The notes under the pieces are model-generated. The model saw nothing but the letters and a program-made list of their open reading frames with translations. It made no database searches and was not told the DNA's origin. Of a stretch of DNA of 64,000 nt, positions 1-64,000 are shown in pieces. This stretch comes from Flavobacterium sangjuense (GTDB taxonomy: Bacteria > Bacteroidota > Bacteroidia > Flavobacteriales > Flavobacteriaceae). The stretch is from the NCBI RefSeq assembly GCF_004797125.1, contig NZ_CP038810.1:2542001-2606000 (forward strand). Reading direction: 5' to 3'. Positions within the stretch are counted from its first letter, which is position 1. Each line of letters opens with the position of its first letter. Made by a program: the position numbers and the translations under genes.

Positions 1-445
1 TTTGAACACCAATATCTGCCTGAGTGGCGGCATTCGTTGTAGTAGTTGATACAGATTTTATCCAATAACTAAAAGTATAAGTGCTTCCAACAGTAAGTCC
101 ACATATTCCTCCGCCGGCATTAACACATTGCCAAAAAACCTGTTGACCTCCGACATTATTACCATCAATAACCATCATATTTCCAGAACCTGATGTATGA
201 TCACCTCCTGCAATAAAAAAAGCAGTATTCATTGGTTGTGGATTTGTTGTAATGGCAAAATTACCCTGAACAGTTGTTCCGGAAAATGGCATAGTAATTT
301 GGGTATATCCTGAACCAGGTATATTAAAACCACTAACTCCTCCTTGAAAATCACCATTAACTATTAAATTCTGGGCAAACCCTTGAAAAGGAAATAATAC
401 CACTATCAGTAATAATGATTTATATATAAAAGTAATTGTCTTCAT
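1..445 (-). CDS. Secreted protein with carbohydrate-binding-like N-terminus (partial)
   Basis: This open frame reads leftward from an ATG at 445 and leaves the window, so only about 148 N-terminal residues are visible. It starts with a Sec signal peptide (MKTITFIYKSLLLIVVLFPF, probable cleavage after GFAQ). The mature protein begins NLIVNGDFQGG, a start typical of CBM4/9-like jelly-roll modules in secreted Bacteroidetes proteins, followed by a beta-rich stretch with two cysteines (WQCVNAGGGICG). It is probably exported and may carry a T9SS sorting domain in its missing C-terminus. A promoter-like pair lies just upstream (505-533). The signal peptide is seen directly; the binding role is inference from the fold-like motif. 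Confidence 0.75.
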   Translation of the reverse strand, partial: MKTITFIYKSLLLIVVLFPFQGFAQNLIVNGDFQGGVSGFNIPGSGYTQITMPFSGTTVQGNFAITTNPQPMNTAFFIAGGDHTSGSGNMMVIDGNNVGGQQVFWQCVNAGGGICGLTVGSTYTFSYWIKSVSTTTTNAATQADIGVQ

Positions 446-504
446 TCTAAAAATAACTATTAAGTAGGTCTTTAATTTAGTTGGGCTTGTTTAAAAAACA
501 AAAT

Positions 505-533
505 CAAAGATATTGATTTTAACGGCACTACAA
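505..533 (-). promoter_or_regulatory. Predicted Bacteroidetes-type promoter of the secreted-protein gene
   Basis: On the minus strand a TTG (-33) is followed after 18 bp by TATCTTTG, an exact match to the TAnnTTTG -7 element. This places a transcript start about 60 bp before the ATG at 445. Confidence 0.5.
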
Positions 534-554
534 TATATATTAAAAAAAAAGCCA

Positions 555-584
555 TAAAAAAACCTCAATTAATGAGGTTTTTTT
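555..584 (-). terminator. Intrinsic terminator after proline dehydrogenase
   Basis: A-rich/T-rich flanked hairpin with stem AACCTCA/TGAGGTT lying just past the stop codon of the gene at 587. It has a T-run on the minus strand; the flanks are symmetrical, so it may also work on the plus strand. Confidence 0.8.
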
Positions 585-586
585 AT

Positions 587-1759
587 CTATTTACTATGCT
601 TTCTTCGTTGTCTTTCAGTCTTTAACATATTTAATTCCCTACTTGTCTGACCAGCAACTGAAGTATTTTCTTCTGCTCTTCTAATCAAATAAGGCATAAC
701 ATCTCTAACCGGCCCAAAAGGCAAATACTTAGCAACATTATAGCCATATTCTGCCAAATTATAACTGATATTGTCGCTCATACCATACAATTGTCCAAAC
801 CAAATTCGCTCGTCATTTTTAGAAATTCCCTTGGTCTGCATCATTTCAATCAATTTATAAGAACTTGATTCATTGTGTGTTCCGGCAAAAATGGACATCA
901 AATCTAAATTATCCATCATATATTCCATCGTTACATCATAGTTGATATCAGTGGCTTCTTTGCTTTCGCAAATTGGTGTCGGATAACCCATTTCTTCAGC
1001 GCGGGTATTCTCTTTTTCCATATACGCGCCACGAACGATTTTCATTCCAATAAAAAACCCTTCTGCTTTGGCTTGTTCATGCAATTTCTTTAAATAATCC
1101 AGTCGGTCCCAGCGATACAACTGTAGCGTATTAAAAACAATCGCTTTCTTTTTGTTATACTTTTTCATCATTTCGGTAACCAAATCATCGGCAGCATCCT
1201 GCATCCAGCTTTCTTCACCGTCAATTAATAGTGCTACATCTTTTTCATGAGCCGTTTTACATATCAAATCAAAACGAGCCACAACCCTGTCCCATTCCCT
1301 TTTTTCTTCAGCCGATAGTGGCTGCTTCTCTCCTATTTTGGTATATAAATCAAATCGCCCTAAACCTGTTGGTTTGAATACCGCAAACGGAATCGCTTTT
1401 CTTTCTTTAGCAAATTCAACTGTTTTCAATGTCATTTGCAAAGCAGCATCAAATTGTTCTTCTTCTTCTTTTCCTTCAACGGAATAATCCAAAACAGAAG
1501 AAACACCTTTGGTAAACATCTTATCAACCACCGAAAGACAATCTTCCTCAGTAGTTCCACCACAAAAATGATCAAAAACAGTAGCTCTAATCAGACTTTC
1601 AACCGGCAAGTGCGCCTTTAAAGCAAAATTAGTAACCGCAGTTCCAATTCGCACTAAAGGCTCATTATCAATCATTTTGAATAAAAAATAAGCTCTTTCT
1701 AATTCGGTATCCGTTTTAAGTGCAAAGGCAACCTGAGTGTTGTTGAAAATCTTTTCCAT
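587..1759 (-). CDS. putA: Proline dehydrogenase
   Basis: FAD-dependent proline dehydrogenase, which oxidises L-proline to pyrroline-5-carboxylate as the first step of proline catabolism, usually membrane-associated through the quinone pool. It is a monofunctional 390-residue protein without the P5C dehydrogenase half of large PutA. Visible family motifs are KIVRGAYMEKE near residues 239-249, FGQLYGMSDNIS, and the substrate-binding block YLPFGPVRDVMPYLIRRAEE near 344-363, which holds the paired arginines. The gene ends at a strong terminator. It lies 61 bp downstream of the photolyase operon but has its own -7-like box (1779-1786), so it is probably separately transcribed. Confidence 0.93.
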   Translation of the reverse strand: MEKIFNNTQVAFALKTDTELERAYFLFKMIDNEPLVRIGTAVTNFALKAHLPVESLIRATVFDHFCGGTTEEDCLSVVDKMFTKGVSSVLDYSVEGKEEEEQFDAALQMTLKTVEFAKERKAIPFAVFKPTGLGRFDLYTKIGEKQPLSAEEKREWDRVVARFDLICKTAHEKDVALLIDGEESWMQDAADDLVTEMMKKYNKKKAIVFNTLQLYRWDRLDYLKKLHEQAKAEGFFIGMKIVRGAYMEKENTRAEEMGYPTPICESKEATDINYDVTMEYMMDNLDLMSIFAGTHNESSSYKLIEMMQTKGISKNDERIWFGQLYGMSDNISYNLAEYGYNVAKYLPFGPVRDVMPYLIRRAEENTSVAGQTSRELNMLKTERQRRKHSK

Positions 1760-1778
1760 TTTGTTTGAGATAATGGCA

Positions 1779-1786
1779 CAAATATA
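1779..1786 (-). promoter_or_regulatory. Possible -7 element for proline dehydrogenase
   Basis: TATATTTG on the minus strand, matching TAnnTTTG, 20 bp before the ATG. No convincing TTG is seen at -33, so this is weak on its own. Confidence 0.35.
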
Positions 1787-1820
1787 AAAAGAGTTTTAGG
1801 AATTATTCGATTTAAAAAAA

Positions 1821-3248
1821 CTAGTTTGAGGCAGCAATTTTTTTTATCATTCCGTTAAAAATGAAAAAATGAAAAGGCAGCATACTATACCAATATAATC
1901 GGCCAAAAATGCCTCTTGGTCGAAACGTAGCAATTTGATGCAAAACATTATTTTCATCGATACGAAATTCCAACCAAGCTTCACCGGGAACTTTCATTTC
2001 AGCAAAAAGCAGTAGCCGTTTGTTTTCTTTATCAGCCAACAAAACCCTCCAAAAATCTAAAGAATCTCCGTTATACAAATCGGATGTACTGGTTCTTCCT
2101 CTACGCAAGCCAACTCCACCAAGTAATTTGTCTATGGAGCCACGCAATTGCCACATCCAATCGCCATAATACCAACCTTTATCACCACCAATTGACCAAA
2201 TGTTTTGTAAAACTTGATCCGGATTGGTAATCTTTATTGATTTACTGTCTTTCAAACAACCAAAATTTGGAACCTGGATATAATGAGATAAACTTTTTTT
2301 AAAACGGCTACTGACCAAACTGTCTTTCCAACTTGAAATCACTAAGTTTTGTTCTATTTTTTCAAATGCCAATTTAATCGCATCTATATAAGATATTGGT
2401 TTGATATCAAGCATTTTTTGAAGTCTATTGTCTTTACAAATTACTTCTACTTTCATACTATCGACTAAATTTATTGCCAGTTTATAAGATGTTGAAGTAA
2501 CAAAATACAACCAATAGGAAGACAATTTTGGGGTCATAATCGGGACTGTTATTATCCCCAATTTGATATTACGGGTTTTGGCGTACAATTGCATCATTTG
2601 TTTGTAAGTGATTACATTTGGCCCACCAATATCAAATGATTGGTTAAAGCAATCAACCCTATTTTGCACACCAAGCAAATATTGAATTACATCCCGAATA
2701 GCAATAGGCTGCGTCTTTGTCAGCACCCATTTTGGCGTAATCATTACAGGTAATTTTTCACATAAATCCCGAATTATTTCGAATGAAGAGCTTCCTGAGC
2801 CTACAATAATTCCGGCTTTTAAAACCGTTAAATTTGGTTTTCCTTGAGACAATATTTTTTCAACACTATTTCTCGAAAGCATGTGTTTGGATAAATTTGG
2901 ATCATTGACAATACCGCTTAAATAGATGACTTGTTTGACCTTCATATATTCTGAATATTGATTGAAGTTTTGAGCGGTTTTGGCTTCCATAACATCAAAA
3001 GCAGCTGTAGAACTGGACATTGAATGAATTAAAAAATAGGCAATATCAATATCAAGCGGACAGATGTCAAAATGAATATCATCTAAAAAATCAACTTCCC
3101 AAATCGTGACTAAAGACAGTATTTGCGAGTCAAATCCCATACGCATTTTATCGCGAACACAACAAACCACTTCATGTCCTTGCGCCAGTAATTCGGGTAA
3201 TAACCTTCTGCCTACATAACCATTTGCTCCTGTTAAAAGAATTTTCAT
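1821..3248 (-). CDS. NAD(P)-binding SDR-like protein with C-terminal DUF2867
   Basis: The N-terminus carries an atypical short-chain-dehydrogenase Rossmann motif (ILLTGANGYVGRRLLPEL, residues 3-20). The middle resembles NmrA/NAD-dependent epimerase folds (YLSGIVND, GGPNVITYKQM). From about residue 340 to 475 it has a DUF2867 module (WQLRGSIDKLLGGVGLRRGR, FRPRGIFGRLYWYSMLPFH). Substrate and reaction are not known. It is the last gene of the photolyase operon, 6 bp after the DASH cryptochrome. SDR/DUF2867 proteins recur beside photolyases in other bacteria (general knowledge, not checked here), suggesting a role in the light or oxidative stress response. The 475-residue length is normal for this fusion. 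Confidence 0.85.
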   Translation of the reverse strand: MKILLTGANGYVGRRLLPELLAQGHEVVCCVRDKMRMGFDSQILSLVTIWEVDFLDDIHFDICPLDIDIAYFLIHSMSSSTAAFDVMEAKTAQNFNQYSEYMKVKQVIYLSGIVNDPNLSKHMLSRNSVEKILSQGKPNLTVLKAGIIVGSGSSSFEIIRDLCEKLPVMITPKWVLTKTQPIAIRDVIQYLLGVQNRVDCFNQSFDIGGPNVITYKQMMQLYAKTRNIKLGIITVPIMTPKLSSYWLYFVTSTSYKLAINLVDSMKVEVICKDNRLQKMLDIKPISYIDAIKLAFEKIEQNLVISSWKDSLVSSRFKKSLSHYIQVPNFGCLKDSKSIKITNPDQVLQNIWSIGGDKGWYYGDWMWQLRGSIDKLLGGVGLRRGRTSTSDLYNGDSLDFWRVLLADKENKRLLLFAEMKVPGEAWLEFRIDENNVLHQIATFRPRGIFGRLYWYSMLPFHFFIFNGMIKKIAASN

Positions 3249-3254
3249 AAAACA

Positions 3255-4553
3255 TCAATCAATTACATTCAACCATAAATTTCTATACGCTTCATTCTTA
3301 TCATAATCCTGTGCTTGCTTCTCGATATTGAAATAGCGATTGCCTCTTGGATCGTTTCCAACTCCGGCTAAATACGCCCAATTTCCCCAATTACTGCACA
3401 CATCATAATCGATTAATTGCTGCTCAAAATAAGCGGCGCCATAACGCCAATCGAGTTTCAAATCGTTACACAAATAACTGGTTACATTTTGTCGGCCACG
3501 ATTGCTCATGAAACCTGTTAGCTTAAGTTCAATCATATTGGCATCAACAAAATCAACACCGGTTGCACCAGCAATCCAACTTTGCAAGACCTGAATATTA
3601 TGTTTATTTACCTTAATTCCTTTGTTTTGAATTCCGGCTAATTGAAAAAATTTGGTGCGATATTTCTTCATCATAAACCTAAAATAATCACGCCATAATA
3701 ACTCAAAAACCAGCCAGTATGTTGATTCGTTAGCTTCGTATTGCGTTTCATATTTTTTGAGTTCAAAATAGATTTCTCTTGGCGATAAGCAACCCATTGC
3801 CAGCCATGCTGAAAATTTGGAGGAATAATCAGCGCCTATCATTCCATTACGCGTTTCTTTGTATTTTGATATCGATTTTGTTTCAAAAAAATAATGCTGA
3901 ATACGCTGTAATCCTTCGGTTTCACCACCTTTAAAGTGAAGCACCGCTCTGGAATCAATTGCAATTTTACCCAAACCTAAATCATTCAAAGTTGGTAAAT
4001 TGATTTCCGCAATTTTAGGAGATTTAATTCGCAGCGGTTTTTGGAAAACAGTTCTAATCACTGCATCTTTCTCAGTCTTTTTTCTGAAATTAGTAAAAAC
4101 ATCCGGAATATCTTTTATGGAAAAAGGCAAATCTTCAGCGTGATACAACGTACTCGTGCTGAGTGTTTCGAATTCACATCGCAGTTTAAAAAGTTCAGCT
4201 TGAACTATAGCTTCGGTTTGCTTTTCCTCGTGAGCAACTTCTCTTTTGGCAAACACTTTATACGCTTTATATTCCTGAACTATTTTCGGAATTTCAACTT
4301 CTGGCTTCCCTTTTAAGATAATCAAACCTGAACCTAATTCCCGTAGATTTTTATCTAAATCGGCAACTGATTCTAATAAAAATTGCGCTCTGAAACTTCC
4401 TGTTTTTTTGAAACCGTATTCCGTGACTTTAAATTGAGCTTCATCAAAACAATAAACAGGAATAATCTCGTCGCTCTTGGCTATTGCTTTTACGAGTGTT
4501 TCATTGTCATGCAATCGCAAATCGGTTTTGAACCAAACGATACTTCTTCTCAT
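3255..4553 (-). CDS. DASH-family cryptochrome
   Basis: Flavoprotein of the CRY-DASH group, which repairs UV-induced cyclobutane dimers in single-stranded or looped DNA and may also act as a blue-light sensor. The N-terminal photolyase alpha/beta domain starts [17 protein letters not shown]. The C-terminal FAD domain contains WLAMGCLSPREIYFELKKYE, TGFMSNRGRQNVTSYLCNDL and DYDVCSNWGNWAYLAGVGND, the last being characteristic of DASH proteins. Its 432 residues are usual for bacterial members. The start overlaps the stop of the upstream FeS photolyase by 4 bp (ATGA), which implies translational coupling. Confidence 0.93.
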   Translation of the reverse strand: MRRSIVWFKTDLRLHDNETLVKAIAKSDEIIPVYCFDEAQFKVTEYGFKKTGSFRAQFLLESVADLDKNLRELGSGLIILKGKPEVEIPKIVQEYKAYKVFAKREVAHEEKQTEAIVQAELFKLRCEFETLSTSTLYHAEDLPFSIKDIPDVFTNFRKKTEKDAVIRTVFQKPLRIKSPKIAEINLPTLNDLGLGKIAIDSRAVLHFKGGETEGLQRIQHYFFETKSISKYKETRNGMIGADYSSKFSAWLAMGCLSPREIYFELKKYETQYEANESTYWLVFELLWRDYFRFMMKKYRTKFFQLAGIQNKGIKVNKHNIQVLQSWIAGATGVDFVDANMIELKLTGFMSNRGRQNVTSYLCNDLKLDWRYGAAYFEQQLIDYDVCSNWGNWAYLAGVGNDPRGNRYFNIEKQAQDYDKNEAYRNLWLNVID

Positions 4554-6091
4554 AACGCATTTATATTTTTCAGATAATAATCGGCTTGCTCTAACAAAGC
4601 ACTTTTATCTTCGGGTTTCATTTGACGCCAAACGTTATACATCATTCCGATACGAGGATTTTTTGATAATTTGTCTTCATGTTTATCGTAAAAATTCCAA
4701 TACAAGCTGTTAAACGGACATGCTTTTTCGCCAGTTTTTAGAGCCTTTTTATAGAAACAGCTTCCACAATAATGACTCATTTTATCAATATAGGAAGCCG
4801 AACTCACATACGGTTTTGTACCTACAATTCCGCCATCGGCAAACTGGCTCATGCCACGTGTGTTGGTGATTTCAACCCATTCAATAGCATCAATATAAAT
4901 CCCAAGATACCAGGCATCAACTTCATCCGGATGAACCCCGGCTAACAAGGCAAAGTTTCCGGTAATCATCAATCGCTGAATGTGATGTGCATAGGCATAA
5001 TCTAAAGATTGTGTTATGGCATCTTTTAAACAATTCATTTTAGTCTTTCCTGTCCAAAACCAATTGGGCAATTTTTCAGTGTGATTAAGGAAATTCAACG
5101 AAGCAAATTCGGGCATTTTTAACCAATAAATCCCGCGCATGTATTCGCGCCAACCTATAATTTGTCTAACAAAACCTTCGAGTTGGTTGTAATCAATTTC
5201 ATCTTTCCTTTTTTCCCATTCTTGAATCGCTCTATCGGTTACTTCTTTTGGAGAAATCATTTTAACATTCATCGAAAACGAAAGACGCGAATGGTATAAT
5301 GACCATTCATTGGGCACCATCGAGTCTTGATAAGACCCAAATAAAGGCAAACATTCCGCCACAAAAAAGTCGAGTAAAGCTAATGATTGCTCACTATTTA
5401 TGGGCCAAACGAAATTGTTTTCATCAATAGTTCCGATAGTTGAAATAGCTGTACTTTTTAGCTCTGAAACAATTTGCGTCACCTCATTATTAAAAACCAA
5501 TGGCGCAGTTGGTTTGTGATTTGCGGGCAACTTTTTTCGGTTATCACCATCATAATTCCATTGACCAGCTGTTGGTTTATCGCCTTCCATCAACATATTG
5601 TGCTTCTTTCGCATGTTGCGATAAAAGCTTTCCATCAAATACATTTTCTTTCCTTCAAAGAAGTCGCCTAATTCTTCTCTTGTACTGAAAAAATGTTCGG
5701 TATCATAAACAGAATATGGAATTGAAAGTTGATTACAATAACTTTTCAATAAACCATCTAATCGATATTCATCGGGTAATTGATATTCGAATTGAGTATA
5801 ATTTCCTTGACTCAGAATCGCATTTAAATTCTTTTCAAATGATTGCAAATTGGTTGCGTCATTTAAATGAATGTAAATTACAGAATGCTTTTTCGACTGT
5901 AATTCCGCAGCAAAAGAACGCATAGCACTAAAAAAACCAACTACTTTCTGAATGTGATGATGCACATAATCGGTTTCGGTTCTCACTTCCATCATGACAT
6001 AAGTAACCGTATCATCGACGGTTTTAAACCAAGAATGATTTATGTTTAGCTGGTCACCTAGAATTAACCTAAGAATAGCACTATTTTTCAT
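4550..6091 (-). CDS. FeS bacterial cryptochrome/(6-4) photolyase
   Basis: Member of the photolyase-related family of Agrobacterium PhrB and Rhodobacter CryB, which repair (6-4) photoproducts or act in light signalling and bind FAD, a lumazine antenna and a [4Fe-4S] cluster. Starting at the ATG at 6091 gives 513 residues beginning [16 protein letters not shown]. Cysteines at 354, 442, 445 and 458 have the same spacing (88, 3, 13) as the PhrB cluster ligands C350, C438, C441 and C454. An in-frame ATG at 6115 adds 8 residues but lies inside the DUF2256 gene and is less likely. The gene overlaps DUF2256 by 11 bp upstream and the DASH cryptochrome by 4 bp downstream. Confidence 0.93.
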
Positions 6092-6227
6092 TTCTATTGC
6101 CTCTGCATTTATCACTACAATATTTTACTTCATCCCAAACTTTCTCCCATTTTTTGCGCCAGGAAAAAGGTCGGTTACAAACCACGCAAATTTTGCTAGG
6201 TAAGTTTTGTTTTTTTGTTCCGCGCAT
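6081..6227 (-). CDS. DUF2256 zinc-ribbon small protein
   Basis: A 48-residue protein starting [20 protein letters not shown], with a C-x2-C pair (ICVVC) and a second pair (YCSDKC) that together form a small zinc ribbon, plus the DUF2256 signature [11 protein letters not shown] between them. It is shorter than usual annotation cut-offs. It overlaps the end of the upstream photolyase-like gene by 32 bp and the start of the FeS photolyase by 11 bp, all in different frames, so it sits in the operon as a coupled cistron. DUF2256 proteins are commonly found next to cryptochromes (family knowledge); their function is unknown. Binding of a nucleic acid or of the partner photolyase is speculation. Confidence 0.9.
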
Positions 6228-7707
6228 GAGTTGTTTTATTTGAATTGGGATTCGTTACATGCTTTTTCAGAATTCGCTTTCCTTCTTCTTTGACTTCATT
6301 TGTTTTTCGAAAACTCCAGATAATATCACTTGCGTATTTTCGGGTTGCTTCAATATCAACAATTGGTACTGGGTAATCTTTTCCAATTTCACATTGATAT
6401 AATTGCTGTTCAATTAAGCTCAATTTCCAGGGTTCATGAATTAAATGAGCCGGAATATTGGCCAACTCGGGTAACCATTTTTTTATAAAAATTCCCTCGC
6501 TATCGTGTTCTTCCGAATTCTTTATTGGATTATAAATTCGAACCGTATTGATTCCGGTAACACCCGATTGCATTTGTAACTGTGGATAATGAATGCCCGG
6601 TTCATAATCTAAAAACTGCCGCGCCAAAAAATGCAACTCACGCCAATCCTGCCAAAGATTAAACACAAAAAACGACACGACCATCGCCCGCATTCTAAAA
6701 TTGAGATAACCCGTCGCGACCACACATCGCATACAAGCATCAACTATGGGAACTCCAGTTTTTCCTTGTTGCCAAGCTTGAATATAAACTTCATTTCTAG
6801 GCTTAATTATTACATCAAAAGCACTGTTAATGTTATGAAATTCCATCCGACATTCATCCTCAAACTTTTGCATAAAATGACAATGCCAATGCAATCTCGA
6901 CACAAAATTGAGCATTGCTCTTTTGTTGGAAGCTTGTTCATAAAACTGATTCGTATATTGGTAAACCATTCGCATACTGATGTTTCCGTAAGCCAAGTAA
7001 GGCGATAATCGGCTGCATCCTTTTCGGCTCAAATTAGGTTTTGAAATATGCTTGCTATAATTAACGTAGCGCTCTTTTACAAAACTGTCTAAATACCGCC
7101 AAGCCCAATATTCACCACCTTGCTGGAAGTTGTTATTGTGTGTTGTGATTTCATTACTTAGATTTTCACCTTTTAATTTGTTGTATAAATCGGAATCTAA
7201 TTTTTCAGTTTTTAGAGAATTTAAATCAATTATTTTTGGAGTAGCCCGCATTACATTTTCCCAACGTTTGTCCCAATCTTTTCTGGATTTTAATTTCCGA
7301 ATCACGCCGTGCAGTTGGAATTCCCTCCACTCGATTGCATTTTCAGCAAAGTAATTTTGCATTTCGATGTCTCTGTCAAACGTAACTTTGTTACCTATTT
7401 CCTGATGCGAAAAAATGGTTTTTACATTATACACTTTTGCAATTTCTTCGAAAACTGCTTTCACTTCATGATGAAAAAAATAGATTTTGGCTTCAACCGA
7501 ATCTAATTGGGTTTGCAAACCTTGAATCGATTCATAAACAAACCGCCAATGTCTTACATCGGAGTCATCATAAGCCATAACAGAAGGTTCGAAAAAATAA
7601 AGTAGCAAAATAGGTAAACCCGATAGTTGTGCATGAAATAAAGGTTCGTGATCGGCCAATCGCAAATCTCTTTTAAACCAAACAATATTTATGGCTTTTT
7701 TATCCAA
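6196..7707 (-). CDS. Cryptochrome/deoxyribodipyrimidine photolyase family protein
   Basis: Third photolyase paralogue of the operon, 503 residues. The N-terminal antenna domain begins [18 protein letters not shown]. The FAD domain shows [46 protein letters not shown] and a C-terminal block [17 protein letters not shown]. These are classic DNA photolyase FAD and DNA-contact motifs, but I cannot assign CPD, (6-4) or sensory subclass by eye. The C-terminus is a lysine-rich tail of about 25 residues. It lies 2 bp after the flavin reductase gene and overlaps the DUF2256 gene. It clearly differs from the DASH protein, so it is not a recent duplicate. Confidence 0.9.
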
Positions 7708-7709
7708 TG

Positions 7710-8348
7710 CTATAAAATTGATGTTAACGCTTTATCCGGTTTGGCATAACTCAATCGGTCTAATCGTTTCGTAGTGTGATAACTATCCAATCCTGAACAA
7801 GTAATCGTATCCGCTTTTTCCAAATCGATAAATCCATCGTTACCCAGACAATTTTCCGGAAAATAAACCTGAACAATTTCGCCAATAATCATAATGGTAT
7901 TATTGACTGTGATATCAATTTTTTCTCGGAATGCCATTCCAATTTGCACCAAACTTTCTTTTACAAAAGGGACTTTGAAATTATTTTTATATTCAGGTGT
8001 TAAGCCGGTTTCATCAAATTCAGAAACTCCTTTTTCATAACGTGCTGAAGTTTGATGCGCTTGTTGATAAATGGTTTCGTTGATGTGATTCAAAGTGTAA
8101 AAACCGGTTTCAAGCAGATTATTTAAAGTGTTTCGCTCTGGCGGACTTGGTCTAAAAATCAAGGCCATCAATGGTGGATTCGCGCCAATATGAATCAACG
8201 AACTAAAAACGGCAAGATTAGTTTTTCCTTCATTATCAACCGTTCCAACAAGAGCTACACTTTTAAAACCGCCTAAACTATTTATAAAATGAACACGTTC
8301 TTGTTTTTCCATCGCCATTATAGCAGCTGAAGAAATATGTTTTTGCAT
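7710..8348 (-). CDS. Flavin reductase-like split-barrel protein
   Basis: Predicted FMN-binding split-barrel protein of the flavin reductase (RutF/HpaC-like) superfamily; the block [20 protein letters not shown] and the following [18 protein letters not shown] are typical. The start chosen is the ATG at 8348 ([11 protein letters not shown]), giving 212 residues; an in-frame upstream ATG at 8405 would add 19 residues that overlap the DUF2452 gene and look non-native. It is 2 bp upstream of a photolyase gene. Photolyases need fully reduced FAD, so supplying or reducing flavin is an attractive but unproven role. Confidence 0.88.
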
Positions 8349-8365
8349 TTTTTTTGTTTTTGTAA

Positions 8366-8785
8366 TTATTGAAAAACACTGTCTTTTTGATTCAACACAA
8401 TCCACTTCTTATCACTATTCAATTTGAAAGTGCCTATGTGTTCTTTATTCCATTCTTGCGGAGAAATTAACGACAGAAAGTTAATTCCGTCATCGCCTCT
8501 GTATAAATGATAAATTTCACCAATTACCGGTTCGAATGAAAACTTTGCATTATAAACTAATTCGTTCCATTCATACTCGTTCATTAAGTTTTGATATTGC
8601 ATTTTAAGTTCATTGAACTTATTTTCAAATTCCTTGTTAACAGTGCTAATTCCTCTGCTTTTCCAAGAAACAAGATCATCCATTTTAATAACCGGAGCAC
8701 CAACATTTGATGCATACGGCAACAGACTTGCATTGTAACCCTGTTCTTCAGAAAATGCTATATTATCAGGCATTTCTTTTTCCAT
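8366..8785 (-). CDS. DUF2452 domain protein
   Basis: A 139-residue cytoplasmic protein resembling the DUF2452 family: conserved-looking blocks are NKFNELKMQYQNLMNEYEWN (helical) and EPVIGEIYHLYRGDDGINFL followed by SLISPQEWNKEHIGTFKL. Function is unknown. It is the second gene of the photolyase operon, 11 bp after the TIGR03643 gene and 17 bp before the flavin reductase. An alternative ATG four codons in (8773) is possible. Confidence 0.82.
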   Translation of the reverse strand: MEKEMPDNIAFSEEQGYNASLLPYASNVGAPVIKMDDLVSWKSRGISTVNKEFENKFNELKMQYQNLMNEYEWNELVYNAKFSFEPVIGEIYHLYRGDDGINFLSLISPQEWNKEHIGTFKLNSDKKWIVLNQKDSVFQ

Positions 8786-8796
8786 TTTTTTTATAA

Positions 8797-9087
8797 TTAT
8801 CGTTTCGAAATCTTATTATTGGAAATCGCACGTTGCCTATTGCATTTGAATCTATCGATTCCGGTTACACGTTTTGCCAAATGCTTTGTTTTACAATTTT
8901 CAACACGCTTTCTCCAAAATTTGTAACTGCTAAATTTGAGCTCCCGTTTCATCAACGCTTTAACATCGGCTTCAGCCAGACCAAACTGAATTTTAATTGC
9001 ATCAAACGGAGTTCTGTCTTCCCAAGCCATTTCAATAATCCGGTCAATTGCGATATCGTCTAAATTTGTTTTTGCGGTTATCAACAT
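8797..9087 (-). CDS. TIGR03643 family small protein
   Basis: A 96-residue basic protein with the TIGR03643 signature: IDRIIEMAWEDRTPFDAIK, then QFGLAEADVKALMKRELK and SYKFWRKRV. The central pair of helices looks like a helix-turn-helix, which would suit a small DNA-binding protein, but no function is established. It is the first gene of the photolyase operon, next to the divergent aroB. TIGR03643 proteins co-occur with DUF2256 and cryptochromes in other genomes (family knowledge), so it could be a regulator or an accessory factor. Confidence 0.85.
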   Translation of the reverse strand: MLITAKTNLDDIAIDRIIEMAWEDRTPFDAIKIQFGLAEADVKALMKRELKFSSYKFWRKRVENCKTKHLAKRVTGIDRFKCNRQRAISNNKISKR

Positions 9088-9117
9088 TTTGTTTATTATT
9101 TTTTAAATAAAGTTAAA

Positions 9118-9125
9118 CAAATATA
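9118..9125 (-). promoter_or_regulatory. -7 element of the photolyase operon
   Basis: TATATTTG on the minus strand, an exact TAnnTTTG match, about 31 bp before the TIGR03643 start. There is no TTG at the expected -33 distance, so the promoter may need an activator or an alternative sigma factor. Confidence 0.45.
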
Positions 9126-9170
9126 AAACTTATTTGTCACTGAAAATTGAAAACCTATTAATAAAACTTA

Positions 9171-9202
9171 TTGTATTATTAGAAAAAAAATCCCTTATTT
9201 TG
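9171..9202 (+). promoter_or_regulatory. Predicted aroB promoter
   Basis: TTG at 9171, 21 bp spacer, then TTATTTTG (one mismatch to TAnnTTTG), ending 18 bp before the ATG at 9221. It lies inside the in-frame extension back to 9134 and so argues for the shorter aroB start. Confidence 0.5.
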
Positions 9203-9220
9203 CTGAATACATTTAAGACA

Positions 9221-10291
9221 ATGACACAATACATACAAGCCAACGGTTATCCAATTTTATTTGCTGAAAAAGCTTATAATTCGCTCAATAGTTTTATTGA
9301 GGAAAACAGCTATTCCACAATTTTTATTTTAACAGATACAAATACCAACGAATATTGCTTATCCCGATTTTTGCCTTTTTTGGCTACAGAAAAAACTATC
9401 GAAATTATTGAAATAGAAGCTGGTGAAATCGAAAAAAACATCAATACTTGTGTCGAGATTTGGACAATACTAACGGAACTTGGCGGCGACAGAAAAAGTC
9501 TCCTAATTAATATTGGCGGTGGTGTGATTACCGATATTGGCGGATTTGTCGCGTCAACATTTAAAAGAGGAATCGATTTTATTCATGTTCCAACCACACT
9601 TTTAGCGATGGTTGATGCTTCAGTTGGAGGGAAAAACGGCGTAGATTTGGGTAACTTAAAAAACCAAATTGGCGTTATCAATGTTCCGAAAATGGTATTA
9701 ATTGATACTGAATACTTAGCCACTTTACCACAAAATGAAATGCGTTCCGGTTTGGCAGAAATGCTAAAACACGGATTGATAGCTGACGCTGATTATTGGA
9801 CAAAATTCAAAGATTTAAGCGAAGTTAATTTTGAAGATTTTGACGAATTAATTCATCGTTCCATCGAAATTAAAAATGAAATTGTGATGCAGGATCCAAC
9901 CGAAAACGGCATCCGAAAAGCATTGAATTTTGGTCACACTTTAGGTCACGCCATCGAAAGTTATTTTCTCGAAAACGAAAACAAAAAAACCTTACTACAC
10001 GGCGAAGCCATTGCGGTCGGAATGATTTTGGAAAGTTATATTTCATGGCAGAAAAAGTTGCTTTCAGCAGTTGACTATTTGGAAATTAAAAATGTTATCA
10101 ACGCTGTTTTTGAAACCATCGTTTTTGAAGAAAATGACCTGCAGCCCATACTCGATTTACTCATTCACGATAAGAAAAATGAGTATGGGCAAATACAATT
10201 TGCACTGCTTGACGGAATCGGAAATATTAAAATCAATCAAGCCGTTGAAAATGAATTAATTATAAAATCTTTTGCAGATTATAAAAGTTAA
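9221..10291 (+). CDS. aroB: 3-dehydroquinate synthase
   Basis: NAD- and metal-dependent enzyme converting DAHP to 3-dehydroquinate, step two of the shikimate pathway. Motifs include LLINIGGGVITDIGGFVAST (nucleotide binding), PTTLLAMVDASVGGKNGVD, RSGLAEMLKHGL, and the zinc-site histidines in FGHTLGHAIE and LLHGEAIAVGM. The start at 9221 gives 356 residues, the normal length; the frame is open back to an ATG at 9134, but that adds a hydrophobic non-conserved extension containing the likely promoter. The gene stands alone and diverges from the photolyase operon. Confidence 0.95.
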   Translation: MTQYIQANGYPILFAEKAYNSLNSFIEENSYSTIFILTDTNTNEYCLSRFLPFLATEKTIEIIEIEAGEIEKNINTCVEIWTILTELGGDRKSLLINIGGGVITDIGGFVASTFKRGIDFIHVPTTLLAMVDASVGGKNGVDLGNLKNQIGVINVPKMVLIDTEYLATLPQNEMRSGLAEMLKHGLIADADYWTKFKDLSEVNFEDFDELIHRSIEIKNEIVMQDPTENGIRKALNFGHTLGHAIESYFLENENKKTLLHGEAIAVGMILESYISWQKKLLSAVDYLEIKNVINAVFETIVFEENDLQPILDLLIHDKKNEYGQIQFALLDGIGNIKINQAVENELIIKSFADYKS

Positions 10292-10335
10292 CATAATTTT
10301 ATACAAAGTAGTACATTTCTAATATAATATTTTTT

Positions 10336-10343
10336 TACATTTG
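10336..10343 (+). promoter_or_regulatory. -7 element before the speA leader ORF
   Basis: TACATTTG, an exact TAnnTTTG match, ending 5 bp before the ATG of the 59-codon ORF at 10349. If used, transcription would start at or within a few bases of that ATG. No clear -33 TTG is seen. Confidence 0.45.
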
Positions 10344-10348
10344 CCGAG

Positions 10349-10528
10349 ATGAAAAAAAGAGCCAGCGCTTCTGTTTACAGTATTTATAGTCAAGAAACCA
10401 ACCCAAATTTCTTCACTGTAACCAATCATTTTTATATACTCAAAAATGATTTGATGGCTTTGTGTTCTCCGATTACATTTTTATTTCAGGAAAAACTTCC
10501 TATTATTTACGCAAATATTAGAGTTTGA
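10349..10528 (+). CDS. Hypothetical 59-residue protein or leader peptide upstream of speA
   Basis: An open frame beginning MKKRASASVYSIYSQETNP and ending LPIIYANIRV. I do not recognise the family. It has no signal peptide or clear domain and is not strongly hydrophobic. It lies in the 293 bp gap between aroB and arginine decarboxylase, 56 bp before the latter. A -7 box almost touches its ATG, so its mRNA would be nearly leaderless. It may be a true small gene, a regulatory leader peptide for the decarboxylase, or chance. Base composition is like neighbouring coding DNA. Confidence 0.4.
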   Translation: MKKRASASVYSIYSQETNPNFFTVTNHFYILKNDLMALCSPITFLFQEKLPIIYANIRV

Positions 10529-10584
10529 ATTATAAGATTATTTTGTTTTTATAAAATAAACTAATCCCTAATTTCACTACTTAA

Positions 10585-11988
10585 ATGAACACTAAATATT
10601 TCGATTTAATTAATCAAACCTATTACTTCCCACAGGAAGAATTTACTTTAAACAAAGAAAGCCAATTGCAATTTCACAATATCGATTTGATGAAATTAGT
10701 AGAACAATACGGCACACCTTTAAAGTTTACTTATTTGCCACAAATTTCCAACAACATTAAAAGAGCCAAAAACTGGTTTAGAAATGCCATGGAAAAAAAC
10801 AAGTACGAAGCCAAATATTACTATTGTTATTGTACCAAAAGTTCGCATTTTCAATACATAATGAATGAGGCATTCAAAAACAATATCCATATTGAAACAT
10901 CTTCTGCTTTCGATATCAATATAGTGGAGAATTTATTGGAAAACGGAAAAATCAACAAGAGCACTTATATAATATGTAATGGTTTCAAACGCGACCAATA
11001 CATTGAAAACATTGCCCGTTTGATTAATCATGGTCATAAAAATACTATTCCGATTATTGATAATTATGAGGAATTAGATTTGTTACAGGAGCAAATTAAA
11101 GGTAAATTCAAAATCGGAATCAGGATTGCTGCCGAGGAAGAACCAAAGTTTGAGTTCTATACTTCCCGTTTAGGAATTGGATACAAAAACATCTTGAACT
11201 TTTATAAAAAGCAAATTCAGGAAAATGATAAACTGGAGTTGAAAATGCTTCACTTTTTCATCAATACCGGAATTAATGATACGGCTTACTATTGGAACGA
11301 ATTGGTAAAATGTATCAAAGTTTACATTCAACTTAAAAAAGAATGTCCGTCACTTGATGGATTAAACATTGGCGGAGGATTTCCTATCAAAAACTCTCTG
11401 GCATTTGAATTTGATTACCAATATATGATTGACGAAATCATCAATCAGATTAAAATTGCCTGCGAGGAAGAGGAAGTTGATGTTCCTAATATCTTTACTG
11501 AATTTGGTTCGTTTACTGTTGGAGAATCGGGTGGCGCAATTTATCAGGTTTTGTATCAAAAACAACAAAACGACAGAGAAGCCTGGAACATGATTGACAG
11601 TTCATTTATTACAACTTTACCTGATACCTGGGCAATCAACAAACGTTTTATCATGCTTGCCGTAAACCGTTGGAATGATACTTACGAAAGGGTTTTATTG
11701 GGCGGTATGACATGCGACAGCGACGATTACTACAACTCTGAGCAGAATATGAACGCCATCTATCTGCCAAAATACAATAAAGAAAAACCCTTATATATAG
11801 GTTTCTTCAATACAGGTGCTTATCAGGAAACCATTGGTGGTTTTGGCGGTTTGCATCACTGTTTGATTCCACAGCCGAGACATATTTTAATTGATAGAGA
11901 TGAAAACGGAATTTTGGCAACTGAGGTTTTCTCAGAACAACAAACTTCTGACGATGTCTTGAAAATATTAGGATACCAAAAAAAATAA
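10585..11988 (+). CDS. speA: Arginine decarboxylase, PLP-dependent fold III
   Basis: Predicted to convert arginine to agmatine for polyamine synthesis. The 467-residue protein has an alanine-racemase-like barrel with the PLP lysine in the motif YYYCYCTKSSH (residues about 79-89), a glycine-rich phosphate site GLNIGGGFPIKN, and the C-terminal CDSDDYY motif (in GGMTCDSDDYY) of ornithine/arginine/DAP decarboxylases. It is shorter than the roughly 630-residue E. coli biosynthetic SpeA and is the compact form commonly annotated as arginine decarboxylase in flavobacteria; ornithine or another basic amino acid cannot be excluded as substrate. The deoxyhypusine-synthase-like gene follows after 142 bp. 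Confidence 0.85.
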   Translation: MNTKYFDLINQTYYFPQEEFTLNKESQLQFHNIDLMKLVEQYGTPLKFTYLPQISNNIKRAKNWFRNAMEKNKYEAKYYYCYCTKSSHFQYIMNEAFKNNIHIETSSAFDINIVENLLENGKINKSTYIICNGFKRDQYIENIARLINHGHKNTIPIIDNYEELDLLQEQIKGKFKIGIRIAAEEEPKFEFYTSRLGIGYKNILNFYKKQIQENDKLELKMLHFFINTGINDTAYYWNELVKCIKVYIQLKKECPSLDGLNIGGGFPIKNSLAFEFDYQYMIDEIINQIKIACEEEEVDVPNIFTEFGSFTVGESGGAIYQVLYQKQQNDREAWNMIDSSFITTLPDTWAINKRFIMLAVNRWNDTYERVLLGGMTCDSDDYYNSEQNMNAIYLPKYNKEKPLYIGFFNTGAYQETIGGFGGLHHCLIPQPRHILIDRDENGILATEVFSEQQTSDDVLKILGYQKK

Positions 11989-12097
11989 CATTCAAATTAA
12001 ACGCTGTCAGATCGTTATTTTTAACAAAATTAAATTGTAAAAACAGTTTGAAGTTTTAAAAAAATAGATTTTCTTTGAACAGCAAATTACAAACTAG

Positions 12098-12118
12098 AAT
12101 CTGAAATAAATTCAGATT
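12098..12118 (+). repeat. Perfect palindrome upstream of the DHS-like gene
   Basis: Inverted repeat AATCTGAA, 5 nt loop, TTCAGATT, 12 bp before the ATG at 12131. It shares the core CTGAA-N5-TTCAG with the palindrome at 26858-26876. It could be an operator, a 5' mRNA hairpin or a dispersed intergenic repeat. Confidence 0.55.
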
Positions 12119-12130
12119 AAAAATTACAAA

Positions 12131-13105
12131 ATGAGCAAAGGACCAATTAGTCAGTTTATAGAAAAACATTACCTTCATTTCAATGCGGCAGCGCTTGTTG
12201 ATGCAGCAAAAGGATACGAAGAACACTTGCTTGACAATGGTAAAATGTTGATTTCACTTGCCGGTGCTATGAGTACTGCCGAGCTGGGAAAATCATTAGC
12301 CGAAATGATTCGTCAGGATAAAGTGCATATTATTTCTTGTACTGGCGCCAATTTGGAAGAAGATATTATGAATTTGGTAGCTCACAATTCTTATAAGAGA
12401 GTACCAAACTATAGAGATTTAAGTCCGCAGGAAGAATGGGATTTATTAGAAAATCATTTTAACCGCGTTACTGATACTTGTATTCCGGAAGAAGAAGCTT
12501 TCCGCAGATTACAATCGCATTTATATGATATTTGGAACAATGCCAACTCAAAAGGAGAACGTTATTTTCCGCATGAGTTCATGTATCAGATGATTAATTC
12601 AGGTGTGTTGCAACAATATTATGAAATTGATCCAAAAGATTCCTGGATGGTGGCTGCAGCCGAAAAGAATTTGCCAATCGTAGTTCCGGGTTGGGAAGAC
12701 AGTACCATGGGAAACATCTTTGCTTCCTATTGTATCAAAGGAGAATTTAATGCTACCACTATGAAAAGTGGTATCGAATATATGATGTGGTTAGCCGATT
12801 GGTATCCAAAAAACTCAACAGGAAAAGGATTAGGTTTCTTCCAGATTGGTGGTGGAATTGCAGGAGATTTTCCAATATGTGTAGTGCCAATGTTATATCA
12901 GGATATGGAAATGCACGAGGTTCCATTTTGGAGTTATTTTTGCCAAATATCCGATTCGACTACCAGTTATGGTTCATATTCAGGAGCTGTTCCAAATGAA
13001 AAAATTACGTGGGGGAAACTCGACATACATACACCCAAATTTATTGTTGAATCGGATGCAACAATTGTTGTACCTTTAATCTTTGCTTACATACTAGATT
13101 TATAA
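12131..13105 (+). CDS. Deoxyhypusine synthase-like protein
   Basis: 324-residue NAD-dependent enzyme of the deoxyhypusine synthase family. In eukaryotes and archaea this transfers the aminobutyl group of spermidine to eIF5A; bacteria lack that substrate, and bacterial homologues are thought to act in polyamine metabolism, for example homospermidine formation. Visible motifs are LISLAGAMSTAELGK (NAD site), the central IVVPGWEDSTMGN, GGGIAGDFPICVVP, and NEKITWGKL, whose lysine aligns with the catalytic lysine of human DHS. The neighbouring arginine decarboxylase supports a polyamine role. The next gene follows after 11 bp. Confidence 0.85.
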   Translation: MSKGPISQFIEKHYLHFNAAALVDAAKGYEEHLLDNGKMLISLAGAMSTAELGKSLAEMIRQDKVHIISCTGANLEEDIMNLVAHNSYKRVPNYRDLSPQEEWDLLENHFNRVTDTCIPEEEAFRRLQSHLYDIWNNANSKGERYFPHEFMYQMINSGVLQQYYEIDPKDSWMVAAAEKNLPIVVPGWEDSTMGNIFASYCIKGEFNATTMKSGIEYMMWLADWYPKNSTGKGLGFFQIGGGIAGDFPICVVPMLYQDMEMHEVPFWSYFCQISDSTTSYGSYSGAVPNEKITWGKLDIHTPKFIVESDATIVVPLIFAYILDL

Positions 13106-13116
13106 AATATTTTTTT

Positions 13117-13539
13117 ATGAGAAGAATTATTGTAGACTATGCGAAACTAACCGGTGACATTCTGAATTTATTGGTAGATAAATTCCCTGAAGGTTACGAC
13201 GATTCCGATATTATTCGTTTTAGAAATGCCCAAAACGAATTAATTGAAGCTGTTGAAGTTAAAACAGAAGACACTATTTACTTGGTGAAAGTGAGCACAA
13301 AACTGGCTAGTCGTATGGAAAAATATGACGAAGAAGAAGATATTGACTCTGTGGTTGAACCTATTGATCCAATCAAAGGATTAGACGATGATGATGATGC
13401 GCCAAATGAAAATGACGATGAGGAAGAAGAAGATTTGTTAAATGACAAAGGCGGTTCAGACGATGGCGATGACGACGATGATGATGACGACTTTGATGCC
13501 TCAGATAACTTTGTCGAAGACGAAGACGATGATGAATAA
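13117..13539 (+). CDS. Conserved acidic protein of unknown function
   Basis: 140 residues. The first 70 or so look folded (RRIIVDYAKLTGDILNLLVD, then FRNAQNELIEAVEVKTEDT), with alternating helix and strand; the last 70 are an extremely acidic Asp/Glu-rich tail, probably disordered. Homologues in flavobacteria are sometimes labelled DNA primase without visible primase motifs, and I see none here. It follows the DHS-like gene by 11 bp and precedes a strong terminator, so the two are co-transcribed. The tail may bind metal or mimic nucleic acid (inference). Confidence 0.8.
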   Translation: MRRIIVDYAKLTGDILNLLVDKFPEGYDDSDIIRFRNAQNELIEAVEVKTEDTIYLVKVSTKLASRMEKYDEEEDIDSVVEPIDPIKGLDDDDDAPNENDDEEEEDLLNDKGGSDDGDDDDDDDDFDASDNFVEDEDDDE

Positions 13540-13565
13540 ATAATTATAAATTTTGAATTATAAAT

Positions 13566-13602
13566 GAAATCCCATGTTCCAAACGGAATTTGGGATTTTT
13601 TA
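13566..13602 (+). terminator. Intrinsic terminator after the DHS-like/acidic protein unit
   Basis: Hairpin AAATCCCA/TGGGATTT with an inner TTCC/GGAA pairing, followed by a T-run, 27 bp after the stop codon at 13539. Confidence 0.85.
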
Positions 13603-13651
13603 TTGATTCAATTTTGATATCTTCTTAATTTAAAATTCAATAAAATAATTT

Positions 13652-14170
13652 TCACAAATATCTTTCCTCAAAAACTCTCTGATGGTGATTTTGATGTCCA
13701 ATAATGGTAAATCCTAACGCGCGAACAGACATTGGTTTATTGGAAGCGATTCCTATTCGTTGTAATTCTTCATTTGAAAATGATTTGAATAAAGACAAGG
13801 TTGCTTGTCTGACAACAGCCAACTCAGTCAATAAATCCTGAATGCTTCTCTTGTTTGCATTAGCTTCGTCAACATAATCATTCTCTTCAAAACTTGACAA
13901 AGGAGTTTGGTCGTTTCTGGCAAAGCGCAAAGCACGATAAGCAAATATTCTTTCAGCGTCAATCAGGTGCTGGATAATATCTTTGATGGTCCATTTTCCT
14001 TCAGCGTAGCGATAATCAAATTTATCCAACGGAATATTTTGCACAAATTTTATAAAGCGATGCACTGAGATTTCAAGTTCTTCTATTAAGGTATATTCTT
14101 CAGAAACTTGGTTGATATAAGTGGCAAAATGTCCAGCAAATTCTTCAGCTTGTAAATCGGATGGTTTCAT
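13652..14170 (-). CDS. DinB family protein
   Basis: Four-helix-bundle protein of the DinB/DUF664 superfamily, often metal-dependent thiol (bacillithiol) transferases or stress proteins. 172 residues; metal-ligand histidines are expected in IIQHLIDAERIFAYRALRF (residues about 66-84) and in GHQNHHQRVFEERYL at the C-terminus. The block KFDYRYAEGKWTIKDIIQHL is typical of the family. It is a single gene convergent with the acidic-protein unit. Substrate is unknown. Confidence 0.88.
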   Translation of the reverse strand: MKPSDLQAEEFAGHFATYINQVSEEYTLIEELEISVHRFIKFVQNIPLDKFDYRYAEGKWTIKDIIQHLIDAERIFAYRALRFARNDQTPLSSFEENDYVDEANANKRSIQDLLTELAVVRQATLSLFKSFSNEELQRIGIASNKPMSVRALGFTIIGHQNHHQRVFEERYL

Positions 14171-14241
14171 GTAAATGATTTTTTAGTGTAGCAAAGTTCT
14201 GCATTTTATTTGCAAAAGACTAAGAACCCTGACGCTTCTTT

Positions 14242-14913
14242 TTACATTTTTTTAATCTGATATAGTGCCATCATCTGTTTTGCTTTTTCAATTTGACCAA
14301 CACATTCTAATGATTTAGCGTAACGATAAAAGTAAACAGCTTCTAATTCATCCGGGCAGTATTCAAATAGTTGCGTATACCATTTGGCTGCGGTAACCAA
14401 ATCATCTTCAAAAAAACGGTAATCTGCAACTGCTACAAGCATTTCCTCCGTTTTGTAGCCTTTCTCTAAAACCCTTTCATAGTTTTCAATGATTTTTATT
14501 TTGGTATATAACAACTTTCCATTTGGAACTGTTTGATCAACTTTGACAGGTATTATAACGGTCGGAGTAGTAACAACCGGAACAGATGATAGTTTGTCTA
14601 CAACAGGTAATTCCTCTTTTGGTTTTACCTTTACGTATTTTGGTTTTATAACTCTGGTGTTGTCTGGTCCCAAATCATTTTTATCAACTAAATCTAAACT
14701 TGAAACCGCATAAGTCGTCGTTCTTCCGCCAAATTTCATGTTTATTTTTTCTTCGACAGCATAAGCTACGACTGCAACTTCTTCAGTAGAAGTTTTCTCG
14801 GGAGTTGGTTGTGCATTTTCAGTTTTCTTATTGGCTGTTGGGGCTTTATTGCTCTTCTGAGCAAAACCACTAGAAAAAAAAATAACTATAAAGAGAAGTA
14901 CATAATTTTTCAT
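14242..14913 (-). CDS. Secreted mini-TPR protein (paralogue 1)
   Basis: 223 residues with a signal peptide (MKNYVLLFIVIFFSSGFAQ) and a low-complexity Lys/Pro/Thr/Val-rich middle. The C-terminal 85 residues form TPR-like helices (ENYERVLEKGYKTEEMLVAV, FFEDDLVTAAKWYTQLFEY, RYAKSLECVGQIEKAKQMMA). This last part resembles the N-terminal TPR segment of the OmpA-family proteins at 50890 and 63211 (YEKGYKSPDML, KWYAELYATNPDQEPEFYYR). It is probably periplasmic. It is a tandem duplicate of the gene at 15041 with a longer middle; even their upstream regions match. A role with the T9SS or cell-envelope machinery is inference. Confidence 0.8.
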   Translation of the reverse strand: MKNYVLLFIVIFFSSGFAQKSNKAPTANKKTENAQPTPEKTSTEEVAVVAYAVEEKINMKFGGRTTTYAVSSLDLVDKNDLGPDNTRVIKPKYVKVKPKEELPVVDKLSSVPVVTTPTVIIPVKVDQTVPNGKLLYTKIKIIENYERVLEKGYKTEEMLVAVADYRFFEDDLVTAAKWYTQLFEYCPDELEAVYFYRYAKSLECVGQIEKAKQMMALYQIKKM

Positions 14914-14963
14914 ATCAACTCAATTAAGATTATTGTCAATATTTAAAAACCATATCTAAGGTA

Positions 14964-14996
14964 CAAAATTATCTGCTCCTTATCTTTATTTTTCAA
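14964..14996 (-). promoter_or_regulatory. Predicted promoter of mini-TPR gene 1
   Basis: Minus-strand TTG, 22 bp spacer, then TAATTTTG (exact TAnnTTTG), about 50 bp before the ATG at 14913. Confidence 0.45.
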
Positions 14997-15040
14997 TGAA
15001 TGTTATCAACCGATGTAGTGAGGTAAAGTACCTGAAATTT

Positions 15041-15448
15041 TTATGTTTTTTTAATTTGAAACAGCGCCATCATCTCTTTTGACTTTTCAGTTTGACCGAT
15101 GCTTTTCAGTGATTCGGCATATCTGAAATAGTAAACGGCTTCTAATTCATCCGGGCAGAATTCAAATAGTTGTTCATACCATTTTGCCGCCGCTGGCATA
15201 TCTTCAGCAAAAAAACGATAATCGGCTACAGCCTGAAGCATTGCTTCGGTCTTATATCCTTTCTCTAAAACTCTTTCGTAGTTTTCGATGACTTTTATTT
15301 TGGTAAACGCCGGAACAACAACCTCCTCTTTGGGTGGAGCTGGTTTTGCTTTTTCCGTTTTTTTATTAGTCGGGACTTTGCTATCCTTCTGAGCAAAACT
15401 GCTTACAGAAAGAAAAAACGCTATAAAGAAAAGGGCATATTTTTTCAT
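15041..15448 (-). CDS. Secreted mini-TPR protein (paralogue 2)
   Basis: 135 residues; signal peptide MKKYALFFIAFFLSVSSFAQ, a short Lys/Pro-rich linker, then the same 85-residue TPR-like module as its neighbour (ENYERVLEKGYKTEAMLQAV, FFAEDMPAAAKWYEQLFEF, RYAESLKSIGQTEKSKEMMA). The 70 bp before both genes share the string ACTCAATTAAGATTAT, which supports a tandem gene duplication followed by change in linker length. Like paralogue 1 it resembles the N-terminus of the cassette OmpA proteins but lacks the propeller and OmpA parts. Function unknown. Confidence 0.8.
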   Translation of the reverse strand: MKKYALFFIAFFLSVSSFAQKDSKVPTNKKTEKAKPAPPKEEVVVPAFTKIKVIENYERVLEKGYKTEAMLQAVADYRFFAEDMPAAAKWYEQLFEFCPDELEAVYYFRYAESLKSIGQTEKSKEMMALFQIKKT

Positions 15449-15566
15449 ATTAACTCAATTAAGATTATCGGTAACATTAAAAAACTTTGTCTAAAGTACA
15501 CAAATAATCCAATCTCGTATTTATTTTGTTAAACAAATTTAATCCTTCAAACCAAAAAACCTTTAA

Positions 15567-18161
15567 CTAAGCCGAGTTTCTGCTGGCATTTGTATTTCCG
15601 AAAAGTGACCTTGTAACCAGTTTTTCATAAGCACTCAGCAATTTTTCGTCACCTTTTTTATGCTTTTTAATTTCATTGATTTGCGACGAAGCATATTGCT
15701 GAATGGTTAACAATGGCAAAACGATTTGCTCTCTCATCGCTATAGAAGCCTTTCCGTCCGGATAGTTTTCCATCAATTCCTTATGTCCGGCAATTTTAAG
15801 CAGTAAGCGTTTGGTTTCTGAAAATTCATCATAGATAATTTGCCAAAATTCACCAAACGAGGGATCGTTTTTCATATAAGCCGTTAACGGAAAATAACTT
15901 TTGGCCAAAGACATTGCTGTGTTTTCTAACAAGGTTCTGAAGAACAAAGAATTGTCGTAGAGATTTTGCACTTTTTCCCATTGGTTGTTGGTTTCAAACT
16001 GTTTCAAAGCTGTTCCAACTCCAAAAAATCCGGGAACATTTTGCTTCATTTGGCTCCACGCGCTCACAAAAGGAATCGCACGCAAATCAGCAAAATTCAA
16101 TTGTTCTGACGCATTTCTCTTTGAAGGACGACTGCCAATATTGGTTTTAGAATAGTATTTTAAAGTACTCATTTCTTCCAAATAAGGAATAAACTTTTCA
16201 TGTGATTTAAAATCTAGGTATTTTTGATAACCGATAGCTGCCAATTCATCAATGATGGCTTTATCGGAAGCTGAAAGATTATTTTCGTCTTTATTAAAAA
16301 CGGCATTTGCTACTCCGGCACTCAACAGATTTTCCAGATTATAACGGCAGGAATCCAATGTTCCAAAATTAGAACTAATGGTTTGTCCTTGAACTGTAAC
16401 CTGTATTTCCTGATTTTCTATAGTCGAGCCTAAAGAGGCATAAAACTTATGTGTTTTTCCACCGCCACGCGCTGGTGGTCCGCCTCGCCCATCAAAGAAA
16501 ATAACTTTGATTCCGTATTTTCGGGAAACTTCAGTAATCATTTCTTTGGCTTTGAATATACTCCAATTGGCCATCAGATAACCACCATCTTTTGTACCAT
16601 CTGAAAAACCAAGCATCACAGTTTGCTTATCTTTTCGGTGTTTAATATGTTTTCGATAAATGGTATTTTTATATAATTGCTCCATGATTTCATGCGCATG
16701 ATGCAAATCGTCAACCGATTCAAATAGTGGCACTATATCAACGGTTGGGTTTTCCCAATCGAGTAAACGGAACATTGCAAAAGTTTCGATAACGTTTAAA
16801 GCGCTTTCGTTGTTACTAATAATATAGCGATTGCAGCCTCTTTCACCATTTTCTTCTTGAATCTTACGCATCAGTTTTATAGTATCCAAAGTAGATCGTG
16901 TAATCTCATTTTCAAAGAAATGATTGCTTAAATCAAAGTGAAGTTTTGAAATAAAATCCATTTTGCCTTCTTCGGAAAGTGTTTCAAAATCTTCCGGAAA
17001 GTAAACTTCTTTTTCTCTTTTCAAAAATGCTGTAATATCATCAAAAACGGCATTGTGTATGCGGCTGTTTTGACGAATATCCAAAGCCGCAAAATGGAAA
17101 CCAAACTCATTTATCTTTTGCAGCAACATATTAATTTCGTCTAAATACAAAGACTGATGATCATTAATTATGATTTGTTTTACAATATTGAGCTCGTTAT
17201 TTAATTCGTCTAAAGAAATAAATAATTCGCCTTGAGAATAAAAAACAGAGCGATACAGTTTGTATTCAATGTTGGCAATAATCTTATCTACTTTGTTGAA
17301 AGTCAGCTTTCTTTTCAGGACTCTGATGTCAAAATAATAGCATTTGAGTATTGAGGTTCGCAAACGTTTAGCGACTTTATCCGTAATTTCTGGTGTTACA
17401 AACGGATTGCCATCTCTATCACCGCCCGGCCAAAAGCCCAAATTAATAATTGAATTTTCTATCGTATTACCATCAAAAATATTTTTCTGCATGTACAGCA
17501 TCATTTCTCCAATAGTTTGATAGAATACATTTTCGAGATACCAAATTAAGCTCACTGCTTCGTCAAAAGGTGTTGGCTTTTCTTTTTTTATGAAAGGTGT
17601 TTTACCTAGTTGGGCCAGCAATTGTTTAATTTGCAATAAATTATTTTGACGAATGGCTTCGGTCAAATCGGTGATGATTCCAAGCACCGAACCAGGATAA
17701 AACTGTGTTGGATGCGCTGTTAGAACCGTTCGAACACTAAAGCTTTCCAGAAAACTGATAAGCTCTTCATGTTTGTCTTTAGCTTCTGATTTTTCTTTGA
17801 TATCGCGCAACGAACCTCTTCCTTCCAAATTATTCACCACCGGAAAAGCCGCGTCTTCAATAGCATCAAAAAGTACAATTTGGCGCTCAACATATTGAAT
17901 AAATCGAAACATTAAATCAATTTTTTCTTCTTCGGCAGCGTTGTCTAAATACTTTTCGGCAAAGAAATCGACTATCTGTTTTGGCGACCAATTCTTTTTA
18001 AAGCCTGCATCACAAACTTCTGCAAACAATGGTAATAACACACCAGTATTATCAATTGAATCAAATGGCAACGTTATAAAAACGCTGTTATAAATATGAT
18101 ATTTTTGTAAAACATTTTGGTTAAAACGCTCAATTTTAGGTAAGGTGTACATGGCTGGCAA
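15567..18161 (-). CDS. ppc: Phosphoenolpyruvate carboxylase
   Basis: Anaplerotic enzyme that carboxylates PEP to oxaloacetate. The 864-residue protein has the catalytic histidine motif TVLTAHPTQ (about residue 152), the PEP-binding motif WPGGDRDGNPFV, the site MLGFSDGTKDGGYLMANW, which replaces the usual SDSxKDAG, and the glycine loop FFDGRGGPPARGGGK. The C-terminus (SLFGNTNASRNSA) departs from the canonical QNTG ending. Start 18161 or 18152 (second ATG) are both possible. The upstream Lrp gene has its own terminator, so ppc is probably its own unit. Confidence 0.95.
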   Translation of the reverse strand: MPAMYTLPKIERFNQNVLQKYHIYNSVFITLPFDSIDNTGVLLPLFAEVCDAGFKKNWSPKQIVDFFAEKYLDNAAEEEKIDLMFRFIQYVERQIVLFDAIEDAAFPVVNNLEGRGSLRDIKEKSEAKDKHEELISFLESFSVRTVLTAHPTQFYPGSVLGIITDLTEAIRQNNLLQIKQLLAQLGKTPFIKKEKPTPFDEAVSLIWYLENVFYQTIGEMMLYMQKNIFDGNTIENSIINLGFWPGGDRDGNPFVTPEITDKVAKRLRTSILKCYYFDIRVLKRKLTFNKVDKIIANIEYKLYRSVFYSQGELFISLDELNNELNIVKQIIINDHQSLYLDEINMLLQKINEFGFHFAALDIRQNSRIHNAVFDDITAFLKREKEVYFPEDFETLSEEGKMDFISKLHFDLSNHFFENEITRSTLDTIKLMRKIQEENGERGCNRYIISNNESALNVIETFAMFRLLDWENPTVDIVPLFESVDDLHHAHEIMEQLYKNTIYRKHIKHRKDKQTVMLGFSDGTKDGGYLMANWSIFKAKEMITEVSRKYGIKVIFFDGRGGPPARGGGKTHKFYASLGSTIENQEIQVTVQGQTISSNFGTLDSCRYNLENLLSAGVANAVFNKDENNLSASDKAIIDELAAIGYQKYLDFKSHEKFIPYLEEMSTLKYYSKTNIGSRPSKRNASEQLNFADLRAIPFVSAWSQMKQNVPGFFGVGTALKQFETNNQWEKVQNLYDNSLFFRTLLENTAMSLAKSYFPLTAYMKNDPSFGEFWQIIYDEFSETKRLLLKIAGHKELMENYPDGKASIAMREQIVLPLLTIQQYASSQINEIKKHKKGDEKLLSAYEKLVTRSLFGNTNASRNSA

Positions 18162-18178
18162 TTTTAAATTAAATTATT

Positions 18179-18212
18179 TAAAAAAACCTCATTCGCCGGA
18201 GAGAATGAGGTT
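18179..18212 (-). terminator. Intrinsic terminator after the Lrp/AsnC regulator
   Basis: Stem AACCTCATTC/GAATGAGGTT followed on the minus strand by a T-run, 27 bp past the regulator's stop codon. Confidence 0.85.
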
Positions 18213-18238
18213 AGAATTATATAACAAAATATTAGTTC

Positions 18239-18721
18239 TTAATCTAATTCCTGGAAAATAGTGTGCATCAAACGTTTTTTGTCGTTAATGCTTTCTTCTA
18301 ATGATATCATCGTTTCGGTTCTGTAAACGCCATCAATATCATCAAGCATAAAGATTACGTCTTTTGCATGTTTCGTATCTTTTGCTCTAATTTTACAGAA
18401 GATATTAAATTTTCCTGTGGTTACGTGAGCTACTGTCACATAAGGTATTTCATTGATTCTTTCTAAAACAAATTTAGTTTGCGAAGTGTTATTCAAAAAC
18501 ACACCAACATAAGCAATAAAAGAATAGCCTAGTTTTTCATAGTCCAATGACAATGATGAACCCATGATGATTCCCTGATCTTCCATTTTCTTCACTCTTA
18601 CGTGCACAGTTCCTGCTGAAATCAACAGTTTTTTGGCAATGTCAGTAAAAGGGATTCTAGTGTTGTCAATCAACATATCCAAAATTTGATGGTCTACTTC
18701 GTCTAATTTAAACTTACTCAT
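18239..18721 (-). CDS. Lrp/AsnC family transcriptional regulator
   Basis: 160 residues. An N-terminal winged helix-turn-helix (DEVDHQILDMLIDNTRIPFT, then DIAKKLLISAGTVHVRVKKM) is followed by a RAM ligand-binding domain (SFIAYVGVFLNN, YVTVAHVTTGKFNIFCKIRA, TMISLEESI). Such proteins bind amino acids and control amino-acid or stress metabolism as oligomers. Neither target nor ligand can be told from the sequence; the ppc gene downstream is separated by a terminator. Confidence 0.92.
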   Translation of the reverse strand: MSKFKLDEVDHQILDMLIDNTRIPFTDIAKKLLISAGTVHVRVKKMEDQGIIMGSSLSLDYEKLGYSFIAYVGVFLNNTSQTKFVLERINEIPYVTVAHVTTGKFNIFCKIRAKDTKHAKDVIFMLDDIDGVYRTETMISLEESINDKKRLMHTIFQELD

Positions 18722-18773
18722 AAAATATTTTTTTATTATAATCTAATGCTAAAGTTCAAAGTGTAAAAAATAG

Positions 18774-19913
18774 TTACTTGATTTGTGCTCCGTTGACTAT
18801 TTTAATACTTCCTAAATAAAAGTTAGCTTTCTTCTCCAAAATCGGAAAATTATTTTCTCCGTCATTATAGGTTTCGCCTTTAGCGTCAATTTCTACATGA
18901 CCAAAATAATTTTCTAAATTATCGACTTGAGCAATCTCTGCTTCAAAAGTTACTTTTCCGTTATTTAGAACTTCTTTGAACTGAGCAGCAAAATTGATAA
19001 TTTTTTTGTTACTATCATAATTTATTTTGACATTTTTATAAACAAAATCATAAAAAACGACTTTATTTTGCGAAATTTTTAGGTAATCGTCGATTTCGTT
19101 GAGAACTATATCGTTTTCGTACAAAAAATTAATTCCCGAAACTAAAGCAATAAAAATATATTTTCTCGTAATTTCCCGTTCATAATCGTTGGCAAAATGT
19201 CCCGCTTCAAAAAGTATGGTTGGTACATTTAAGTATTGAAAAGTATCTCCGACACAATTTAAATTAAACGAATCGTCAAATCGTCCCACTTGATTTGGAA
19301 TAAACTGTTGCAATGTATTGTTCATTGCCACAATAATATTCATAGCTTTTATACGGACTTCGTTGATGTCTCTATTTTCATTAAAGGCTGGCGCTAAAAA
19401 CGAAACTGTGGCTGAGTCTCCATTATCTCCTGCTCCGTAAATGGTTCTTTGGTCGTGAAGATTATAGCAGTAATCAGGTTGGAAAGTTTCAAATGTTTTT
19501 CGCAATACAACGCTTTCCGGTTGGGAAAGATTTTGCGCATCGCGGTTTAAATCTATTCCGTTGGCGTTTTCCCTGGTATATAATTTTGCGCCATCAGGAT
19601 TGAGCATTGGCAGCATGCAAAAGGTAAAATCATTTAAAATAGCATGGCTTTCTTTAGTATTGGAATGCAAAAAATTAATAAAGTCAAACAATGCTTTAGT
19701 AGTTGTTCCTTCGTTTCCGTGCATTTGCGACCACATCAGAATTTTAGTCTTTCCGGTTCCGAATTGTAATTTGTAAATTGGTTTTCCCAAAACAGATTGC
19801 CCAATAATTTCAGCTTGATGCCTTAAAATTAGGGGTTCTATATGCTCTAAAGTGATATAGCGTCCAAAAATTGATTCCTCTTTATACTCTTGATGTAGCT
19901 GCAAATAATCCAT
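18774..19913 (-). CDS. M14 family zinc carboxypeptidase
   Basis: 379-residue metallopeptidase-like protein. The zinc site is visible as MHGNEGT (HxxE, near residue 66) and the later NLHDQRT histidine; DGIDLNRD-like sequence (NGIDLNRDAQN) supplies the substrate-carboxylate arginine, and FEAGHFANDYE carries the likely catalytic glutamate. There is no signal peptide, so it is probably cytoplasmic and might process peptides or cell-wall fragments. The C-terminal 100 residues are a separate beta-rich region. It lies upstream of the Lrp gene with a 52 bp gap. Confidence 0.88.
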   Translation of the reverse strand: MDYLQLHQEYKEESIFGRYITLEHIEPLILRHQAEIIGQSVLGKPIYKLQFGTGKTKILMWSQMHGNEGTTTKALFDFINFLHSNTKESHAILNDFTFCMLPMLNPDGAKLYTRENANGIDLNRDAQNLSQPESVVLRKTFETFQPDYCYNLHDQRTIYGAGDNGDSATVSFLAPAFNENRDINEVRIKAMNIIVAMNNTLQQFIPNQVGRFDDSFNLNCVGDTFQYLNVPTILFEAGHFANDYEREITRKYIFIALVSGINFLYENDIVLNEIDDYLKISQNKVVFYDFVYKNVKINYDSNKKIINFAAQFKEVLNNGKVTFEAEIAQVDNLENYFGHVEIDAKGETYNDGENNFPILEKKANFYLGSIKIVNGAQIK

Positions 19914-19956
19914 AAACTAAATTTACACAAATGTAAGTAACGAAAATCATTTGCAT

Positions 19957-19991
19957 AAAAAAACCTTTGATAAAACTATCAAAGGTTTTTC
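19957..19991 (-). terminator. Intrinsic terminator after the lipoprotein gene
   Basis: Perfect 14 bp stem AAAAACCTTTGATA/TATCAAAGGTTTTT with a 4 nt loop, 23 bp beyond the stop codon at 20014. Confidence 0.88.
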
Positions 19992-20013
19992 TGTAAACGT
20001 TAGGAAAGAAAAA

Positions 20014-21027
20014 TTATTCTCTCAAAAGGTATACACTGCTAACTCCGGCTTCAGCTCGTGAACTTGTTGGAGCATAATTACCGTTCGTCTGTGGCAAATC
20101 AAACGTCAGCAATTTTCCGCCACCGTTCAACCTTTCAGCTACATAAATGGTTTTGGTAAAATTGTCATAAGCCACGTCAACAGGATTTCCTAGAGAAGTT
20201 GCTGCACCATAGATTCTGATTTGTTTTTTCATAGCAATCGTTCCCATATTTGGTGTTTCAGCCAACACGTCAGTAAAACCTTTGATGATGATAAGTCCAC
20301 CATCAGAATCTGAGGTTGCACTTCCCACATCGGACAAAACCATAGTGTTGCTTCTGTTAGCATAAGTAATTCCGTGTGTTCTTACTAAACCTTCGATAGT
20401 AACTCTTTTGGTCGCAGTTATCGCTCCGTCAGCATTAGCAAAGAAATTTTCAAAAACAACTAAATCCGAAGTTAGATCGGCAACCGCGTATAATGTGTTT
20501 CCATCTAAATGGATTCCCCAAGTTTTGAAATTCACCGTATAGCTGTTTAGCAAGCTGATTCCTGTAGCTGTCCTTTGGTAAACCAATAGTTTATTAGTGT
20601 TACCGTTTGCAGCATTTTGGTCTTGGGTTACCACAATTTTATCTCCGGCAACGGCAATTTCTCTGGCATTATTAAAATCGGAAGTACTTGAAGTTCCATA
20701 GCTAAGTGAAGCTGCATTAGCTGCAACCGCTTCGGAAACATCATAATACAATTCGATTTTGTTGTTGGAACGCGAAGCTAAAATAAATTCATCACTATCA
20801 TTAAAATAGTAAGCTCCGTCTGCATCGGTTGACGCTACAGTAAAACTCGAAGTTGTTGAAGTGTTTAAATCAGTAACCGAAACCCTTCCTGTGGTGTTAC
20901 TGGTAGTAAATAATTTAAAATCCTTACTAGCAGAACGGTTTTCCATACTTGCAGAAGAATTAGTGTCGTCAGAACATGAAATCATGAATAAGGACAGCAC
21001 AGCCGATGTTAAAATTGTTTTTTTCAT
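20014..21027 (-). CDS. Lipoprotein, possible beta-propeller
   Basis: 337 residues with a lipoprotein signal (LSLFMISCSDD; lipid-modified Cys 18). The mature part is rich in short strands with repeated patterns such as REIAVAGDKIVVTQD, WGIHLDGNTLYAVADL, HGITYANRSNTMVLSD and VDVAYDNFTKTIYVAE, which suggests a beta-propeller of NHL or lactonase type. No catalytic residues are recognised. Probably anchored in the outer membrane or its periplasmic face. It is followed by a strong terminator and is apparently monocistronic. Confidence 0.75.
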   Translation of the reverse strand: MKKTILTSAVLSLFMISCSDDTNSSASMENRSASKDFKLFTTSNTTGRVSVTDLNTSTTSSFTVASTDADGAYYFNDSDEFILASRSNNKIELYYDVSEAVAANAASLSYGTSSTSDFNNAREIAVAGDKIVVTQDQNAANGNTNKLLVYQRTATGISLLNSYTVNFKTWGIHLDGNTLYAVADLTSDLVVFENFFANADGAITATKRVTIEGLVRTHGITYANRSNTMVLSDVGSATSDSDGGLIIIKGFTDVLAETPNMGTIAMKKQIRIYGAATSLGNPVDVAYDNFTKTIYVAERLNGGGKLLTFDLPQTNGNYAPTSSRAEAGVSSVYLLRE

Positions 21028-21089
21028 TGTAAATAGTTTTATTAGTTATTATTGACTTAACTACTTACGAGAAAACTTTTCAACTGGTT

Positions 21090-21641
21090 TTATGCTTCGA
21101 AACCTCTTTCCGGATTTTTGCCTTTGACATCTTTAAAGAACGGCAAAATAAGTTTCATATCGTCATCATAATTGCCCGTTACCTGAAACGGATTGCCAAC
21201 TCTGACTTCTTTTTTGCCATAATCTAATGCAACCGGAATAATCGGAACATTGGCTTTGAGTGCGATATAATAAAATCCTGTGCGGAGTTCGGTTACCTTT
21301 TTTCGTGTGCCTTCGGGCGATAATGCCAAGCGGAATGTTTCTTGCTTATTGAATACTTCGACAGTTGCATCTACGTTGTTTTTGCCACCGCTTCTGTCCA
21401 ATGGTGCGCCGCCGACACTTCTGAAATAATAACCAAACGGAAAAACAAACAGTTCTTTTTTGCCGACAAAATTGATTTCAATATTCCAGATTCCTCGAAC
21501 TAATAAGGCAATGAAAAAATCAACATTCGCTGTATGCGGAATAACGATGACAACGCACTTTTTGATTGACTCATCAAACGTGCCAAACAATTTCCATCCG
21601 AGTAATCGAAAGAAAATAAATTTATATAGTCGTTGTTTCAT
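21090..21641 (-). CDS. 1-acyl-sn-glycerol-3-phosphate acyltransferase family protein
   Basis: 183-residue PlsC-like acyltransferase for phospholipid or ornithine-lipid synthesis at the inner membrane. The catalytic HX4D box is IPHTANVDFF (residues about 35-44) and the phosphate-binding box is LSPEGTRKKV. It is shorter than E. coli PlsC, as is common for this subgroup. It diverges from the methyltransferase gene at 21793. Acyl donor and acceptor cannot be determined. Confidence 0.88.
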   Translation of the reverse strand: MKQRLYKFIFFRLLGWKLFGTFDESIKKCVVIVIPHTANVDFFIALLVRGIWNIEINFVGKKELFVFPFGYYFRSVGGAPLDRSGGKNNVDATVEVFNKQETFRLALSPEGTRKKVTELRTGFYYIALKANVPIIPVALDYGKKEVRVGNPFQVTGNYDDDMKLILPFFKDVKGKNPERGFEA

Positions 21642-21741
21642 GTGTCTTTATTATTGTTTTTTTATTGTCACATGCAATCGCATTATTTTTATTAGAGTTT
21701 GCTTTGCAAACTTTTAGTTAGTGGCGATGTCACCAAACTTA

Positions 21742-21776
21742 TTTTGCGTAAATTTAGTGTTTCTGTCTTACTTTTG
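21742..21776 (+). promoter_or_regulatory. Predicted promoter of the methyltransferase/channel pair
   Basis: TTTTG, 22 bp spacer, TACTTTTG (exact TAnnTTTG), ending 16 bp before the ATG at 21793. Confidence 0.55.
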
Positions 21777-21792
21777 AGAAAATTATTTATTG

Positions 21793-22455
21793 ATGATTCG
21801 AAAACTGTTTAGCTATTTTATTCCGATTAATGTTCACCAAAAAAACTCTGCGGTAAGCAAATCGCTTGAAGTTACCTGGAACAATGGCGAATTGGTTTTA
21901 GACAGTAAAAGCACTAATTATTCGTATGGAAGCCTACAGCGAATTCTAAGGAAAGGTCTGAAATATATAGGTTTTGAACGCATTCGGAATTTTGAAAACA
22001 TTTTGGTTCTTGGTGTTGCCGGTGGCAGCGTGATTAAAACTTTGGTAGATGAAATCAAATTCAAAGGAAAAATTACCGGTGTTGAAATTGACTCCGCCGT
22101 TATTGATATCGCCAACAGTTATTTTGAATTGGATAAAATTCCGAATCTTGAAATTGTGATTGATGATGCGTTTGAATATGTTTTGAAAACCAAATTAAAA
22201 TACGATTTGATCATCATTGATATTTTTGAAGATACGAATATGCCGAACTTTTTATTTCAGGATTTTTTTATCCAAAGAATCAATTCGCTGCTGAATCTGA
22301 ACGGTTTTATTTTGTTCAATACGATGGTAATTAACAAAAAACAGGAAGAACGCAATCAGATTTACAAATCGAAATTCGGGGGAAACTATTCACTGCGAAT
22401 GTATCCAAAAGTGGAAGTGCATAATGAATTGTTTACCATAAAAAAATTAAGCTAA
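21793..22455 (+). CDS. Spermidine synthase-like methyltransferase-fold protein
   Basis: 220 residues from the ATG (a TTG one codon earlier is less likely). It has a Rossmann fold resembling polyamine aminopropyltransferases and SAM methyltransferases: ILVLGVAGGSVIKTL (glycine-rich cofactor loop, near residue 70), ITGVEIDSAVIDIANSYF (acidic ribose-binding residue) and YDLIIIDIFEDTNMP. The polyamine-binding residues of true spermidine synthases are not obvious, so substrate is open. Its stop overlaps the start of the potassium-channel gene by one base, so the two are translationally coupled. Confidence 0.8.
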   Translation: MIRKLFSYFIPINVHQKNSAVSKSLEVTWNNGELVLDSKSTNYSYGSLQRILRKGLKYIGFERIRNFENILVLGVAGGSVIKTLVDEIKFKGKITGVEIDSAVIDIANSYFELDKIPNLEIVIDDAFEYVLKTKLKYDLIIIDIFEDTNMPNFLFQDFFIQRINSLLNLNGFILFNTMVINKKQEERNQIYKSKFGGNYSLRMYPKVEVHNELFTIKKLS

Positions 22456-23162
22456 TGGGATTTTTCAGAAAATTATTAATCGGACAGGTTTCGCCAATTG
22501 TCATTCCAAAAATTAGTCCCATTCGGAAAAGGATATTAAACATTATATCCATTTGGAATAATGACCATCAAAGTGACAATGGGATTGAAAAAATCTTTCG
22601 CCTCTTTTTATCAATCACCCAATTATTATTTCCCGGAATTTACATCAAAACATTTGCCAATAAAGTAAACCCTGTTTATAAGGACTTGGCTATGGATTTC
22701 TATATTTTGATAAAAGTTACTTTCCCTTTTTTAATACTATATAATCATTGGCAAAAGCATCAAATTTTGATTTATATTTTGGTATATTTATTAATGGAAA
22801 CGGTGCTTTATATTCCAACACTGATTTTTGCATCCGATTTATTTTCTCGTCCGCGTTCCTACAAACGTTCGATGCTATTGTTGTTTTTTAATTACTTAGA
22901 AATTATTATTGCTTTTGGCGTTTTATATACTTTAGGAAACAACATGAATAAACCCTTTGAACATTGGTTTGACCCAATTTATTTCAGTGTTGTCAGTTCG
23001 AATTCAATTGGTTTTGGCGATTATTATCCCATTACAACTTACGGAAAAGTGCTGGTTACTTTACAAGCGATGTTCTTCCTTTCATTTGTGGTTTTGTTTT
23101 TAAACTTTTTTACAACTAAAGTCAAAAGCAAGGGTTATTTTGAAGAAGATAAATTAGACTAA
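22455..23162 (+). CDS. Two-pore-helix-type potassium channel protein
   Basis: 235-residue inner-membrane protein. About four hydrophobic segments are visible (near residues 72-92, 101-122, 140-160 and 192-215). The pore loop VVSSNSIGFGDYYPIT matches the K-channel selectivity filter with SIGFGD in place of the common TVGYGD, just before the last membrane helix. It lacks a C-terminal RCK/TrkA domain, so gating is not evident. It overlaps the upstream methyltransferase-fold gene (TAATG) and meets kdsB tail to tail with a 2 bp gap. Confidence 0.85.
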   Translation: MGFFRKLLIGQVSPIVIPKISPIRKRILNIISIWNNDHQSDNGIEKIFRLFLSITQLLFPGIYIKTFANKVNPVYKDLAMDFYILIKVTFPFLILYNHWQKHQILIYILVYLLMETVLYIPTLIFASDLFSRPRSYKRSMLLLFFNYLEIIIAFGVLYTLGNNMNKPFEHWFDPIYFSVVSSNSIGFGDYYPITTYGKVLVTLQAMFFLSFVVLFLNFFTTKVKSKGYFEEDKLD

Positions 23163-23164
23163 TC

Positions 23165-23890
23165 TTAAAGCAACTTTCTAGCCTGTTCCAAATCTTCAGG
23201 TGTATCAATTCCGATGCTTCCCTGATTGGTTTCAATCATTTTAATTCTCTTGCCAAATTCTAAATAGCGAAGTTGCTCTAATTTCTCTGAAGCTTCGAGT
23301 GATTTCATTGGCAAACGGTAAAAATCTAAAAGTGCCTGCTTGCGAAAAGCATAAATCCCAATGTGCTTCATATATCTAACGCCTGCATTCACATCTCTTG
23401 GATACGGAATTACGGAACGTGAAAAGTACAGTGCAAATCCGTTTTGATCGGTTACAACTTTTACGTTATTTGGATTTTCAATTTCTGATTTGTCTGTTAT
23501 TTCAAACATCAGCGAAGCCAAATCAACTTTGCTATCAAAATCATTTCTGAAAACATCCAACACTTTTGCTAATGGTTCTTTGTTAATGAATGGCTCATCG
23601 CCTTGCACATTCACAACAATATCAACATCCAGATTTTCTACTGCTTCGGCAATTCGGTCGCTGCCGCTTTCGTGTTCTTTGACACTCATGATTGCTTTGC
23701 CCCCATTATTAATGATTTCGTCATAAATCAGAATCGAATCAGTAACCACAAATACATCATCAAATAATCCGGTATTTACAGCCGATTCGTACGTTCTTTG
23801 AATAACGGTTTTTCCACACAAATCCTGCAGCAGTTTGGCGGGAAAACGTGTAGAAGCATAACGGGCTGGAATAACGGCGATGATTTTCAT
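23165..23890 (-). CDS. kdsB: 3-deoxy-manno-octulosonate cytidylyltransferase
   Basis: Activates Kdo with CTP to CMP-Kdo for lipid A/LPS core synthesis in the cytoplasm. 241 residues with the family start [20 protein letters not shown], the nucleotide-binding [12 protein letters not shown], and the substrate motifs [15 protein letters not shown] and [13 protein letters not shown]. Length and order of motifs are normal. Single gene, convergent with the channel gene. Confidence 0.95.
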
Positions 23891-23964
23891 TTTAAAAAAG
23901 TTGCAAAATTTAATAGTGGCTAAGTTACTAAGTATTTTTAAATAAAAATATTGAATGTTTTTTG

Positions 23965-23972
23965 TAGGTTTG
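23965..23972 (+). promoter_or_regulatory. -7 element before the PNGase F-like gene
   Basis: TAGGTTTG, an exact TAnnTTTG match, 27 bp before the ATG at 24000. No TTG is found at the ideal -33 spacing. Confidence 0.4.
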
Positions 23973-23999
23973 TAGACAACAACAACTAACTACTTTAAA

Positions 24000-25337
24000 A
24001 TGAAAACAAAACTACTATTTCTTTTTCTGGCTTACTTATTTTTAAATTCGGCAAAAGCACAAACTACAATTTCTGTTTACTATCGCGCTTTATTTTATGA
24101 CGGCTATGCCGGTTTAGTTAATGAACCAACCGATCCCGGAATTATAAGATTACGAAATGATTTATTTACCACTAAATTATCGGCTGAACAACTTAGTCAA
24201 ATCGGAAGCACATTACGACTTGATGTTACAATTTCTGCTGCCTGTGATAATTATGACCGAATTGGCAATGTTAATTTGGTTTTGGTGCCAAAAGGTGATA
24301 CTAGCTATAACACAAATACAGCACAAAAAATCGAATTAGGACGTTTCATTACTCCGTTTATGAACAAGAACGTATCGCCTACTGATGTGCCCTATACCTT
24401 TACTGTTGACAACGCAGCCAAAATTTTAAAGGATAGTGCTTTGAATTATGCTTATGATTTTTGGGTAGAATTAGAAGTTTTTGGTGTTCCTTATGCAGCA
24501 CAAACACAAGTAGCCGGCTGTAGTGGCAGAACTGATGTGTTTTATGGAACGCTTAATTTTGTTACCAATACCGATACAACAATTCCTAACGATACTTTTT
24601 TATTGCCTTTGAATTTCAAAAAAGACTTAAACAATTATCAAGTCGGAGCAACTGACGTAATTGGTGAAACCATCAGAACCATAAACTATACTTTGCCACA
24701 AGCCATTAATAATGCTAAATATACGCTGATAACTTCTAATCATGGTGCCAATGCCGGTGGTGAGGAATACAACAGAAGGTATCATTACATCTATCATGAC
24801 GATGTAGAAATCTTAAATTACAGACCGGGAGAACTAACGTGTGAACCATACAGAGTTTATAATACTCAGGCAAATGGTATTTATGGCCCAAGTCCAAGAG
24901 CTCCGTTTCAGTGGCAACAATTTAGTAATTGGTGTCCGGGTGCAGTAATACCTATAAGAACTATAAATTTATCAAACTTAGCTTCAGGAAATCACTCGTT
25001 TAAAATCACAGTTCCAACTGCTGTATTTGTTGAAGCACAAGGTTATATTCCGGTATCGTTGTATTTGCAGGGCGAATATACCACGCTTGGTTTAGATGAT
25101 TTTAATACCTATAGTTATGACATCTATCCAAATCCAACCGTAGATATTATTAATGTTAGAGCAACCGAAATCATAAATTCGTATGAGTTAGTTGATATTC
25201 AGGGAAAGGTATTGATTTCAAAAAAGTCTAATGATACCAACTTAAGATTAGACGTCTCCAACCAACCAAAAGGCGTTTACTTTTTAAGAATGAGCTTTGA
25301 TAAAGGAACGAATACAGAGAAGATTGTTAAGGAATAA
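24000..25337 (+). CDS. Secreted PNGase F-like N-glycan amidase with T9SS type A sorting domain
   Basis: 445 residues: signal peptide (cleavage after NSAKAQ), an N-terminal region of about 70 residues, two jelly-roll domains resembling peptide-N-glycosidase F of Elizabethkingia, and a C-terminal T9SS type A domain starting YDIYPNPTVDIINV. Shared with PNGase F are CDNYDRIGNVNLV (position of catalytic Asp60), KIELGRFITPF, a GGEEYNRR segment where catalytic Glu206 would lie, and FSNWCPGAVIPIRTI. It probably removes N-glycans from eukaryotic glycoproteins outside the cell or on the surface. The paired-domain similarity is seen by eye; activity is inference. It stands alone, 3 bp from the convergent helicase gene. 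Confidence 0.8.
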   Translation: MKTKLLFLFLAYLFLNSAKAQTTISVYYRALFYDGYAGLVNEPTDPGIIRLRNDLFTTKLSAEQLSQIGSTLRLDVTISAACDNYDRIGNVNLVLVPKGDTSYNTNTAQKIELGRFITPFMNKNVSPTDVPYTFTVDNAAKILKDSALNYAYDFWVELEVFGVPYAAQTQVAGCSGRTDVFYGTLNFVTNTDTTIPNDTFLLPLNFKKDLNNYQVGATDVIGETIRTINYTLPQAINNAKYTLITSNHGANAGGEEYNRRYHYIYHDDVEILNYRPGELTCEPYRVYNTQANGIYGPSPRAPFQWQQFSNWCPGAVIPIRTINLSNLASGNHSFKITVPTAVFVEAQGYIPVSLYLQGEYTTLGLDDFNTYSYDIYPNPTVDIINVRATEIINSYELVDIQGKVLISKKSNDTNLRLDVSNQPKGVYFLRMSFDKGTNTEKIVKE

Positions 25338-25340
25338 ATA

Positions 25341-26762
25341 CTATTCCACAAAACTCTCATTCTTAAATCCAATCAAATACAGTTTGTCTTTGGCACGTGT
25401 GACTGCGGTGTAAAGCCAGCGGATATAATCTAAATCAACACCGTTTGGAAGATAAGGCTGTTCAACAAAAACGGTGTTCCATTGTCCGCCTTGTGATTTG
25501 TGGCAGGTAATCGCATAAGAGAATTTTACCTGAAGTGCATTGAAATATTCATTGCTTTTTACTTTTAGGAATTTGCGGTATTGCGGTTCACCTTCGTAAT
25601 CTTTCATCACTTCCTGATACAAACGATTGCTTTCTTCAAATGTCAATGAAGGCGATTCGCTTGTAATCGTGTCTAATAAAAGTACCGTTTCAAATGGCTT
25701 TTGGTCTGGATAATCGACCATTCTGATTTTGACTTTGGCAAATTTGAACTCGTATAATTCCTTGAAACCAAAAATTTCCAATACTTCAATAATATCGCCA
25801 TTGGCAATAAATCCGGCTTCATCGGTTTCTTTTAACCAAAAATAATTGTTCTTTACCACCATCAAATAATCGCCAACCGACAAATCGCTTTCCTTATCCA
25901 AAATTCTGGAACGTATTTGCTGATTGTACTGATTTGCTCTTTTGTTGGAACGAACAATAAAACACGTGTCTTCTATACTATAATTACTATACGCACTTTG
26001 AATTGCATCCTGAATATCGAAGCCATCTGTTAAACGAACGATGTCTTTATAACCCTTTAAGTCGAATTTAAAATCATCCAGAAAATGACTTTTCATCAAT
26101 TCTCTCAATTCAGTGGCGTTATACAAAATCCCGGATTTCTCTTCCTGACGCATTACTTCATCCAGCTCGATTGAAAAAATCTCTTTGTTATAATGCAATG
26201 CTAGTTTTTCAGTATCCAATGCCGGACTCACATCTAATTGCACTGGTGGTAATTGGGCTGTATCTCCAAGCAAAATCATTTTGCAATTATTACCATTATA
26301 AACAAAGGAAATCAAATCATCGAGTAACGAACCATTCTCATACAACTTGGCTTCGGTATTCACATCTGAAATCATCGAAGATTCATCGACAATAAAAATA
26401 GTGTTTGTATGTTTATTATCTTTCATCGTAAACGAAACACCGCCTGATTTTCCTTTCTTCGGAAAATATATTTTCTTGTGAATCGTAAATGCTGGTTTAT
26501 TGGAATAATTCGCAATGACTTTCGCCGCTCTTCCTGTTGGTGCCAGCAATACATACTTTTTATTAATTCCGGCAAGATTATTAACTATGGTAGAAATCAC
26601 CGTTGTTTTCCCGGTTCCGGCGTAGCCTTTCAGTACAAATATTTCGTTCGAATTGGTATTCGTTAAGAAATCGGCAATTTTTTGAAAAAAAATATCCTGC
26701 TTTACAGTCGGTTGAAACGGAAACTGTTTTTGTAACACACTGTAAAACTGGCTGGAAGTCAT
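25341..26762 (-). CDS. RecD-like ATP-dependent DNA helicase
   Basis: 473-residue superfamily 1 helicase. Walker A is LKGYAGTGKTTVIST (residues about 44-58), Walker B is IFIVDESSMISD, motif III is ILLGDTAQLPPVQ, and the C-terminal UvrD-like motifs V-VI are ITCHKSQGGQWNTVFVEQ and LYTAVTRAKDKLYLIG. It is shorter than RecD2 and lacks its N-terminal extension; no recB/recC is nearby. A role in DNA repair or recombination is likely. Confidence 0.9.
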   Translation of the reverse strand: MTSSQFYSVLQKQFPFQPTVKQDIFFQKIADFLTNTNSNEIFVLKGYAGTGKTTVISTIVNNLAGINKKYVLLAPTGRAAKVIANYSNKPAFTIHKKIYFPKKGKSGGVSFTMKDNKHTNTIFIVDESSMISDVNTEAKLYENGSLLDDLISFVYNGNNCKMILLGDTAQLPPVQLDVSPALDTEKLALHYNKEIFSIELDEVMRQEEKSGILYNATELRELMKSHFLDDFKFDLKGYKDIVRLTDGFDIQDAIQSAYSNYSIEDTCFIVRSNKRANQYNQQIRSRILDKESDLSVGDYLMVVKNNYFWLKETDEAGFIANGDIIEVLEIFGFKELYEFKFAKVKIRMVDYPDQKPFETVLLLDTITSESPSLTFEESNRLYQEVMKDYEGEPQYRKFLKVKSNEYFNALQVKFSYAITCHKSQGGQWNTVFVEQPYLPNGVDLDYIRWLYTAVTRAKDKLYLIGFKNESFVE

Positions 26763-26857
26763 TTGGATTTATGCTGGAAATTGGATTTCAAATATAGTGA
26801 AATAGAGTATAGAAAATAGAGAAAAGAAAATAGATGCTCCATGCAAAATGTTAGAGA

Positions 26858-26884
26858 TACTGAAACAAGTTCAGTATAAATTTG
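26858..26884 (+). promoter_or_regulatory. Palindrome and -7 element before DUF3822-rsmD
   Basis: A perfect inverted repeat TACTGAA-ACAAG-TTCAGTA (26858-26876) abuts the -7 element TAAATTTG (26877-26884), 33 bp before the ATG at 26918. It occupies the space where RNA polymerase would contact the spacer, so it could be an operator; it also has the form of a dispersed intergenic palindrome. Confidence 0.5.
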
Positions 26885-26917
26885 TAAGTTTGCCATCCGC
26901 ACTAATTCAAAATAACT

Positions 26918-27730
26918 ATGTGGCAAAACAGTAGTGTTATCGACAAAATGTACCAAAAACTGGCAATTCAGGTTTCGCTGAATGGTTTGTCTTTTGCTAC
27001 GTTTGACACACTGACCAACAAAGCTACCAAGCTGCAAAATGTTGTTTTAGGCAAGTTTCAACTCACTACCAAGATTGAAGATTTGTTTGCCGAAGCGTTT
27101 CAGAATAATCCCGAACTCAAAGCCGGTTATGATGAAGTTGTCATTATTCACAGCAATAATCTTTCGACTTTTGTACCAACAGCCTTATTTGACGAGGAAT
27201 ATTTAGGTAGCTATTTGCAATTCAATACCAAGGTTTTTGAAACTGATTTCTTTGCGTATGATGAATTGGGTAATTACGAAATGAACAATGTCTATATTCC
27301 GTATGTGAATCTGAATAATTATTTCATTGACCAATTTGGCACTTTTGATTACAAACACGCGAATACGATTTTGGTAAAAAAATTGTTGGATGTTTCCAAA
27401 AACAATGAAGAATCAAAAATGTTTGTTCATGTGAGTGATACCCATTTTGAAATTGTGGTAATTCAAAATCAGAAACTACTACTCTACAATACCTTTGAAT
27501 ATAAGACTCCGGAAGATTTTATCTACTATATATTATTCACTGCTGAACAATTGCATCTGAATCCGGAGAGTTTCAAATTGGAACTATTAGGCAAAATTGC
27601 CGAAGACGATTCGCTATATAAAATTGCTTATAAATATGTGCGAAACACCAATTTGTTTGATGTGAGTTTTATGCAAAGCAATTTAACCGATGCTGAAAAA
27701 CGCGAGCATTTTATATTGTTGCACTCATGA
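26918..27730 (+). CDS. DUF3822 family protein
   Basis: 270-residue cytoplasmic protein of the Bacteroidetes-specific DUF3822 family, with an actin-like ATPase-type flavour in its alternating strand and helix pattern (YQKLAIQVSLNGLSFATFDT, YDEVVIIHSNNLSTFVPTAL, SKMFVHVSDTHFEIVVIQNQ). Function is unknown. Its stop overlaps the rsmD start by 4 bp (ATGA), a tight coupling that suggests a role linked to RNA modification or ribosome assembly (inference). A second ATG ten codons in (26948) is an alternative start. Confidence 0.85.
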   Translation: MWQNSSVIDKMYQKLAIQVSLNGLSFATFDTLTNKATKLQNVVLGKFQLTTKIEDLFAEAFQNNPELKAGYDEVVIIHSNNLSTFVPTALFDEEYLGSYLQFNTKVFETDFFAYDELGNYEMNNVYIPYVNLNNYFIDQFGTFDYKHANTILVKKLLDVSKNNEESKMFVHVSDTHFEIVVIQNQKLLLYNTFEYKTPEDFIYYILFTAEQLHLNPESFKLELLGKIAEDDSLYKIAYKYVRNTNLFDVSFMQSNLTDAEKREHFILLHS

Positions 27731-28281
27731 GAATTATCTCGGGCAAATACAAAGGCAGAAGAATAGCACCACCTAAAAATCTTCCCGTTCGTCCTACGAC
27801 TGATATGAGCAAAGAAGCGTTATTCAACGTTTTGAACAATCATTTTAATTTTTCGGAACTTAAAGTTTTGGAGCTTTTTGCCGGAACCGGAAGCATTAGT
27901 TATGAATTTGGTTCGCGTGGGAGTTCGCCAATTCTTTGTGTTGATGGCGATATGGGCTGCGTAAACTTCATTAAAAAGACAGCAAAGGAATTTGAGTTTG
28001 ATATTACGGCGATTAAAAGCGATGTCTTTAAATTTCTTGAAAAACATACAGGCAATTACGATATCATTTTTGCTGATCCACCTTACGGAATGGTACAAAA
28101 GGAATTCGAGAAAATTGTTGAACTTATTTTTGAAAACGAATTGTTAGACGAAGAAGGCATGCTAGTCGTAGAGCATTCAAAATACACCAAGCTCGACCAA
28201 ATGCCGAATTATTCTTTCCAAAAGAATTATGGCGGTTCGGTGTTTAGTTTCTTTGAATTTGAAATTGAAGAAGACGAATAA
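27727..28281 (+). CDS. rsmD: 16S rRNA (guanine(966)-N(2))-methyltransferase
   Basis: SAM-dependent enzyme that methylates the 16S rRNA of the 30S subunit. 184 residues: the family start MRIISGKYKGRRIAPP, VRPTTDMSKEALFNVL, the SAM-binding loop VLELFAGTGSISYEFGSRG (near residue 45) and the catalytic DPPY motif in IIFADPPYGM. Coupled to DUF3822 by a 4 bp overlap. An intergenic palindromic element and a terminator follow. Confidence 0.94.
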   Translation: MRIISGKYKGRRIAPPKNLPVRPTTDMSKEALFNVLNNHFNFSELKVLELFAGTGSISYEFGSRGSSPILCVDGDMGCVNFIKKTAKEFEFDITAIKSDVFKFLEKHTGNYDIIFADPPYGMVQKEFEKIVELIFENELLDEEGMLVVEHSKYTKLDQMPNYSFQKNYGGSVFSFFEFEIEEDE

Positions 28282-28290
28282 CGTCCCAAT

Positions 28291-28341
28291 AGCCCCGACA
28301 GTAGCAAGTCTCGTCTTCTTTTGACGAGACGCGGATGGCGG
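28291..28341. repeat. Intergenic palindromic element, REP-like
   Basis: GC-rich block within AT-rich DNA just after rsmD: an 8 bp stem GTCTCGTC/GACGAGAC (28308-28315, 28323-28330) flanked by partly complementary arms GCCCCGACAGTAGC and GCGGATGGCGGGA. From memory this resembles intergenic elements scattered through flavobacterial genomes; only one copy is seen here, so the repeat status is not shown by this window. Confidence 0.4.
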
Positions 28342-28397
28342 GAGTACGAGTGATAGAAAGATAAAAACGTGCGCTCCTAACATTTGTTATTATACTA

Positions 28398-28432
28398 AAA
28401 AAAACTACTTCAACGAATTGAAGTAGTTTTTT
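28398..28432 (+). terminator. Intrinsic terminator after rsmD
   Basis: Perfect 14 bp stem AAAAACTACTTCAA/TTGAAGTAGTTTTT with a CGAA loop and a T-run. Confidence 0.88.
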
Positions 28433-28633
28433 CATTTTGTTTGATTTTGGGTTTAGGCAAAAAAGGGTAAGATAAGAGTTTTGACAGTTTTTCTCTTTCC
28501 TTACATCAAAATTATTTAAAGTGATTGCACTTTTGAGTGAAATAAGCCGTGTCGACAAAATGCATTGTTGAATGGTATAAAACTGTCGATGAGCACGTTA
28601 ATCAGCATCTCGAAAATTTAATGGAATAAAAAA

Positions 28634-28934
28634 AAGCAGACCTATAAGCCGGATTCTGTATTCACCGATGTGGTGAATCCTTATCATTTATCTAGACCAA
28701 CAATTACTCATTGATTCAAGCTTCCTACCCTTCGACAACGGGCGAGTAACCCTTAAATGTCGATATACTTGGAATTTCACCGCATAGAGTTTACCTGGTT
28801 TCACTACAGCCGAACTGTACTTGCTTTCTGTTGCACTTGTCCTCGTCTTTCAACGGTTGGGTGTTACCCAATATGCTACTCTGTGGTGTCCGGACTTTCC
28901 TCCCCAATTTCTCAGGACGATAAGGCGGTCTGCG
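28634..28934 (-). ncRNA. rnpB: RNase P RNA
   Basis: Catalytic RNA of RNase P, which matures tRNA 5' ends. On the minus strand the conserved CR-I block GAGGAAAGTCCGGAC lies near 28885-28905, and the 3' CR-V block reads GAATACAGAATCCGGCTTAT close to 28645-28670, followed by AGGTCTGC that pairs with the 5' GCAGACC arm (P1/P4-type pairing) and a T-run terminator. The length of about 300 nt fits a short bacterial type A RNA. The 5' end is placed from the -7 box; both ends are accurate to a few bases. Confidence 0.93.
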
Positions 28935-28937
28935 GCG

Positions 28938-28945
28938 CAAAGATA
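28938..28945 (-). promoter_or_regulatory. -7 element of rnpB
   Basis: TATCTTTG on the minus strand, an exact TAnnTTTG match directly upstream of the RNase P RNA 5' end. Confidence 0.6.
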
Positions 28946-28956
28946 GGAAATTAGGA

Positions 28957-28988
28957 TTTTGGATTTGGGATTATATTTTTTATCTTTA
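28957..28988 (+). promoter_or_regulatory. Predicted promoter of the 99-residue protein gene
   Basis: TTTTG, 19 bp, TATCTTTA (one mismatch to TAnnTTTG), ending 15 bp before the ATG at 29004; divergent from the rnpB promoter. Confidence 0.45.
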
Positions 28989-29003
28989 TAGAAAGAAACT
29001 ATC

Positions 29004-29303
29004 ATGAAAAATCGATATCACTATGCTTCCGTTTTGAAAGCTCTGGAAGAACTAAAAGCCTTGGATTTTGTTGTAGATTTTAATCTGCAGGAAGAAGCCA
29101 TCATGAATAACCCTGAGAATTATCAGATTCTGCATATTTACCGTTATGAAGGAGATACAAGTCCGGATGAAGAAGCTGTTGTTTATGGCATCAAATCGAA
29201 TACTGGAGAAAAAGGAGTTTTTGTGGCTGGTTTTTCCGCCAATTCCGAAAGTCGTGCTGCTCAGGTTTTACTCGAATTGAGCATCAAAGGGACCCGAGAC
29301 TAG
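29004..29303 (+). CDS. Conserved small protein of unknown function
   Basis: 99-residue cytoplasmic protein with an N-terminal helix ([20 protein letters not shown]), a mixed centre ([20 protein letters not shown]) and strands ([18 protein letters not shown]). It resembles a Bacteroidetes family often labelled phosphoribosylpyrophosphate synthetase, although it is far too short for that enzyme and lacks the PRPP-binding motif; the label should not be copied. It lies between rnpB and dnaX and is probably monocistronic. Confidence 0.8.
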
Positions 29304-29402
29304 GCCGTACGGAGCGAAGCTAAATAAACATTAGAATAACAAATTGTGGAAAAGTTTTTTCCAAATAACCACATTCCCAAATAACCAAATCAACTATTAT
29401 TC

Positions 29403-29410
29403 TATATTTG
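29403..29410 (+). promoter_or_regulatory. -7 element of dnaX
   Basis: TATATTTG, exact TAnnTTTG match, 17 bp before the dnaX ATG; no clear -33 TTG. Confidence 0.4.
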
Positions 29411-29427
29411 TAATCCAGTAAAATTCT

Positions 29428-31185
29428 ATGGAACAATTTGTAGTATCAGCCCGTAAGTATCGCCCGCAAACGTTTAAAGACGTTGTCGGACAACAAGCTA
29501 TTACGAATACTTTACTCAACGCCATAGAAAACAATCACTTGGCTTCTGCCCTGTTATTTACCGGTCCGAGAGGTGTTGGAAAAACAACCTGCGCCCGAAT
29601 TTTGGCACGCAAAATTAACCAACCGGGTTATGACGACCCAAATGAAGATTTTGCTTTTAATGTGTTTGAGCTCGATGCTGCTTCTAACAACTCGGTTGAT
29701 GATATTCGTAACCTGATTGATCAGGTTAGAATCCCACCACAAACCGGACAATACAAGGTATATATTATTGATGAGGTGCATATGTTGTCTTCGGCAGCTT
29801 TCAATGCGTTTCTAAAAACGCTGGAAGAACCGCCAAAGCACGCCATATTTATTTTGGCTACGACCGAAAAACACAAAATAATCCCAACGATATTATCCCG
29901 TTGCCAGATTTTTGATTTCAAAAGAATTACGGTTAAAGATGCCAAAGAACATTTGGCTGAAGTTGCCAAAAGTCAGGGTGTGGAATTTGAAGACGATGCT
30001 TTACATATTATCGCTCAAAAGGCTGATGGCGCTATGCGTGACGCTTTGTCCATATTTGACCGTGTAGTTTCTTATTGTGGAAATAACTTAACACGTCAGG
30101 CGGTTACCGAGAATCTGAATGTTTTAGATTATGAGACGTATATCAATATGACCGATTTGATTTTGGAAAACAAAATCCCGGAAGTATTGTTGGCTTATAA
30201 CGATATTTTGTCCAAAGGCTTTGATGGTCATCATTTCATTGCCGGATTGGCATCACATTTCAGAGATTTATTAGTTGCCAAAAACCCAGCGACACTTTCG
30301 TTGTTGGAAATGGGTGAAGCGGCACAAAAATTATACGGAGAACAATCGAAAAAAGTATCTCAGGACTTTTTGTTAAAAGGAATCGACATTGCAAATGATT
30401 GTGATTTGAAATATAAGGTTTCCCAAAACCAACGTCTATTGGTAGAACTCGCGCTAATGCAATTAAGCTCTATCGGTTTTGATGGAGAAAAAAAAAAGCC
30501 TGAGTTTATAATTCCGCCTACGTATTATCGTAGAAATGATTATTCTATTTCGGAAGTAAAAATTCCAAAAGCAACTGTACAGACTGAAGTTGAGCCGCAG
30601 GCACAAACTCCAAAAGAAGAAGTACAAGTTGAAGAACCTATTTCTGAAGTTGTGCTTGAAAAAATAGAACAACCACAAATTACACAACCAAAACCGCAAA
30701 CAACTAGTATCGAACCAGGAACAAAAGTTTCCGCTATGTCTTTAGCCAGCATTCGTGCGAAGAAAGAAATGGCAGAAGCTCAAAAGTCGACTGTTAAGGA
30801 AGTGGTTCAGCATGTTAATGAACCTTTTACTGAAACAGAAATGTTGGAGCAATGGCTCAAATATGCACAGCGAATGGAAGACAAAGGTTACCGAATTATC
30901 GCTTCTTTGTTAACTATTAATGACCCAATTCTTCAAGGAACAACTATCATTCACGAGTTGCCAAATGAAAGTTCGAAAATAGATTTTGAAAAAGAAAGAC
31001 CTGAGCTTTTGGGTTACTTACGTGGAAAACTGCACAATCACGAAATTTCGATAGAAGTAAAAGTGAATGAAACTTTGGTGCTGAAAAAAAGCTATACTAC
31101 ACAAGACAAATACAACCGTTTGGTGGAATTGAATCCCAATTTAGAACTGATGCGGAATTTGTTTGGGTTGGAAGTTAATGAGTAA
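29428..31185 (+). CDS. dnaX: DNA polymerase III subunit gamma/tau
   Basis: Clamp-loader ATPase subunit, 585 residues. Walker A is FTGPRGVGKTTCARI (residues about 47-61), Walker B/DEAH-like is YIIDEVHMLSSAAFNAFLKT, sensor 1 is IFILATTEKHKIIPTILSRC (with SRC arginine finger). The usual zinc-binding CxxxC cluster after the Walker A helix is missing; NQPGYDDPNEDFAFNVFELD runs in its place. A Pro/Gln/Glu-rich linker at about 370-450 leads to a C-terminal domain, as expected for a tau-like form. No obvious slippery heptamer was found. Confidence 0.94.
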   Translation: MEQFVVSARKYRPQTFKDVVGQQAITNTLLNAIENNHLASALLFTGPRGVGKTTCARILARKINQPGYDDPNEDFAFNVFELDAASNNSVDDIRNLIDQVRIPPQTGQYKVYIIDEVHMLSSAAFNAFLKTLEEPPKHAIFILATTEKHKIIPTILSRCQIFDFKRITVKDAKEHLAEVAKSQGVEFEDDALHIIAQKADGAMRDALSIFDRVVSYCGNNLTRQAVTENLNVLDYETYINMTDLILENKIPEVLLAYNDILSKGFDGHHFIAGLASHFRDLLVAKNPATLSLLEMGEAAQKLYGEQSKKVSQDFLLKGIDIANDCDLKYKVSQNQRLLVELALMQLSSIGFDGEKKKPEFIIPPTYYRRNDYSISEVKIPKATVQTEVEPQAQTPKEEVQVEEPISEVVLEKIEQPQITQPKPQTTSIEPGTKVSAMSLASIRAKKEMAEAQKSTVKEVVQHVNEPFTETEMLEQWLKYAQRMEDKGYRIIASLLTINDPILQGTTIIHELPNESSKIDFEKERPELLGYLRGKLHNHEISIEVKVNETLVLKKSYTTQDKYNRLVELNPNLELMRNLFGLEVNE

Positions 31186-31209
31186 ACTTATCCAGCTTAA
31201 ACTTTATGA

Positions 31210-31264
31210 GATTAGCTGCGCTCAGTTCGGCTATGCCTCGGGTGCTTCGCTGCGCTCGCAATGA
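31210..31264. repeat. GC-rich intergenic block with direct repeats
   Basis: The 9-mer GCTGCGCTC occurs twice (31215-31223 and 31249-31257) in a GC-rich insert between convergent dnaX and ppx. It looks like dispersed intergenic repeat debris; no hairpin with a T-run is present. Confidence 0.3.
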
Positions 31265-32155
31265 CTACAGACTTCCCTGATACATCGCTTTTACAATTCC
31301 ATCGGCCAAACCAATTTTTGGCACAAACAATTGACGTGCTCCGCTCCATTTCATAGCGTTTAAATAGATACGGGTTGCCGGTATGATAACGTCGGCACGG
31401 TCAGTATTCAAAGCCAACTCGGCGATACGCTGTTCGTAAGTCAATGAATTCAAATATTGGTATTGTGAATTTAAATATAAATAGGACAATGGTTTGTCTT
31501 GTAGTTTTCCTGAAAGTTTGAACAACTTATTGATGTTTCCACCGGAACCGATTAGAATAACATTTTCATATTCTTCGGTGTTGCATTTAATCCATTTTTC
31601 AATTTCTTCCCAAACGATGTCGCTCACCATATTGTTCAGCATACGAACCGTTCCAATTTTAAACGATTTGGATGCAATCATTTTGCCATCGGTAAACAAA
31701 GAAAACTCGGTGCTTCCACCACCAACGTCTACATATAAATAGGTTTGGTCGGTTTTAAGGAAATCGTGCAAATCAGAAGACGCAATAATAGTAGCTTCAA
31801 TTTTTCCGTCGATGATGTCGATATCGATGTCACATTCTTCTCTGATTGTATTGGCAACTTCTTTTCCATTATAAGCTTCTCGCATGGCAGATGTGGCGCA
31901 GGCTTTGTATTTTTCAACCTTATAAACTTTCATCAACAGTTTAAATGCTTTCATCGCGTCAATCATTCTGTCAATATTTTCATCCGAGATTTCACCAACG
32001 GTAAATGCATCCTGTCCCAAACGGATTGGCACCCGAATCAAAGCACTTTTGTTAAATTGGGTTTCCTTGTCTTTTTGTTCGACAATGTTGGTAATGAGCA
32101 ATCGCATGGCATTGGAACCAATATCAATCGCTGCATATTTTTTAATTGAAATCAT
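31265..32155 (-). CDS. ppx: Exopolyphosphatase/GppA family phosphatase
   Basis: 296-residue ASKHA-fold protein that hydrolyses polyphosphate or pppGpp. Motifs: the phosphate-1 loop AAIDIGSNAMRLLI at the N-terminus, YLYVDVGGGSTEFSLF near residue 140, and the later VILIGSGGNINKL. It is the short two-lobe form without the C-terminal HD-like domain. Its start overlaps the ppk stop by one base, so synthesis and breakdown of polyphosphate are translated together. Name by family; Ppx versus GppA specificity cannot be settled by eye. Confidence 0.9.
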   Translation of the reverse strand: MISIKKYAAIDIGSNAMRLLITNIVEQKDKETQFNKSALIRVPIRLGQDAFTVGEISDENIDRMIDAMKAFKLLMKVYKVEKYKACATSAMREAYNGKEVANTIREECDIDIDIIDGKIEATIIASSDLHDFLKTDQTYLYVDVGGGSTEFSLFTDGKMIASKSFKIGTVRMLNNMVSDIVWEEIEKWIKCNTEEYENVILIGSGGNINKLFKLSGKLQDKPLSYLYLNSQYQYLNSLTYEQRIAELALNTDRADVIIPATRIYLNAMKWSGARQLFVPKIGLADGIVKAMYQGSL

Positions 32156-34281
32156 TAAATAGGTAGTTGGTTATTTGGGTTTCCTTCAAGTCTTTCTTTG
32201 TAATAGTTATACATTTCATGCTGGGCTCTGAAAACAGCTTCTCCTTCCGCACGAACACGATATTTGTTTTCAAATTTCTCTGAATGATAGCGCGCTTTCA
32301 CGTTTCCTTTCCAACCTACATTAAAGGTGTCAATGATTTGCTTTTTGATTTCTTCGTCATATATCGGACAGGTTACTTCCACCCGACCATCTAAATTACG
32401 TGTCATAAAATCGGCTGACGAAATAAAAACCTCAGGATTGTCATTATTACAGAAAATAAAAGAACGCGTGTGTTCTAAAAAGTAATCTACTATACTAACG
32501 GCTTCTATGTTTTCACTCATTCCTTTCACGCCCGGAATTAAGGAACAAATGCCTCGCACCTGCAACTTAATCTTTACTCCGGCATTACTGGCTTCGTATA
32601 ATTTGTCAATCATTGCGTAATCCGAAATGCTATTCATTTTTAAATTAATGTAAGCAGGACGTCCCATAATGACGTTGTTTATTTCTCTGTCAATTAACTT
32701 GTAGAACTTAGTACGAGTGTAATGCGGAGACACGATTAAGTGTTTGTAGCGATGAATTCTATAATTAACATCAAAGAAATCAAAGATTTTAGAAACGTCT
32801 TTCAGGATTTGTTGGTGACTGGTAAAAAGCGTTAAATCGGTATAGATTTTGGCTGTGCTTTCGTTGAAATTCCCGGTAGAAATAAAGCCATATCGCTTGA
32901 GCTTTCCATCTTCAATTCGATCAATCAAACATATTTTGCTGTGCACTTTTAATCCTTTGATACCAAAAATAAGTTCGATGCCTTCCTGTTGCATTTGCTC
33001 TGCATAGGAAATATTACTGGCTTCATCAAAACGTGCCTGGAGTTCAATTTGAACCGTAACTTTTTTGCCATTTTTGGCTGCATTGATAAGCGAACTCACA
33101 ATTTGAGAGTTTTTTGCCAAACGATATAAGGTGATTTTTATCGAAGTTACTTTTGGGTCTAAAGCGGCTTCACGCAGGAATTTTATAACATACGAAAACG
33201 ACTGAAACGGAGCGTTTATCAGATAATCTTTTTTGGCAATTTTATTCAAAAGACTACCATCAAATGATAAACCATCCACCGGAAGTGGTACTCTTGGCGG
33301 ATACAACAAATCAAATCGCCCAAGGTTTGGGAAGTTCATATAATCACGACGGTTGTGATATCTTCCACCCGGAATCACACCATCAGAAACATCAATTCCC
33401 ATTTTGGAAAGGAAAAATTTGAGTGTGTCTTTTTCAATATGCTGATCATAAACAAACCGAACTGGTTCTCCAATTCGTCTGTCTTTTACTGAGGTGGCAA
33501 TCTTCTCGAGCATACTTTTGCTCATGTCACTATCGATATCCAACTGGGCATCACGAGTGATTTTTATCATGTGCGCCGAAATACTTTCGTAATCAAAAAT
33601 GTTAAAAATACTGCTCAGGTTATAACGGATTAAATCATCGAGCATCATCAAGTATTGTTTGCCTTCTTTGTTGGGAAGTTCTACAATACGATTGGTGTTT
33701 TTGGGGATTTCGATGATGGCGTAACGTACTTCTGCTTTTGATTTAACAAAACCCAGCATACTAGGTTTCTGCTCGGATTTCATTACTAATTTGATTGCCA
33801 AATAACCCGAAGTATCTTTTAACAACGGGAATTCTGCCAAGTCATTTAAGATAATGGTTACGAGTTCCGGGCTTATTTTTTGGATGAAAAAATCTTTAAT
33901 AAAATTTTCATGTTCTGCTGAAACTTCATTCTCATCGATGATAATGATGTTTTGCTTTACTAATTCCTTTTCAATTTCGTTAAGCACACGCAGACTTTCT
34001 GACTGTTGCTTAATTACTATTTCGGTAATGTCTTTAACGAGTTGCTGCGCTGAAATTCCACCGAGAATTTTTTCACCCGAAACGCCGGATAAACTCAAAC
34101 GACGAATTGCGGCAAAGCGCACACGGAAAAACTCATCTAAATTATTGGAAAAAATACCTATAAACCGAAGTCTTTCTAATAAAGGAACAGCTTCATCAGC
34201 TGCTTCCTGTAAAACTCTGGCGTTAAATGCCAGCCAACTTTTTTCTCTGTCTATATAACGAAAACGGGAATCTAAACTCAT
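32155..34281 (-). CDS. ppk1: Polyphosphate kinase 1
   Basis: 708-residue enzyme that polymerises the gamma-phosphate of ATP into polyphosphate, usually at the inner membrane. N-terminal block RYIDREKSWLAFNARVLQEA; catalytic PLD-like halves include IKITLYRLAKNSQIVSSLI, FDEASNISYAEQMQQEG and the phospho-histidine motif GLKVHSKICLIDR, then YGFISTGNFNESTAKIYTDL and the second histidine region SADFMTRNLDGRVEV. Middle gene of a sixA-ppk1-ppx operon. Confidence 0.95.
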   Translation of the reverse strand: MSLDSRFRYIDREKSWLAFNARVLQEAADEAVPLLERLRFIGIFSNNLDEFFRVRFAAIRRLSLSGVSGEKILGGISAQQLVKDITEIVIKQQSESLRVLNEIEKELVKQNIIIIDENEVSAEHENFIKDFFIQKISPELVTIILNDLAEFPLLKDTSGYLAIKLVMKSEQKPSMLGFVKSKAEVRYAIIEIPKNTNRIVELPNKEGKQYLMMLDDLIRYNLSSIFNIFDYESISAHMIKITRDAQLDIDSDMSKSMLEKIATSVKDRRIGEPVRFVYDQHIEKDTLKFFLSKMGIDVSDGVIPGGRYHNRRDYMNFPNLGRFDLLYPPRVPLPVDGLSFDGSLLNKIAKKDYLINAPFQSFSYVIKFLREAALDPKVTSIKITLYRLAKNSQIVSSLINAAKNGKKVTVQIELQARFDEASNISYAEQMQQEGIELIFGIKGLKVHSKICLIDRIEDGKLKRYGFISTGNFNESTAKIYTDLTLFTSHQQILKDVSKIFDFFDVNYRIHRYKHLIVSPHYTRTKFYKLIDREINNVIMGRPAYINLKMNSISDYAMIDKLYEASNAGVKIKLQVRGICSLIPGVKGMSENIEAVSIVDYFLEHTRSFIFCNNDNPEVFISSADFMTRNLDGRVEVTCPIYDEEIKKQIIDTFNVGWKGNVKARYHSEKFENKYRVRAEGEAVFRAQHEMYNYYKERLEGNPNNQLPI

Positions 34282-34283
34282 AT

Positions 34284-34769
34284 TTATTTTAAATCACTTG
34301 GGAAAACAACTTTCTTGGTAACACCTTTTTCAATTTCACTCCAAGAGTTATTGTCAAATATAATATTTACAAATCCGGAAGTAGAAACATTGTCAATAAA
34401 GATGTTCCCAAATTTATTGACAAAATTTGTAATTGCCTCATTGTGTCCAAAAAGAATTAAGTTATCATAATCATTTGGGCATAATTTGATAATTTGTTCC
34501 AGCTTTCTTTCATCAAAAGTGTATAATTCTTCTTTAAACATAATGCTTTCTATCGGAAATGAAATGTTTTGGGCGAAAATAATAGCAGTTTCCGAAGCTC
34601 TTTTGGCAATACTGCTCCAGACCACAAACGATTTTGGAACTTCATTACCAATGTGAGAAGAAACTAAATGTGCGTCATGAATACCTTTACTTGTCAAAGG
34701 TCTGTCAATATCACGAAGTGGTGCTCCCCAACTTGATTTAGCGTGTCGAATTAATATTAACTGTTTCAT
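34284..34769 (-). CDS. sixA: SixA-like histidine phosphatase
   Basis: 161-residue phosphoglycerate-mutase-fold phosphatase. The catalytic RHG-type motif is LILIRHAKSSWGAPLRDIDR at the N-terminus; the second histidine is in LILFGHNEAITNFVN. SixA in E. coli dephosphorylates phosphohistidine proteins. It lies 2 bp upstream of ppk1, whose mechanism uses a phosphohistidine, but a functional link between the two is only an inference. First gene of the operon. Confidence 0.88.
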   Translation of the reverse strand: MKQLILIRHAKSSWGAPLRDIDRPLTSKGIHDAHLVSSHIGNEVPKSFVVWSSIAKRASETAIIFAQNISFPIESIMFKEELYTFDERKLEQIIKLCPNDYDNLILFGHNEAITNFVNKFGNIFIDNVSTSGFVNIIFDNNSWSEIEKGVTKKVVFPSDLK

Positions 34770-34999
34770 GATAAAATATCCAAAATTATTGATAGCATAA
34801 ATTTAAGTTTTTATATCATATAAACTGCATTTTATCCAAAGACTTTAGAAACATCCTTTCAGTTAAATCCCAACTTTTTTTGGAGTAATATTTTTATTCA
34901 AAGTATGATTTAAAAAAATGTTAAAAATAAAATATGTTATAAACAACTTATCAAATTATTATTCTTGTAGTATTTTTCTATTTAAAAATGTTAAATAAT

Positions 35000-35071
35000 G
35001 CACTTTATCTATAAATTTAAGCACTTTATCGATGTTTTTTTTGGTAGTTTGATTTTAACTAGCTACTTTCG
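35000..35071 (+). promoter_or_regulatory. Promoter with two helically phased direct repeats, adhesin cassette 1
   Basis: GCACTTTATCTAT (35000-35012) and GCACTTTATCGAT (35021-35033) are spaced 21 bp start to start, two helical turns. Seven bases further is a TTG (35041-35043), then a 20 bp spacer and TACTTTCG (35064-35071; one mismatch to TAnnTTTG). The geometry resembles tandem activator sites placed just upstream of a -33 element; the activator is unknown. Confidence 0.5.
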
Positions 35072-35252
35072 AACTGTAAAACATAAATAATTACAAAAAA
35101 AATAACCCTAAATACCCAAATCTATCATGTCAAAAATCAATATTAACCCCAAAAAAACATTAATCAAGAACTAGAGTAACTAGAAAAAGATGTATTTCGT
35201 CGATTATTTATGCTGTTCGTAGATAAAATGATTTTTAAAAATGCACCAAAAC

Positions 35253-35260
35253 TAATTTTG
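35253..35260 (+). promoter_or_regulatory. Second -7 element, adhesin 1
   Basis: TAATTTTG, exact TAnnTTTG match, 103 bp before the ATG at 35364. The corresponding place before adhesin 2 (53032-53039) reads TAATTTAG. Confidence 0.4.
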
Positions 35261-35363
35261 TGTATATAGTATAACCCCAATTATCTATCAACTTCATAAA
35301 CACCTACAAAGTACTCCCTGCTGAAAATGCTGTTTTCAAATCTATTCTACTAAACCTAACTGT

Positions 35364-38300
35364 ATGAAATCAAATTTTACACTTTCGAAGAATTTGTGCG
35401 CTTTCTTGATACTTAATATACTTTGTATATCAATGTCCTTTGCGCAGACTTTTCCACCAGCCAATACTTCCTGTACCTCAAAAGACCTTGAGGTTGTCGC
35501 GGCCACATTAACCGGTGGAGGTCCATGTAATTCCTGTCCTACCCCGACAACAATTACAAGAAACCTAATGCTGGGAATTAGTAACACCACTGGGTCCACC
35601 AGAACTTCGTTTGCCTTTTGGGGAACGGTTGAAATCTATAGTGGTACAACAGGTGCATTAATTTCTTCACAAACTAGAACAGGATGCAATGGACCTGTAC
35701 CAGGCGGTACAACTTCTTATTTAAACTTTGGTAATATTACCTACACTTGTGGGGATGTTATCAAAATTTCGAATATCTGGGAAGCCTGGACTACTGCTGC
35801 TGGAAATGAAACCTGTCCGTTAGATCCACTCAACATTTCGCCTAAATGTGGAAAAATTCCATCCATTACCGTTAACGGTGGTGTGAACGGAGAATTTGCG
35901 AATATTGATTCGCAATGTGGTTCAGCTACAGGAGCTTTAGATTTAACACCTTCAGGAGGAACAGCTCCTTTTACTTATTTATGGACTGCTTCAGGTGGAG
36001 GTGTTATCCCTGCCGGACAATCTACCAGTCAAGATCTTACCGGTTTGGTACCTGGAACCTATTCTGTTGTAATAACAGATGCAAACGGTTGTACTATTAC
36101 TAAATCACGAACAGTTGTTGCTAGTATAGCACCTGTTCCTGTATTTACCACGGCAAATGCCATTACTGTCCCTTGTGGTTCAGCCACAACAAGCACATTA
36201 ACCTATACTAATGGTGCTTCAGGAGCTTGTTTAATCAGTGGCTCGGTTACTTCGTCTTTAAGTTCACAAACACCAAGTGGGGCTTGTGGAGGAATAGTAG
36301 TAGAAACCTGGACATATACAGACATCTATGGCAGAACCATTACACAATCCAGAAACATAACAATTAGCCCGGCTGCATTACCAACGATGACTGCACCTGG
36401 AAATATAACTGTCGCTTGCGGAGGCTTACCTGCTGCAAGCACAATCCCATTTACCAATGGTTTAAGTGGCGGATGTTTGATTAATGGAACTTCAAATCCA
36501 TCAACGTTCACTGCTACGCCTGGCGCTTGTGGTGGAACAGTAACTGAAACATGGACTGCAACGGATAGTTGCGGTAGAACTTTGGCTCCGGTTTCAAGAA
36601 TTATTACAATAAGTCCGGCAACATTACCAACGATGACTGCTCCGGGAAATATCACTGTTGCTTGTGGAGGTTTACCTGCTGCAAGCACTATTTCATTTAG
36701 TAATGGATTAGGTGAAGGTTGCTTAATCAGCGGAACTTCAAATTCTTCTACCTTCACAGCAACACCTGGCGCTTGTGGAGGAACCGTAACTGAAACATGG
36801 ACTGCAACGGATAGTTGTGGTAGAGCATTGGCTTCTGTATCAAGAACTATTACTGTTAGTCCTGCTGCATTACCAACAATGACTGCTCCTGCAGATATTA
36901 CTGTTACTTGTGGAGGCTTACCTGCTGCAAGTACACTTCCATTTACCAATGGATTAAGTGCTGGATGTTTAGTTAGTGGAACTTCAAATTTATCGACGTT
37001 CACAACTACAGTTCCAGGTAATTGTAACGGAAAAGTAACTCAAACATGGACTGCAACAGATAGTTGTGGTAGAACATTGGCTTCAGTTTCAAGAATAATA
37101 ACAGTTGACGATACTACGGCTCCAACATTTGATGCATTACCTGCACCAAGTGCTGTAAGCTATAGCACAACACCATCATTCCAACAAGCTGTCGCAACTG
37201 ATGCTTGTAGTTCGGTAACATTGACATTTGATGATGTCCCTACTCCAACAAATTGTGATGGTTCTTATTCTATTACAAGAACCTGGACTGCGAAAGACAT
37301 ATGTAATAATACAAGTACAGCATCACAAACAATTAATATTAATGCTGCAGTATTTGTTGCCAATAACGATTCAGGAAGTTCAATTAATGGTTTCGTGGGT
37401 GGAACTTCATTTACAAATGTTTTAGTAAATGATACTTTAGATGGAAACCCAATAACAAGTTCTCAGGTAACTACTACTTTTGTTTCTTCTACTAATGCTG
37501 GAGTAACATTATCGGGTAACAATGTTGTTGTTGCTCCTGGTACACCTGCCGGAAATTATACTTTAACGTATCAAATTTGTGGTGCTTCTGCAACTTGTAG
37601 TTGTGCTACGGCAACAGTAACTGTTCCTGTTACTGCTACTTTGATTGATGCCGTAAACGATACTGCGGCTCCTATCAACGGTTATGTTGGTGGAACGGCT
37701 TTTACTAATGTATTGGTTAACGATACTTTGAATGGTGTTGCGGTTATTACTTCGCAGGTAAACACAACTTTTGTGTCTTCTACTAATGCGGGAATCACTT
37801 TATCTGGAACTGATGTGCTTGTAGCTCCTGGAACTCCTGCAGGTTCTTATACTTTAACATACCAAATCTGTGAAGCCTTAAATCCAACTAATTGTGATCA
37901 GGCAATCGTTTCTATTACGGTTACTGCGGCTGCTATTGTAGCTAATGACGATACTGCGGCTCCTATCAACGGATATGTTGGCGGAACGGCTTTTACTAAT
38001 GTACTGGTTAACGATACGCTTAACGGTGCTCCGGTTATCCCTTCTCAGGTAAACACAACTTTTGTGTCTTCTACTAATGTGGGAATAACTTTATCAGGAA
38101 CTAACGTATTGGTTGCTCCTGGAACACCTGCAGGTTCTTATACTTTAACATACCAAATCTGTGAAGTTTTAAATCCTTCTAATTGTGATCAGGCAATCGT
38201 TTCTATAACGGTTACTGCGGCTGCTATTGTAGCTAATGACGATACTGCGGCTCCTATCAACGGTTATGTTGGTGGAACGGCTTTCACTAATGTACTGGTT

Positions 38301-41300
38301 AACGATACTTTGAATGGTGCTCCGGTTATCCCTTCTCAGGTAAACACCACTTTTGTGTCTTCAACTAATGCGGGAATCACTTTATCAGGAACTAACGTAT
38401 TGGTTGCTCCTGGAACACCTGCCGGTTCGTATTCACTAACATACCAAATCTGTGAAGTACTTAATCCAACTAATTGTGATCAGGCTGTAGTTTCTATTAC
38501 CGTTACTGCTGCTCCAATTGTGGCTAATGACGATACTGCGGCTCCTATCAACGGTTATGTTGGTGGAACGGCTTTCACTAATGTACTGGTTAACGATACT
38601 TTGAATGGTGTTGTAGTTATTCCTTCTCAGGTAAACACAACTTTTGTGTCTTCTACTAATGCGGGAATCACTTTATCAGGAACTAACGTATTGGTTGCTC
38701 CTGGAACGCCTGCCGGTTCGTATTCACTTACATACCAAATCTGTGAAGTACTTAATCCAACTAATTGTGATCAGGCTGTAGTTTCTATTACCGTTACTGC
38801 TGCTCCAATTGTAGCTAATGATGATACTGCGGCTCCTATCAATGGTTATGTTGGTGGAACGGCTTTCACTAATGTATTGGTTAACGATACACTTAACGGT
38901 GTTGCTGTTATTCCTTCGCAGGTAAACACAACTTTTGTGTCTTCAACTAATGTGGGAATCACTTTATCAGGAACTAATGTACTTGTGGCACCTGGAACGC
39001 CTGCCGGTTCTTACTCTTTGACTTACCAAATCTGTGAAGTTTTAAATCCAACTAATTGTGATCAGGCAATCGTTTCTATTACGGTTACTGCGGCTCCAAT
39101 TGTGGCTAATGACGATACTGCGGCTCCTATCAACGGTTATGTTGGTGGAACAGCTTTCACTAATGTACTGGTTAACGATACTTTGAATGGTGCTCCGGTT
39201 ATTCCTTCTCAGGTAAACACAACTTTTGTGTCTTCAACTAATGCGGGAATCACTTTATCTGGAACTAACGTATTAGTTGCTTCTGGAACACCTGCAGGTT
39301 CTTATACTTTAACATACCAAATCTGTGAAGTTTTAAATCCTTCTAATTGTGATCAGGCAATCGTTTCTATTACGGTTACTGCGGCTCCGATTGTGGCCAA
39401 TGACGATACTGCGGCTCCTATCAACGGTTATGTTGGTGGAACGGCTTTCACTAATGTACTGGTTAACGATACTTTGAATGGTGCTCCGGTTATCCCTTCT
39501 CAGGTAAACACAACTTTTGTGTCTTCAACTAATGCGGGAATCACTTTATCAGGAACTAACGTATTGGTTGCTCCTGGAACGCCTGCAGGTTCGTATACTT
39601 TAACATACCAAATCTGCGAAGTCTTAAATCCAACTAATTGTGATCAGGCAATCGTTTCTATTACGGTTACTGCTGCTCCAATTGTGGCCAATGACGATAC
39701 TGCGGCTCCTATCAACGGTTATGTTGGTGGAACAGCTTTTACTAATGTACTTATTAACGATACACTTAACGGTACTCCGGTTATTCCTTCTCAGGTAAAC
39801 ACAACATTTGTGTCTTCAACTAATGCTGGAATCACTTTATCAGGAACTAATGTTCTTGTTGCTCCTGGAACGCCTGCTGGTTCATATACTCTTACATACC
39901 AAATCTGTGAAGTACTTAATCCATTAAACTGTGATCAGGCTGTAGTTTCTATTACAGTTACTGCTGCTGCAATTGTGGCTAATGACGATACTGCTGCGCC
40001 TATCAACGGGTATGTTGGTGGAACAGCTTTCACTAATGTACTTATTAACGATACACTTAATGGTGCTCCGGTTATTCCTTCTCAGGTAAACACAACTTTT
40101 GTGTCTTCTACTAATGCAGGAATCACTTTATCAGGAACTAACGTATTGGTTGCTCCTGGAACACCTGCCGGTTCATATACTTTAACATACCAAATCTGCG
40201 AAGTCTTAAATCCAACTAATTGTGATCAGGCAATCGTTTCGATTACGGTTACTGCGGCTCCAATTGTGGCTAATGACGATACTGCTGCGCCTATCAACGG
40301 TTATGTTGGTGGAACGGCTTTCACTAATGTATTGGTTAACGATACACTTAACGGTGCTCCGGTTATTCCTTCGCAGGTGAACACAACTTTTGTGTCTTCT
40401 ACTAATGCAGGCATAACTTTATCCGGAACTAACGTATTGGTTGCTCCTGGAACACCTGCCGGTTCTTACTCTTTGACTTACCAAATTTGTGAAGTACTTA
40501 ATCCTTTAAATTGTGATCAGGCAATCGTTTCGATTACGGTTACTGCGGCTGCAATTGTGGCTAATGACGATACTGCTGCGCCTATCAACGGTTATGTTGG
40601 TGGAACGGCTTTCACTAATGTATTGGTTAACGATACACTTAACGGTGTTGCTGTTATTCCTTCGCAGGTAAACACAACTTTTGTGTCTTCAACTAATGTG
40701 GGAATCACTTTATCAGGAACTAATGTACTTGTGGCACCTGGGACGCCTGCCGGTTCTTACTCTTTGACTTACCAAATCTGTGAAGTTTTAAATCCAACTA
40801 ATTGTGATCAGGCTGTAGTTTCTATTACCGTTACTGCGGCTCCAATTGTGGCTAATGACGATACTGCGGCTCCTATCAATGGTTATGTTGGTGGAACAGC
40901 TTTCACTAATGTACTGGTTAACGATACGCTTAACGGTGCTCCGGTTATTCCTTCTCAGGTGAACACAACTTTTGTGTCTTCAACTAATGCTGGGGTAACT
41001 TTATCAGGAACTAATGTACTTGTGGCCCCTGGAACGCCTGCCGGTTCATATACTTTAACATACCAAATCTGCGAAGTCTTAAATCCAACTAATTGTGATC
41101 AGGCAATCGTTTCGATAACGGTTACTGCGGCTCCAATTGTGGCTAATGACGATACTGCGGCTCCTATCAACGGTTATGTTGGTGGAACGGCTTTCACTAA
41201 TGTACTGGTTAACGATACGCTTAACGGTGTTGCTGTTATTCCTTCTCAGGTAAACACAACTTTTGTGTCTTCTACTAATGCGGGAATCACTTTATCAGGA

Positions 41301-44300
41301 ACTAACGTATTGGTTGCTCCTGGAACGCCTGCCGGTTCATATACTTTAACATACCAAATCTGTGAAATCTTAAATCCAACTAATTGTGATCAGGCAATCG
41401 TTTCTATTACGGTTACTGCGGCTCCGATTGTGGCTGTTAATGATAATTATAACGTTGATTGTGCTAATATTGGAACTATCGGAAACATTCTTTCAAATGA
41501 TTCCTTAAACAACAACAATATTACTATTGCACAAGTTAATTTGTCAATCGTAAATGGATCTTATCCAAATTTAAATATTGATGCTAACGGAAATGTTTCA
41601 TTAACAAGTATTGGACATTGTGGTGATTATACTTTTACTTATCAAATTTGTGAAAAATTAAACCCGGATAATTGTGATACTGCAACCATAACTGTTACAA
41701 TTATAGATAACACGGCACCAACTTTCACAACACCTGGCAATATTACCTTAAATACAGATGCAAATTGTTCGGTTAATCTTAATCCTTCAAACACAGGAAA
41801 CCCAACAAATGTTAGTGACAATTGTGATGCTAATCCGACAGTAACTTTTAACGACAACGAATGTTTTGGAAACTTCACTGAGAGCAATATTAATGCTGGT
41901 AATGGAAATTACTTCTATTTTGATGTTACAGGTTTCAATAATGCAACTGCTGCAAATATTGAAAAAGTTGCTTTAGCATTTGAAACAAATCAAGGAAAAG
42001 GAAGAGCTGAATTCACATTGGTTTCACCTAGTGGACAAGCAGTTATTTTAGTTGGTCCTTATTGTACTGGTGGAAATTGCGATGATACTGATTCAAACTC
42101 TCAAGAATTATATTTACCGGAATTCTATCCTACTGCTTCAGGTTATACACAATGGAATAATAATAATTCTATAGCGACTAATGTGGCGCAAAACTTTACG
42201 CCAAATGGTTCATTGTCTTCTCCAAATACTATAACTGGTTTAACTTCTTATGTTTCTGGTTTTGAAAACTTAACTGGACCAATGAATGGAACTTGGTTTA
42301 TATATTCAAGAAAACAATCTAATGTAAATGGAAGTATTAACTTCAAAAGTGTTTGTTTGACACCAGCCGGTTTATGTCCAAGTAATAGAGTTATTACCAG
42401 AACCTGGACAGTAACAGATGCTTGTGGAAATAGCACTGACGGAACACAAACTATAACCATTCAGGATGTTACTGCTCCTACCTGGTCTACAACAGCTGGT
42501 TCTTTAGACACAACTGTTGAATGTAGCGACGCTGCTGCTTTGGCTGCTGCTCAGGCACTTGCTCCGGTAGCTACTGATAACTGTGCCGGAACTATAACTT
42601 ATGTTAAAACATCTGGTGCATTTGTACCTTCACAAGGATGTTCAAATGCTGGCACTTACACCAATACTTGGACAGCGAATGATGTATGCAATAATATATC
42701 AACTGTATTCACTCAGGTTATAACTGTTCAAGATACTATAGCTCCTATTTGGGAAACTGCTAATGGTGCTTTAAATGCAACTGTTGAATGTGCTGATAAA
42801 GCTGCTTTAGATGCCGCTCAAGCATTAATTCCGGTAGCATCCGATTTGTGTGATGCTGATGTAACTAACATAATCAAGAAAGATGGTAATTTTATACCTA
42901 CAATAGGTTGTATAAATACAGGAACCTATACTAATGAATGGACTGTTATGGATGCTTGCGGTAATGATTCTGTAGCATTTACACAGATTATTACAGTGGT
43001 AGACACAACTGCTCCATCTATTGATACTGCTGCTGCTAATGCAACTGTTCAATGTGATGGTCAGGGAAATACAACGGCTTTACAAGCTTGGTTGAACTCT
43101 AACGGTGGTGCTGCTGCTTCTGATGCATGTTCTGACGTAACCTGGTCAAACAATTTCTCAACATTAAGCGACGATTGTGGTAACACAGGTACAACTACAG
43201 TAACATTTACAGCTACTGATGGTTGTGGAAATACCACAACAACTTCAGCTACATTTACTATAGAAGACACTACTGCTCCAACTATTGATACTGCTGCTGC
43301 TAATGCAACGGTGGAATGTGATGGTAATGGTAATGCAGAAGCTTTAACAGCTTGGTTAGCTTCTAATGGTGGAGCCTCAGCTTCAGATGCTTGTTCTAAT
43401 GTAACATGGTCAAATAACTTTAATGAATTAAATGATGGTTGTGGTAACACTGGTTCAGCTTCTGTAACCTTTACGGCTACTGATGATTGTGGTAATGCTA
43501 CAACAACTTCAGCTACATTTACTATAGAAGATACTACTGCTCCAACTATTGATACTGCTGCTGCTAATGCAACGGTGGAATGTGATGGAAACGGTAATAC
43601 AGCTGCACTTCAAGCTTGGTTAGCTTCTAATGGTGGTGCTTCAGCTTCTGATATCTGTTCTAACGTAACCTGGACTAACAGCTTTGATGCACTTAGTGAT
43701 GGTTGTGGTAACTCAGGTTCTTCAACGGTAACCTTTACAGCTACTGATGATTGTGGGAACGCTACAACAACTTCAGCTACATTTACTATAGAAGATACTA
43801 CGGCTCCAACTATTGATACGGCTGCAGCTAACGCTACAGTTGAATGTGATGGTAATGGTAATACTGCTGCACTTCAAGCTTGGTTAAGCTCAAACGGTGC
43901 TGCTGCTTCTTCTGATATCTGTTCTAACGTAACATGGACTAATAACTTCTCTGCTTTAAGCGATGGTTGTGGTAACTCCGGTTCTGCTACTGTAACCTTT
44001 ACAGCTACTGATGATTGTGGTAATGCTACAACAACCTCAGCTACATTTACTATAGAAGATACTACGGCTCCAACTATTAATACTGCTGCAACTGACTTAG
44101 TAGTACAATGTGATGGTAGTGGAAATTCTGAGGCTTTACAACAATGGATTGCCAATAATGGTGGTGCTTCAGCTTCTGATATTTGTTCTAACGTAACTTG
44201 GTCGAATGATTTCAATGCTTTAGCAAATGATTGTTCAGCAGCCGTAACAGTAACATTCACTGCTACCGATGATTGTGGTAATGCTACAACAACTTCGGCT

Positions 44301-47300
44301 ACATTTACTGTTCAGGATCTTATTGCACCAACTATTGATACTGCTGCTGCTAATGCAACTGTGGAATGTGATGGAAACGGTAATACGGCTGCACTTCAAG
44401 CTTGGTTAAGCTCTAATGGTGGAGCTGCTGCTTCTGATACTTGTTCAGGTGTAACATGGTCAAACAACTTTGATGCGCTTAGTGATGGTTGTGGAAATAC
44501 CGGAACTGCAACAGTAACATTTACAGCTACTGATGGTTGTGGAAATACCACAACAACTTCAGCTACATTTACTATAGAAGACACTACTGCTCCAACTATT
44601 GATACTGCTGCTGCTAATGCAACTGTGGAATGTGATGGAAACGGTAATACGGCTGCTCTACAAGCTTGGTTAAACTCTAATGGTGGTGCTTCGGCTTCAG
44701 ATATTTGTTCTAACGTAACCTGGACTAACAACTTTAATGAATTAAATGATGGTTGTGGTAACACTGGTTCTGCTTCTGTAACATTTACGGCTACTGATGA
44801 TTGTGGTAATACTACAACAACTTCAGCTACATTTACTATCGAAGATACTACGGCTCCAACTATTGATACTGCTGCTGCTAATGCAACGGTGGAATGTGAT
44901 GGAAACGGTAATACAGCTGCACTTCAAGCTTGGTTAGCTTCTAATGGTGGTGCTTCAGCTTCTGATATCTGTTCTAACATAACCTGGACTAACAGCTTTG
45001 AGGCTCTTAGCGATGGTTGTGGTAACTCAGGTTCTGCAACGGTAACCTTTACAGCTACTGATGCTTGTGGGAACGCTACAACAACTTCAGCTACATTTAC
45101 TATAGAAGATACTACGGCTCCAACTATTGATACGGCTGCGGCTAACGCTACAGTTGAATGTGATGGTAATGGTAATGCTGCTGCACTTCAAGCTTGGTTA
45201 GCTTCTAATGGTGGTGCTTCAGCTTCTGATATTTGTTCTAATGTAACCTGGACTAACAGCTTTGAGGCTCTTAGCGATGGTTGTGGCAACACAGGTTCTA
45301 CTACGGTAACCTTTACGGCTACTGATGATTGTGGTAATGCTACAACAACTTCAGCTACATTTACTATAGAAGATACTACTGCTCCAACTATTGATACAGC
45401 TGCTGCTAATGCAACAGTTGAATGTGATGGTCAGGGAAATACTGCTACTCTACAAGGTTGGTTAGCTTCTAATGGTGGTGCTTCAGCTTCTGATGCTTGT
45501 TCTAATGTAACCTGGACTAACAGCTTTGATGCGCTTAGCGATGGTTGTGGAAATACGGGAACTGCTACAGTAATATTTACGGCAACTGATGATTGTGGTA
45601 ATGCTACAACAACTTCAGCTACATTTACTATAGAAGATACTACGGCTCCAACTATTGATACAGCAGCTATTGATGCGACTGTAGAATGTGATGGGAATGG
45701 TAATCCTGAAGCTCTAGTAGCTTGGCTAAACTCTAACGGTGGAGCTTCGGCTTCAGATGTTTGTTCAAATGTAACATGGTCTAATAATTTTACCGAAAAA
45801 AATGATGGTTGTGGTAATACAGGTAATGCTACGGTAACTTTTACAGCCACAGATGATTGTGGAAACATTACGACTACTTCTGCTACCTTTACTATTGAAG
45901 ATACTACTGCGCCAAGAATTGGTACGGCTGCCGCCGATGCAACGGTGGAATGTGATGGTCAGGGAAACACAGCTGCCCTTCAGGCTTGGTTAAACTCTAA
46001 TGGTGGAGCAGTCGCTTCTGATACATGTTCTGATGTAACCTGGACGAATAGCTTTGATGCGCTTAGCGATGGTTGTGGAAACACTGGAACCGCTACAGTA
46101 ACATTTACGGCTACTGATGATTGTGGTAATGCTACAACAACTTCAGCTACATTCACTATTGAAGATACTACGGCTCCAACTATTGATACAGCTGCTGCTA
46201 ATGCAACTGTGGAATGTGATGGTCAGGGAAATACTGCGGCTCTACAAGCTTGGTTAAGCTCTAATGGTGGTGCTACTGCTTCTGATATCTGTTCAAATGT
46301 AACCTGGACTAACAGCTTTGAGGCTCTTAGCGATGGTTGTGGTAACACAGGTTCAGCTTCTGTAACATTTACGGCTACTGATGATTGTGGTAACACGACA
46401 ACAACTTCAGCTACATTTACTATAGAAGATACTACGGCACCAACTATTAATACAGCTGCGACTGACTTAGTAGTACAATGTGATGGTAGTGGGAATTCTG
46501 AGGCTTTACAACAATGGATTGCCAATAATGGTGGTGCTTCTGCTTCTGATGTTTGCTCTAATGTAACTTGGACTAATAATTTCAATGCTATAGCAAATGA
46601 TTGTTCTGCCGCTGTGACAGTAATATTTACTGCTACCGATGATTGTGGCAATGCTACAACAACTTCAGCAACATTTACTATAGAAGATACTACAAATCCA
46701 GTGGCTCCAGAAGCACCGGCAACTATAACTGTTGCCTGTGCCGGTGATGTTCCTGCTGTGATTTCTCTTACTGCAACTGATAACTGTGCGGGACAAATAA
46801 CAGTAGAAGGTGTAGATGCTACAACGACTGGAAACTGTCCTAACTCGTTCACTGTAATAAGAACATGGACTTTCACGGATGCGTGTAATAACACTTCTTC
46901 TGTATCACAAACTATTAATGTGGTAGATGATCTAGCTCCGGTAGCTCCGGAAGCACCTGCAACTATAACTGTTGCCTGTGCCGGTGATGTACCTGCTATG
47001 ATTTCGCTTACGGCGATTGACAACTGTGCTGGTCAAATAACTGTTGAAGGTGTAGATGCTACAACGCCTGGTAACTGTCCTAACTCGTTCACTGTAATAA
47101 GAACTTGGACATTCACTGATGCTTGTAACAACACTTCTTCTGTATCACAAACTATTAACGTAGTAGATGACGTAGCTCCGGTAGCTCCTGAAGCACCTGC
47201 AACTATAACTGTTGCCTGTGCCGGTGATGTTCCAGCTATGATTTCGCTTACGGCGATTGATAACTGTGCTGGTCAAATAACTGTTGAAGGTGTAGATGCT

Positions 47301-49910
47301 ACAACGCCTGGTAACTGTCCTAACTCGTTCACTGTAATAAGAACTTGGACATTCACGGATGCGTGTAATAACACTTCTTCTGTATCACAAACTATTAATG
47401 TGGTAGATGATGTAGCTCCGGTTGCGCCTGAAGCACCTGCAACTATAACTGTTGCTTGTGCTGGTGATGTTCCTGCTATGATTTCGCTTACGGCAATTGA
47501 TAACTGTGCAGGTGAAATAACTGTTCAAGGTGTAGATGTTACAACACCTGGTAACTGTCCTAACTCGTTCACTGTAACAAGAACATGGACATTCACTGAT
47601 GCTTGTAACAATACTTCTTCTGTATCACAAACTATTAACGTAGTAGATGACGTAGCTCCGGTAGCTCCAGAAGCACCTGCAACTATAACTGTTGCTTGTG
47701 CTGGTGATGTTCCTGCTATGATTTCGCTTACGGCGATTGATAACTGTGCTGGTGAAATAACTGTTCAAGGTGTAGATGCTACAACGCCTGGTAACTGTCC
47801 TAACTCGTTCACTGTAATAAGAACTTGGACATTCACTGATGCTTGTAACAACACTTCTTCTGTATCACAAACTATTAATGTAGTAGATGATCTGGCTCCG
47901 GTGGCTCCAGAAGCGCCTGCAAACATAACTTTTGCTTGTGCTGGTGATGTTCCTGCTATGATTTCGCTTACGGCGATTGATAACTGTGCTGGTGAAATAA
48001 CTGTTCAAGGTGTAGATGCTACAACGCCTGGTAACTGTCCTAACTCGTTCACTGTAATAAGAACTTGGACATTCACTGATGCTTGTAACAACACTTCTTC
48101 TGTATCACAAACTATTAATGTAGTAGATGATGTAGCTCCGGTTGCTCCAGAAGCACCTGCAACTATAACTGTTGCTTGTGCTGGTGATGTTCCTGCTATG
48201 ATTTCGCTTACTGCTAACGATAACTGTGCTGGTGAAATAACTGTTCAAGGTGTAGATGCTACAACGCCTGGTAACTGTCCTAACTCGTTCACTGTAATAA
48301 GAACTTGGACATTCACTGATGCTTGTAACAACACTTCTTCTGTATCACAAACTATTAATGTAGTAGATGATGTAGCTCCGGTTGCTCCAGAAGCGCCTGC
48401 AAACATAACTTTTGCTTGTGCTGGTGATGTTCCTGCTATGATTTCACTTACGGCGATTGATAACTGTAACGGTGAAATAACAGTAGAAGGTGTAGATGCA
48501 ACAACGCCAGGTAACTGTCCTAACTCGTTCACTGTAGTAAGAACATGGACATTTACTGATGCTTGTAACAATACTTCTTCTGTATCACAAACTATTAGTG
48601 TAGTAGATAATCAAGCTCCGGTAACACCTGAAGCTCCTGCATCAATTACAGCTACTTGTACAGGTGAAGTTCCTGAAATGATCTCGCTTACTGCAGTTGA
48701 CAACTGTTCTGGTGCTATAACAGTACAAGGTGTTGATACAATTGCTCAAGGAAATTGCCCTAACTCGTTCACTGTAACAAGAACATGGACTTTCACTGAT
48801 GCTTGTGACAATACGTCTTCGGTATCGCAAACTATTGCTGTTGGTGATACTATTGCCCCGATATTTGATCAAAGTATACCAGCAAATACTACTGCGTCAT
48901 GTGATAATATTCCTGATCCAGCTGTATTAACAGCAACTGACAATTGTGGAGCTGCAACAGTAAGTATGACTGAGAACATTCTACAAGGAAACTGTCCTTC
49001 TAATTACCAAATAGTAAGAACTTGGACAGCTACTGATGCCTGTGGAAATTCAATTTCAGGAACGCAAACAATAGCTGTTTCTGATACAGCTGCTCCAGAA
49101 TTAGTTGGAACTATTGAAACTCCAATTACTACATGTAGTGATATACCTGCTGTACCTGCTCTTCAATTTACTGATAATTGTACAGGAACTGTTGTTACTC
49201 CGGTACCGAGTATAACTACATCTACTGTTGTAAATGGTGTTTATACTATTACAAGAACTTGGACTGTAACTGATGCTTGTGGAAATACAAGAGAGTTCCA
49301 ACAGCTAATCAATGTAATCTCTAATCCGGATATAGAAGCAACTGTTACTGATCAAGTATGTAACGATAGTGAAACTATAACATGGGACTTGAGTACTTAT
49401 TTACCAACTGGTACTCCTACCGGAGGAACTTGGGTAAATGAAAGTAATGTAGGAACATTTAATGGTTCTTTATTCAATGCCTACCAAGTTGTAGAAGGTA
49501 ATTATACATTCAGTTATACTTATACCAATGCAAATACTTGTCCGCAAAAAGTAAATGTAATTGTACCTGTTGAATTATGTGCTGTTTTAGGATGTGACAC
49601 TGTTGTCATTCACAACGCATTTACTCCAAATGGTGACGGTATAAATGAATGGTTCCAAATTGATAACATTGACCAGGAGTGTCATTTACCTAATACTGTT
49701 GAAATTTACAACCGTTGGGGAGTTTTGGTTTATGAAACCAAAAACTATGACAACAGTACCAAAAAATTTGAAGGTGTGTCCGAAGGAAGGGTTACAATCA
49801 GCAAATCGGATGAATTGCCAACAGGAACGTATTTCTACATCATTCAATGGACTGATTCAACTACCGGAAAATCTATCAATAAAGACGGATACTTATACCT
49901 TACCAGATAA
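35364..49910 (+). CDS. Giant modular surface adhesin with T9SS type B sorting domain
   Basis: 4848 residues, SprB-like in size and plan. A signal peptide (cleavage near MSFAQ, residue 28) leads to a conserved N-terminal region and a SprB-type repeat at about 170-252 ([20 protein letters not shown]). There follow 82-residue HYR-like units (335-581), 97-residue Ig/cadherin-like units (666-2118; [10 protein letters not shown] resembles the Big_9 type), a P-domain-like segment (2166-2331), HYR-like units, 14 Cys-rich 86- to 88-residue units (2550-3777) and nine 80-residue units (3778-4497). The end (about 4743-4848; [33 protein letters not shown]) is the gliding-motility C-terminal domain. It is probably carried on the cell surface by the T9SS and motility machinery as an adhesin. 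Its own sprF-like gene follows after 55 bp. Confidence 0.93.
36366..37106 (+). repeat. Three 82-residue HYR-like units in adhesin 1
   Basis: 246 bp units starting at 36366, 36612 and 36858 (the last a few bases longer), each encoding [22 protein letters not shown] and [17 protein letters not shown] fourth, more diverged copy precedes them. Confidence 0.85.
37359..41717 (+). repeat. Array of 15 Ig-like units, 291 bp each, in adhesin 1
   Basis: Units begin at 37359 (diverged), 37650, then every 291 bp to 41142, and a diverged last unit at 41433. The 13 central units are nearly identical in DNA and encode [19 protein letters not shown] and [11 protein letters not shown]; they differ mainly at a few sites (GAPVIP/GVAVIP, NAG/NVG, SYSL/SYTL, NPTNC/NPLNC). 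Confidence 0.93.
43011..46694 (+). repeat. Array of 14 Cys-rich units, 264 or 258 bp, in adhesin 1
   Basis: Units begin every 264 bp from 43011; the units at 44067 and 46437 are 258 bp and encode [20 protein letters not shown] with SAAVTV in place of CGNTGS. Each standard unit has four cysteines (VECDG, ICSN or ACSN, DGCGN, DDCGN). Confidence 0.93.
46695..48854 (+). repeat. Array of nine 240 bp units in adhesin 1
   Basis: Nine units of exactly 240 bp (80 residues) encoding [20 protein letters not shown] and [20 protein letters not shown], starting at 46695 and repeating to 48854. The first and last units are the most diverged, the inner ones nearly identical. Confidence 0.93.
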
Positions 49911-49924
49911 AAAAACCTACTAAT

Positions 49925-49950
49925 TCCTGAGGGTTGAAAAATCCTCAGGA
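49925..49950 (+). promoter_or_regulatory. Intercistronic hairpin, cassette 1
   Basis: Stem TCCTGAGG/CCTCAGGA with a 10 nt loop between the adhesin stop codon and the sprF-like ATG. It is followed by TAAAAAATAG, not a T-run, so it is unlikely to be a simple terminator; an identical copy is at 62246-62271. Confidence 0.65.
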
Positions 49951-49965
49951 TAAAAAATAGAAAAT

Positions 49966-50877
49966 ATGAGAACAAAAATTTTAATTTTCGCTTTGATGTT
50001 AACGTGTTACTCTGGACTTGCTCAGCAAGATGCACAGTTTACCCAATACATGTACAACACCATAAATATCAATCCGGCGTATGCAGGATCAAGAGGAGTT
50101 ATGAGTATTTTTGGATTGCATCGTACCCAATGGGTAGGATTAGATGGCGCTCCTACCACTAACGCTTTCTCCCTTAATACTCCAATCAATAACAGTAATC
50201 TAGGACTTGGTGTGTCTTTGGTAAGTGATAAAATTGGTCCGACTAGTGACAATACGATTTCTGCCGATTTATCATATACTATTCCTATGAATGATGATTA
50301 CAAACTGTCTTTTGGAGTTAAAGCTTCGGGGAATATATTCAATTTAGATACTGATAAGTTGACACCTGCTCAGGCTAATGATCCAAATCTTCAAAATTTC
50401 GACAATGAGATTTCTCCAAATTTTGGAGCTGGAGTTTACCTGCATTCAGACAAATTGTATTTAGGGCTTTCGGTGCCAAACTTCCTGCAGGACTCTAAAT
50501 ACAACGATAATGATGTTGCTGTATTTCAAGAAAGAATGAATTTTTATTTTATTGGTGGATATGTTTTTGACATCGGATCTTCAGTAAAATTCAAACCTGC
50601 AGTTTTAACCAAACTGGTAACCGGTGCTCCGCTTCAGGTGGATGCTTCAGCTAATTTCTTGTTCTTTGACAAGTTAATGCTTGGAGGAGCTTACCGTTGG
50701 GATGCTGCAGTGAGTGCATTGGCAGGTTTTCAGGTAACCGATGGTTTATTTATTGGTTACAGTTATGATATGGAAACAACAGAATTAAGACGATATAACT
50801 CGGGTTCCCATGAGGTATTCTTACGATTTGAGTTGTTCAATAAAGTTAGTAAAATGGTATCACCTAGATTCTTCTAA
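49966..50877 (+). CDS. PorP/SprF family T9SS outer-membrane protein, cassette 1
   Basis: 303-residue PorP/SprF family protein. Signal peptide MRTKILIFALMLTCYSGLAQ; then the family hallmark DAQFTQYMYNTININPAYAG and SRGVMSIFGLHRTQWVGLDG, followed by amphipathic strands that predict an outer-membrane beta-barrel (LSFGVKASGN, FGAGVYLHSDKLYLGLSVPN, ending VFLRFELFNKVSKMVSPRFF). SprF is required for secretion of the adhesin SprB in Flavobacterium johnsoniae, so this protein is probably dedicated to the adjacent giant adhesin. It is nearly identical to the copy at 62287. Confidence 0.93.
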   Translation: MRTKILIFALMLTCYSGLAQQDAQFTQYMYNTININPAYAGSRGVMSIFGLHRTQWVGLDGAPTTNAFSLNTPINNSNLGLGVSLVSDKIGPTSDNTISADLSYTIPMNDDYKLSFGVKASGNIFNLDTDKLTPAQANDPNLQNFDNEISPNFGAGVYLHSDKLYLGLSVPNFLQDSKYNDNDVAVFQERMNFYFIGGYVFDIGSSVKFKPAVLTKLVTGAPLQVDASANFLFFDKLMLGGAYRWDAAVSALAGFQVTDGLFIGYSYDMETTELRRYNSGSHEVFLRFELFNKVSKMVSPRFF

Positions 50878-50889
50878 TACCCCAAAATC

Positions 50890-52839
50890 ATGAAAAATAA
50901 AATTACATACTTAGTACTATTAGCTATCACTTGTGTGAATGGTTATTCGCAGGTTATTGGTAAAACAGAGGCACGAGGAAATAAAGAGTATGCAAAATAC
51001 GCTTATATTGATGCCATAAAAACCTATGAGCGTATCTATGAAAAAGGATACAAATCGCCTGATATGTTACTCAAAATAGGGAACGCTTACTATTTTAATG
51101 CCGAATTAGAAAAGGCTAACAAATGGTATGCTGAACTTTATGCAACCAATCCGGATCAGGAACCTGAATTCTATTATCGTCATGCCCAAACGCTTAAAGC
51201 CGTTAAGGAAAATGACAAATCTGATGCTATGATGGCTGCGTTTGTACAGAAAAAAGGTGGTGATGCACGTGCCAAAATTTTTGCTAAAAACAAAAATTAT
51301 TTAGCTGAAATTAAAAAGAACTCTGGTCGATATAAAATCGAAAATGCAGGTATTAATTCGAAATACTCTGATTACGGAACAGCTTATATGGGAACCAAAG
51401 TGGTATTTTCATCTGCCCGAGACACCGGAAATTTCTCGAAAAGAATTCACACTTGGACAGGTCAATATTTTACCAATCTTTATGATTCACCTATATCGGA
51501 AGATGGTTCACTTGGTGCTGTTGCAAAATTTGGAAAAAAATTAAATACCAAATATCACGAAGATACTCCAACTTTTACAAAAGACGGAAAAACAGTTTAT
51601 TTCACCCGTAATAACTATCTGGAAAAAAGAGGTTATGATGCAGGTAAAGTAACGCTTTTGAAAATTTATAAAGCTACTGTAGATAAAGACGGACAATGGA
51701 ATAATATTACGCCTCTTCCATTTAATAGTGATAGTTATCAAACGGCACATCCTACCCTATCTCCGGACGAAAAAACTTTATACTTTGTTTCTGATATGCC
51801 GGGAACACGTGGCCAATCCGATTTGTTTAAAGTAAAAATAAATGAAGATGGCAGCTTTGGTAACACTGAAAATCTTGGTGATGCCATTAACACCGAAGGT
51901 AGAGAAACCTATCCTTTTATCTCTGATGATAACGAATTGTACTTTGCTTCAGATGGTCAGCCAGGCTTAGGTGGATTGGATATATATATCACTAAAATTC
52001 CGAAAGACGGCAGTACTAATTTCAAAGAAGTGCTGAACGTTGGTGAAGAAGCGAATAGCCCAAAAGATGATTTTGCCTTTATTATTAATTTTAAAACTAA
52101 AAAAGGATTCCTAAGTTCTAACAGAGATGGCGGACAAGGAAGCGATGATATCTATAAGTTTGTTGAGACAAAACCTATTTGGTGTGAGCAAATACTATTT
52201 GGAGTTATTACCGATGAAGATACTAAAGCTGTTTTGCCAAACACCAAATTGCAACTCTTTGACGACAATTTCAATAAGATAAAAGAAGCCACTTCTGATG
52301 CAGAAGGAAAATATGAGTTTACCGAAGTTGAATGTGGTAAAAAATATTACGTAAGAGCTTCTCATGAAGACTATACGACTAAAGAAGTTCCGGTAACGAT
52401 TGGTAAAGAAACAGGTAAAACTGAACTTAATATTGAACTTAAATCTGAAGGTTGTAAAGTTAAAATTGGTGACGATTTAGCAGATTGTTTCAAAATCAAT
52501 ATCATCTATTTTGATTTAGACAAATGGAATATCAGACCTGATGCTGCGATTGATTTAGCTAAACTATTAGATGTTTTAGAACAAAATCCATCAATGAAAA
52601 TCAACATTCGTTCGCATACAGATAGTAGAGCTTCTGATAAATATAATGATGTATTATCTAAAAACAGAGCGAAATCTACCAAAGACTGGTTGATTAAAAA
52701 TGGCATTGCTGCAACTCGTTTAACATCAGAAGGTTTAGGCGAAAGAGAGTTAGTAAACAAATGCGCTGATGACGTTCCATGTACAGAAGCAGAACATCAA
52801 CTTAACAGACGTTCTGAATTCATAATTACAGCACTCTAA
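50890..52839 (+). CDS. TPR/beta-propeller/OmpA-family protein, cassette 1 (PorE-like)
   Basis: 649 residues. Order: signal peptide (cleavage after GYSQ), TPR-like helices (about 25-120; KTYERIYEKGYKSPDMLLKI), a PD40-type beta-propeller (about 150-430; AHPTLSPDEKTLYFVSDM, RETYPFISDDNELYFASDGQ), a carboxypeptidase regulatory-like Ig domain (about 435-515; GVITDEDTKAVLPNTKLQ) and an OmpA C-terminal peptidoglycan-binding domain (535-649; IYFDLDKWNIRPDAAIDLAK, NIRSHTDSRASDKYN, NRRSEFII). The same domain set is found in PorE of the T9SS. There is no convincing lipobox (LAITC), unlike PorE. Probably periplasmic, linking the adhesin apparatus to peptidoglycan. Confidence 0.92.
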   Translation: MKNKITYLVLLAITCVNGYSQVIGKTEARGNKEYAKYAYIDAIKTYERIYEKGYKSPDMLLKIGNAYYFNAELEKANKWYAELYATNPDQEPEFYYRHAQTLKAVKENDKSDAMMAAFVQKKGGDARAKIFAKNKNYLAEIKKNSGRYKIENAGINSKYSDYGTAYMGTKVVFSSARDTGNFSKRIHTWTGQYFTNLYDSPISEDGSLGAVAKFGKKLNTKYHEDTPTFTKDGKTVYFTRNNYLEKRGYDAGKVTLLKIYKATVDKDGQWNNITPLPFNSDSYQTAHPTLSPDEKTLYFVSDMPGTRGQSDLFKVKINEDGSFGNTENLGDAINTEGRETYPFISDDNELYFASDGQPGLGGLDIYITKIPKDGSTNFKEVLNVGEEANSPKDDFAFIINFKTKKGFLSSNRDGGQGSDDIYKFVETKPIWCEQILFGVITDEDTKAVLPNTKLQLFDDNFNKIKEATSDAEGKYEFTEVECGKKYYVRASHEDYTTKEVPVTIGKETGKTELNIELKSEGCKVKIGDDLADCFKINIIYFDLDKWNIRPDAAIDLAKLLDVLEQNPSMKINIRSHTDSRASDKYNDVLSKNRAKSTKDWLIKNGIAATRLTSEGLGERELVNKCADDVPCTEAEHQLNRRSEFIITAL

Positions 52840-52865
52840 AAAAATATTTTTATATATTTAAAATT

Positions 52866-52897
52866 AAAGAAACACCTGTGAAAGCAGGTGTTTCTTT
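52866..52897 (+). terminator. Intrinsic terminator after cassette 1
   Basis: Perfect 13 bp stem AAAGAAACACCTG/CAGGTGTTTCTTT with a 6 nt loop, 26 bp beyond the OmpA-family stop codon. It separates the two cassettes transcriptionally. Confidence 0.82.
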
Positions 52898-53031
52898 CGT
52901 TTATACCCTATTTGAAAAAGGATGAAATATCAAAAAGCATCGTTGAAAAGTTTAAAATGAAAGAAAAATGTCAGTTAAACGAGTATTTGAGCTATTCGTA
53001 GAAAAAATTGGGTTCCTCACTGGTATGTCTC

Positions 53032-53039
53032 TAATTTAG
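53032..53039 (+). promoter_or_regulatory. -7-like element, adhesin 2
   Basis: TAATTTAG, one mismatch to TAnnTTTG, 110 bp before the ATG and in a position equivalent to 35253-35260 of cassette 1. Confidence 0.3.
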
Positions 53040-53149
53040 CCGTAAATATAGTATAACCCAAATCAACTATCACTTGCAAAGCCTACATCTAAACTACTTC
53101 AAGCCCGAAATTCAGTTTATCAATAGATTATTCTACTAAATTTAATTGT

Positions 53150-56100
53150 ATGAAAACAAAAATTACTATCTCAAAAAAATTGATTGTGTTTTTGATATTT
53201 AGTTTACTAAGTATCTCAGCCTCATTCGCACAATCATATCCGCCACCAGGTACATCTTGTACTTCTGGTGACTTAACATTAGTTGGAGCCACCCTCTCAG
53301 GTGGAGATTTATGCAACTCATGTCCAACAGCAACTACGATAACCAGAACATTAACACTGTCTATCAATAACACGACTGGTTCTACAAGAACTTCATTCGC
53401 CTTTTGGGGAAACTTGGAAGTTTATAGCGGAACTACAGGGCTGTTAGTTTCTAACACATTAATTACCGGTTGTAATGGTCCGCTACCTCCAAATACGATA
53501 ACTACATTAAGTTATAATACCGTTACTTATACTTGTGGTGATATATTGAAAATCACCAATTTATATTTAGCTTGGACTTCGGCTTCACCTGGATCAACTT
53601 GTCCACTAGATCCTACTTTAATTTCTCCTAAATGCGGAACCTTGCCTACAATAACAGTAAATGGAGGAGTAAACGGAGAGTTTGCTCTAATCGATTCACA
53701 ATGTGGTTCTGCTACAGGAGCAATCGATTTAACCCCAACTGGTGGTACTGCTCCTTTCACTTATGTTTGGACGGCTTCTGCAGGTGGTGTTGTACCAAGT
53801 GGACAACAAAATAATCAAGACCTTACCGGTTTATTACCAGGTACCTATTCTGTAGTTATAACCGATGTAAACGGATGTACAATTACTAAATCCAGAACAA
53901 TAGGAGCAACTACTCCTACTGTTGCTACATTTGCCAATACAAGTGATATTACTGTTCCGTGTGGCGGAGCAACAACAAGTTCTTTAAGCTATACTAATAA
54001 TGGATCAGGTTCTTGTTTAATAAGTGGTACTGTTACTTCTACTCTAAGTACACAAACACCTGCGGGTGCCTGTGGCGGAACTGTTACTGAAACTTGGACT
54101 TATACAGATGCTCTCGGAAGAACGATTACTAAAACAAGAACAATTACAATAAGTCCGGCAACGTTACCAACAATGACGGCACCGCCGGCTACAACGGCAG
54201 CCTGTGGTTCATTACCTGCTCCTACTACTTTATCATTCACAAACGGATTAAGTAATGGATGTTTAATTAATGGTACTTCAAATCCTTCAACATTCTCAAC
54301 ACCTCCTGGTGCTTGCGGTGGAACCGTTACAGAAACCTGGACTGCGACAGATAGCTGTGGCAGAGCTTTGGCTCCGGTTTCAAGAATCATAACAGTAAGT
54401 CCTGCTGCTTTACCAACAATGACTGCTCCGGCTGCTACAACAGTAGCTTGTGGTTCATTGCCAGCGCCAAGTACAAGACCATTCTCTAATGGATTAAGTG
54501 GTGACTGTTTAATAAGCGGAACTTCAAACCCTTCAACTTTCTCAACAACTCCAGGTGCTTGCGGTGGAACCGTTACAGAAACATGGACAGCGACAGATTC
54601 TTGCGGTAGAGCTCTGGCTCCTGTTTCAAGAACAATAACAATAAGTCCGGCTGCGTTACCAACAATGACTGCTCCGGCTGCTACGACGGTAGCTTGTGGT
54701 TCATTACCGGCACCAAGTACAATCTCATTTTCTAATGGATTAAGTGCTGGATGTTTAATAAGTGGAACTTCAAATCTATCTACATTCTCAACAACTCCGG
54801 GTGCTTGCGGTGGAACTGTTACAGAAACATGGACAGCTACTGATTCTTGTGGAAGAGCTTTGGCTCCGGTTTCAAGAACAATAACAATAAGTCCTGCTGC
54901 TTTACCAACAATGACTGCTCCGGCTGCTACAACGGTAGCTTGTGGTTCATTGCCTGCACCAAGTACAATCTCATTTTCTAATGGATTAAGTGGCGGATGC
55001 TTAATAAGTGGAACCTCAAACCCATCTACGTTTTCTACACTTTCTTCTGCCTGTGGCGGAACAGTTACTGAAACCTGGACGGCAACAGACTCTTGTGGTA
55101 GAGCTTTGGCTCCGGTTTCAAGAACAATTACTGTAAGTCCGGCTGCATTGCCAACAATGACAGCGAAACCAGATATTAGTGTAGCTTGTGGATCGATTCC
55201 GGCACCAAGTACAATTTCATTCAGCAATGGATTAAGTGGTAGCTGTGCTATTAACGGAACTTCGAATCCTTCTACATTTACAGCTACACCTCCAACTTGT
55301 GGTGGAACAGTAACAGAAACCTGGACAGCTACTGATTCTTGCGGAAGAACAATTGCTTCTGTTTCAAGAACTATTACAGTAAGTCCGGCTGCTTTACCAA
55401 CTATGAATGCACCATCCGGAATAACAATCTCTTGTGGTGTTACACCAACTCCGAGTACTATTCCATTTAATAACGGATTAGCTGGTGGCTGTGCTATTAC
55501 AGGTACTTCAAACCCATCAACTTTTATAACAACAGTTCCTGGTTTCTGTAATGGACAAATTGTTGAAACATGGACAGCAACCGATTCTTGTGGAAGAGCA
55601 TTAGCTCCGGTTACGAGAATAATAACTGTTAATGACACAACACCTCCAACTTTTACAGTGCCTGGTCCTATCACTGTTACTTCTGGTGCCAGTTGTAACG
55701 CAAACCTTGATCCAACAACTACCGGAACGGTAACTAATGTTAGTGATAATTGTGATACGGCTCCAACGGTAACATATTCTGATAGTGAGTGTTTTGGAAA
55801 TTTCGCTGAAGGATCTGTTAATGCAGGTACTGGTGTTTATTTCCCATTCACAGTTACAGGATTTAATAGTTCTACAGCCAATATGATTGAAAAAGTAAGC
55901 TTAGCCTTTGAAACTAATCAAGGAAAAGGCAGAGTTCAATTTGTTTTGGTATCTCCAAGCGGACAAGGCGTAGTACTTGTTGGACCATATTGTAATGGTG
56001 GAAATTGTGATACTGTGAGCGGTACTGAAACTTATTTACCTGAATTTTATCCAAACGCTTCAGGATTCCCACAATGGAACAATGCTAATGTTATTCCAAA

Positions 56101-59100
56101 TGGTGCTCCTGTTAATATGAGACCTAACGGAAATCTTTTGGCAACAAATTCTATAAGCGGTTTAACTTCATATGTTTCAAGTTTTGATAACTTAACCGGA
56201 CCTATGAATGGTAACTGGTTTATTTATGCCGAAAAAGACGGTACTCAATTGGGTACAATTCGATTCAAAAGTGTTTGCTTAAAACCAGCTAATATTTGTC
56301 CTAACAATAGAAATATTACAAGAACATGGACAGTTACCGATATATGTGGTAACTCATCTACAGCAAATCAAGCAATCAGTATTCAGGATGTTACTGCTCC
56401 GACATGGACAACAATAGCCGGTTCACTTGATGCAACTGTAGAATGTAGCGATGCTGCTGCTTTAGCTTCAGCTCAGGCCTTATTCCCTACTGCAAGTGAT
56501 AATTGTGATACTGATGTAACTAATATTGTAAAAACTTCTGGTGCATTTGTTGCTTCTCTAACATGCGCGAATGCCGGTACTTATACAAACACTTGGACAG
56601 TTACTGATGCTTGTGGAAATACTTCTCAAGTATTCACTCAAACTATCACCGTTCGAGATACAACACCTCCAACATGGACAACTGTAGCCGGAACTTTGGA
56701 TGCAACTGTAGAATGTAGTAATGCTACTGCTTTAGCTAATGCGCAAGCACTTGCTCCTACAGCTACTGATAATTGTGACAATAATGTTACTTATATCAAA
56801 ACTTCTGGTGATTTTGTACCCGGAGCTTGTGCAGGTTCAGGATCTTACACAAATACTTGGATAGCTAAAGATGCTTGTTTAAATACCAGCTCTACTTTTA
56901 CTCAAACTATTACTGTTCAGGATACTACTGCTCCAACAATTTCAATTGCTGCTGCAAATGCTACAGTTGAGTGCGATGGTTTAGGAAATACTGCTGCTTT
57001 AGCTGCCTGGTTGGCTTCAAATGGTGGTGCTTCGGCTTCTGATGCTTGTTCTAATGTAACTTGGACTAACAACTTCTCTGCTTTAAGCGATGGTTGTGGA
57101 AACTCAGGTTCTGCTTTGGTAACTTTTACTGCTACTGATGATTGTGGTAATGCTGCTTCTTCAACAGCGACATTTACTATTCAAGATGATACAGCACCAA
57201 CTATCAACACTCAAGCTACTAATGCTACAGTAGAATGTGATGGAAATGGTAACTCAGCAGCTTTAGCTGAATGGTTAGCTTCTAATGGTGGTGCTTCGGC
57301 TTCTGATATTTGCTCTAATGTAACCTGGACTAATAACTTCACTACATTAAGCAATGGTTGCGGGAATACTGGTTCAGCCTTAGTAACTTTTACAGCTACT
57401 GATGATTGTGGAAACAATACTTCATCAACAGCAACATTTACTATTCGTGATACTACGGCTCCAACTATTGATATTGTTGCAACTGATGCTACAGTAGAAT
57501 GTGATGGTCAGGGTAATACTGCGGCTTTACAAGCTTGGTTAAGCTCTAACGGTGGTGCTTCGGCTTCGGATACTTGTTCTAATGTAACTTGGTCAAATAA
57601 CTTTGATGCTATTAGCAATGGTTGTGGTAGCACAGGTTCAGCTACTGTAACATTTACAGCTACTGATGATTGTGGTAATGCTACAACCAACTCAGCAACA
57701 TTTACTATAGAAGATACTACAGCTCCAACCATTGATACTGCTGCTGCTAATGCAACAGTGGAATGTGATGGAAATGGTAATGCAGAAGCTTTAACTGCTT
57801 GGTTAGCTTCTAATGGTGGTGCTTCAGCTTCTGATGCTTGTTCTAATGTAACCTGGACTAACAACTTTAATGAATTAAATGATGGTTGTGGTAACACTGG
57901 TTCAGCTTCTGTAACATTTACAGCTACTGATGATTGTGGAAATGCTACAACAACATCAGCTACATTTACTATAGAAGATACTACTGCTCCAACTATTAAT
58001 ACAGCTACGTCTAACGCTACTGTAGAATGCGATGGAAACGGTAATGCAGAAGCTTTAACAGCTTGGTTAGCTTCTAACGGTGGTGCTTCAGCTTCGGATG
58101 CTTGTTCTAACGTAACATGGACTAACAACTTTAATGAATTAAATGATGGTTGTGGTAACACTGGTTCAGCTTCTGTAACATTTACAGCTACTGATGATTG
58201 TGGAAATACTGCTACGTCAACAGCAACCTTTACAATTCAAGATACTACTGCTCCAACTATTGATACTGCTGCTGCTAACACTACAGTAGAATGTGATGGT
58301 CAAGGAAATACTGCTGCATTGCAAGCTTGGTTAAGCTCTAATGGTGGTGCTTCAGCTTCGGATACTTGTTCAAATGTAACCTGGACTAACAGCTTTGAGG
58401 CTCTTAGCGATGGTTGTGGTAATACAGGAACTGCAACAGTAACTTTTACAGCTACAGATGATTGTGGTAACGCTACAACTGCAACTGCAACCTTTACAAT
58501 TCAGGATACTACAGCTCCAACCATTAATATTGTTGCAACTGATGCTACAGTACAATGTGATGGAAATGGTAACTCGGAAGCTTTAGCTGCCTGGTTAGCC
58601 TCAAATGGTGGTGCTTCGGCTTCGGATGCTTGTTCTAATGTAACCTGGTCTAACAACTTTGATGGTCTTAGCAATGGTTGTGGTAACACCGGAACTGCTT
58701 CAGTAACCTTTACCGCTACTGATGACTGTGGAAACGCTACAACTGCAACAGCAACCTTTACAATTCAGGATACTACTGCTCCAACTATTGATATTGCTGC
58801 AACTGATGCTACAGTTGAATGTGATGGAAATGGTAACGCGGAAGCTTTAGCTGCTTGGTTAGCTTCTAACGGTGGTGCTTCGGCTTCTGATACTTGTTCT
58901 AATGTAACATGGACTAACAACTATGATGGTCTTAGCAATGGTTGTGGTAGCACAGGAACTGCTTCAGTAACATTTACCGCTACTGATGAATGCGGAAACA
59001 CAGCTACATCAACAGCAACCTTTACTATTCAGGATACTACAGCTCCAACAATTGCCATTGTTGCCACTGATGCTACAGTAGAATGTGACGGTCAGGGAAA

Positions 59101-62100
59101 TGCTGCTGCATTGCAAACCTGGTTAACTTCTAATGGTGGAGCTTCAGCTTCAGATACTTGTTCTAACGTAACTTGGTCTAACAACTTTGATGGTCTTAGC
59201 AATGATTGTGGTAACACCGGAACTGCTTCTGTAACTTTTACAGCTACTGATGATTGTGGTAACACTGCTACGTCAACTGCATCCTTTACAATTCAGGATA
59301 CTACAGCGCCAACTATAGATGTTGTTGCAACTGACTTAGTTGTACAATGTGATGGTAGTGGCACTTCAAATGCTTTATCTGCTTGGTTAGCTTCAAACGG
59401 TGGTGCTTCGGCTTCAGATACTTGTTCTAATGTAACATGGACTAATAATTTTGGTACCATACCAAGTGATTGTTCAGCTGCCGTGACAGTAATATTTACT
59501 GCTACCGATGATTGTGGTAATGCTGCAACTACATCAGCTACCTTTACTATTCAGGATACTATAGCACCAACAATTGATATCGCTGCTGCTAATGCAACCG
59601 TAGAATGTGATGGAAATGGTAACGCGGAAGCTCTAGCTGCTTGGTTAGCTTCTAACGGTGGTGCTTCAGCTTCTGATTCTTGTTCTAATGTGACTTGGAC
59701 TAACAGCTTTGATGGTCTTAGCGATGGTTGTGGTAACACTGGTTCTGCAACAGTAACTTTTACTGCTACTGATACTTGTGGAAACACTGCAACTACTTCA
59801 GCTACATTCACAATTGAAGATACAACGGCGCCAACTATTAACATTGCTGCAACTGATGCTACAGTGGAATGTGATGGAAATGGTAATCCGGAAGCTTTAG
59901 TTGCTTGGCTTGCTTCTAACGGCGGTGCTTCGGCTTCGGATGCTTGTTCTAATGTAACATGGACTAACAACTTTGAAGAATTAAATGATGGTTGTGGAAA
60001 CACAGGAACTGCTTCTGTAACATTTACAGCAACTGATGATTGTGGAAACACTGCTACATCTACAGCAACCTTTACAATTCAAGATACTACGGCTCCAACT
60101 ATTACTATTGTTGCAACTGATGCTACAGTAGAATGTGATGGAAATGGTAACACGGAAGCTTTAGCTGCTTGGTTAGCTTCTAACGGTGGCGCTTCGGCTT
60201 CAGACACTTGTTCTAATGTAACATGGACTAACAACTATGATGGTCTTAGCGATGGATGTGGTAACACAGGAACTGCTTCTGTAACATTTACCGCTACTGA
60301 CGATTGTGGAAACACTGCTACATCTACAGCAACCTTTACTATTGAAGATACTACAGTTCCAACTATTGATATCGTTGCAACTGATGCGACAGTTGAATGT
60401 GATGGAAATGGAAATGCAGAAGCTTTAGCCGCTTGGTTAGCTTCTAACGGTGGTGCCTTGGCTTCTGATACTTGTTCTAACGTAACCTGGACTAACAACT
60501 TTGATGGTTTTAGTGATGGTTGTGGTAGTACAGGTTCAGCTTCGGTGACTTTTACAGCTACTGACGGTTGTGGAAACACTGCTACATCTACAGCAATATT
60601 TACTATTCAAGACACTGCGGCTCCAACAATTGACATTGCTGCTGCTAATGCAACTGTTGAATGTGATGGAAATGGAAACACAGAAGCTTTAGCTGCGTGG
60701 TTAGCTTCTAATGGTGGTGCTTCGGCCTCTGATGCTTGTTCTAATGTAACATGGACTAACAACTTTGAAGCTCTTAGCGATGGTTGTGGTAACACAGGTT
60801 CTGCTACAGTAACTTTTACTGCTACTGATGATTGTGGAAACTTTACTACTTCAACAGCAACCTTTACAATTCAGGATACAACAGCGCCAACAATTTCTGT
60901 TACTACAGTTAACACAACAGTAGAATGTGATGGAAATGGTAACACAGCTGCTTTGGCCGCTTGGTTAGCTTCTAATGGTGGTGGAGCAACTGCTTCTGAT
61001 ATTTGTTCTAACGTAACCTGGACTAACAACTTTGATGGTTTAAGTGACGGTTGTGGTAGCACAGGTTCAGCTTCTGTAACTTTTACAGCTACTGATGATT
61101 GTGGAAATTCATCTTCGGCAACAGGTACATTTACTATTGTTGATACTACAGCACCAACACTTACTGCGGCTGCAGCTAATGCTACAGTTGAATGTGACGG
61201 TCAAGGAAATACAGCAGAATTAAATGCCTGGTTAGCTTCAAATGGTGGAGCTTCAGCTTCAGATACTTGCTCTAATGTAACTTGGTCTAACAACTTTATT
61301 GCCTTAAGCGATGATTGTGGAAGTACGGGTTCTGCTACTGTAATCTTTACAGCTACTGACGGTTGTGGAAATAGTGTGACTTCAACAGCTACATTTACAA
61401 TACAAGATACATTGGCACCAACAACAAGTACAGAGTTTAGTCCAAAACTACAGGTAACTTGTGCTACTATTCCGGATCCACCTGTATTAGTATTCAATGA
61501 CAATTGTTCAGGTAATGTGGTTCCAGTGTTTACAGAGACGCAATCTCCAACAGTTGACAATGTTTATACAATTACAAGAACATGGATTGCAACGGATGCT
61601 TGCGGAAATGCTTCGCTAACATCTACTCAAAGAATCTATGTTACTGTAATAAATACTACAGTTTTAGAAATACCTGCTGAAAGATGTAACCTTGCTGAAT
61701 TTGACAGCGTTGATTTAACAACTTTATTACCTCCTGGTACACCAACTGGTGGTACATGGACAAATGTTAACGATGCTACTGGTTTAACCGGAACTGTATT
61801 TAATCCATTCGGAGTGGCACTTGGAGATTATATCTTTAGATATACACTCGCTAATGGTAACTGTTTTGACAGCTATGATATATTGATGAACGTAAATGAA
61901 GAATGTCGTCCATTAGCTTGTGAAGATGTTGTAATACACAATGCATTCACTCCAAATGGTGACGGTATAAATGATTGGTTCCAAATTGATCATATTGGAG
62001 AGTTCGATTGTTACCCAAGCAATACAGTTGAGATATATAACCGTTGGGGGATTTTAGTTTATGAAACTAAAAATTATGATAATCTTGGAAGAAGATTTGA

Positions 62101-62233
62101 AGGAGTATCTGAAGGAAGAACTACTGTTAACAAATCAGATGAATTGCCTACCGGAACGTATTTCTACATCATTCAATGGACTGATGGTGGAGCATCTTAC
62201 ACTAAAGACGGATATTTATACCTTACTAGATAA
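53150..62233 (+). CDS. Giant surface adhesin, cassette 2, T9SS type B
   Basis: 3027 residues, paralogue of the adhesin at 35364. The signal peptide ends near SASFAQ; the conserved N-terminal region runs to residue 335, exactly as in the first copy, with a SprB-type repeat. Then come six 82-residue HYR-like units (335 to about 828), a P-domain-like segment (880-1046), three HYR-like units, seventeen Cys-rich units of 86-89 residues (1261-2755) and the gliding-motility C-terminal domain (2922-3027; [18 protein letters not shown]). It lacks the 97- and 80-residue arrays of adhesin 1. Like the first, it is probably exported by the T9SS and displayed at the surface; the N- and C-terminal ends are the best conserved parts. 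Confidence 0.93.
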   Translation: MKTKITISKKLIVFLIFSLLSISASFAQSYPPPGTSCTSGDLTLVGATLSGGDLCNSCPTATTITRTLTLSINNTTGSTRTSFAFWGNLEVYSGTTGLLVSNTLITGCNGPLPPNTITTLSYNTVTYTCGDILKITNLYLAWTSASPGSTCPLDPTLISPKCGTLPTITVNGGVNGEFALIDSQCGSATGAIDLTPTGGTAPFTYVWTASAGGVVPSGQQNNQDLTGLLPGTYSVVITDVNGCTITKSRTIGATTPTVATFANTSDITVPCGGATTSSLSYTNNGSGSCLISGTVTSTLSTQTPAGACGGTVTETWTYTDALGRTITKTRTITISPATLPTMTAPPATTAACGSLPAPTTLSFTNGLSNGCLINGTSNPSTFSTPPGACGGTVTETWTATDSCGRALAPVSRIITVSPAALPTMTAPAATTVACGSLPAPSTRPFSNGLSGDCLISGTSNPSTFSTTPGACGGTVTETWTATDSCGRALAPVSRTITISPAALPTMTAPAATTVACGSLPAPSTISFSNGLSAGCLISGTSNLSTFSTTPGACGGTVTETWTATDSCGRALAPVSRTITISPAALPTMTAPAATTVACGSLPAPSTISFSNGLSGGCLISGTSNPSTFSTLSSACGGTVTETWTATDSCGRALAPVSRTITVSPAALPTMTAKPDISVACGSIPAPSTISFSNGLSGSCAINGTSNPSTFTATPPTCGGTVTETWTATDSCGRTIASVSRTITVSPAALPTMNAPSGITISCGVTPTPSTIPFNNGLAGGCAITGTSNPSTFITTVPGFCNGQIVETWTATDSCGRALAPVTRIITVNDTTPPTFTVPGPITVTSGASCNANLDPTTTGTVTNVSDNCDTAPTVTYSDSECFGNFAEGSVNAGTGVYFPFTVTGFNSSTANMIEKVSLAFETNQGKGRVQFVLVSPSGQGVVLVGPYCNGGNCDTVSGTETYLPEFYPNASGFPQWNNANVIPNGAPVNMRPNGNLLATNSISGLTSYVSSFDNLTGPMNGNWFIYAEKDGTQLGTIRFKSVCLKPANICPNNRNITRTWTVTDICGNSSTANQAISIQDVTAPTWTTIAGSLDATVECSDAAALASAQALFPTASDNCDTDVTNIVKTSGAFVASLTCANAGTYTNTWTVTDACGNTSQVFTQTITVRDTTPPTWTTVAGTLDATVECSNATALANAQALAPTATDNCDNNVTYIKTSGDFVPGACAGSGSYTNTWIAKDACLNTSSTFTQTITVQDTTAPTISIAAANATVECDGLGNTAALAAWLASNGGASASDACSNVTWTNNFSALSDGCGNSGSALVTFTATDDCGNAASSTATFTIQDDTAPTINTQATNATVECDGNGNSAALAEWLASNGGASASDICSNVTWTNNFTTLSNGCGNTGSALVTFTATDDCGNNTSSTATFTIRDTTAPTIDIVATDATVECDGQGNTAALQAWLSSNGGASASDTCSNVTWSNNFDAISNGCGSTGSATVTFTATDDCGNATTNSATFTIEDTTAPTIDTAAANATVECDGNGNAEALTAWLASNGGASASDACSNVTWTNNFNELNDGCGNTGSASVTFTATDDCGNATTTSATFTIEDTTAPTINTATSNATVECDGNGNAEALTAWLASNGGASASDACSNVTWTNNFNELNDGCGNTGSASVTFTATDDCGNTATSTATFTIQDTTAPTIDTAAANTTVECDGQGNTAALQAWLSSNGGASASDTCSNVTWTNSFEALSDGCGNTGTATVTFTATDDCGNATTATATFTIQDTTAPTINIVATDATVQCDGNGNSEALAAWLASNGGASASDACSNVTWSNNFDGLSNGCGNTGTASVTFTATDDCGNATTATATFTIQDTTAPTIDIAATDATVECDGNGNAEALAAWLASNGGASASDTCSNVTWTNNYDGLSNGCGSTGTASVTFTATDECGNTATSTATFTIQDTTAPTIAIVATDATVECDGQGNAAALQTWLTSNGGASASDTCSNVTWSNNFDGLSNDCGNTGTASVTFTATDDCGNTATSTASFTIQDTTAPTIDVVATDLVVQCDGSGTSNALSAWLASNGGASASDTCSNVTWTNNFGTIPSDCSAAVTVIFTATDDCGNAATTSATFTIQDTIAPTIDIAAANATVECDGNGNAEALAAWLASNGGASASDSCSNVTWTNSFDGLSDGCGNTGSATVTFTATDTCGNTATTSATFTIEDTTAPTINIAATDATVECDGNGNPEALVAWLASNGGASASDACSNVTWTNNFEELNDGCGNTGTASVTFTATDDCGNTATSTATFTIQDTTAPTITIVATDATVECDGNGNTEALAAWLASNGGASASDTCSNVTWTNNYDGLSDGCGNTGTASVTFTATDDCGNTATSTATFTIEDTTVPTIDIVATDATVECDGNGNAEALAAWLASNGGALASDTCSNVTWTNNFDGFSDGCGSTGSASVTFTATDGCGNTATSTAIFTIQDTAAPTIDIAAANATVECDGNGNTEALAAWLASNGGASASDACSNVTWTNNFEALSDGCGNTGSATVTFTATDDCGNFTTSTATFTIQDTTAPTISVTTVNTTVECDGNGNTAALAAWLASNGGGATASDICSNVTWTNNFDGLSDGCGSTGSASVTFTATDDCGNSSSATGTFTIVDTTAPTLTAAAANATVECDGQGNTAELNAWLASNGGASASDTCSNVTWSNNFIALSDDCGSTGSATVIFTATDGCGNSVTSTATFTIQDTLAPTTSTEFSPKLQVTCATIPDPPVLVFNDNCSGNVVPVFTETQSPTVDNVYTITRTWIATDACGNASLTSTQRIYVTVINTTVLEIPAERCNLAEFDSVDLTTLLPPGTPTGGTWTNVNDATGLTGTVFNPFGVALGDYIFRYTLANGNCFDSYDILMNVNEECRPLACEDVVIHNAFTPNGDGINDWFQIDHIGEFDCYPSNTVEIYNRWGILVYETKNYDNLGRRFEGVSEGRTTVNKSDELPTGTYFYIIQWTDGGASYTKDGYLYLTR
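54152..55631 (+). repeat. Six 82-residue HYR-like units in adhesin 2
   Basis: 246 bp units starting at 54152, 54398, 54644, 54890, 55136 and 55382 (last slightly longer), encoding TMTAPAATTVACGSLPAPST and [20 protein letters not shown]. Confidence 0.9.
56930..61414 (+). repeat. Array of 17 Cys-rich units in adhesin 2
   Basis: Units of 264 bp from 56930; one unit at 59306 is 258 bp ([18 protein letters not shown]) and one at 60884 is 267 bp (one extra Gly in NGGGATASD). They share the sequence plan of the 264 bp array in adhesin 1. Confidence 0.93.
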
Positions 62234-62245
62234 AACCCTACTAAT

Positions 62246-62271
62246 TCCTGAGGGTTGAAAAATCCTCAGGA
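62246..62271 (+). promoter_or_regulatory. Intercistronic hairpin, cassette 2
   Basis: Same TCCTGAGG/CCTCAGGA hairpin with identical loop and flanks as at 49925-49950, between the adhesin and its sprF-like gene. Confidence 0.65.
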
Positions 62272-62286
62272 TAAAAAATAGAAAAT

Positions 62287-63198
62287 ATGAGAACAAAAAT
62301 TTTAATTTTCGCTTTGATGTTGACATGCTTCACTGGACTTGCTCAGCAAGATGCACAGTATACCCAATACATGTACAACACCATAAATATCAATCCAGGT
62401 TATGCGGGGTCGAGAGGAGTTATGAGTATTTTTGGATTGCATCGTACCCAATGGGTAGGATTAGATGGTGCTCCTACTACTAATGCCTTTTCCATTAACA
62501 CGCCTATCAATAATAGTAGACTTGGAGTAGGTTTGTCTTTAGTAAATGACCAAATTGGCCCGACTAGTGACAATACGATTTCTGCCGATTTATCATATAC
62601 TATCCCAATGAATGAAGATTACAAACTATCATTTGGAGTTAAAGCTTCGGGGAATATATTCAATTTAGATACTGATAAGTTGACTCCTGCACAAGCTAAT
62701 GATCCAAATCTTCAAAATTTCGACAATGAGTTTTCACCAAATTTTGGAGCCGGAGTTTACCTGCATTCAGATAAACTATACTTAGGACTTTCAGTACCAA
62801 ACTTCCTGCAGGACTCTAAATACAACGATAATGATGTGGCTGTATTTCAGGAAAGAATGAATTTTTATTTTATTGGTGGATATGTTTTTGACATAGGATC
62901 TTCAGTAAAATTCAAACCTGCAGTTCTAACCAAACTGGTAACCGGTGCTCCGCTTCAGGTAGATGCTTCTGCCAACTTCTTATTCTTTGACAAGTTAATG
63001 CTTGGTGCAGCCTATCGTTGGGATGCTGCAGTAAGTGGATTGGCAGGTTTTCAAGTAACTGATGGTTTATTTATTGGTTACAGTTATGACAGAGAAACAA
63101 CAAATTTAAGACGATTTAACTCGGGTTCTCATGAGGTATTCTTACGATTTGAGTTGTTCAACAAAGTTAGCAAAATGGTATCCCCAAGATTCTTCTAA
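62287..63198 (+). CDS. PorP/SprF family T9SS outer-membrane protein, cassette 2
   Basis: 303 residues and nearly identical to the copy at 49966: signal peptide, then DAQYTQYMYNTININPGYAG and the same beta-barrel strands. Differences cluster in the first third (SINTPINNSRLGVGLSLVND) and near the C-terminus (GLFIGYSYDRETTNLRRFNS); the middle is conserved at the DNA level, including silent sites, which points to recent duplication or gene conversion. It lies 53 bp after the adhesin gene and 12 bp before the OmpA-family gene. Confidence 0.93.
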   Translation: MRTKILIFALMLTCFTGLAQQDAQYTQYMYNTININPGYAGSRGVMSIFGLHRTQWVGLDGAPTTNAFSINTPINNSRLGVGLSLVNDQIGPTSDNTISADLSYTIPMNEDYKLSFGVKASGNIFNLDTDKLTPAQANDPNLQNFDNEFSPNFGAGVYLHSDKLYLGLSVPNFLQDSKYNDNDVAVFQERMNFYFIGGYVFDIGSSVKFKPAVLTKLVTGAPLQVDASANFLFFDKLMLGAAYRWDAAVSGLAGFQVTDGLFIGYSYDRETTNLRRFNSGSHEVFLRFELFNKVSKMVSPRFF

Positions 63199-63210
63199 TA
63201 ACACAACATC

Positions 63211-64000
63211 ATGAAAAATAAAATTACATATTTAGTACTATTAGCTATCACTTGTGTGAATGGTTATTCGCAGGTTTCTACTAACAAAGGAGAAGTAAAA
63301 GGTAATAAAGAGTATGCAAAATACGCTTATATTGATGCAATTAAAACATACGAACGTATCTATGAAAAAGGATATAAATCGCCTGATATGTTGCTCAAAA
63401 TAGGTAACTCTTACTATTTCAATGCCGAATTAGAAAAGGCTAACAAATGGTATGCTGAACTTTATGCAACCAGTCCTGATCAAGAGCCTGAATTCTATTA
63501 TCGTTTTTCTCAAACTTTAAAAGCTGTAAAAGATAACGACCAGGCAGCTGTTATGTTAGCTAAGTTTTCTGAAAAAAGCGGGAATGACAGCAGAGCAAAA
63601 TTACTTGCTCAAAACAGAGATTATTTAGCCGAAATTAAAAAGAATTCGGGTCGATATAAAATTGAAAACGCTGGTATAAACACCAAGTATTCTGATTATG
63701 GAACAGCCTTTATGGGAACCAAAGTGGTATTCTCATCTGCCCGTGATACCGGAAATTTCTCGAAAAGAATTCACACTTGGACAGGTCAATATTTTACCAA
63801 TCTTTATGATTCTCCTATATCTGAAGATGGTTCACTTGGTGCTGTTGGAAAATTTGGTAAAAAATTAAACACCAAATATCACGAAGATACTCCGGCCTTT
63901 ACCAAAGACGGAAAAACAGTTTACTTCACCCGTAATAACTACCTTAGCGAAAGAGGTTATGATGCCAGTAAAGTAACTTTATTAAAAGTTTACAAAGCTA
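63211..64000 (+). CDS. TPR/propeller/OmpA-family protein, cassette 2 (partial)
   Basis: The first 263 codons are visible; the 3' end is outside the window. It is nearly identical to the first part of the gene at 50890: the same signal peptide (MKNKITYLVLLAITCVNGYS), TPR region (YEKGYKSPDMLLKIGNSYYF) and the start of the propeller. Residues about 22-30 and 95-125 (FSQTLKAVKDNDQAAVMLAK) differ most. The PD40 and OmpA domains are expected downstream. Confidence 0.9.
   Translation, partial: MKNKITYLVLLAITCVNGYSQVSTNKGEVKGNKEYAKYAYIDAIKTYERIYEKGYKSPDMLLKIGNSYYFNAELEKANKWYAELYATSPDQEPEFYYRFSQTLKAVKDNDQAAVMLAKFSEKSGNDSRAKLLAQNRDYLAEIKKNSGRYKIENAGINTKYSDYGTAFMGTKVVFSSARDTGNFSKRIHTWTGQYFTNLYDSPISEDGSLGAVGKFGKKLNTKYHEDTPAFTKDGKTVYFTRNNYLSERGYDASKVTLLKVYKA

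Follow-up and report, generated by a model that had tools for sequence, protein, structure and literature searches.

An Fe-S (6-4) photolyase gene cluster of Flavobacterium sangjuense and the small protein families that accompany its central enzyme

The small proteins DUF2256 and TIGR03643 are tied specifically to the Fe-S (6-4) photolyase DPRP, and not to photolyases at large. All three are encoded in a compact cluster of eight genes in the window, i.e. the whole stretch of 64,000 nucleotides of F. sangjuense DNA analyzed here, and they occur together in two phyla. We think it somewhat probable that this cluster is a photorepair module, with DUF2256, TIGR03643 and P6, a divergent photolyase-like protein, as auxiliaries of the Fe-S (6-4) photolyase.

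Organization of the cluster

The compact eight-gene cluster described by the first-pass annotation was recovered in full, all eight ORFs lying on the minus strand and matching their families:

9088..9218, minus strand: likely promoter region between TIGR03643 and aroB
8797..9087, minus strand: TIGR03643 / DUF2805 small protein, 96 aa, first gene of the operon
8366..8785, minus strand: DUF2452 protein, 139 aa
7710..8405, minus strand: flavin reductase-like protein, PF01613 (Flavin_Reduct), likely start ATG at 8348
6196..7707, minus strand: P6, divergent photolyase/cryptochrome-like protein, 503 aa, DNA_photolyase and FAD_binding_7 domains
6081..6227, minus strand: DUF2256, 48 aa, Cys4 zinc-ribbon-like (TRASH clan)
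4550..6115, minus strand: DPRP, Fe-S bacterial (6-4) photolyase (FeS-BCP/CryPro), likely start ATG at 6091
3255..4553, minus strand: DASH-type cryptochrome with canonical photolyase residues, TIGR02765
1821..3248, minus strand: SDR (NAD(P)-binding) fused to DUF2867, last gene of the operon

The longest ORFs are separated by gaps of 2, 6 and 11 bp or overlap by 4, 32, 35 and 40 bp. The inner ATG starts of the flavin reductase (8348) and DPRP (6091) are more plausible than those of the longest ORFs: they convert the 40-bp overlap into a 17-bp gap and reduce the 35-bp overlap to 11 bp, and with them the spacing agrees with the gaps of 2-17 bp and overlaps of 4-32 bp first reported. Wider spaces flank the cluster at both ends (61 bp before proline dehydrogenase and about 130 bp to the probable start of aroB, which is divergent). 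In the putative promoter region the sequence TATATTTG, which we take to fit the Bacteroidetes -7 element consensus TAnnTTTG, ends 30 nt upstream of the TIGR03643 ATG. Consensus promoters were fewer than in shuffled sequence (20 vs 31) and hence were not used as evidence; nor were terminators, slightly more frequent than in shuffled sequence (9 vs 5.9). From this layout the eight genes would be cotranscribed, and their expression may be induced by light.

The Fe-S photolyase and the DASH cryptochrome

DPRP (P0004) scores 255.3 bits with its domain model (curated cut-off 22.1) and matches eight PDB sequences of the FeS-BCP family with E-values of 2e-97 to 2e-170. The likeness to the FeS-BCP / CryPro (6-4) photolyases (PDB 7ykn, 4dja, 3zxs) extends over nearly the full length, 7ykn being matched at E=2e-170. 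Its cysteines 362, 450, 453 and 466 have the 88-3-13 spacing of the four Fe-S ligands, which we take to be Cys 350/438/441/454 in PhrB. Fe-S (6-4) photolyases are usually regarded as stand-alone enzymes, and the photolyase is the sole protein in the solved FeS-BCP / CryPro entries, whereas here its gene sits with those of DUF2256, TIGR03643 and P6. The abstract of a 2025 article terms the function of the Fe-S cluster of these photolyases unknown (PMC12082625).

The DASH cryptochrome (P0003) is a full member of its family (TIGR02765; PDB 1np7), with 570.6 bits for a cut-off of 317.05, canonical residues and no notable difference.

P6, a divergent photolyase-like protein

The cluster had been said to encode three photolyase-family proteins. 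All three match their families, with the qualification that the third, P6 (P0006), lacks residues characteristic of a functional CPD photolyase. P6 obtains 137.1 bits with TIGR02765, and four of its relatives 155-176 bits, all well below the cut-off of 317.05. With class I CPD photolyase (E. coli Phr) it shares both Pfam domains, Trp277 and Trp359. The salt bridge to FAD, Asp372-Arg344, is kept in 21/21 aligned members, and among the residues of the DNA-binding enzymes P6 retains Trp277, Arg342 and Arg397. The class I substrate residues Glu274, Asn341, Met345 and Trp384 are replaced: in all 21 members Asn378 (FAD-facing), Glu274 (the substrate Glu), Asn341, Trp384 and Arg226 are His, Arg, Phe, Met and Ser, respectively, and Met345 is Ala or Ser. 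The His at the FAD-facing Asn was also found in HMMER alignments to 1np7 and to the Drosophila (6-4) photolyase. The Trp triad 306-359-382 is likewise broken: Trp359 is kept in 21/21 members and the proximal Trp (382) is missing from all of them, while none has a Trp in the 306 column, a gappy stretch in which three members carry a Trp two columns away.

As judged from sequence, P6 thus belongs to a divergent clade and is not a conventional photolyase. It forms a separate, fully supported clade covering Bacteroidota and Proteobacteria. An initial view that the two phyla are interleaved within it was withdrawn: the Bacteroidota members may group beside Gammaproteobacteria, with weak support, and full support is confined to the clade itself. 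The canonical class I photolyase of this genome is encoded outside the cluster (G000:C1:2432459).

The small proteins

The 96-aa protein scores 110.1 bits with the TIGR03643 model (curated cut-off 66.55) and 116.1 bits with Pfam DUF2805 (cut-off 22.5). Its predicted structure is helical, with four main helices, and appears HTH-like; compared with known structures, the model gave no significant match. DUF2256 (P0005) reaches 82.3 bits for a cut-off of 25 and carries the Cys pairs CVVC and CSDKC, in a family that has been placed in the TRASH clan of zinc fingers (PMC4047054). DUF2452 scores 51.6 bits (cut-off 25), and the flavin reductase-like protein has a Flavin_Reduct domain of 64.6 bits. For TIGR03643 and DUF2452 the Pfam scan gave no function beyond the DUF name. 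The description of these families as little studied proved apt: in the literature searched only seven papers name any of five of them, and none contains both "photolyase" and "DUF2256".

DUF2256 and TIGR03643 accompany DPRP in two phyla

The first-pass annotation had suggested looking for co-occurrence of the small families with the Fe-S photolyase, and for DUF2256 and TIGR03643 the genome survey gave a clear association in two phyla. Genomes were counted after a paralogue of TIGR03643 (about 97 residues, present in 15/15 genomes of the window's genus) had been set aside, and seven with the paralogue alone were excluded from the main type. DPRP occurs in 83 of 247 Bacteroidota genomes; it shares 73 genomes with DUF2256 (79 carriers; Fisher p=6e-44) and 61 with main-type TIGR03643 (66 carriers; p=6e-33), values which ignore shared ancestry. 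The control for ancestry was a within-family permutation of 61 class-level genomes, where DPRP coincided with DUF2256 in 34 genomes for 22.8 expected, and with TIGR03643 in 32 for 21.9 expected (0/20000 permutations in both cases). Two weak DUF2256 matches (G011 and G082) are counted among the 79 carriers; linkage and permutation were run with the other 77. In the window's genus the patterns of the three families are identical across 15 genomes (8 with, 7 without).

The association is specific. Among 108 genomes with a photolyase matching P6 at E<=1e-20, DUF2256 is found in 61/64 with DPRP vs 4/44 without, and TIGR03643 in 52/64 vs 5/44. When the 36 genomes that carry P6 itself are excluded the figures are 26/28 vs 4/44 and 21/28 vs 5/44, respectively. 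P6 was seen solely in genomes with DPRP, 36/36 in Bacteroidota and 34/34 in Proteobacteria.

In 44 proteobacterial genomes chosen for TIGR03643, DPRP is present in 40 and DUF2256 in 41. They derive from the best 80 of 587 confirmed TIGR03643 loci, a set weighted towards Gammaproteobacteria by the Acinetobacter sequence at the head of the query; 46 of the 80 were taken, two of which dropped out. In a class-level sample of 190 proteobacterial genomes, 12 carry TIGR03643, and DPRP accompanies it in 11 of these (one-sided p=9e-9). Since DUF2256 and TIGR03643 accompany DPRP in such distantly related bacteria, they are likely its working partners.

Gene neighborhoods in relatives

The gene set is largely found again, rearranged in other Bacteroidota and with part of its order preserved in Gammaproteobacteria, so that the cluster is beyond chance. 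At 18 Bacteroidota loci (L171-L188), picked because the genes were linked, the gene content is maintained in varying order; the flavin reductase is present at 10 of them. The order P6-DUF2256-DPRP is common to five of the 44 proteobacterial genomes chosen for TIGR03643. Around the best 80 of the 587 TIGR03643 loci, the density of photolyase genes is eightfold higher within 3 kb than farther away (25 vs 6 genes). Plasmid gene tables are incomplete, so that absence there means not annotated. In the linkage analysis P6 stands for photolyase matches at about 249 bits or more, and the "other photolyase" and SDR sets are selections of 30 and 17 entries.

DUF2452 co-occurs with DPRP, but it lies within the operon in only 2/25 carrier genomes, this one and G174; it is a local guest. 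The SDR gene does lie in the cluster, but SDR-DUF2867 proteins are also common without DPRP (33/75 carriers).

The most frequent families next to TIGR03643 are ChrR-type cupins (5), photolyase FAD domains (5) and DPRP (4), among 97 of 135 neighboring proteins, the other 38 having been left out by hand, mostly as short or near-duplicate sequences. In some Proteobacteria ChrR-type double-cupin genes adjoin TIGR03643. A candidate SigmaE-ChrR-TIGR03643 operon (L195, L198, L203 and L217) was dropped: Cupin_7 is matched in two stretches (L203, L210, L217 and L195), and the upstream neighbor in L195 belongs to the glyoxalase family and is not a sigma factor.

Discussion

A single shared function for the cluster, as first suggested, is likely, and in both phyla the statistics link DUF2256 and TIGR03643 with the Fe-S photolyase. 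The operon would be centred on the Fe-S (6-4) photolyase, with a recurring core of P6-DUF2256-DPRP plus TIGR03643 and often Cry-DASH. Cry-DASH proteins act on CPDs in single-stranded or looped DNA. In the proposed scheme DPRP would repair (6-4) photoproducts and Cry-DASH would handle CPDs in single-stranded or looped DNA, while P6 would bind FAD but not CPDs in the usual way and might be a light-sensitive or structural partner. DUF2256 may serve DPRP, P6 or both as a small adaptor of the zinc-ribbon type. As a small protein of HTH type, TIGR03643 may bind nucleic acids and either direct the system to DNA or control it. Reduced flavin would come from the flavin reductase, and P6 may depend on this supply because it lacks the usual Trp chain for photoreduction. 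For the SDR a part in such a scheme is conceivable. Only tentatively do we extend this to bacterial (6-4) photorepair in general which, where all parts are present, might be a multi-component system including zinc-ribbon DUF2256 and HTH-like TIGR03643, and not a single enzyme.

The genes could instead share only their regulation, within one light/UV or photo-oxidative stress regulon, with DUF2256, TIGR03643, the flavin reductase and the SDR acting elsewhere (membrane, redox, tRNA or transcription). Loci of relatives, which add TetR, a UbiB-like ABC1 kinase, GTP cyclohydrolase I, glutathione peroxidase, TspO and a further SDR, are consistent with this, as is an Acinetobacter plasmid where TIGR03643-DUF2256-photolyase lies near a desaturase/DUF1365/CFA-synthase cassette. 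A comparable mixture is described for the light-inducible PplR/LitR set of Pseudomonas, which includes phrB, ufaM, folE and cryB, and the related region of P. mendocina has an SDR as well (PMC9758184). Vibrio cholerae operons with photolyase-family genes are up under blue light (PMC5241685). However, a general light regulon would predict neither that DUF2256 and TIGR03643 track DPRP over any photolyase nor that P6 is confined to DPRP genomes, and we regard shared regulation alone as possible but doubtful.

Blue-light signalling, with P6 as the cryptochrome, TIGR03643 as the DNA-binding output and the photolyases as regulated targets, would suit the absence of repair-enzyme substrate-binding and electron-chain residues from P6 (21/21), the predicted HTH-like fold of TIGR03643 and its place as first gene, adjoining the likely promoter. 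Yet many DPRP genomes have TIGR03643 and DUF2256 without P6 (36 P6 vs 83 DPRP genomes), and P6 retains Trp277, Arg342 and Arg397, which makes this reading improbable. Much less probable still is that the small proteins have no functional tie to DPRP and merely reflect a shared sunlit habitat and transfer of a photolyase island. A photolyase-related proximity cluster is enriched in proteorhodopsin-bearing marine Flavobacteriia (PMC5932025), and the P6 clade does cover both phyla; but the association survives within-family permutation, content is kept while order shuffles, and without DPRP other photolyases bring neither DUF2256 nor TIGR03643 along.

If, as in the photorepair module that we favour, DUF2256, TIGR03643 and P6 share one machine, families without a role would acquire one, and in-cell repair might be explained by a missing part. 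As a naturally occurring relative that has the FAD salt bridge and yet would lack the usual photochemistry, P6 could serve as a probe of what makes a photolyase.

In marine Flavobacteriia, photolyase and photolyase-related genes lie together as here, but the portion of that account consulted names no DUF2256 or TIGR03643 and gives no mechanism (PMC5932025). In the Pseudomonas set, light induces photolyase and cryptochrome-like genes along with folate and fatty-acid genes, and the P. mendocina region has the SDR (PMC9758184). In contrast, no gene for LitR, LOV or ECF sigma/ChrR was found among the 20 window proteins searched, and a TetR-type gene stands at six relatives' loci.

Organization of the operon

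The interval 1821-9087 is filled by eight minus-strand ORFs with hardly any intergenic space. From the 5' end of the operon, the genes assigned by family match are:

8797-9087, minus strand: TIGR03643/DUF2805, first gene (5' end)
8366-8785, minus strand: DUF2452, second gene
7710-8405 (likely start 8348), minus strand: flavin reductase, third gene
6196-7707, minus strand: P6, photolyase-like, fourth gene
6081-6227, minus strand: DUF2256, fifth gene
4550-6115 (likely start 6091), minus strand: DPRP-family Fe-S (6-4) photolyase, sixth gene
3255-4553, minus strand: DASH cryptochrome, seventh gene
1821-3248, minus strand: SDR-DUF2867 protein, eighth gene

The operon is flanked by proline dehydrogenase and a divergent aroB, in a genome of 3.13 Mb on a single contig. 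A TATATTTG motif ends 30 nt ahead of its first ATG (TIGR03643). We take it to match the Bacteroidetes -7 consensus, i.e. to be a candidate promoter element; from the motif frequency in the window, about 0.09 such motifs are expected per 130 nt on one strand.

Co-occurrence with DPRP in Bacteroidota

All family searches used one set of 247 Bacteroidota genomes. Carriers number 83 for DPRP, 79 for DUF2256, 66 for main-type TIGR03643 (a genus paralogue being set apart), 36 for P6 (our own cut, about 249 bits) and 25 for DUF2452; 73 genomes have both DPRP and DUF2256, and 61 both DPRP and main-type TIGR03643. Ancestry was controlled by permuting presence within families over 61 class-level genomes, the family of the window being split into its own genus and the rest. 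Joint presence with DPRP was 34 observed vs 22.8 expected for DUF2256, 32 vs 21.9 for TIGR03643 and 19 vs 12.9 for P6 (0/20000 permutations in each case), and 18 vs 12.9 for DUF2452 (7/20000). The first-pass annotation had proposed one co-regulated function for the operon and a survey of co-occurrence; in these 61 genomes DUF2256, TIGR03643 and DUF2452 do each co-occur with DPRP. Within the genus of the window (15 genomes) DPRP, DUF2256 and main-type TIGR03643 are always all present or all absent.

DUF2256 and TIGR03643 are tied to DPRP specifically, not to photolyases at large. Among 108 photolyase-bearing genomes (matching the P6 ORF at E<=1e-20, several photolyase classes included), DUF2256 is present in 61/64 with DPRP vs 4/44 without, and TIGR03643 in 52/64 vs 5/44. 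With P6 genomes removed these values become 26/28 vs 4/44 and 21/28 vs 5/44 respectively. A same-strand photolyase lies within 3 kb of DUF2256 in 51/77 genomes, the list of other photolyases being hand-picked. SDR-DUF2867 is enriched with DPRP (42 of its 75 carriers), yet not tied to it.

In Bacteroidota loci the order is shuffled and the gene content kept: G174 reads TIGR03643-DUF2452-FlavRed-P6-DUF2256-DPRP, and in G088, G198 and G226 a single run comprises flavin reductase, SDR-DUF2867, DUF2256, Cry-DASH, DPRP, P6, an additional ORF and TIGR03643. Among 18 loci, picked for linked genes, 10 include flavin reductase (on the opposite strand in one) and 8 SDR-DUF2867.

All 15 genomes of the genus also carry a DUF2805 paralogue. 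That of the window's genome is a second, divergent gene of 90 aa from its ATG (L169:3946-4218; G000:C1 near 1692487); two genes away, ORF L169:2321-2980 is putatively AlkB-like, by eye.

Loci outside the phylum

The 80 named TIGR03643 loci fetched, the best 80 of 587 confirmed, are nearly all proteobacterial. In these best 80, the density of photolyase genes within 3 kb of TIGR03643 is 8.3 times that farther away (25 vs 6 genes; binomial p=9e-8); 19 loci have one within 3 kb, 23 anywhere in the flank, and 57 none in the flank covered. The 44 searchable genomes behind these loci carry DPRP (40/44), DUF2256 (41/44) and P6 (34/44), with DPRP and DUF2256 present in every one of the 34 that carry P6. 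Since the 44 were selected for TIGR03643, a baseline is needed: of 190 genomes sampled by class, 33 have DPRP over the cut-off, 12 TIGR03643 and 11 both (one-sided Fisher p=9e-9; p=5e-8 without the centre genome).

The P6-DUF2256-DPRP order and strand of the window recur in five genomes (Nitrincola, L208; Pseudoalteromonas, L212, L218 and L266; Leucothrix, L253), Leucothrix arctica having CryDASH-P6-DUF2256-TIGR03643-DPRP consecutively. TIGR03643, DUF2256 and a photolyase of this family are adjacent on the Acinetobacter plasmid pYH12138-1 (L159), and DUF2256 adjoins a photolyase on one Rhizobium and one Sphingomonas plasmid. Counter-examples come from the plasmid regions: nine of the ten records are annotated, and in 6 of these 9 no photolyase is annotated around TIGR03643 or DUF2256 in the stretch shown.

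On pYH12138-1 the group adjoins nudC and a desaturase/DUF1365/CFA-synthase cassette. Cupin_7 (ChrR-type cupin) genes directly adjoin TIGR03643 in Gammaproteobacteria (L195:9270-10001, L198:3496-4209, L203:9279-9995, L210:10203-10991 and L217:9177-9983).

P6, a divergent member of the photolyase family

P6 matches both photolyase Pfam domains; no NCBIfam model reaches its cut-off on P6 or on four relatives. In a 50-sequence tree its clade, with members from both Bacteroidota and Proteobacteria, is fully supported, on a long branch, and separate from E. coli Phr and DASH. Residues were placed in E. coli Phr numbering and checked against residue identities; Asp372 and Arg344 form the FAD salt bridge. 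Asp372, Arg344, Trp277 and Trp359 are kept in 21/21 members, all of which carry Asn378->His, Glu274->Arg, Asn341->Phe, Trp384->Met and Arg226->Ser. Met345 is replaced by Ala or Ser, and Trp382 by Leu, Phe, Ile or Met. The Trp306 column contains no Trp in any member; it lies in a gappy stretch where three members have Trp two columns off. In the same alignment 19 DASH proteins retain Asn378, Glu274, Asn341, Trp382 and Trp359, and seven class I proteins every compared position. The His and the loss of the proximal Trp also appear in HMMER alignments to solved structures.

Judged from these results P6 is not a conventional photolyase but a divergent relative whose chemistry probably differs. Of the three photolyases first annotated, the (6-4) and DASH proteins are thus borne out, while the third becomes this divergent relative.

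The canonical class I photolyase of the genome is encoded some 110 kb away from the operon (G000:C1:2432459-2433667; L170:4448-5743), and the 9-kb stretch around it has no match to the other query genes.

Proposed auxiliary subunits, or a possible light-stress regulon

We infer that DUF2256, TIGR03643 and P6 are auxiliary subunits of the (6-4) photolyase, because P6 was found only with DPRP, DUF2256 lies between the P6 and DPRP genes in the window and five proteobacteria, and TIGR03643 accompanies them. DPRP, the light-dependent (6-4) photolyase, would be the centre of the system, DUF2256 a zinc-ribbon adaptor and TIGR03643 a protein targeting DNA or regulating; P6 could be an FAD-binding partner that the usual chain of Trp residues cannot photoreduce, with the flavin reductase supplying reduced flavin chemically.

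The main alternative, which we consider less likely, is co-regulation within a wider light-stress regulon. It accounts for the neighbour genes. Extra genes in the loci of relatives encode TetR, GTP cyclohydrolase I, a UbiB-like kinase, TspO, glutathione peroxidase and more SDRs, a mix resembling light-inducible gene sets described in PMC9758184. Such a regulon nevertheless leaves the specificity for DPRP without explanation. Two papers give hints in another direction for DUF2805: in marine metagenomes it correlates with domains related to translation (PMC3597751), and a fusion to an NADH diphosphatase is described (PMC6856373).

FAD-domain-only photolyase proteins (PF03441, 378-417 aa) directly adjoin TIGR03643 in relatives, at L173:5814-6947 (minus), L181:6854-8104 (plus) and L188:5756-6997 (plus), but were not seen in the operon studied here. 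They are perhaps of the topologically distinct 'NewPHL' type.

Relation to the literature

In the open-licence literature searched, no paper contains both 'photolyase' and 'DUF2256', and the excerpts of open-licence papers naming DUF2256, DUF2452, DUF2805, TIGR03643 or DUF2867 hold no tie to photolyases. A photolyase proximity cluster is reported in marine Flavobacteriia (PMC5932025), where the passage on that cluster names none of these small families. According to an excerpt of PMC9649867, only two prior reports place photolyases in operons. DUF2452 is the domain name of human C1orf50, for which a passage of PMC11842435 states that no bacterial orthologue was identified; contrary to this statement, bacterial members do exist (8366-8785 in the window) and co-occur with the (6-4) photolyase.

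Other features of the window

Two giant ORFs, 35364-49910 (4848 aa) and 53150-62233 (3027 aa), are likely very large surface proteins; each precedes a type IX secretion PorP/SprF gene (49966-50877 and 62287-63198). A deoxyhypusine synthase-family gene (12131-13105) lies near an Orn/Arg decarboxylase-family gene (10585-11988), which is unusual in a bacterium. The class A RNase P RNA is at 28629-28936, minus strand.
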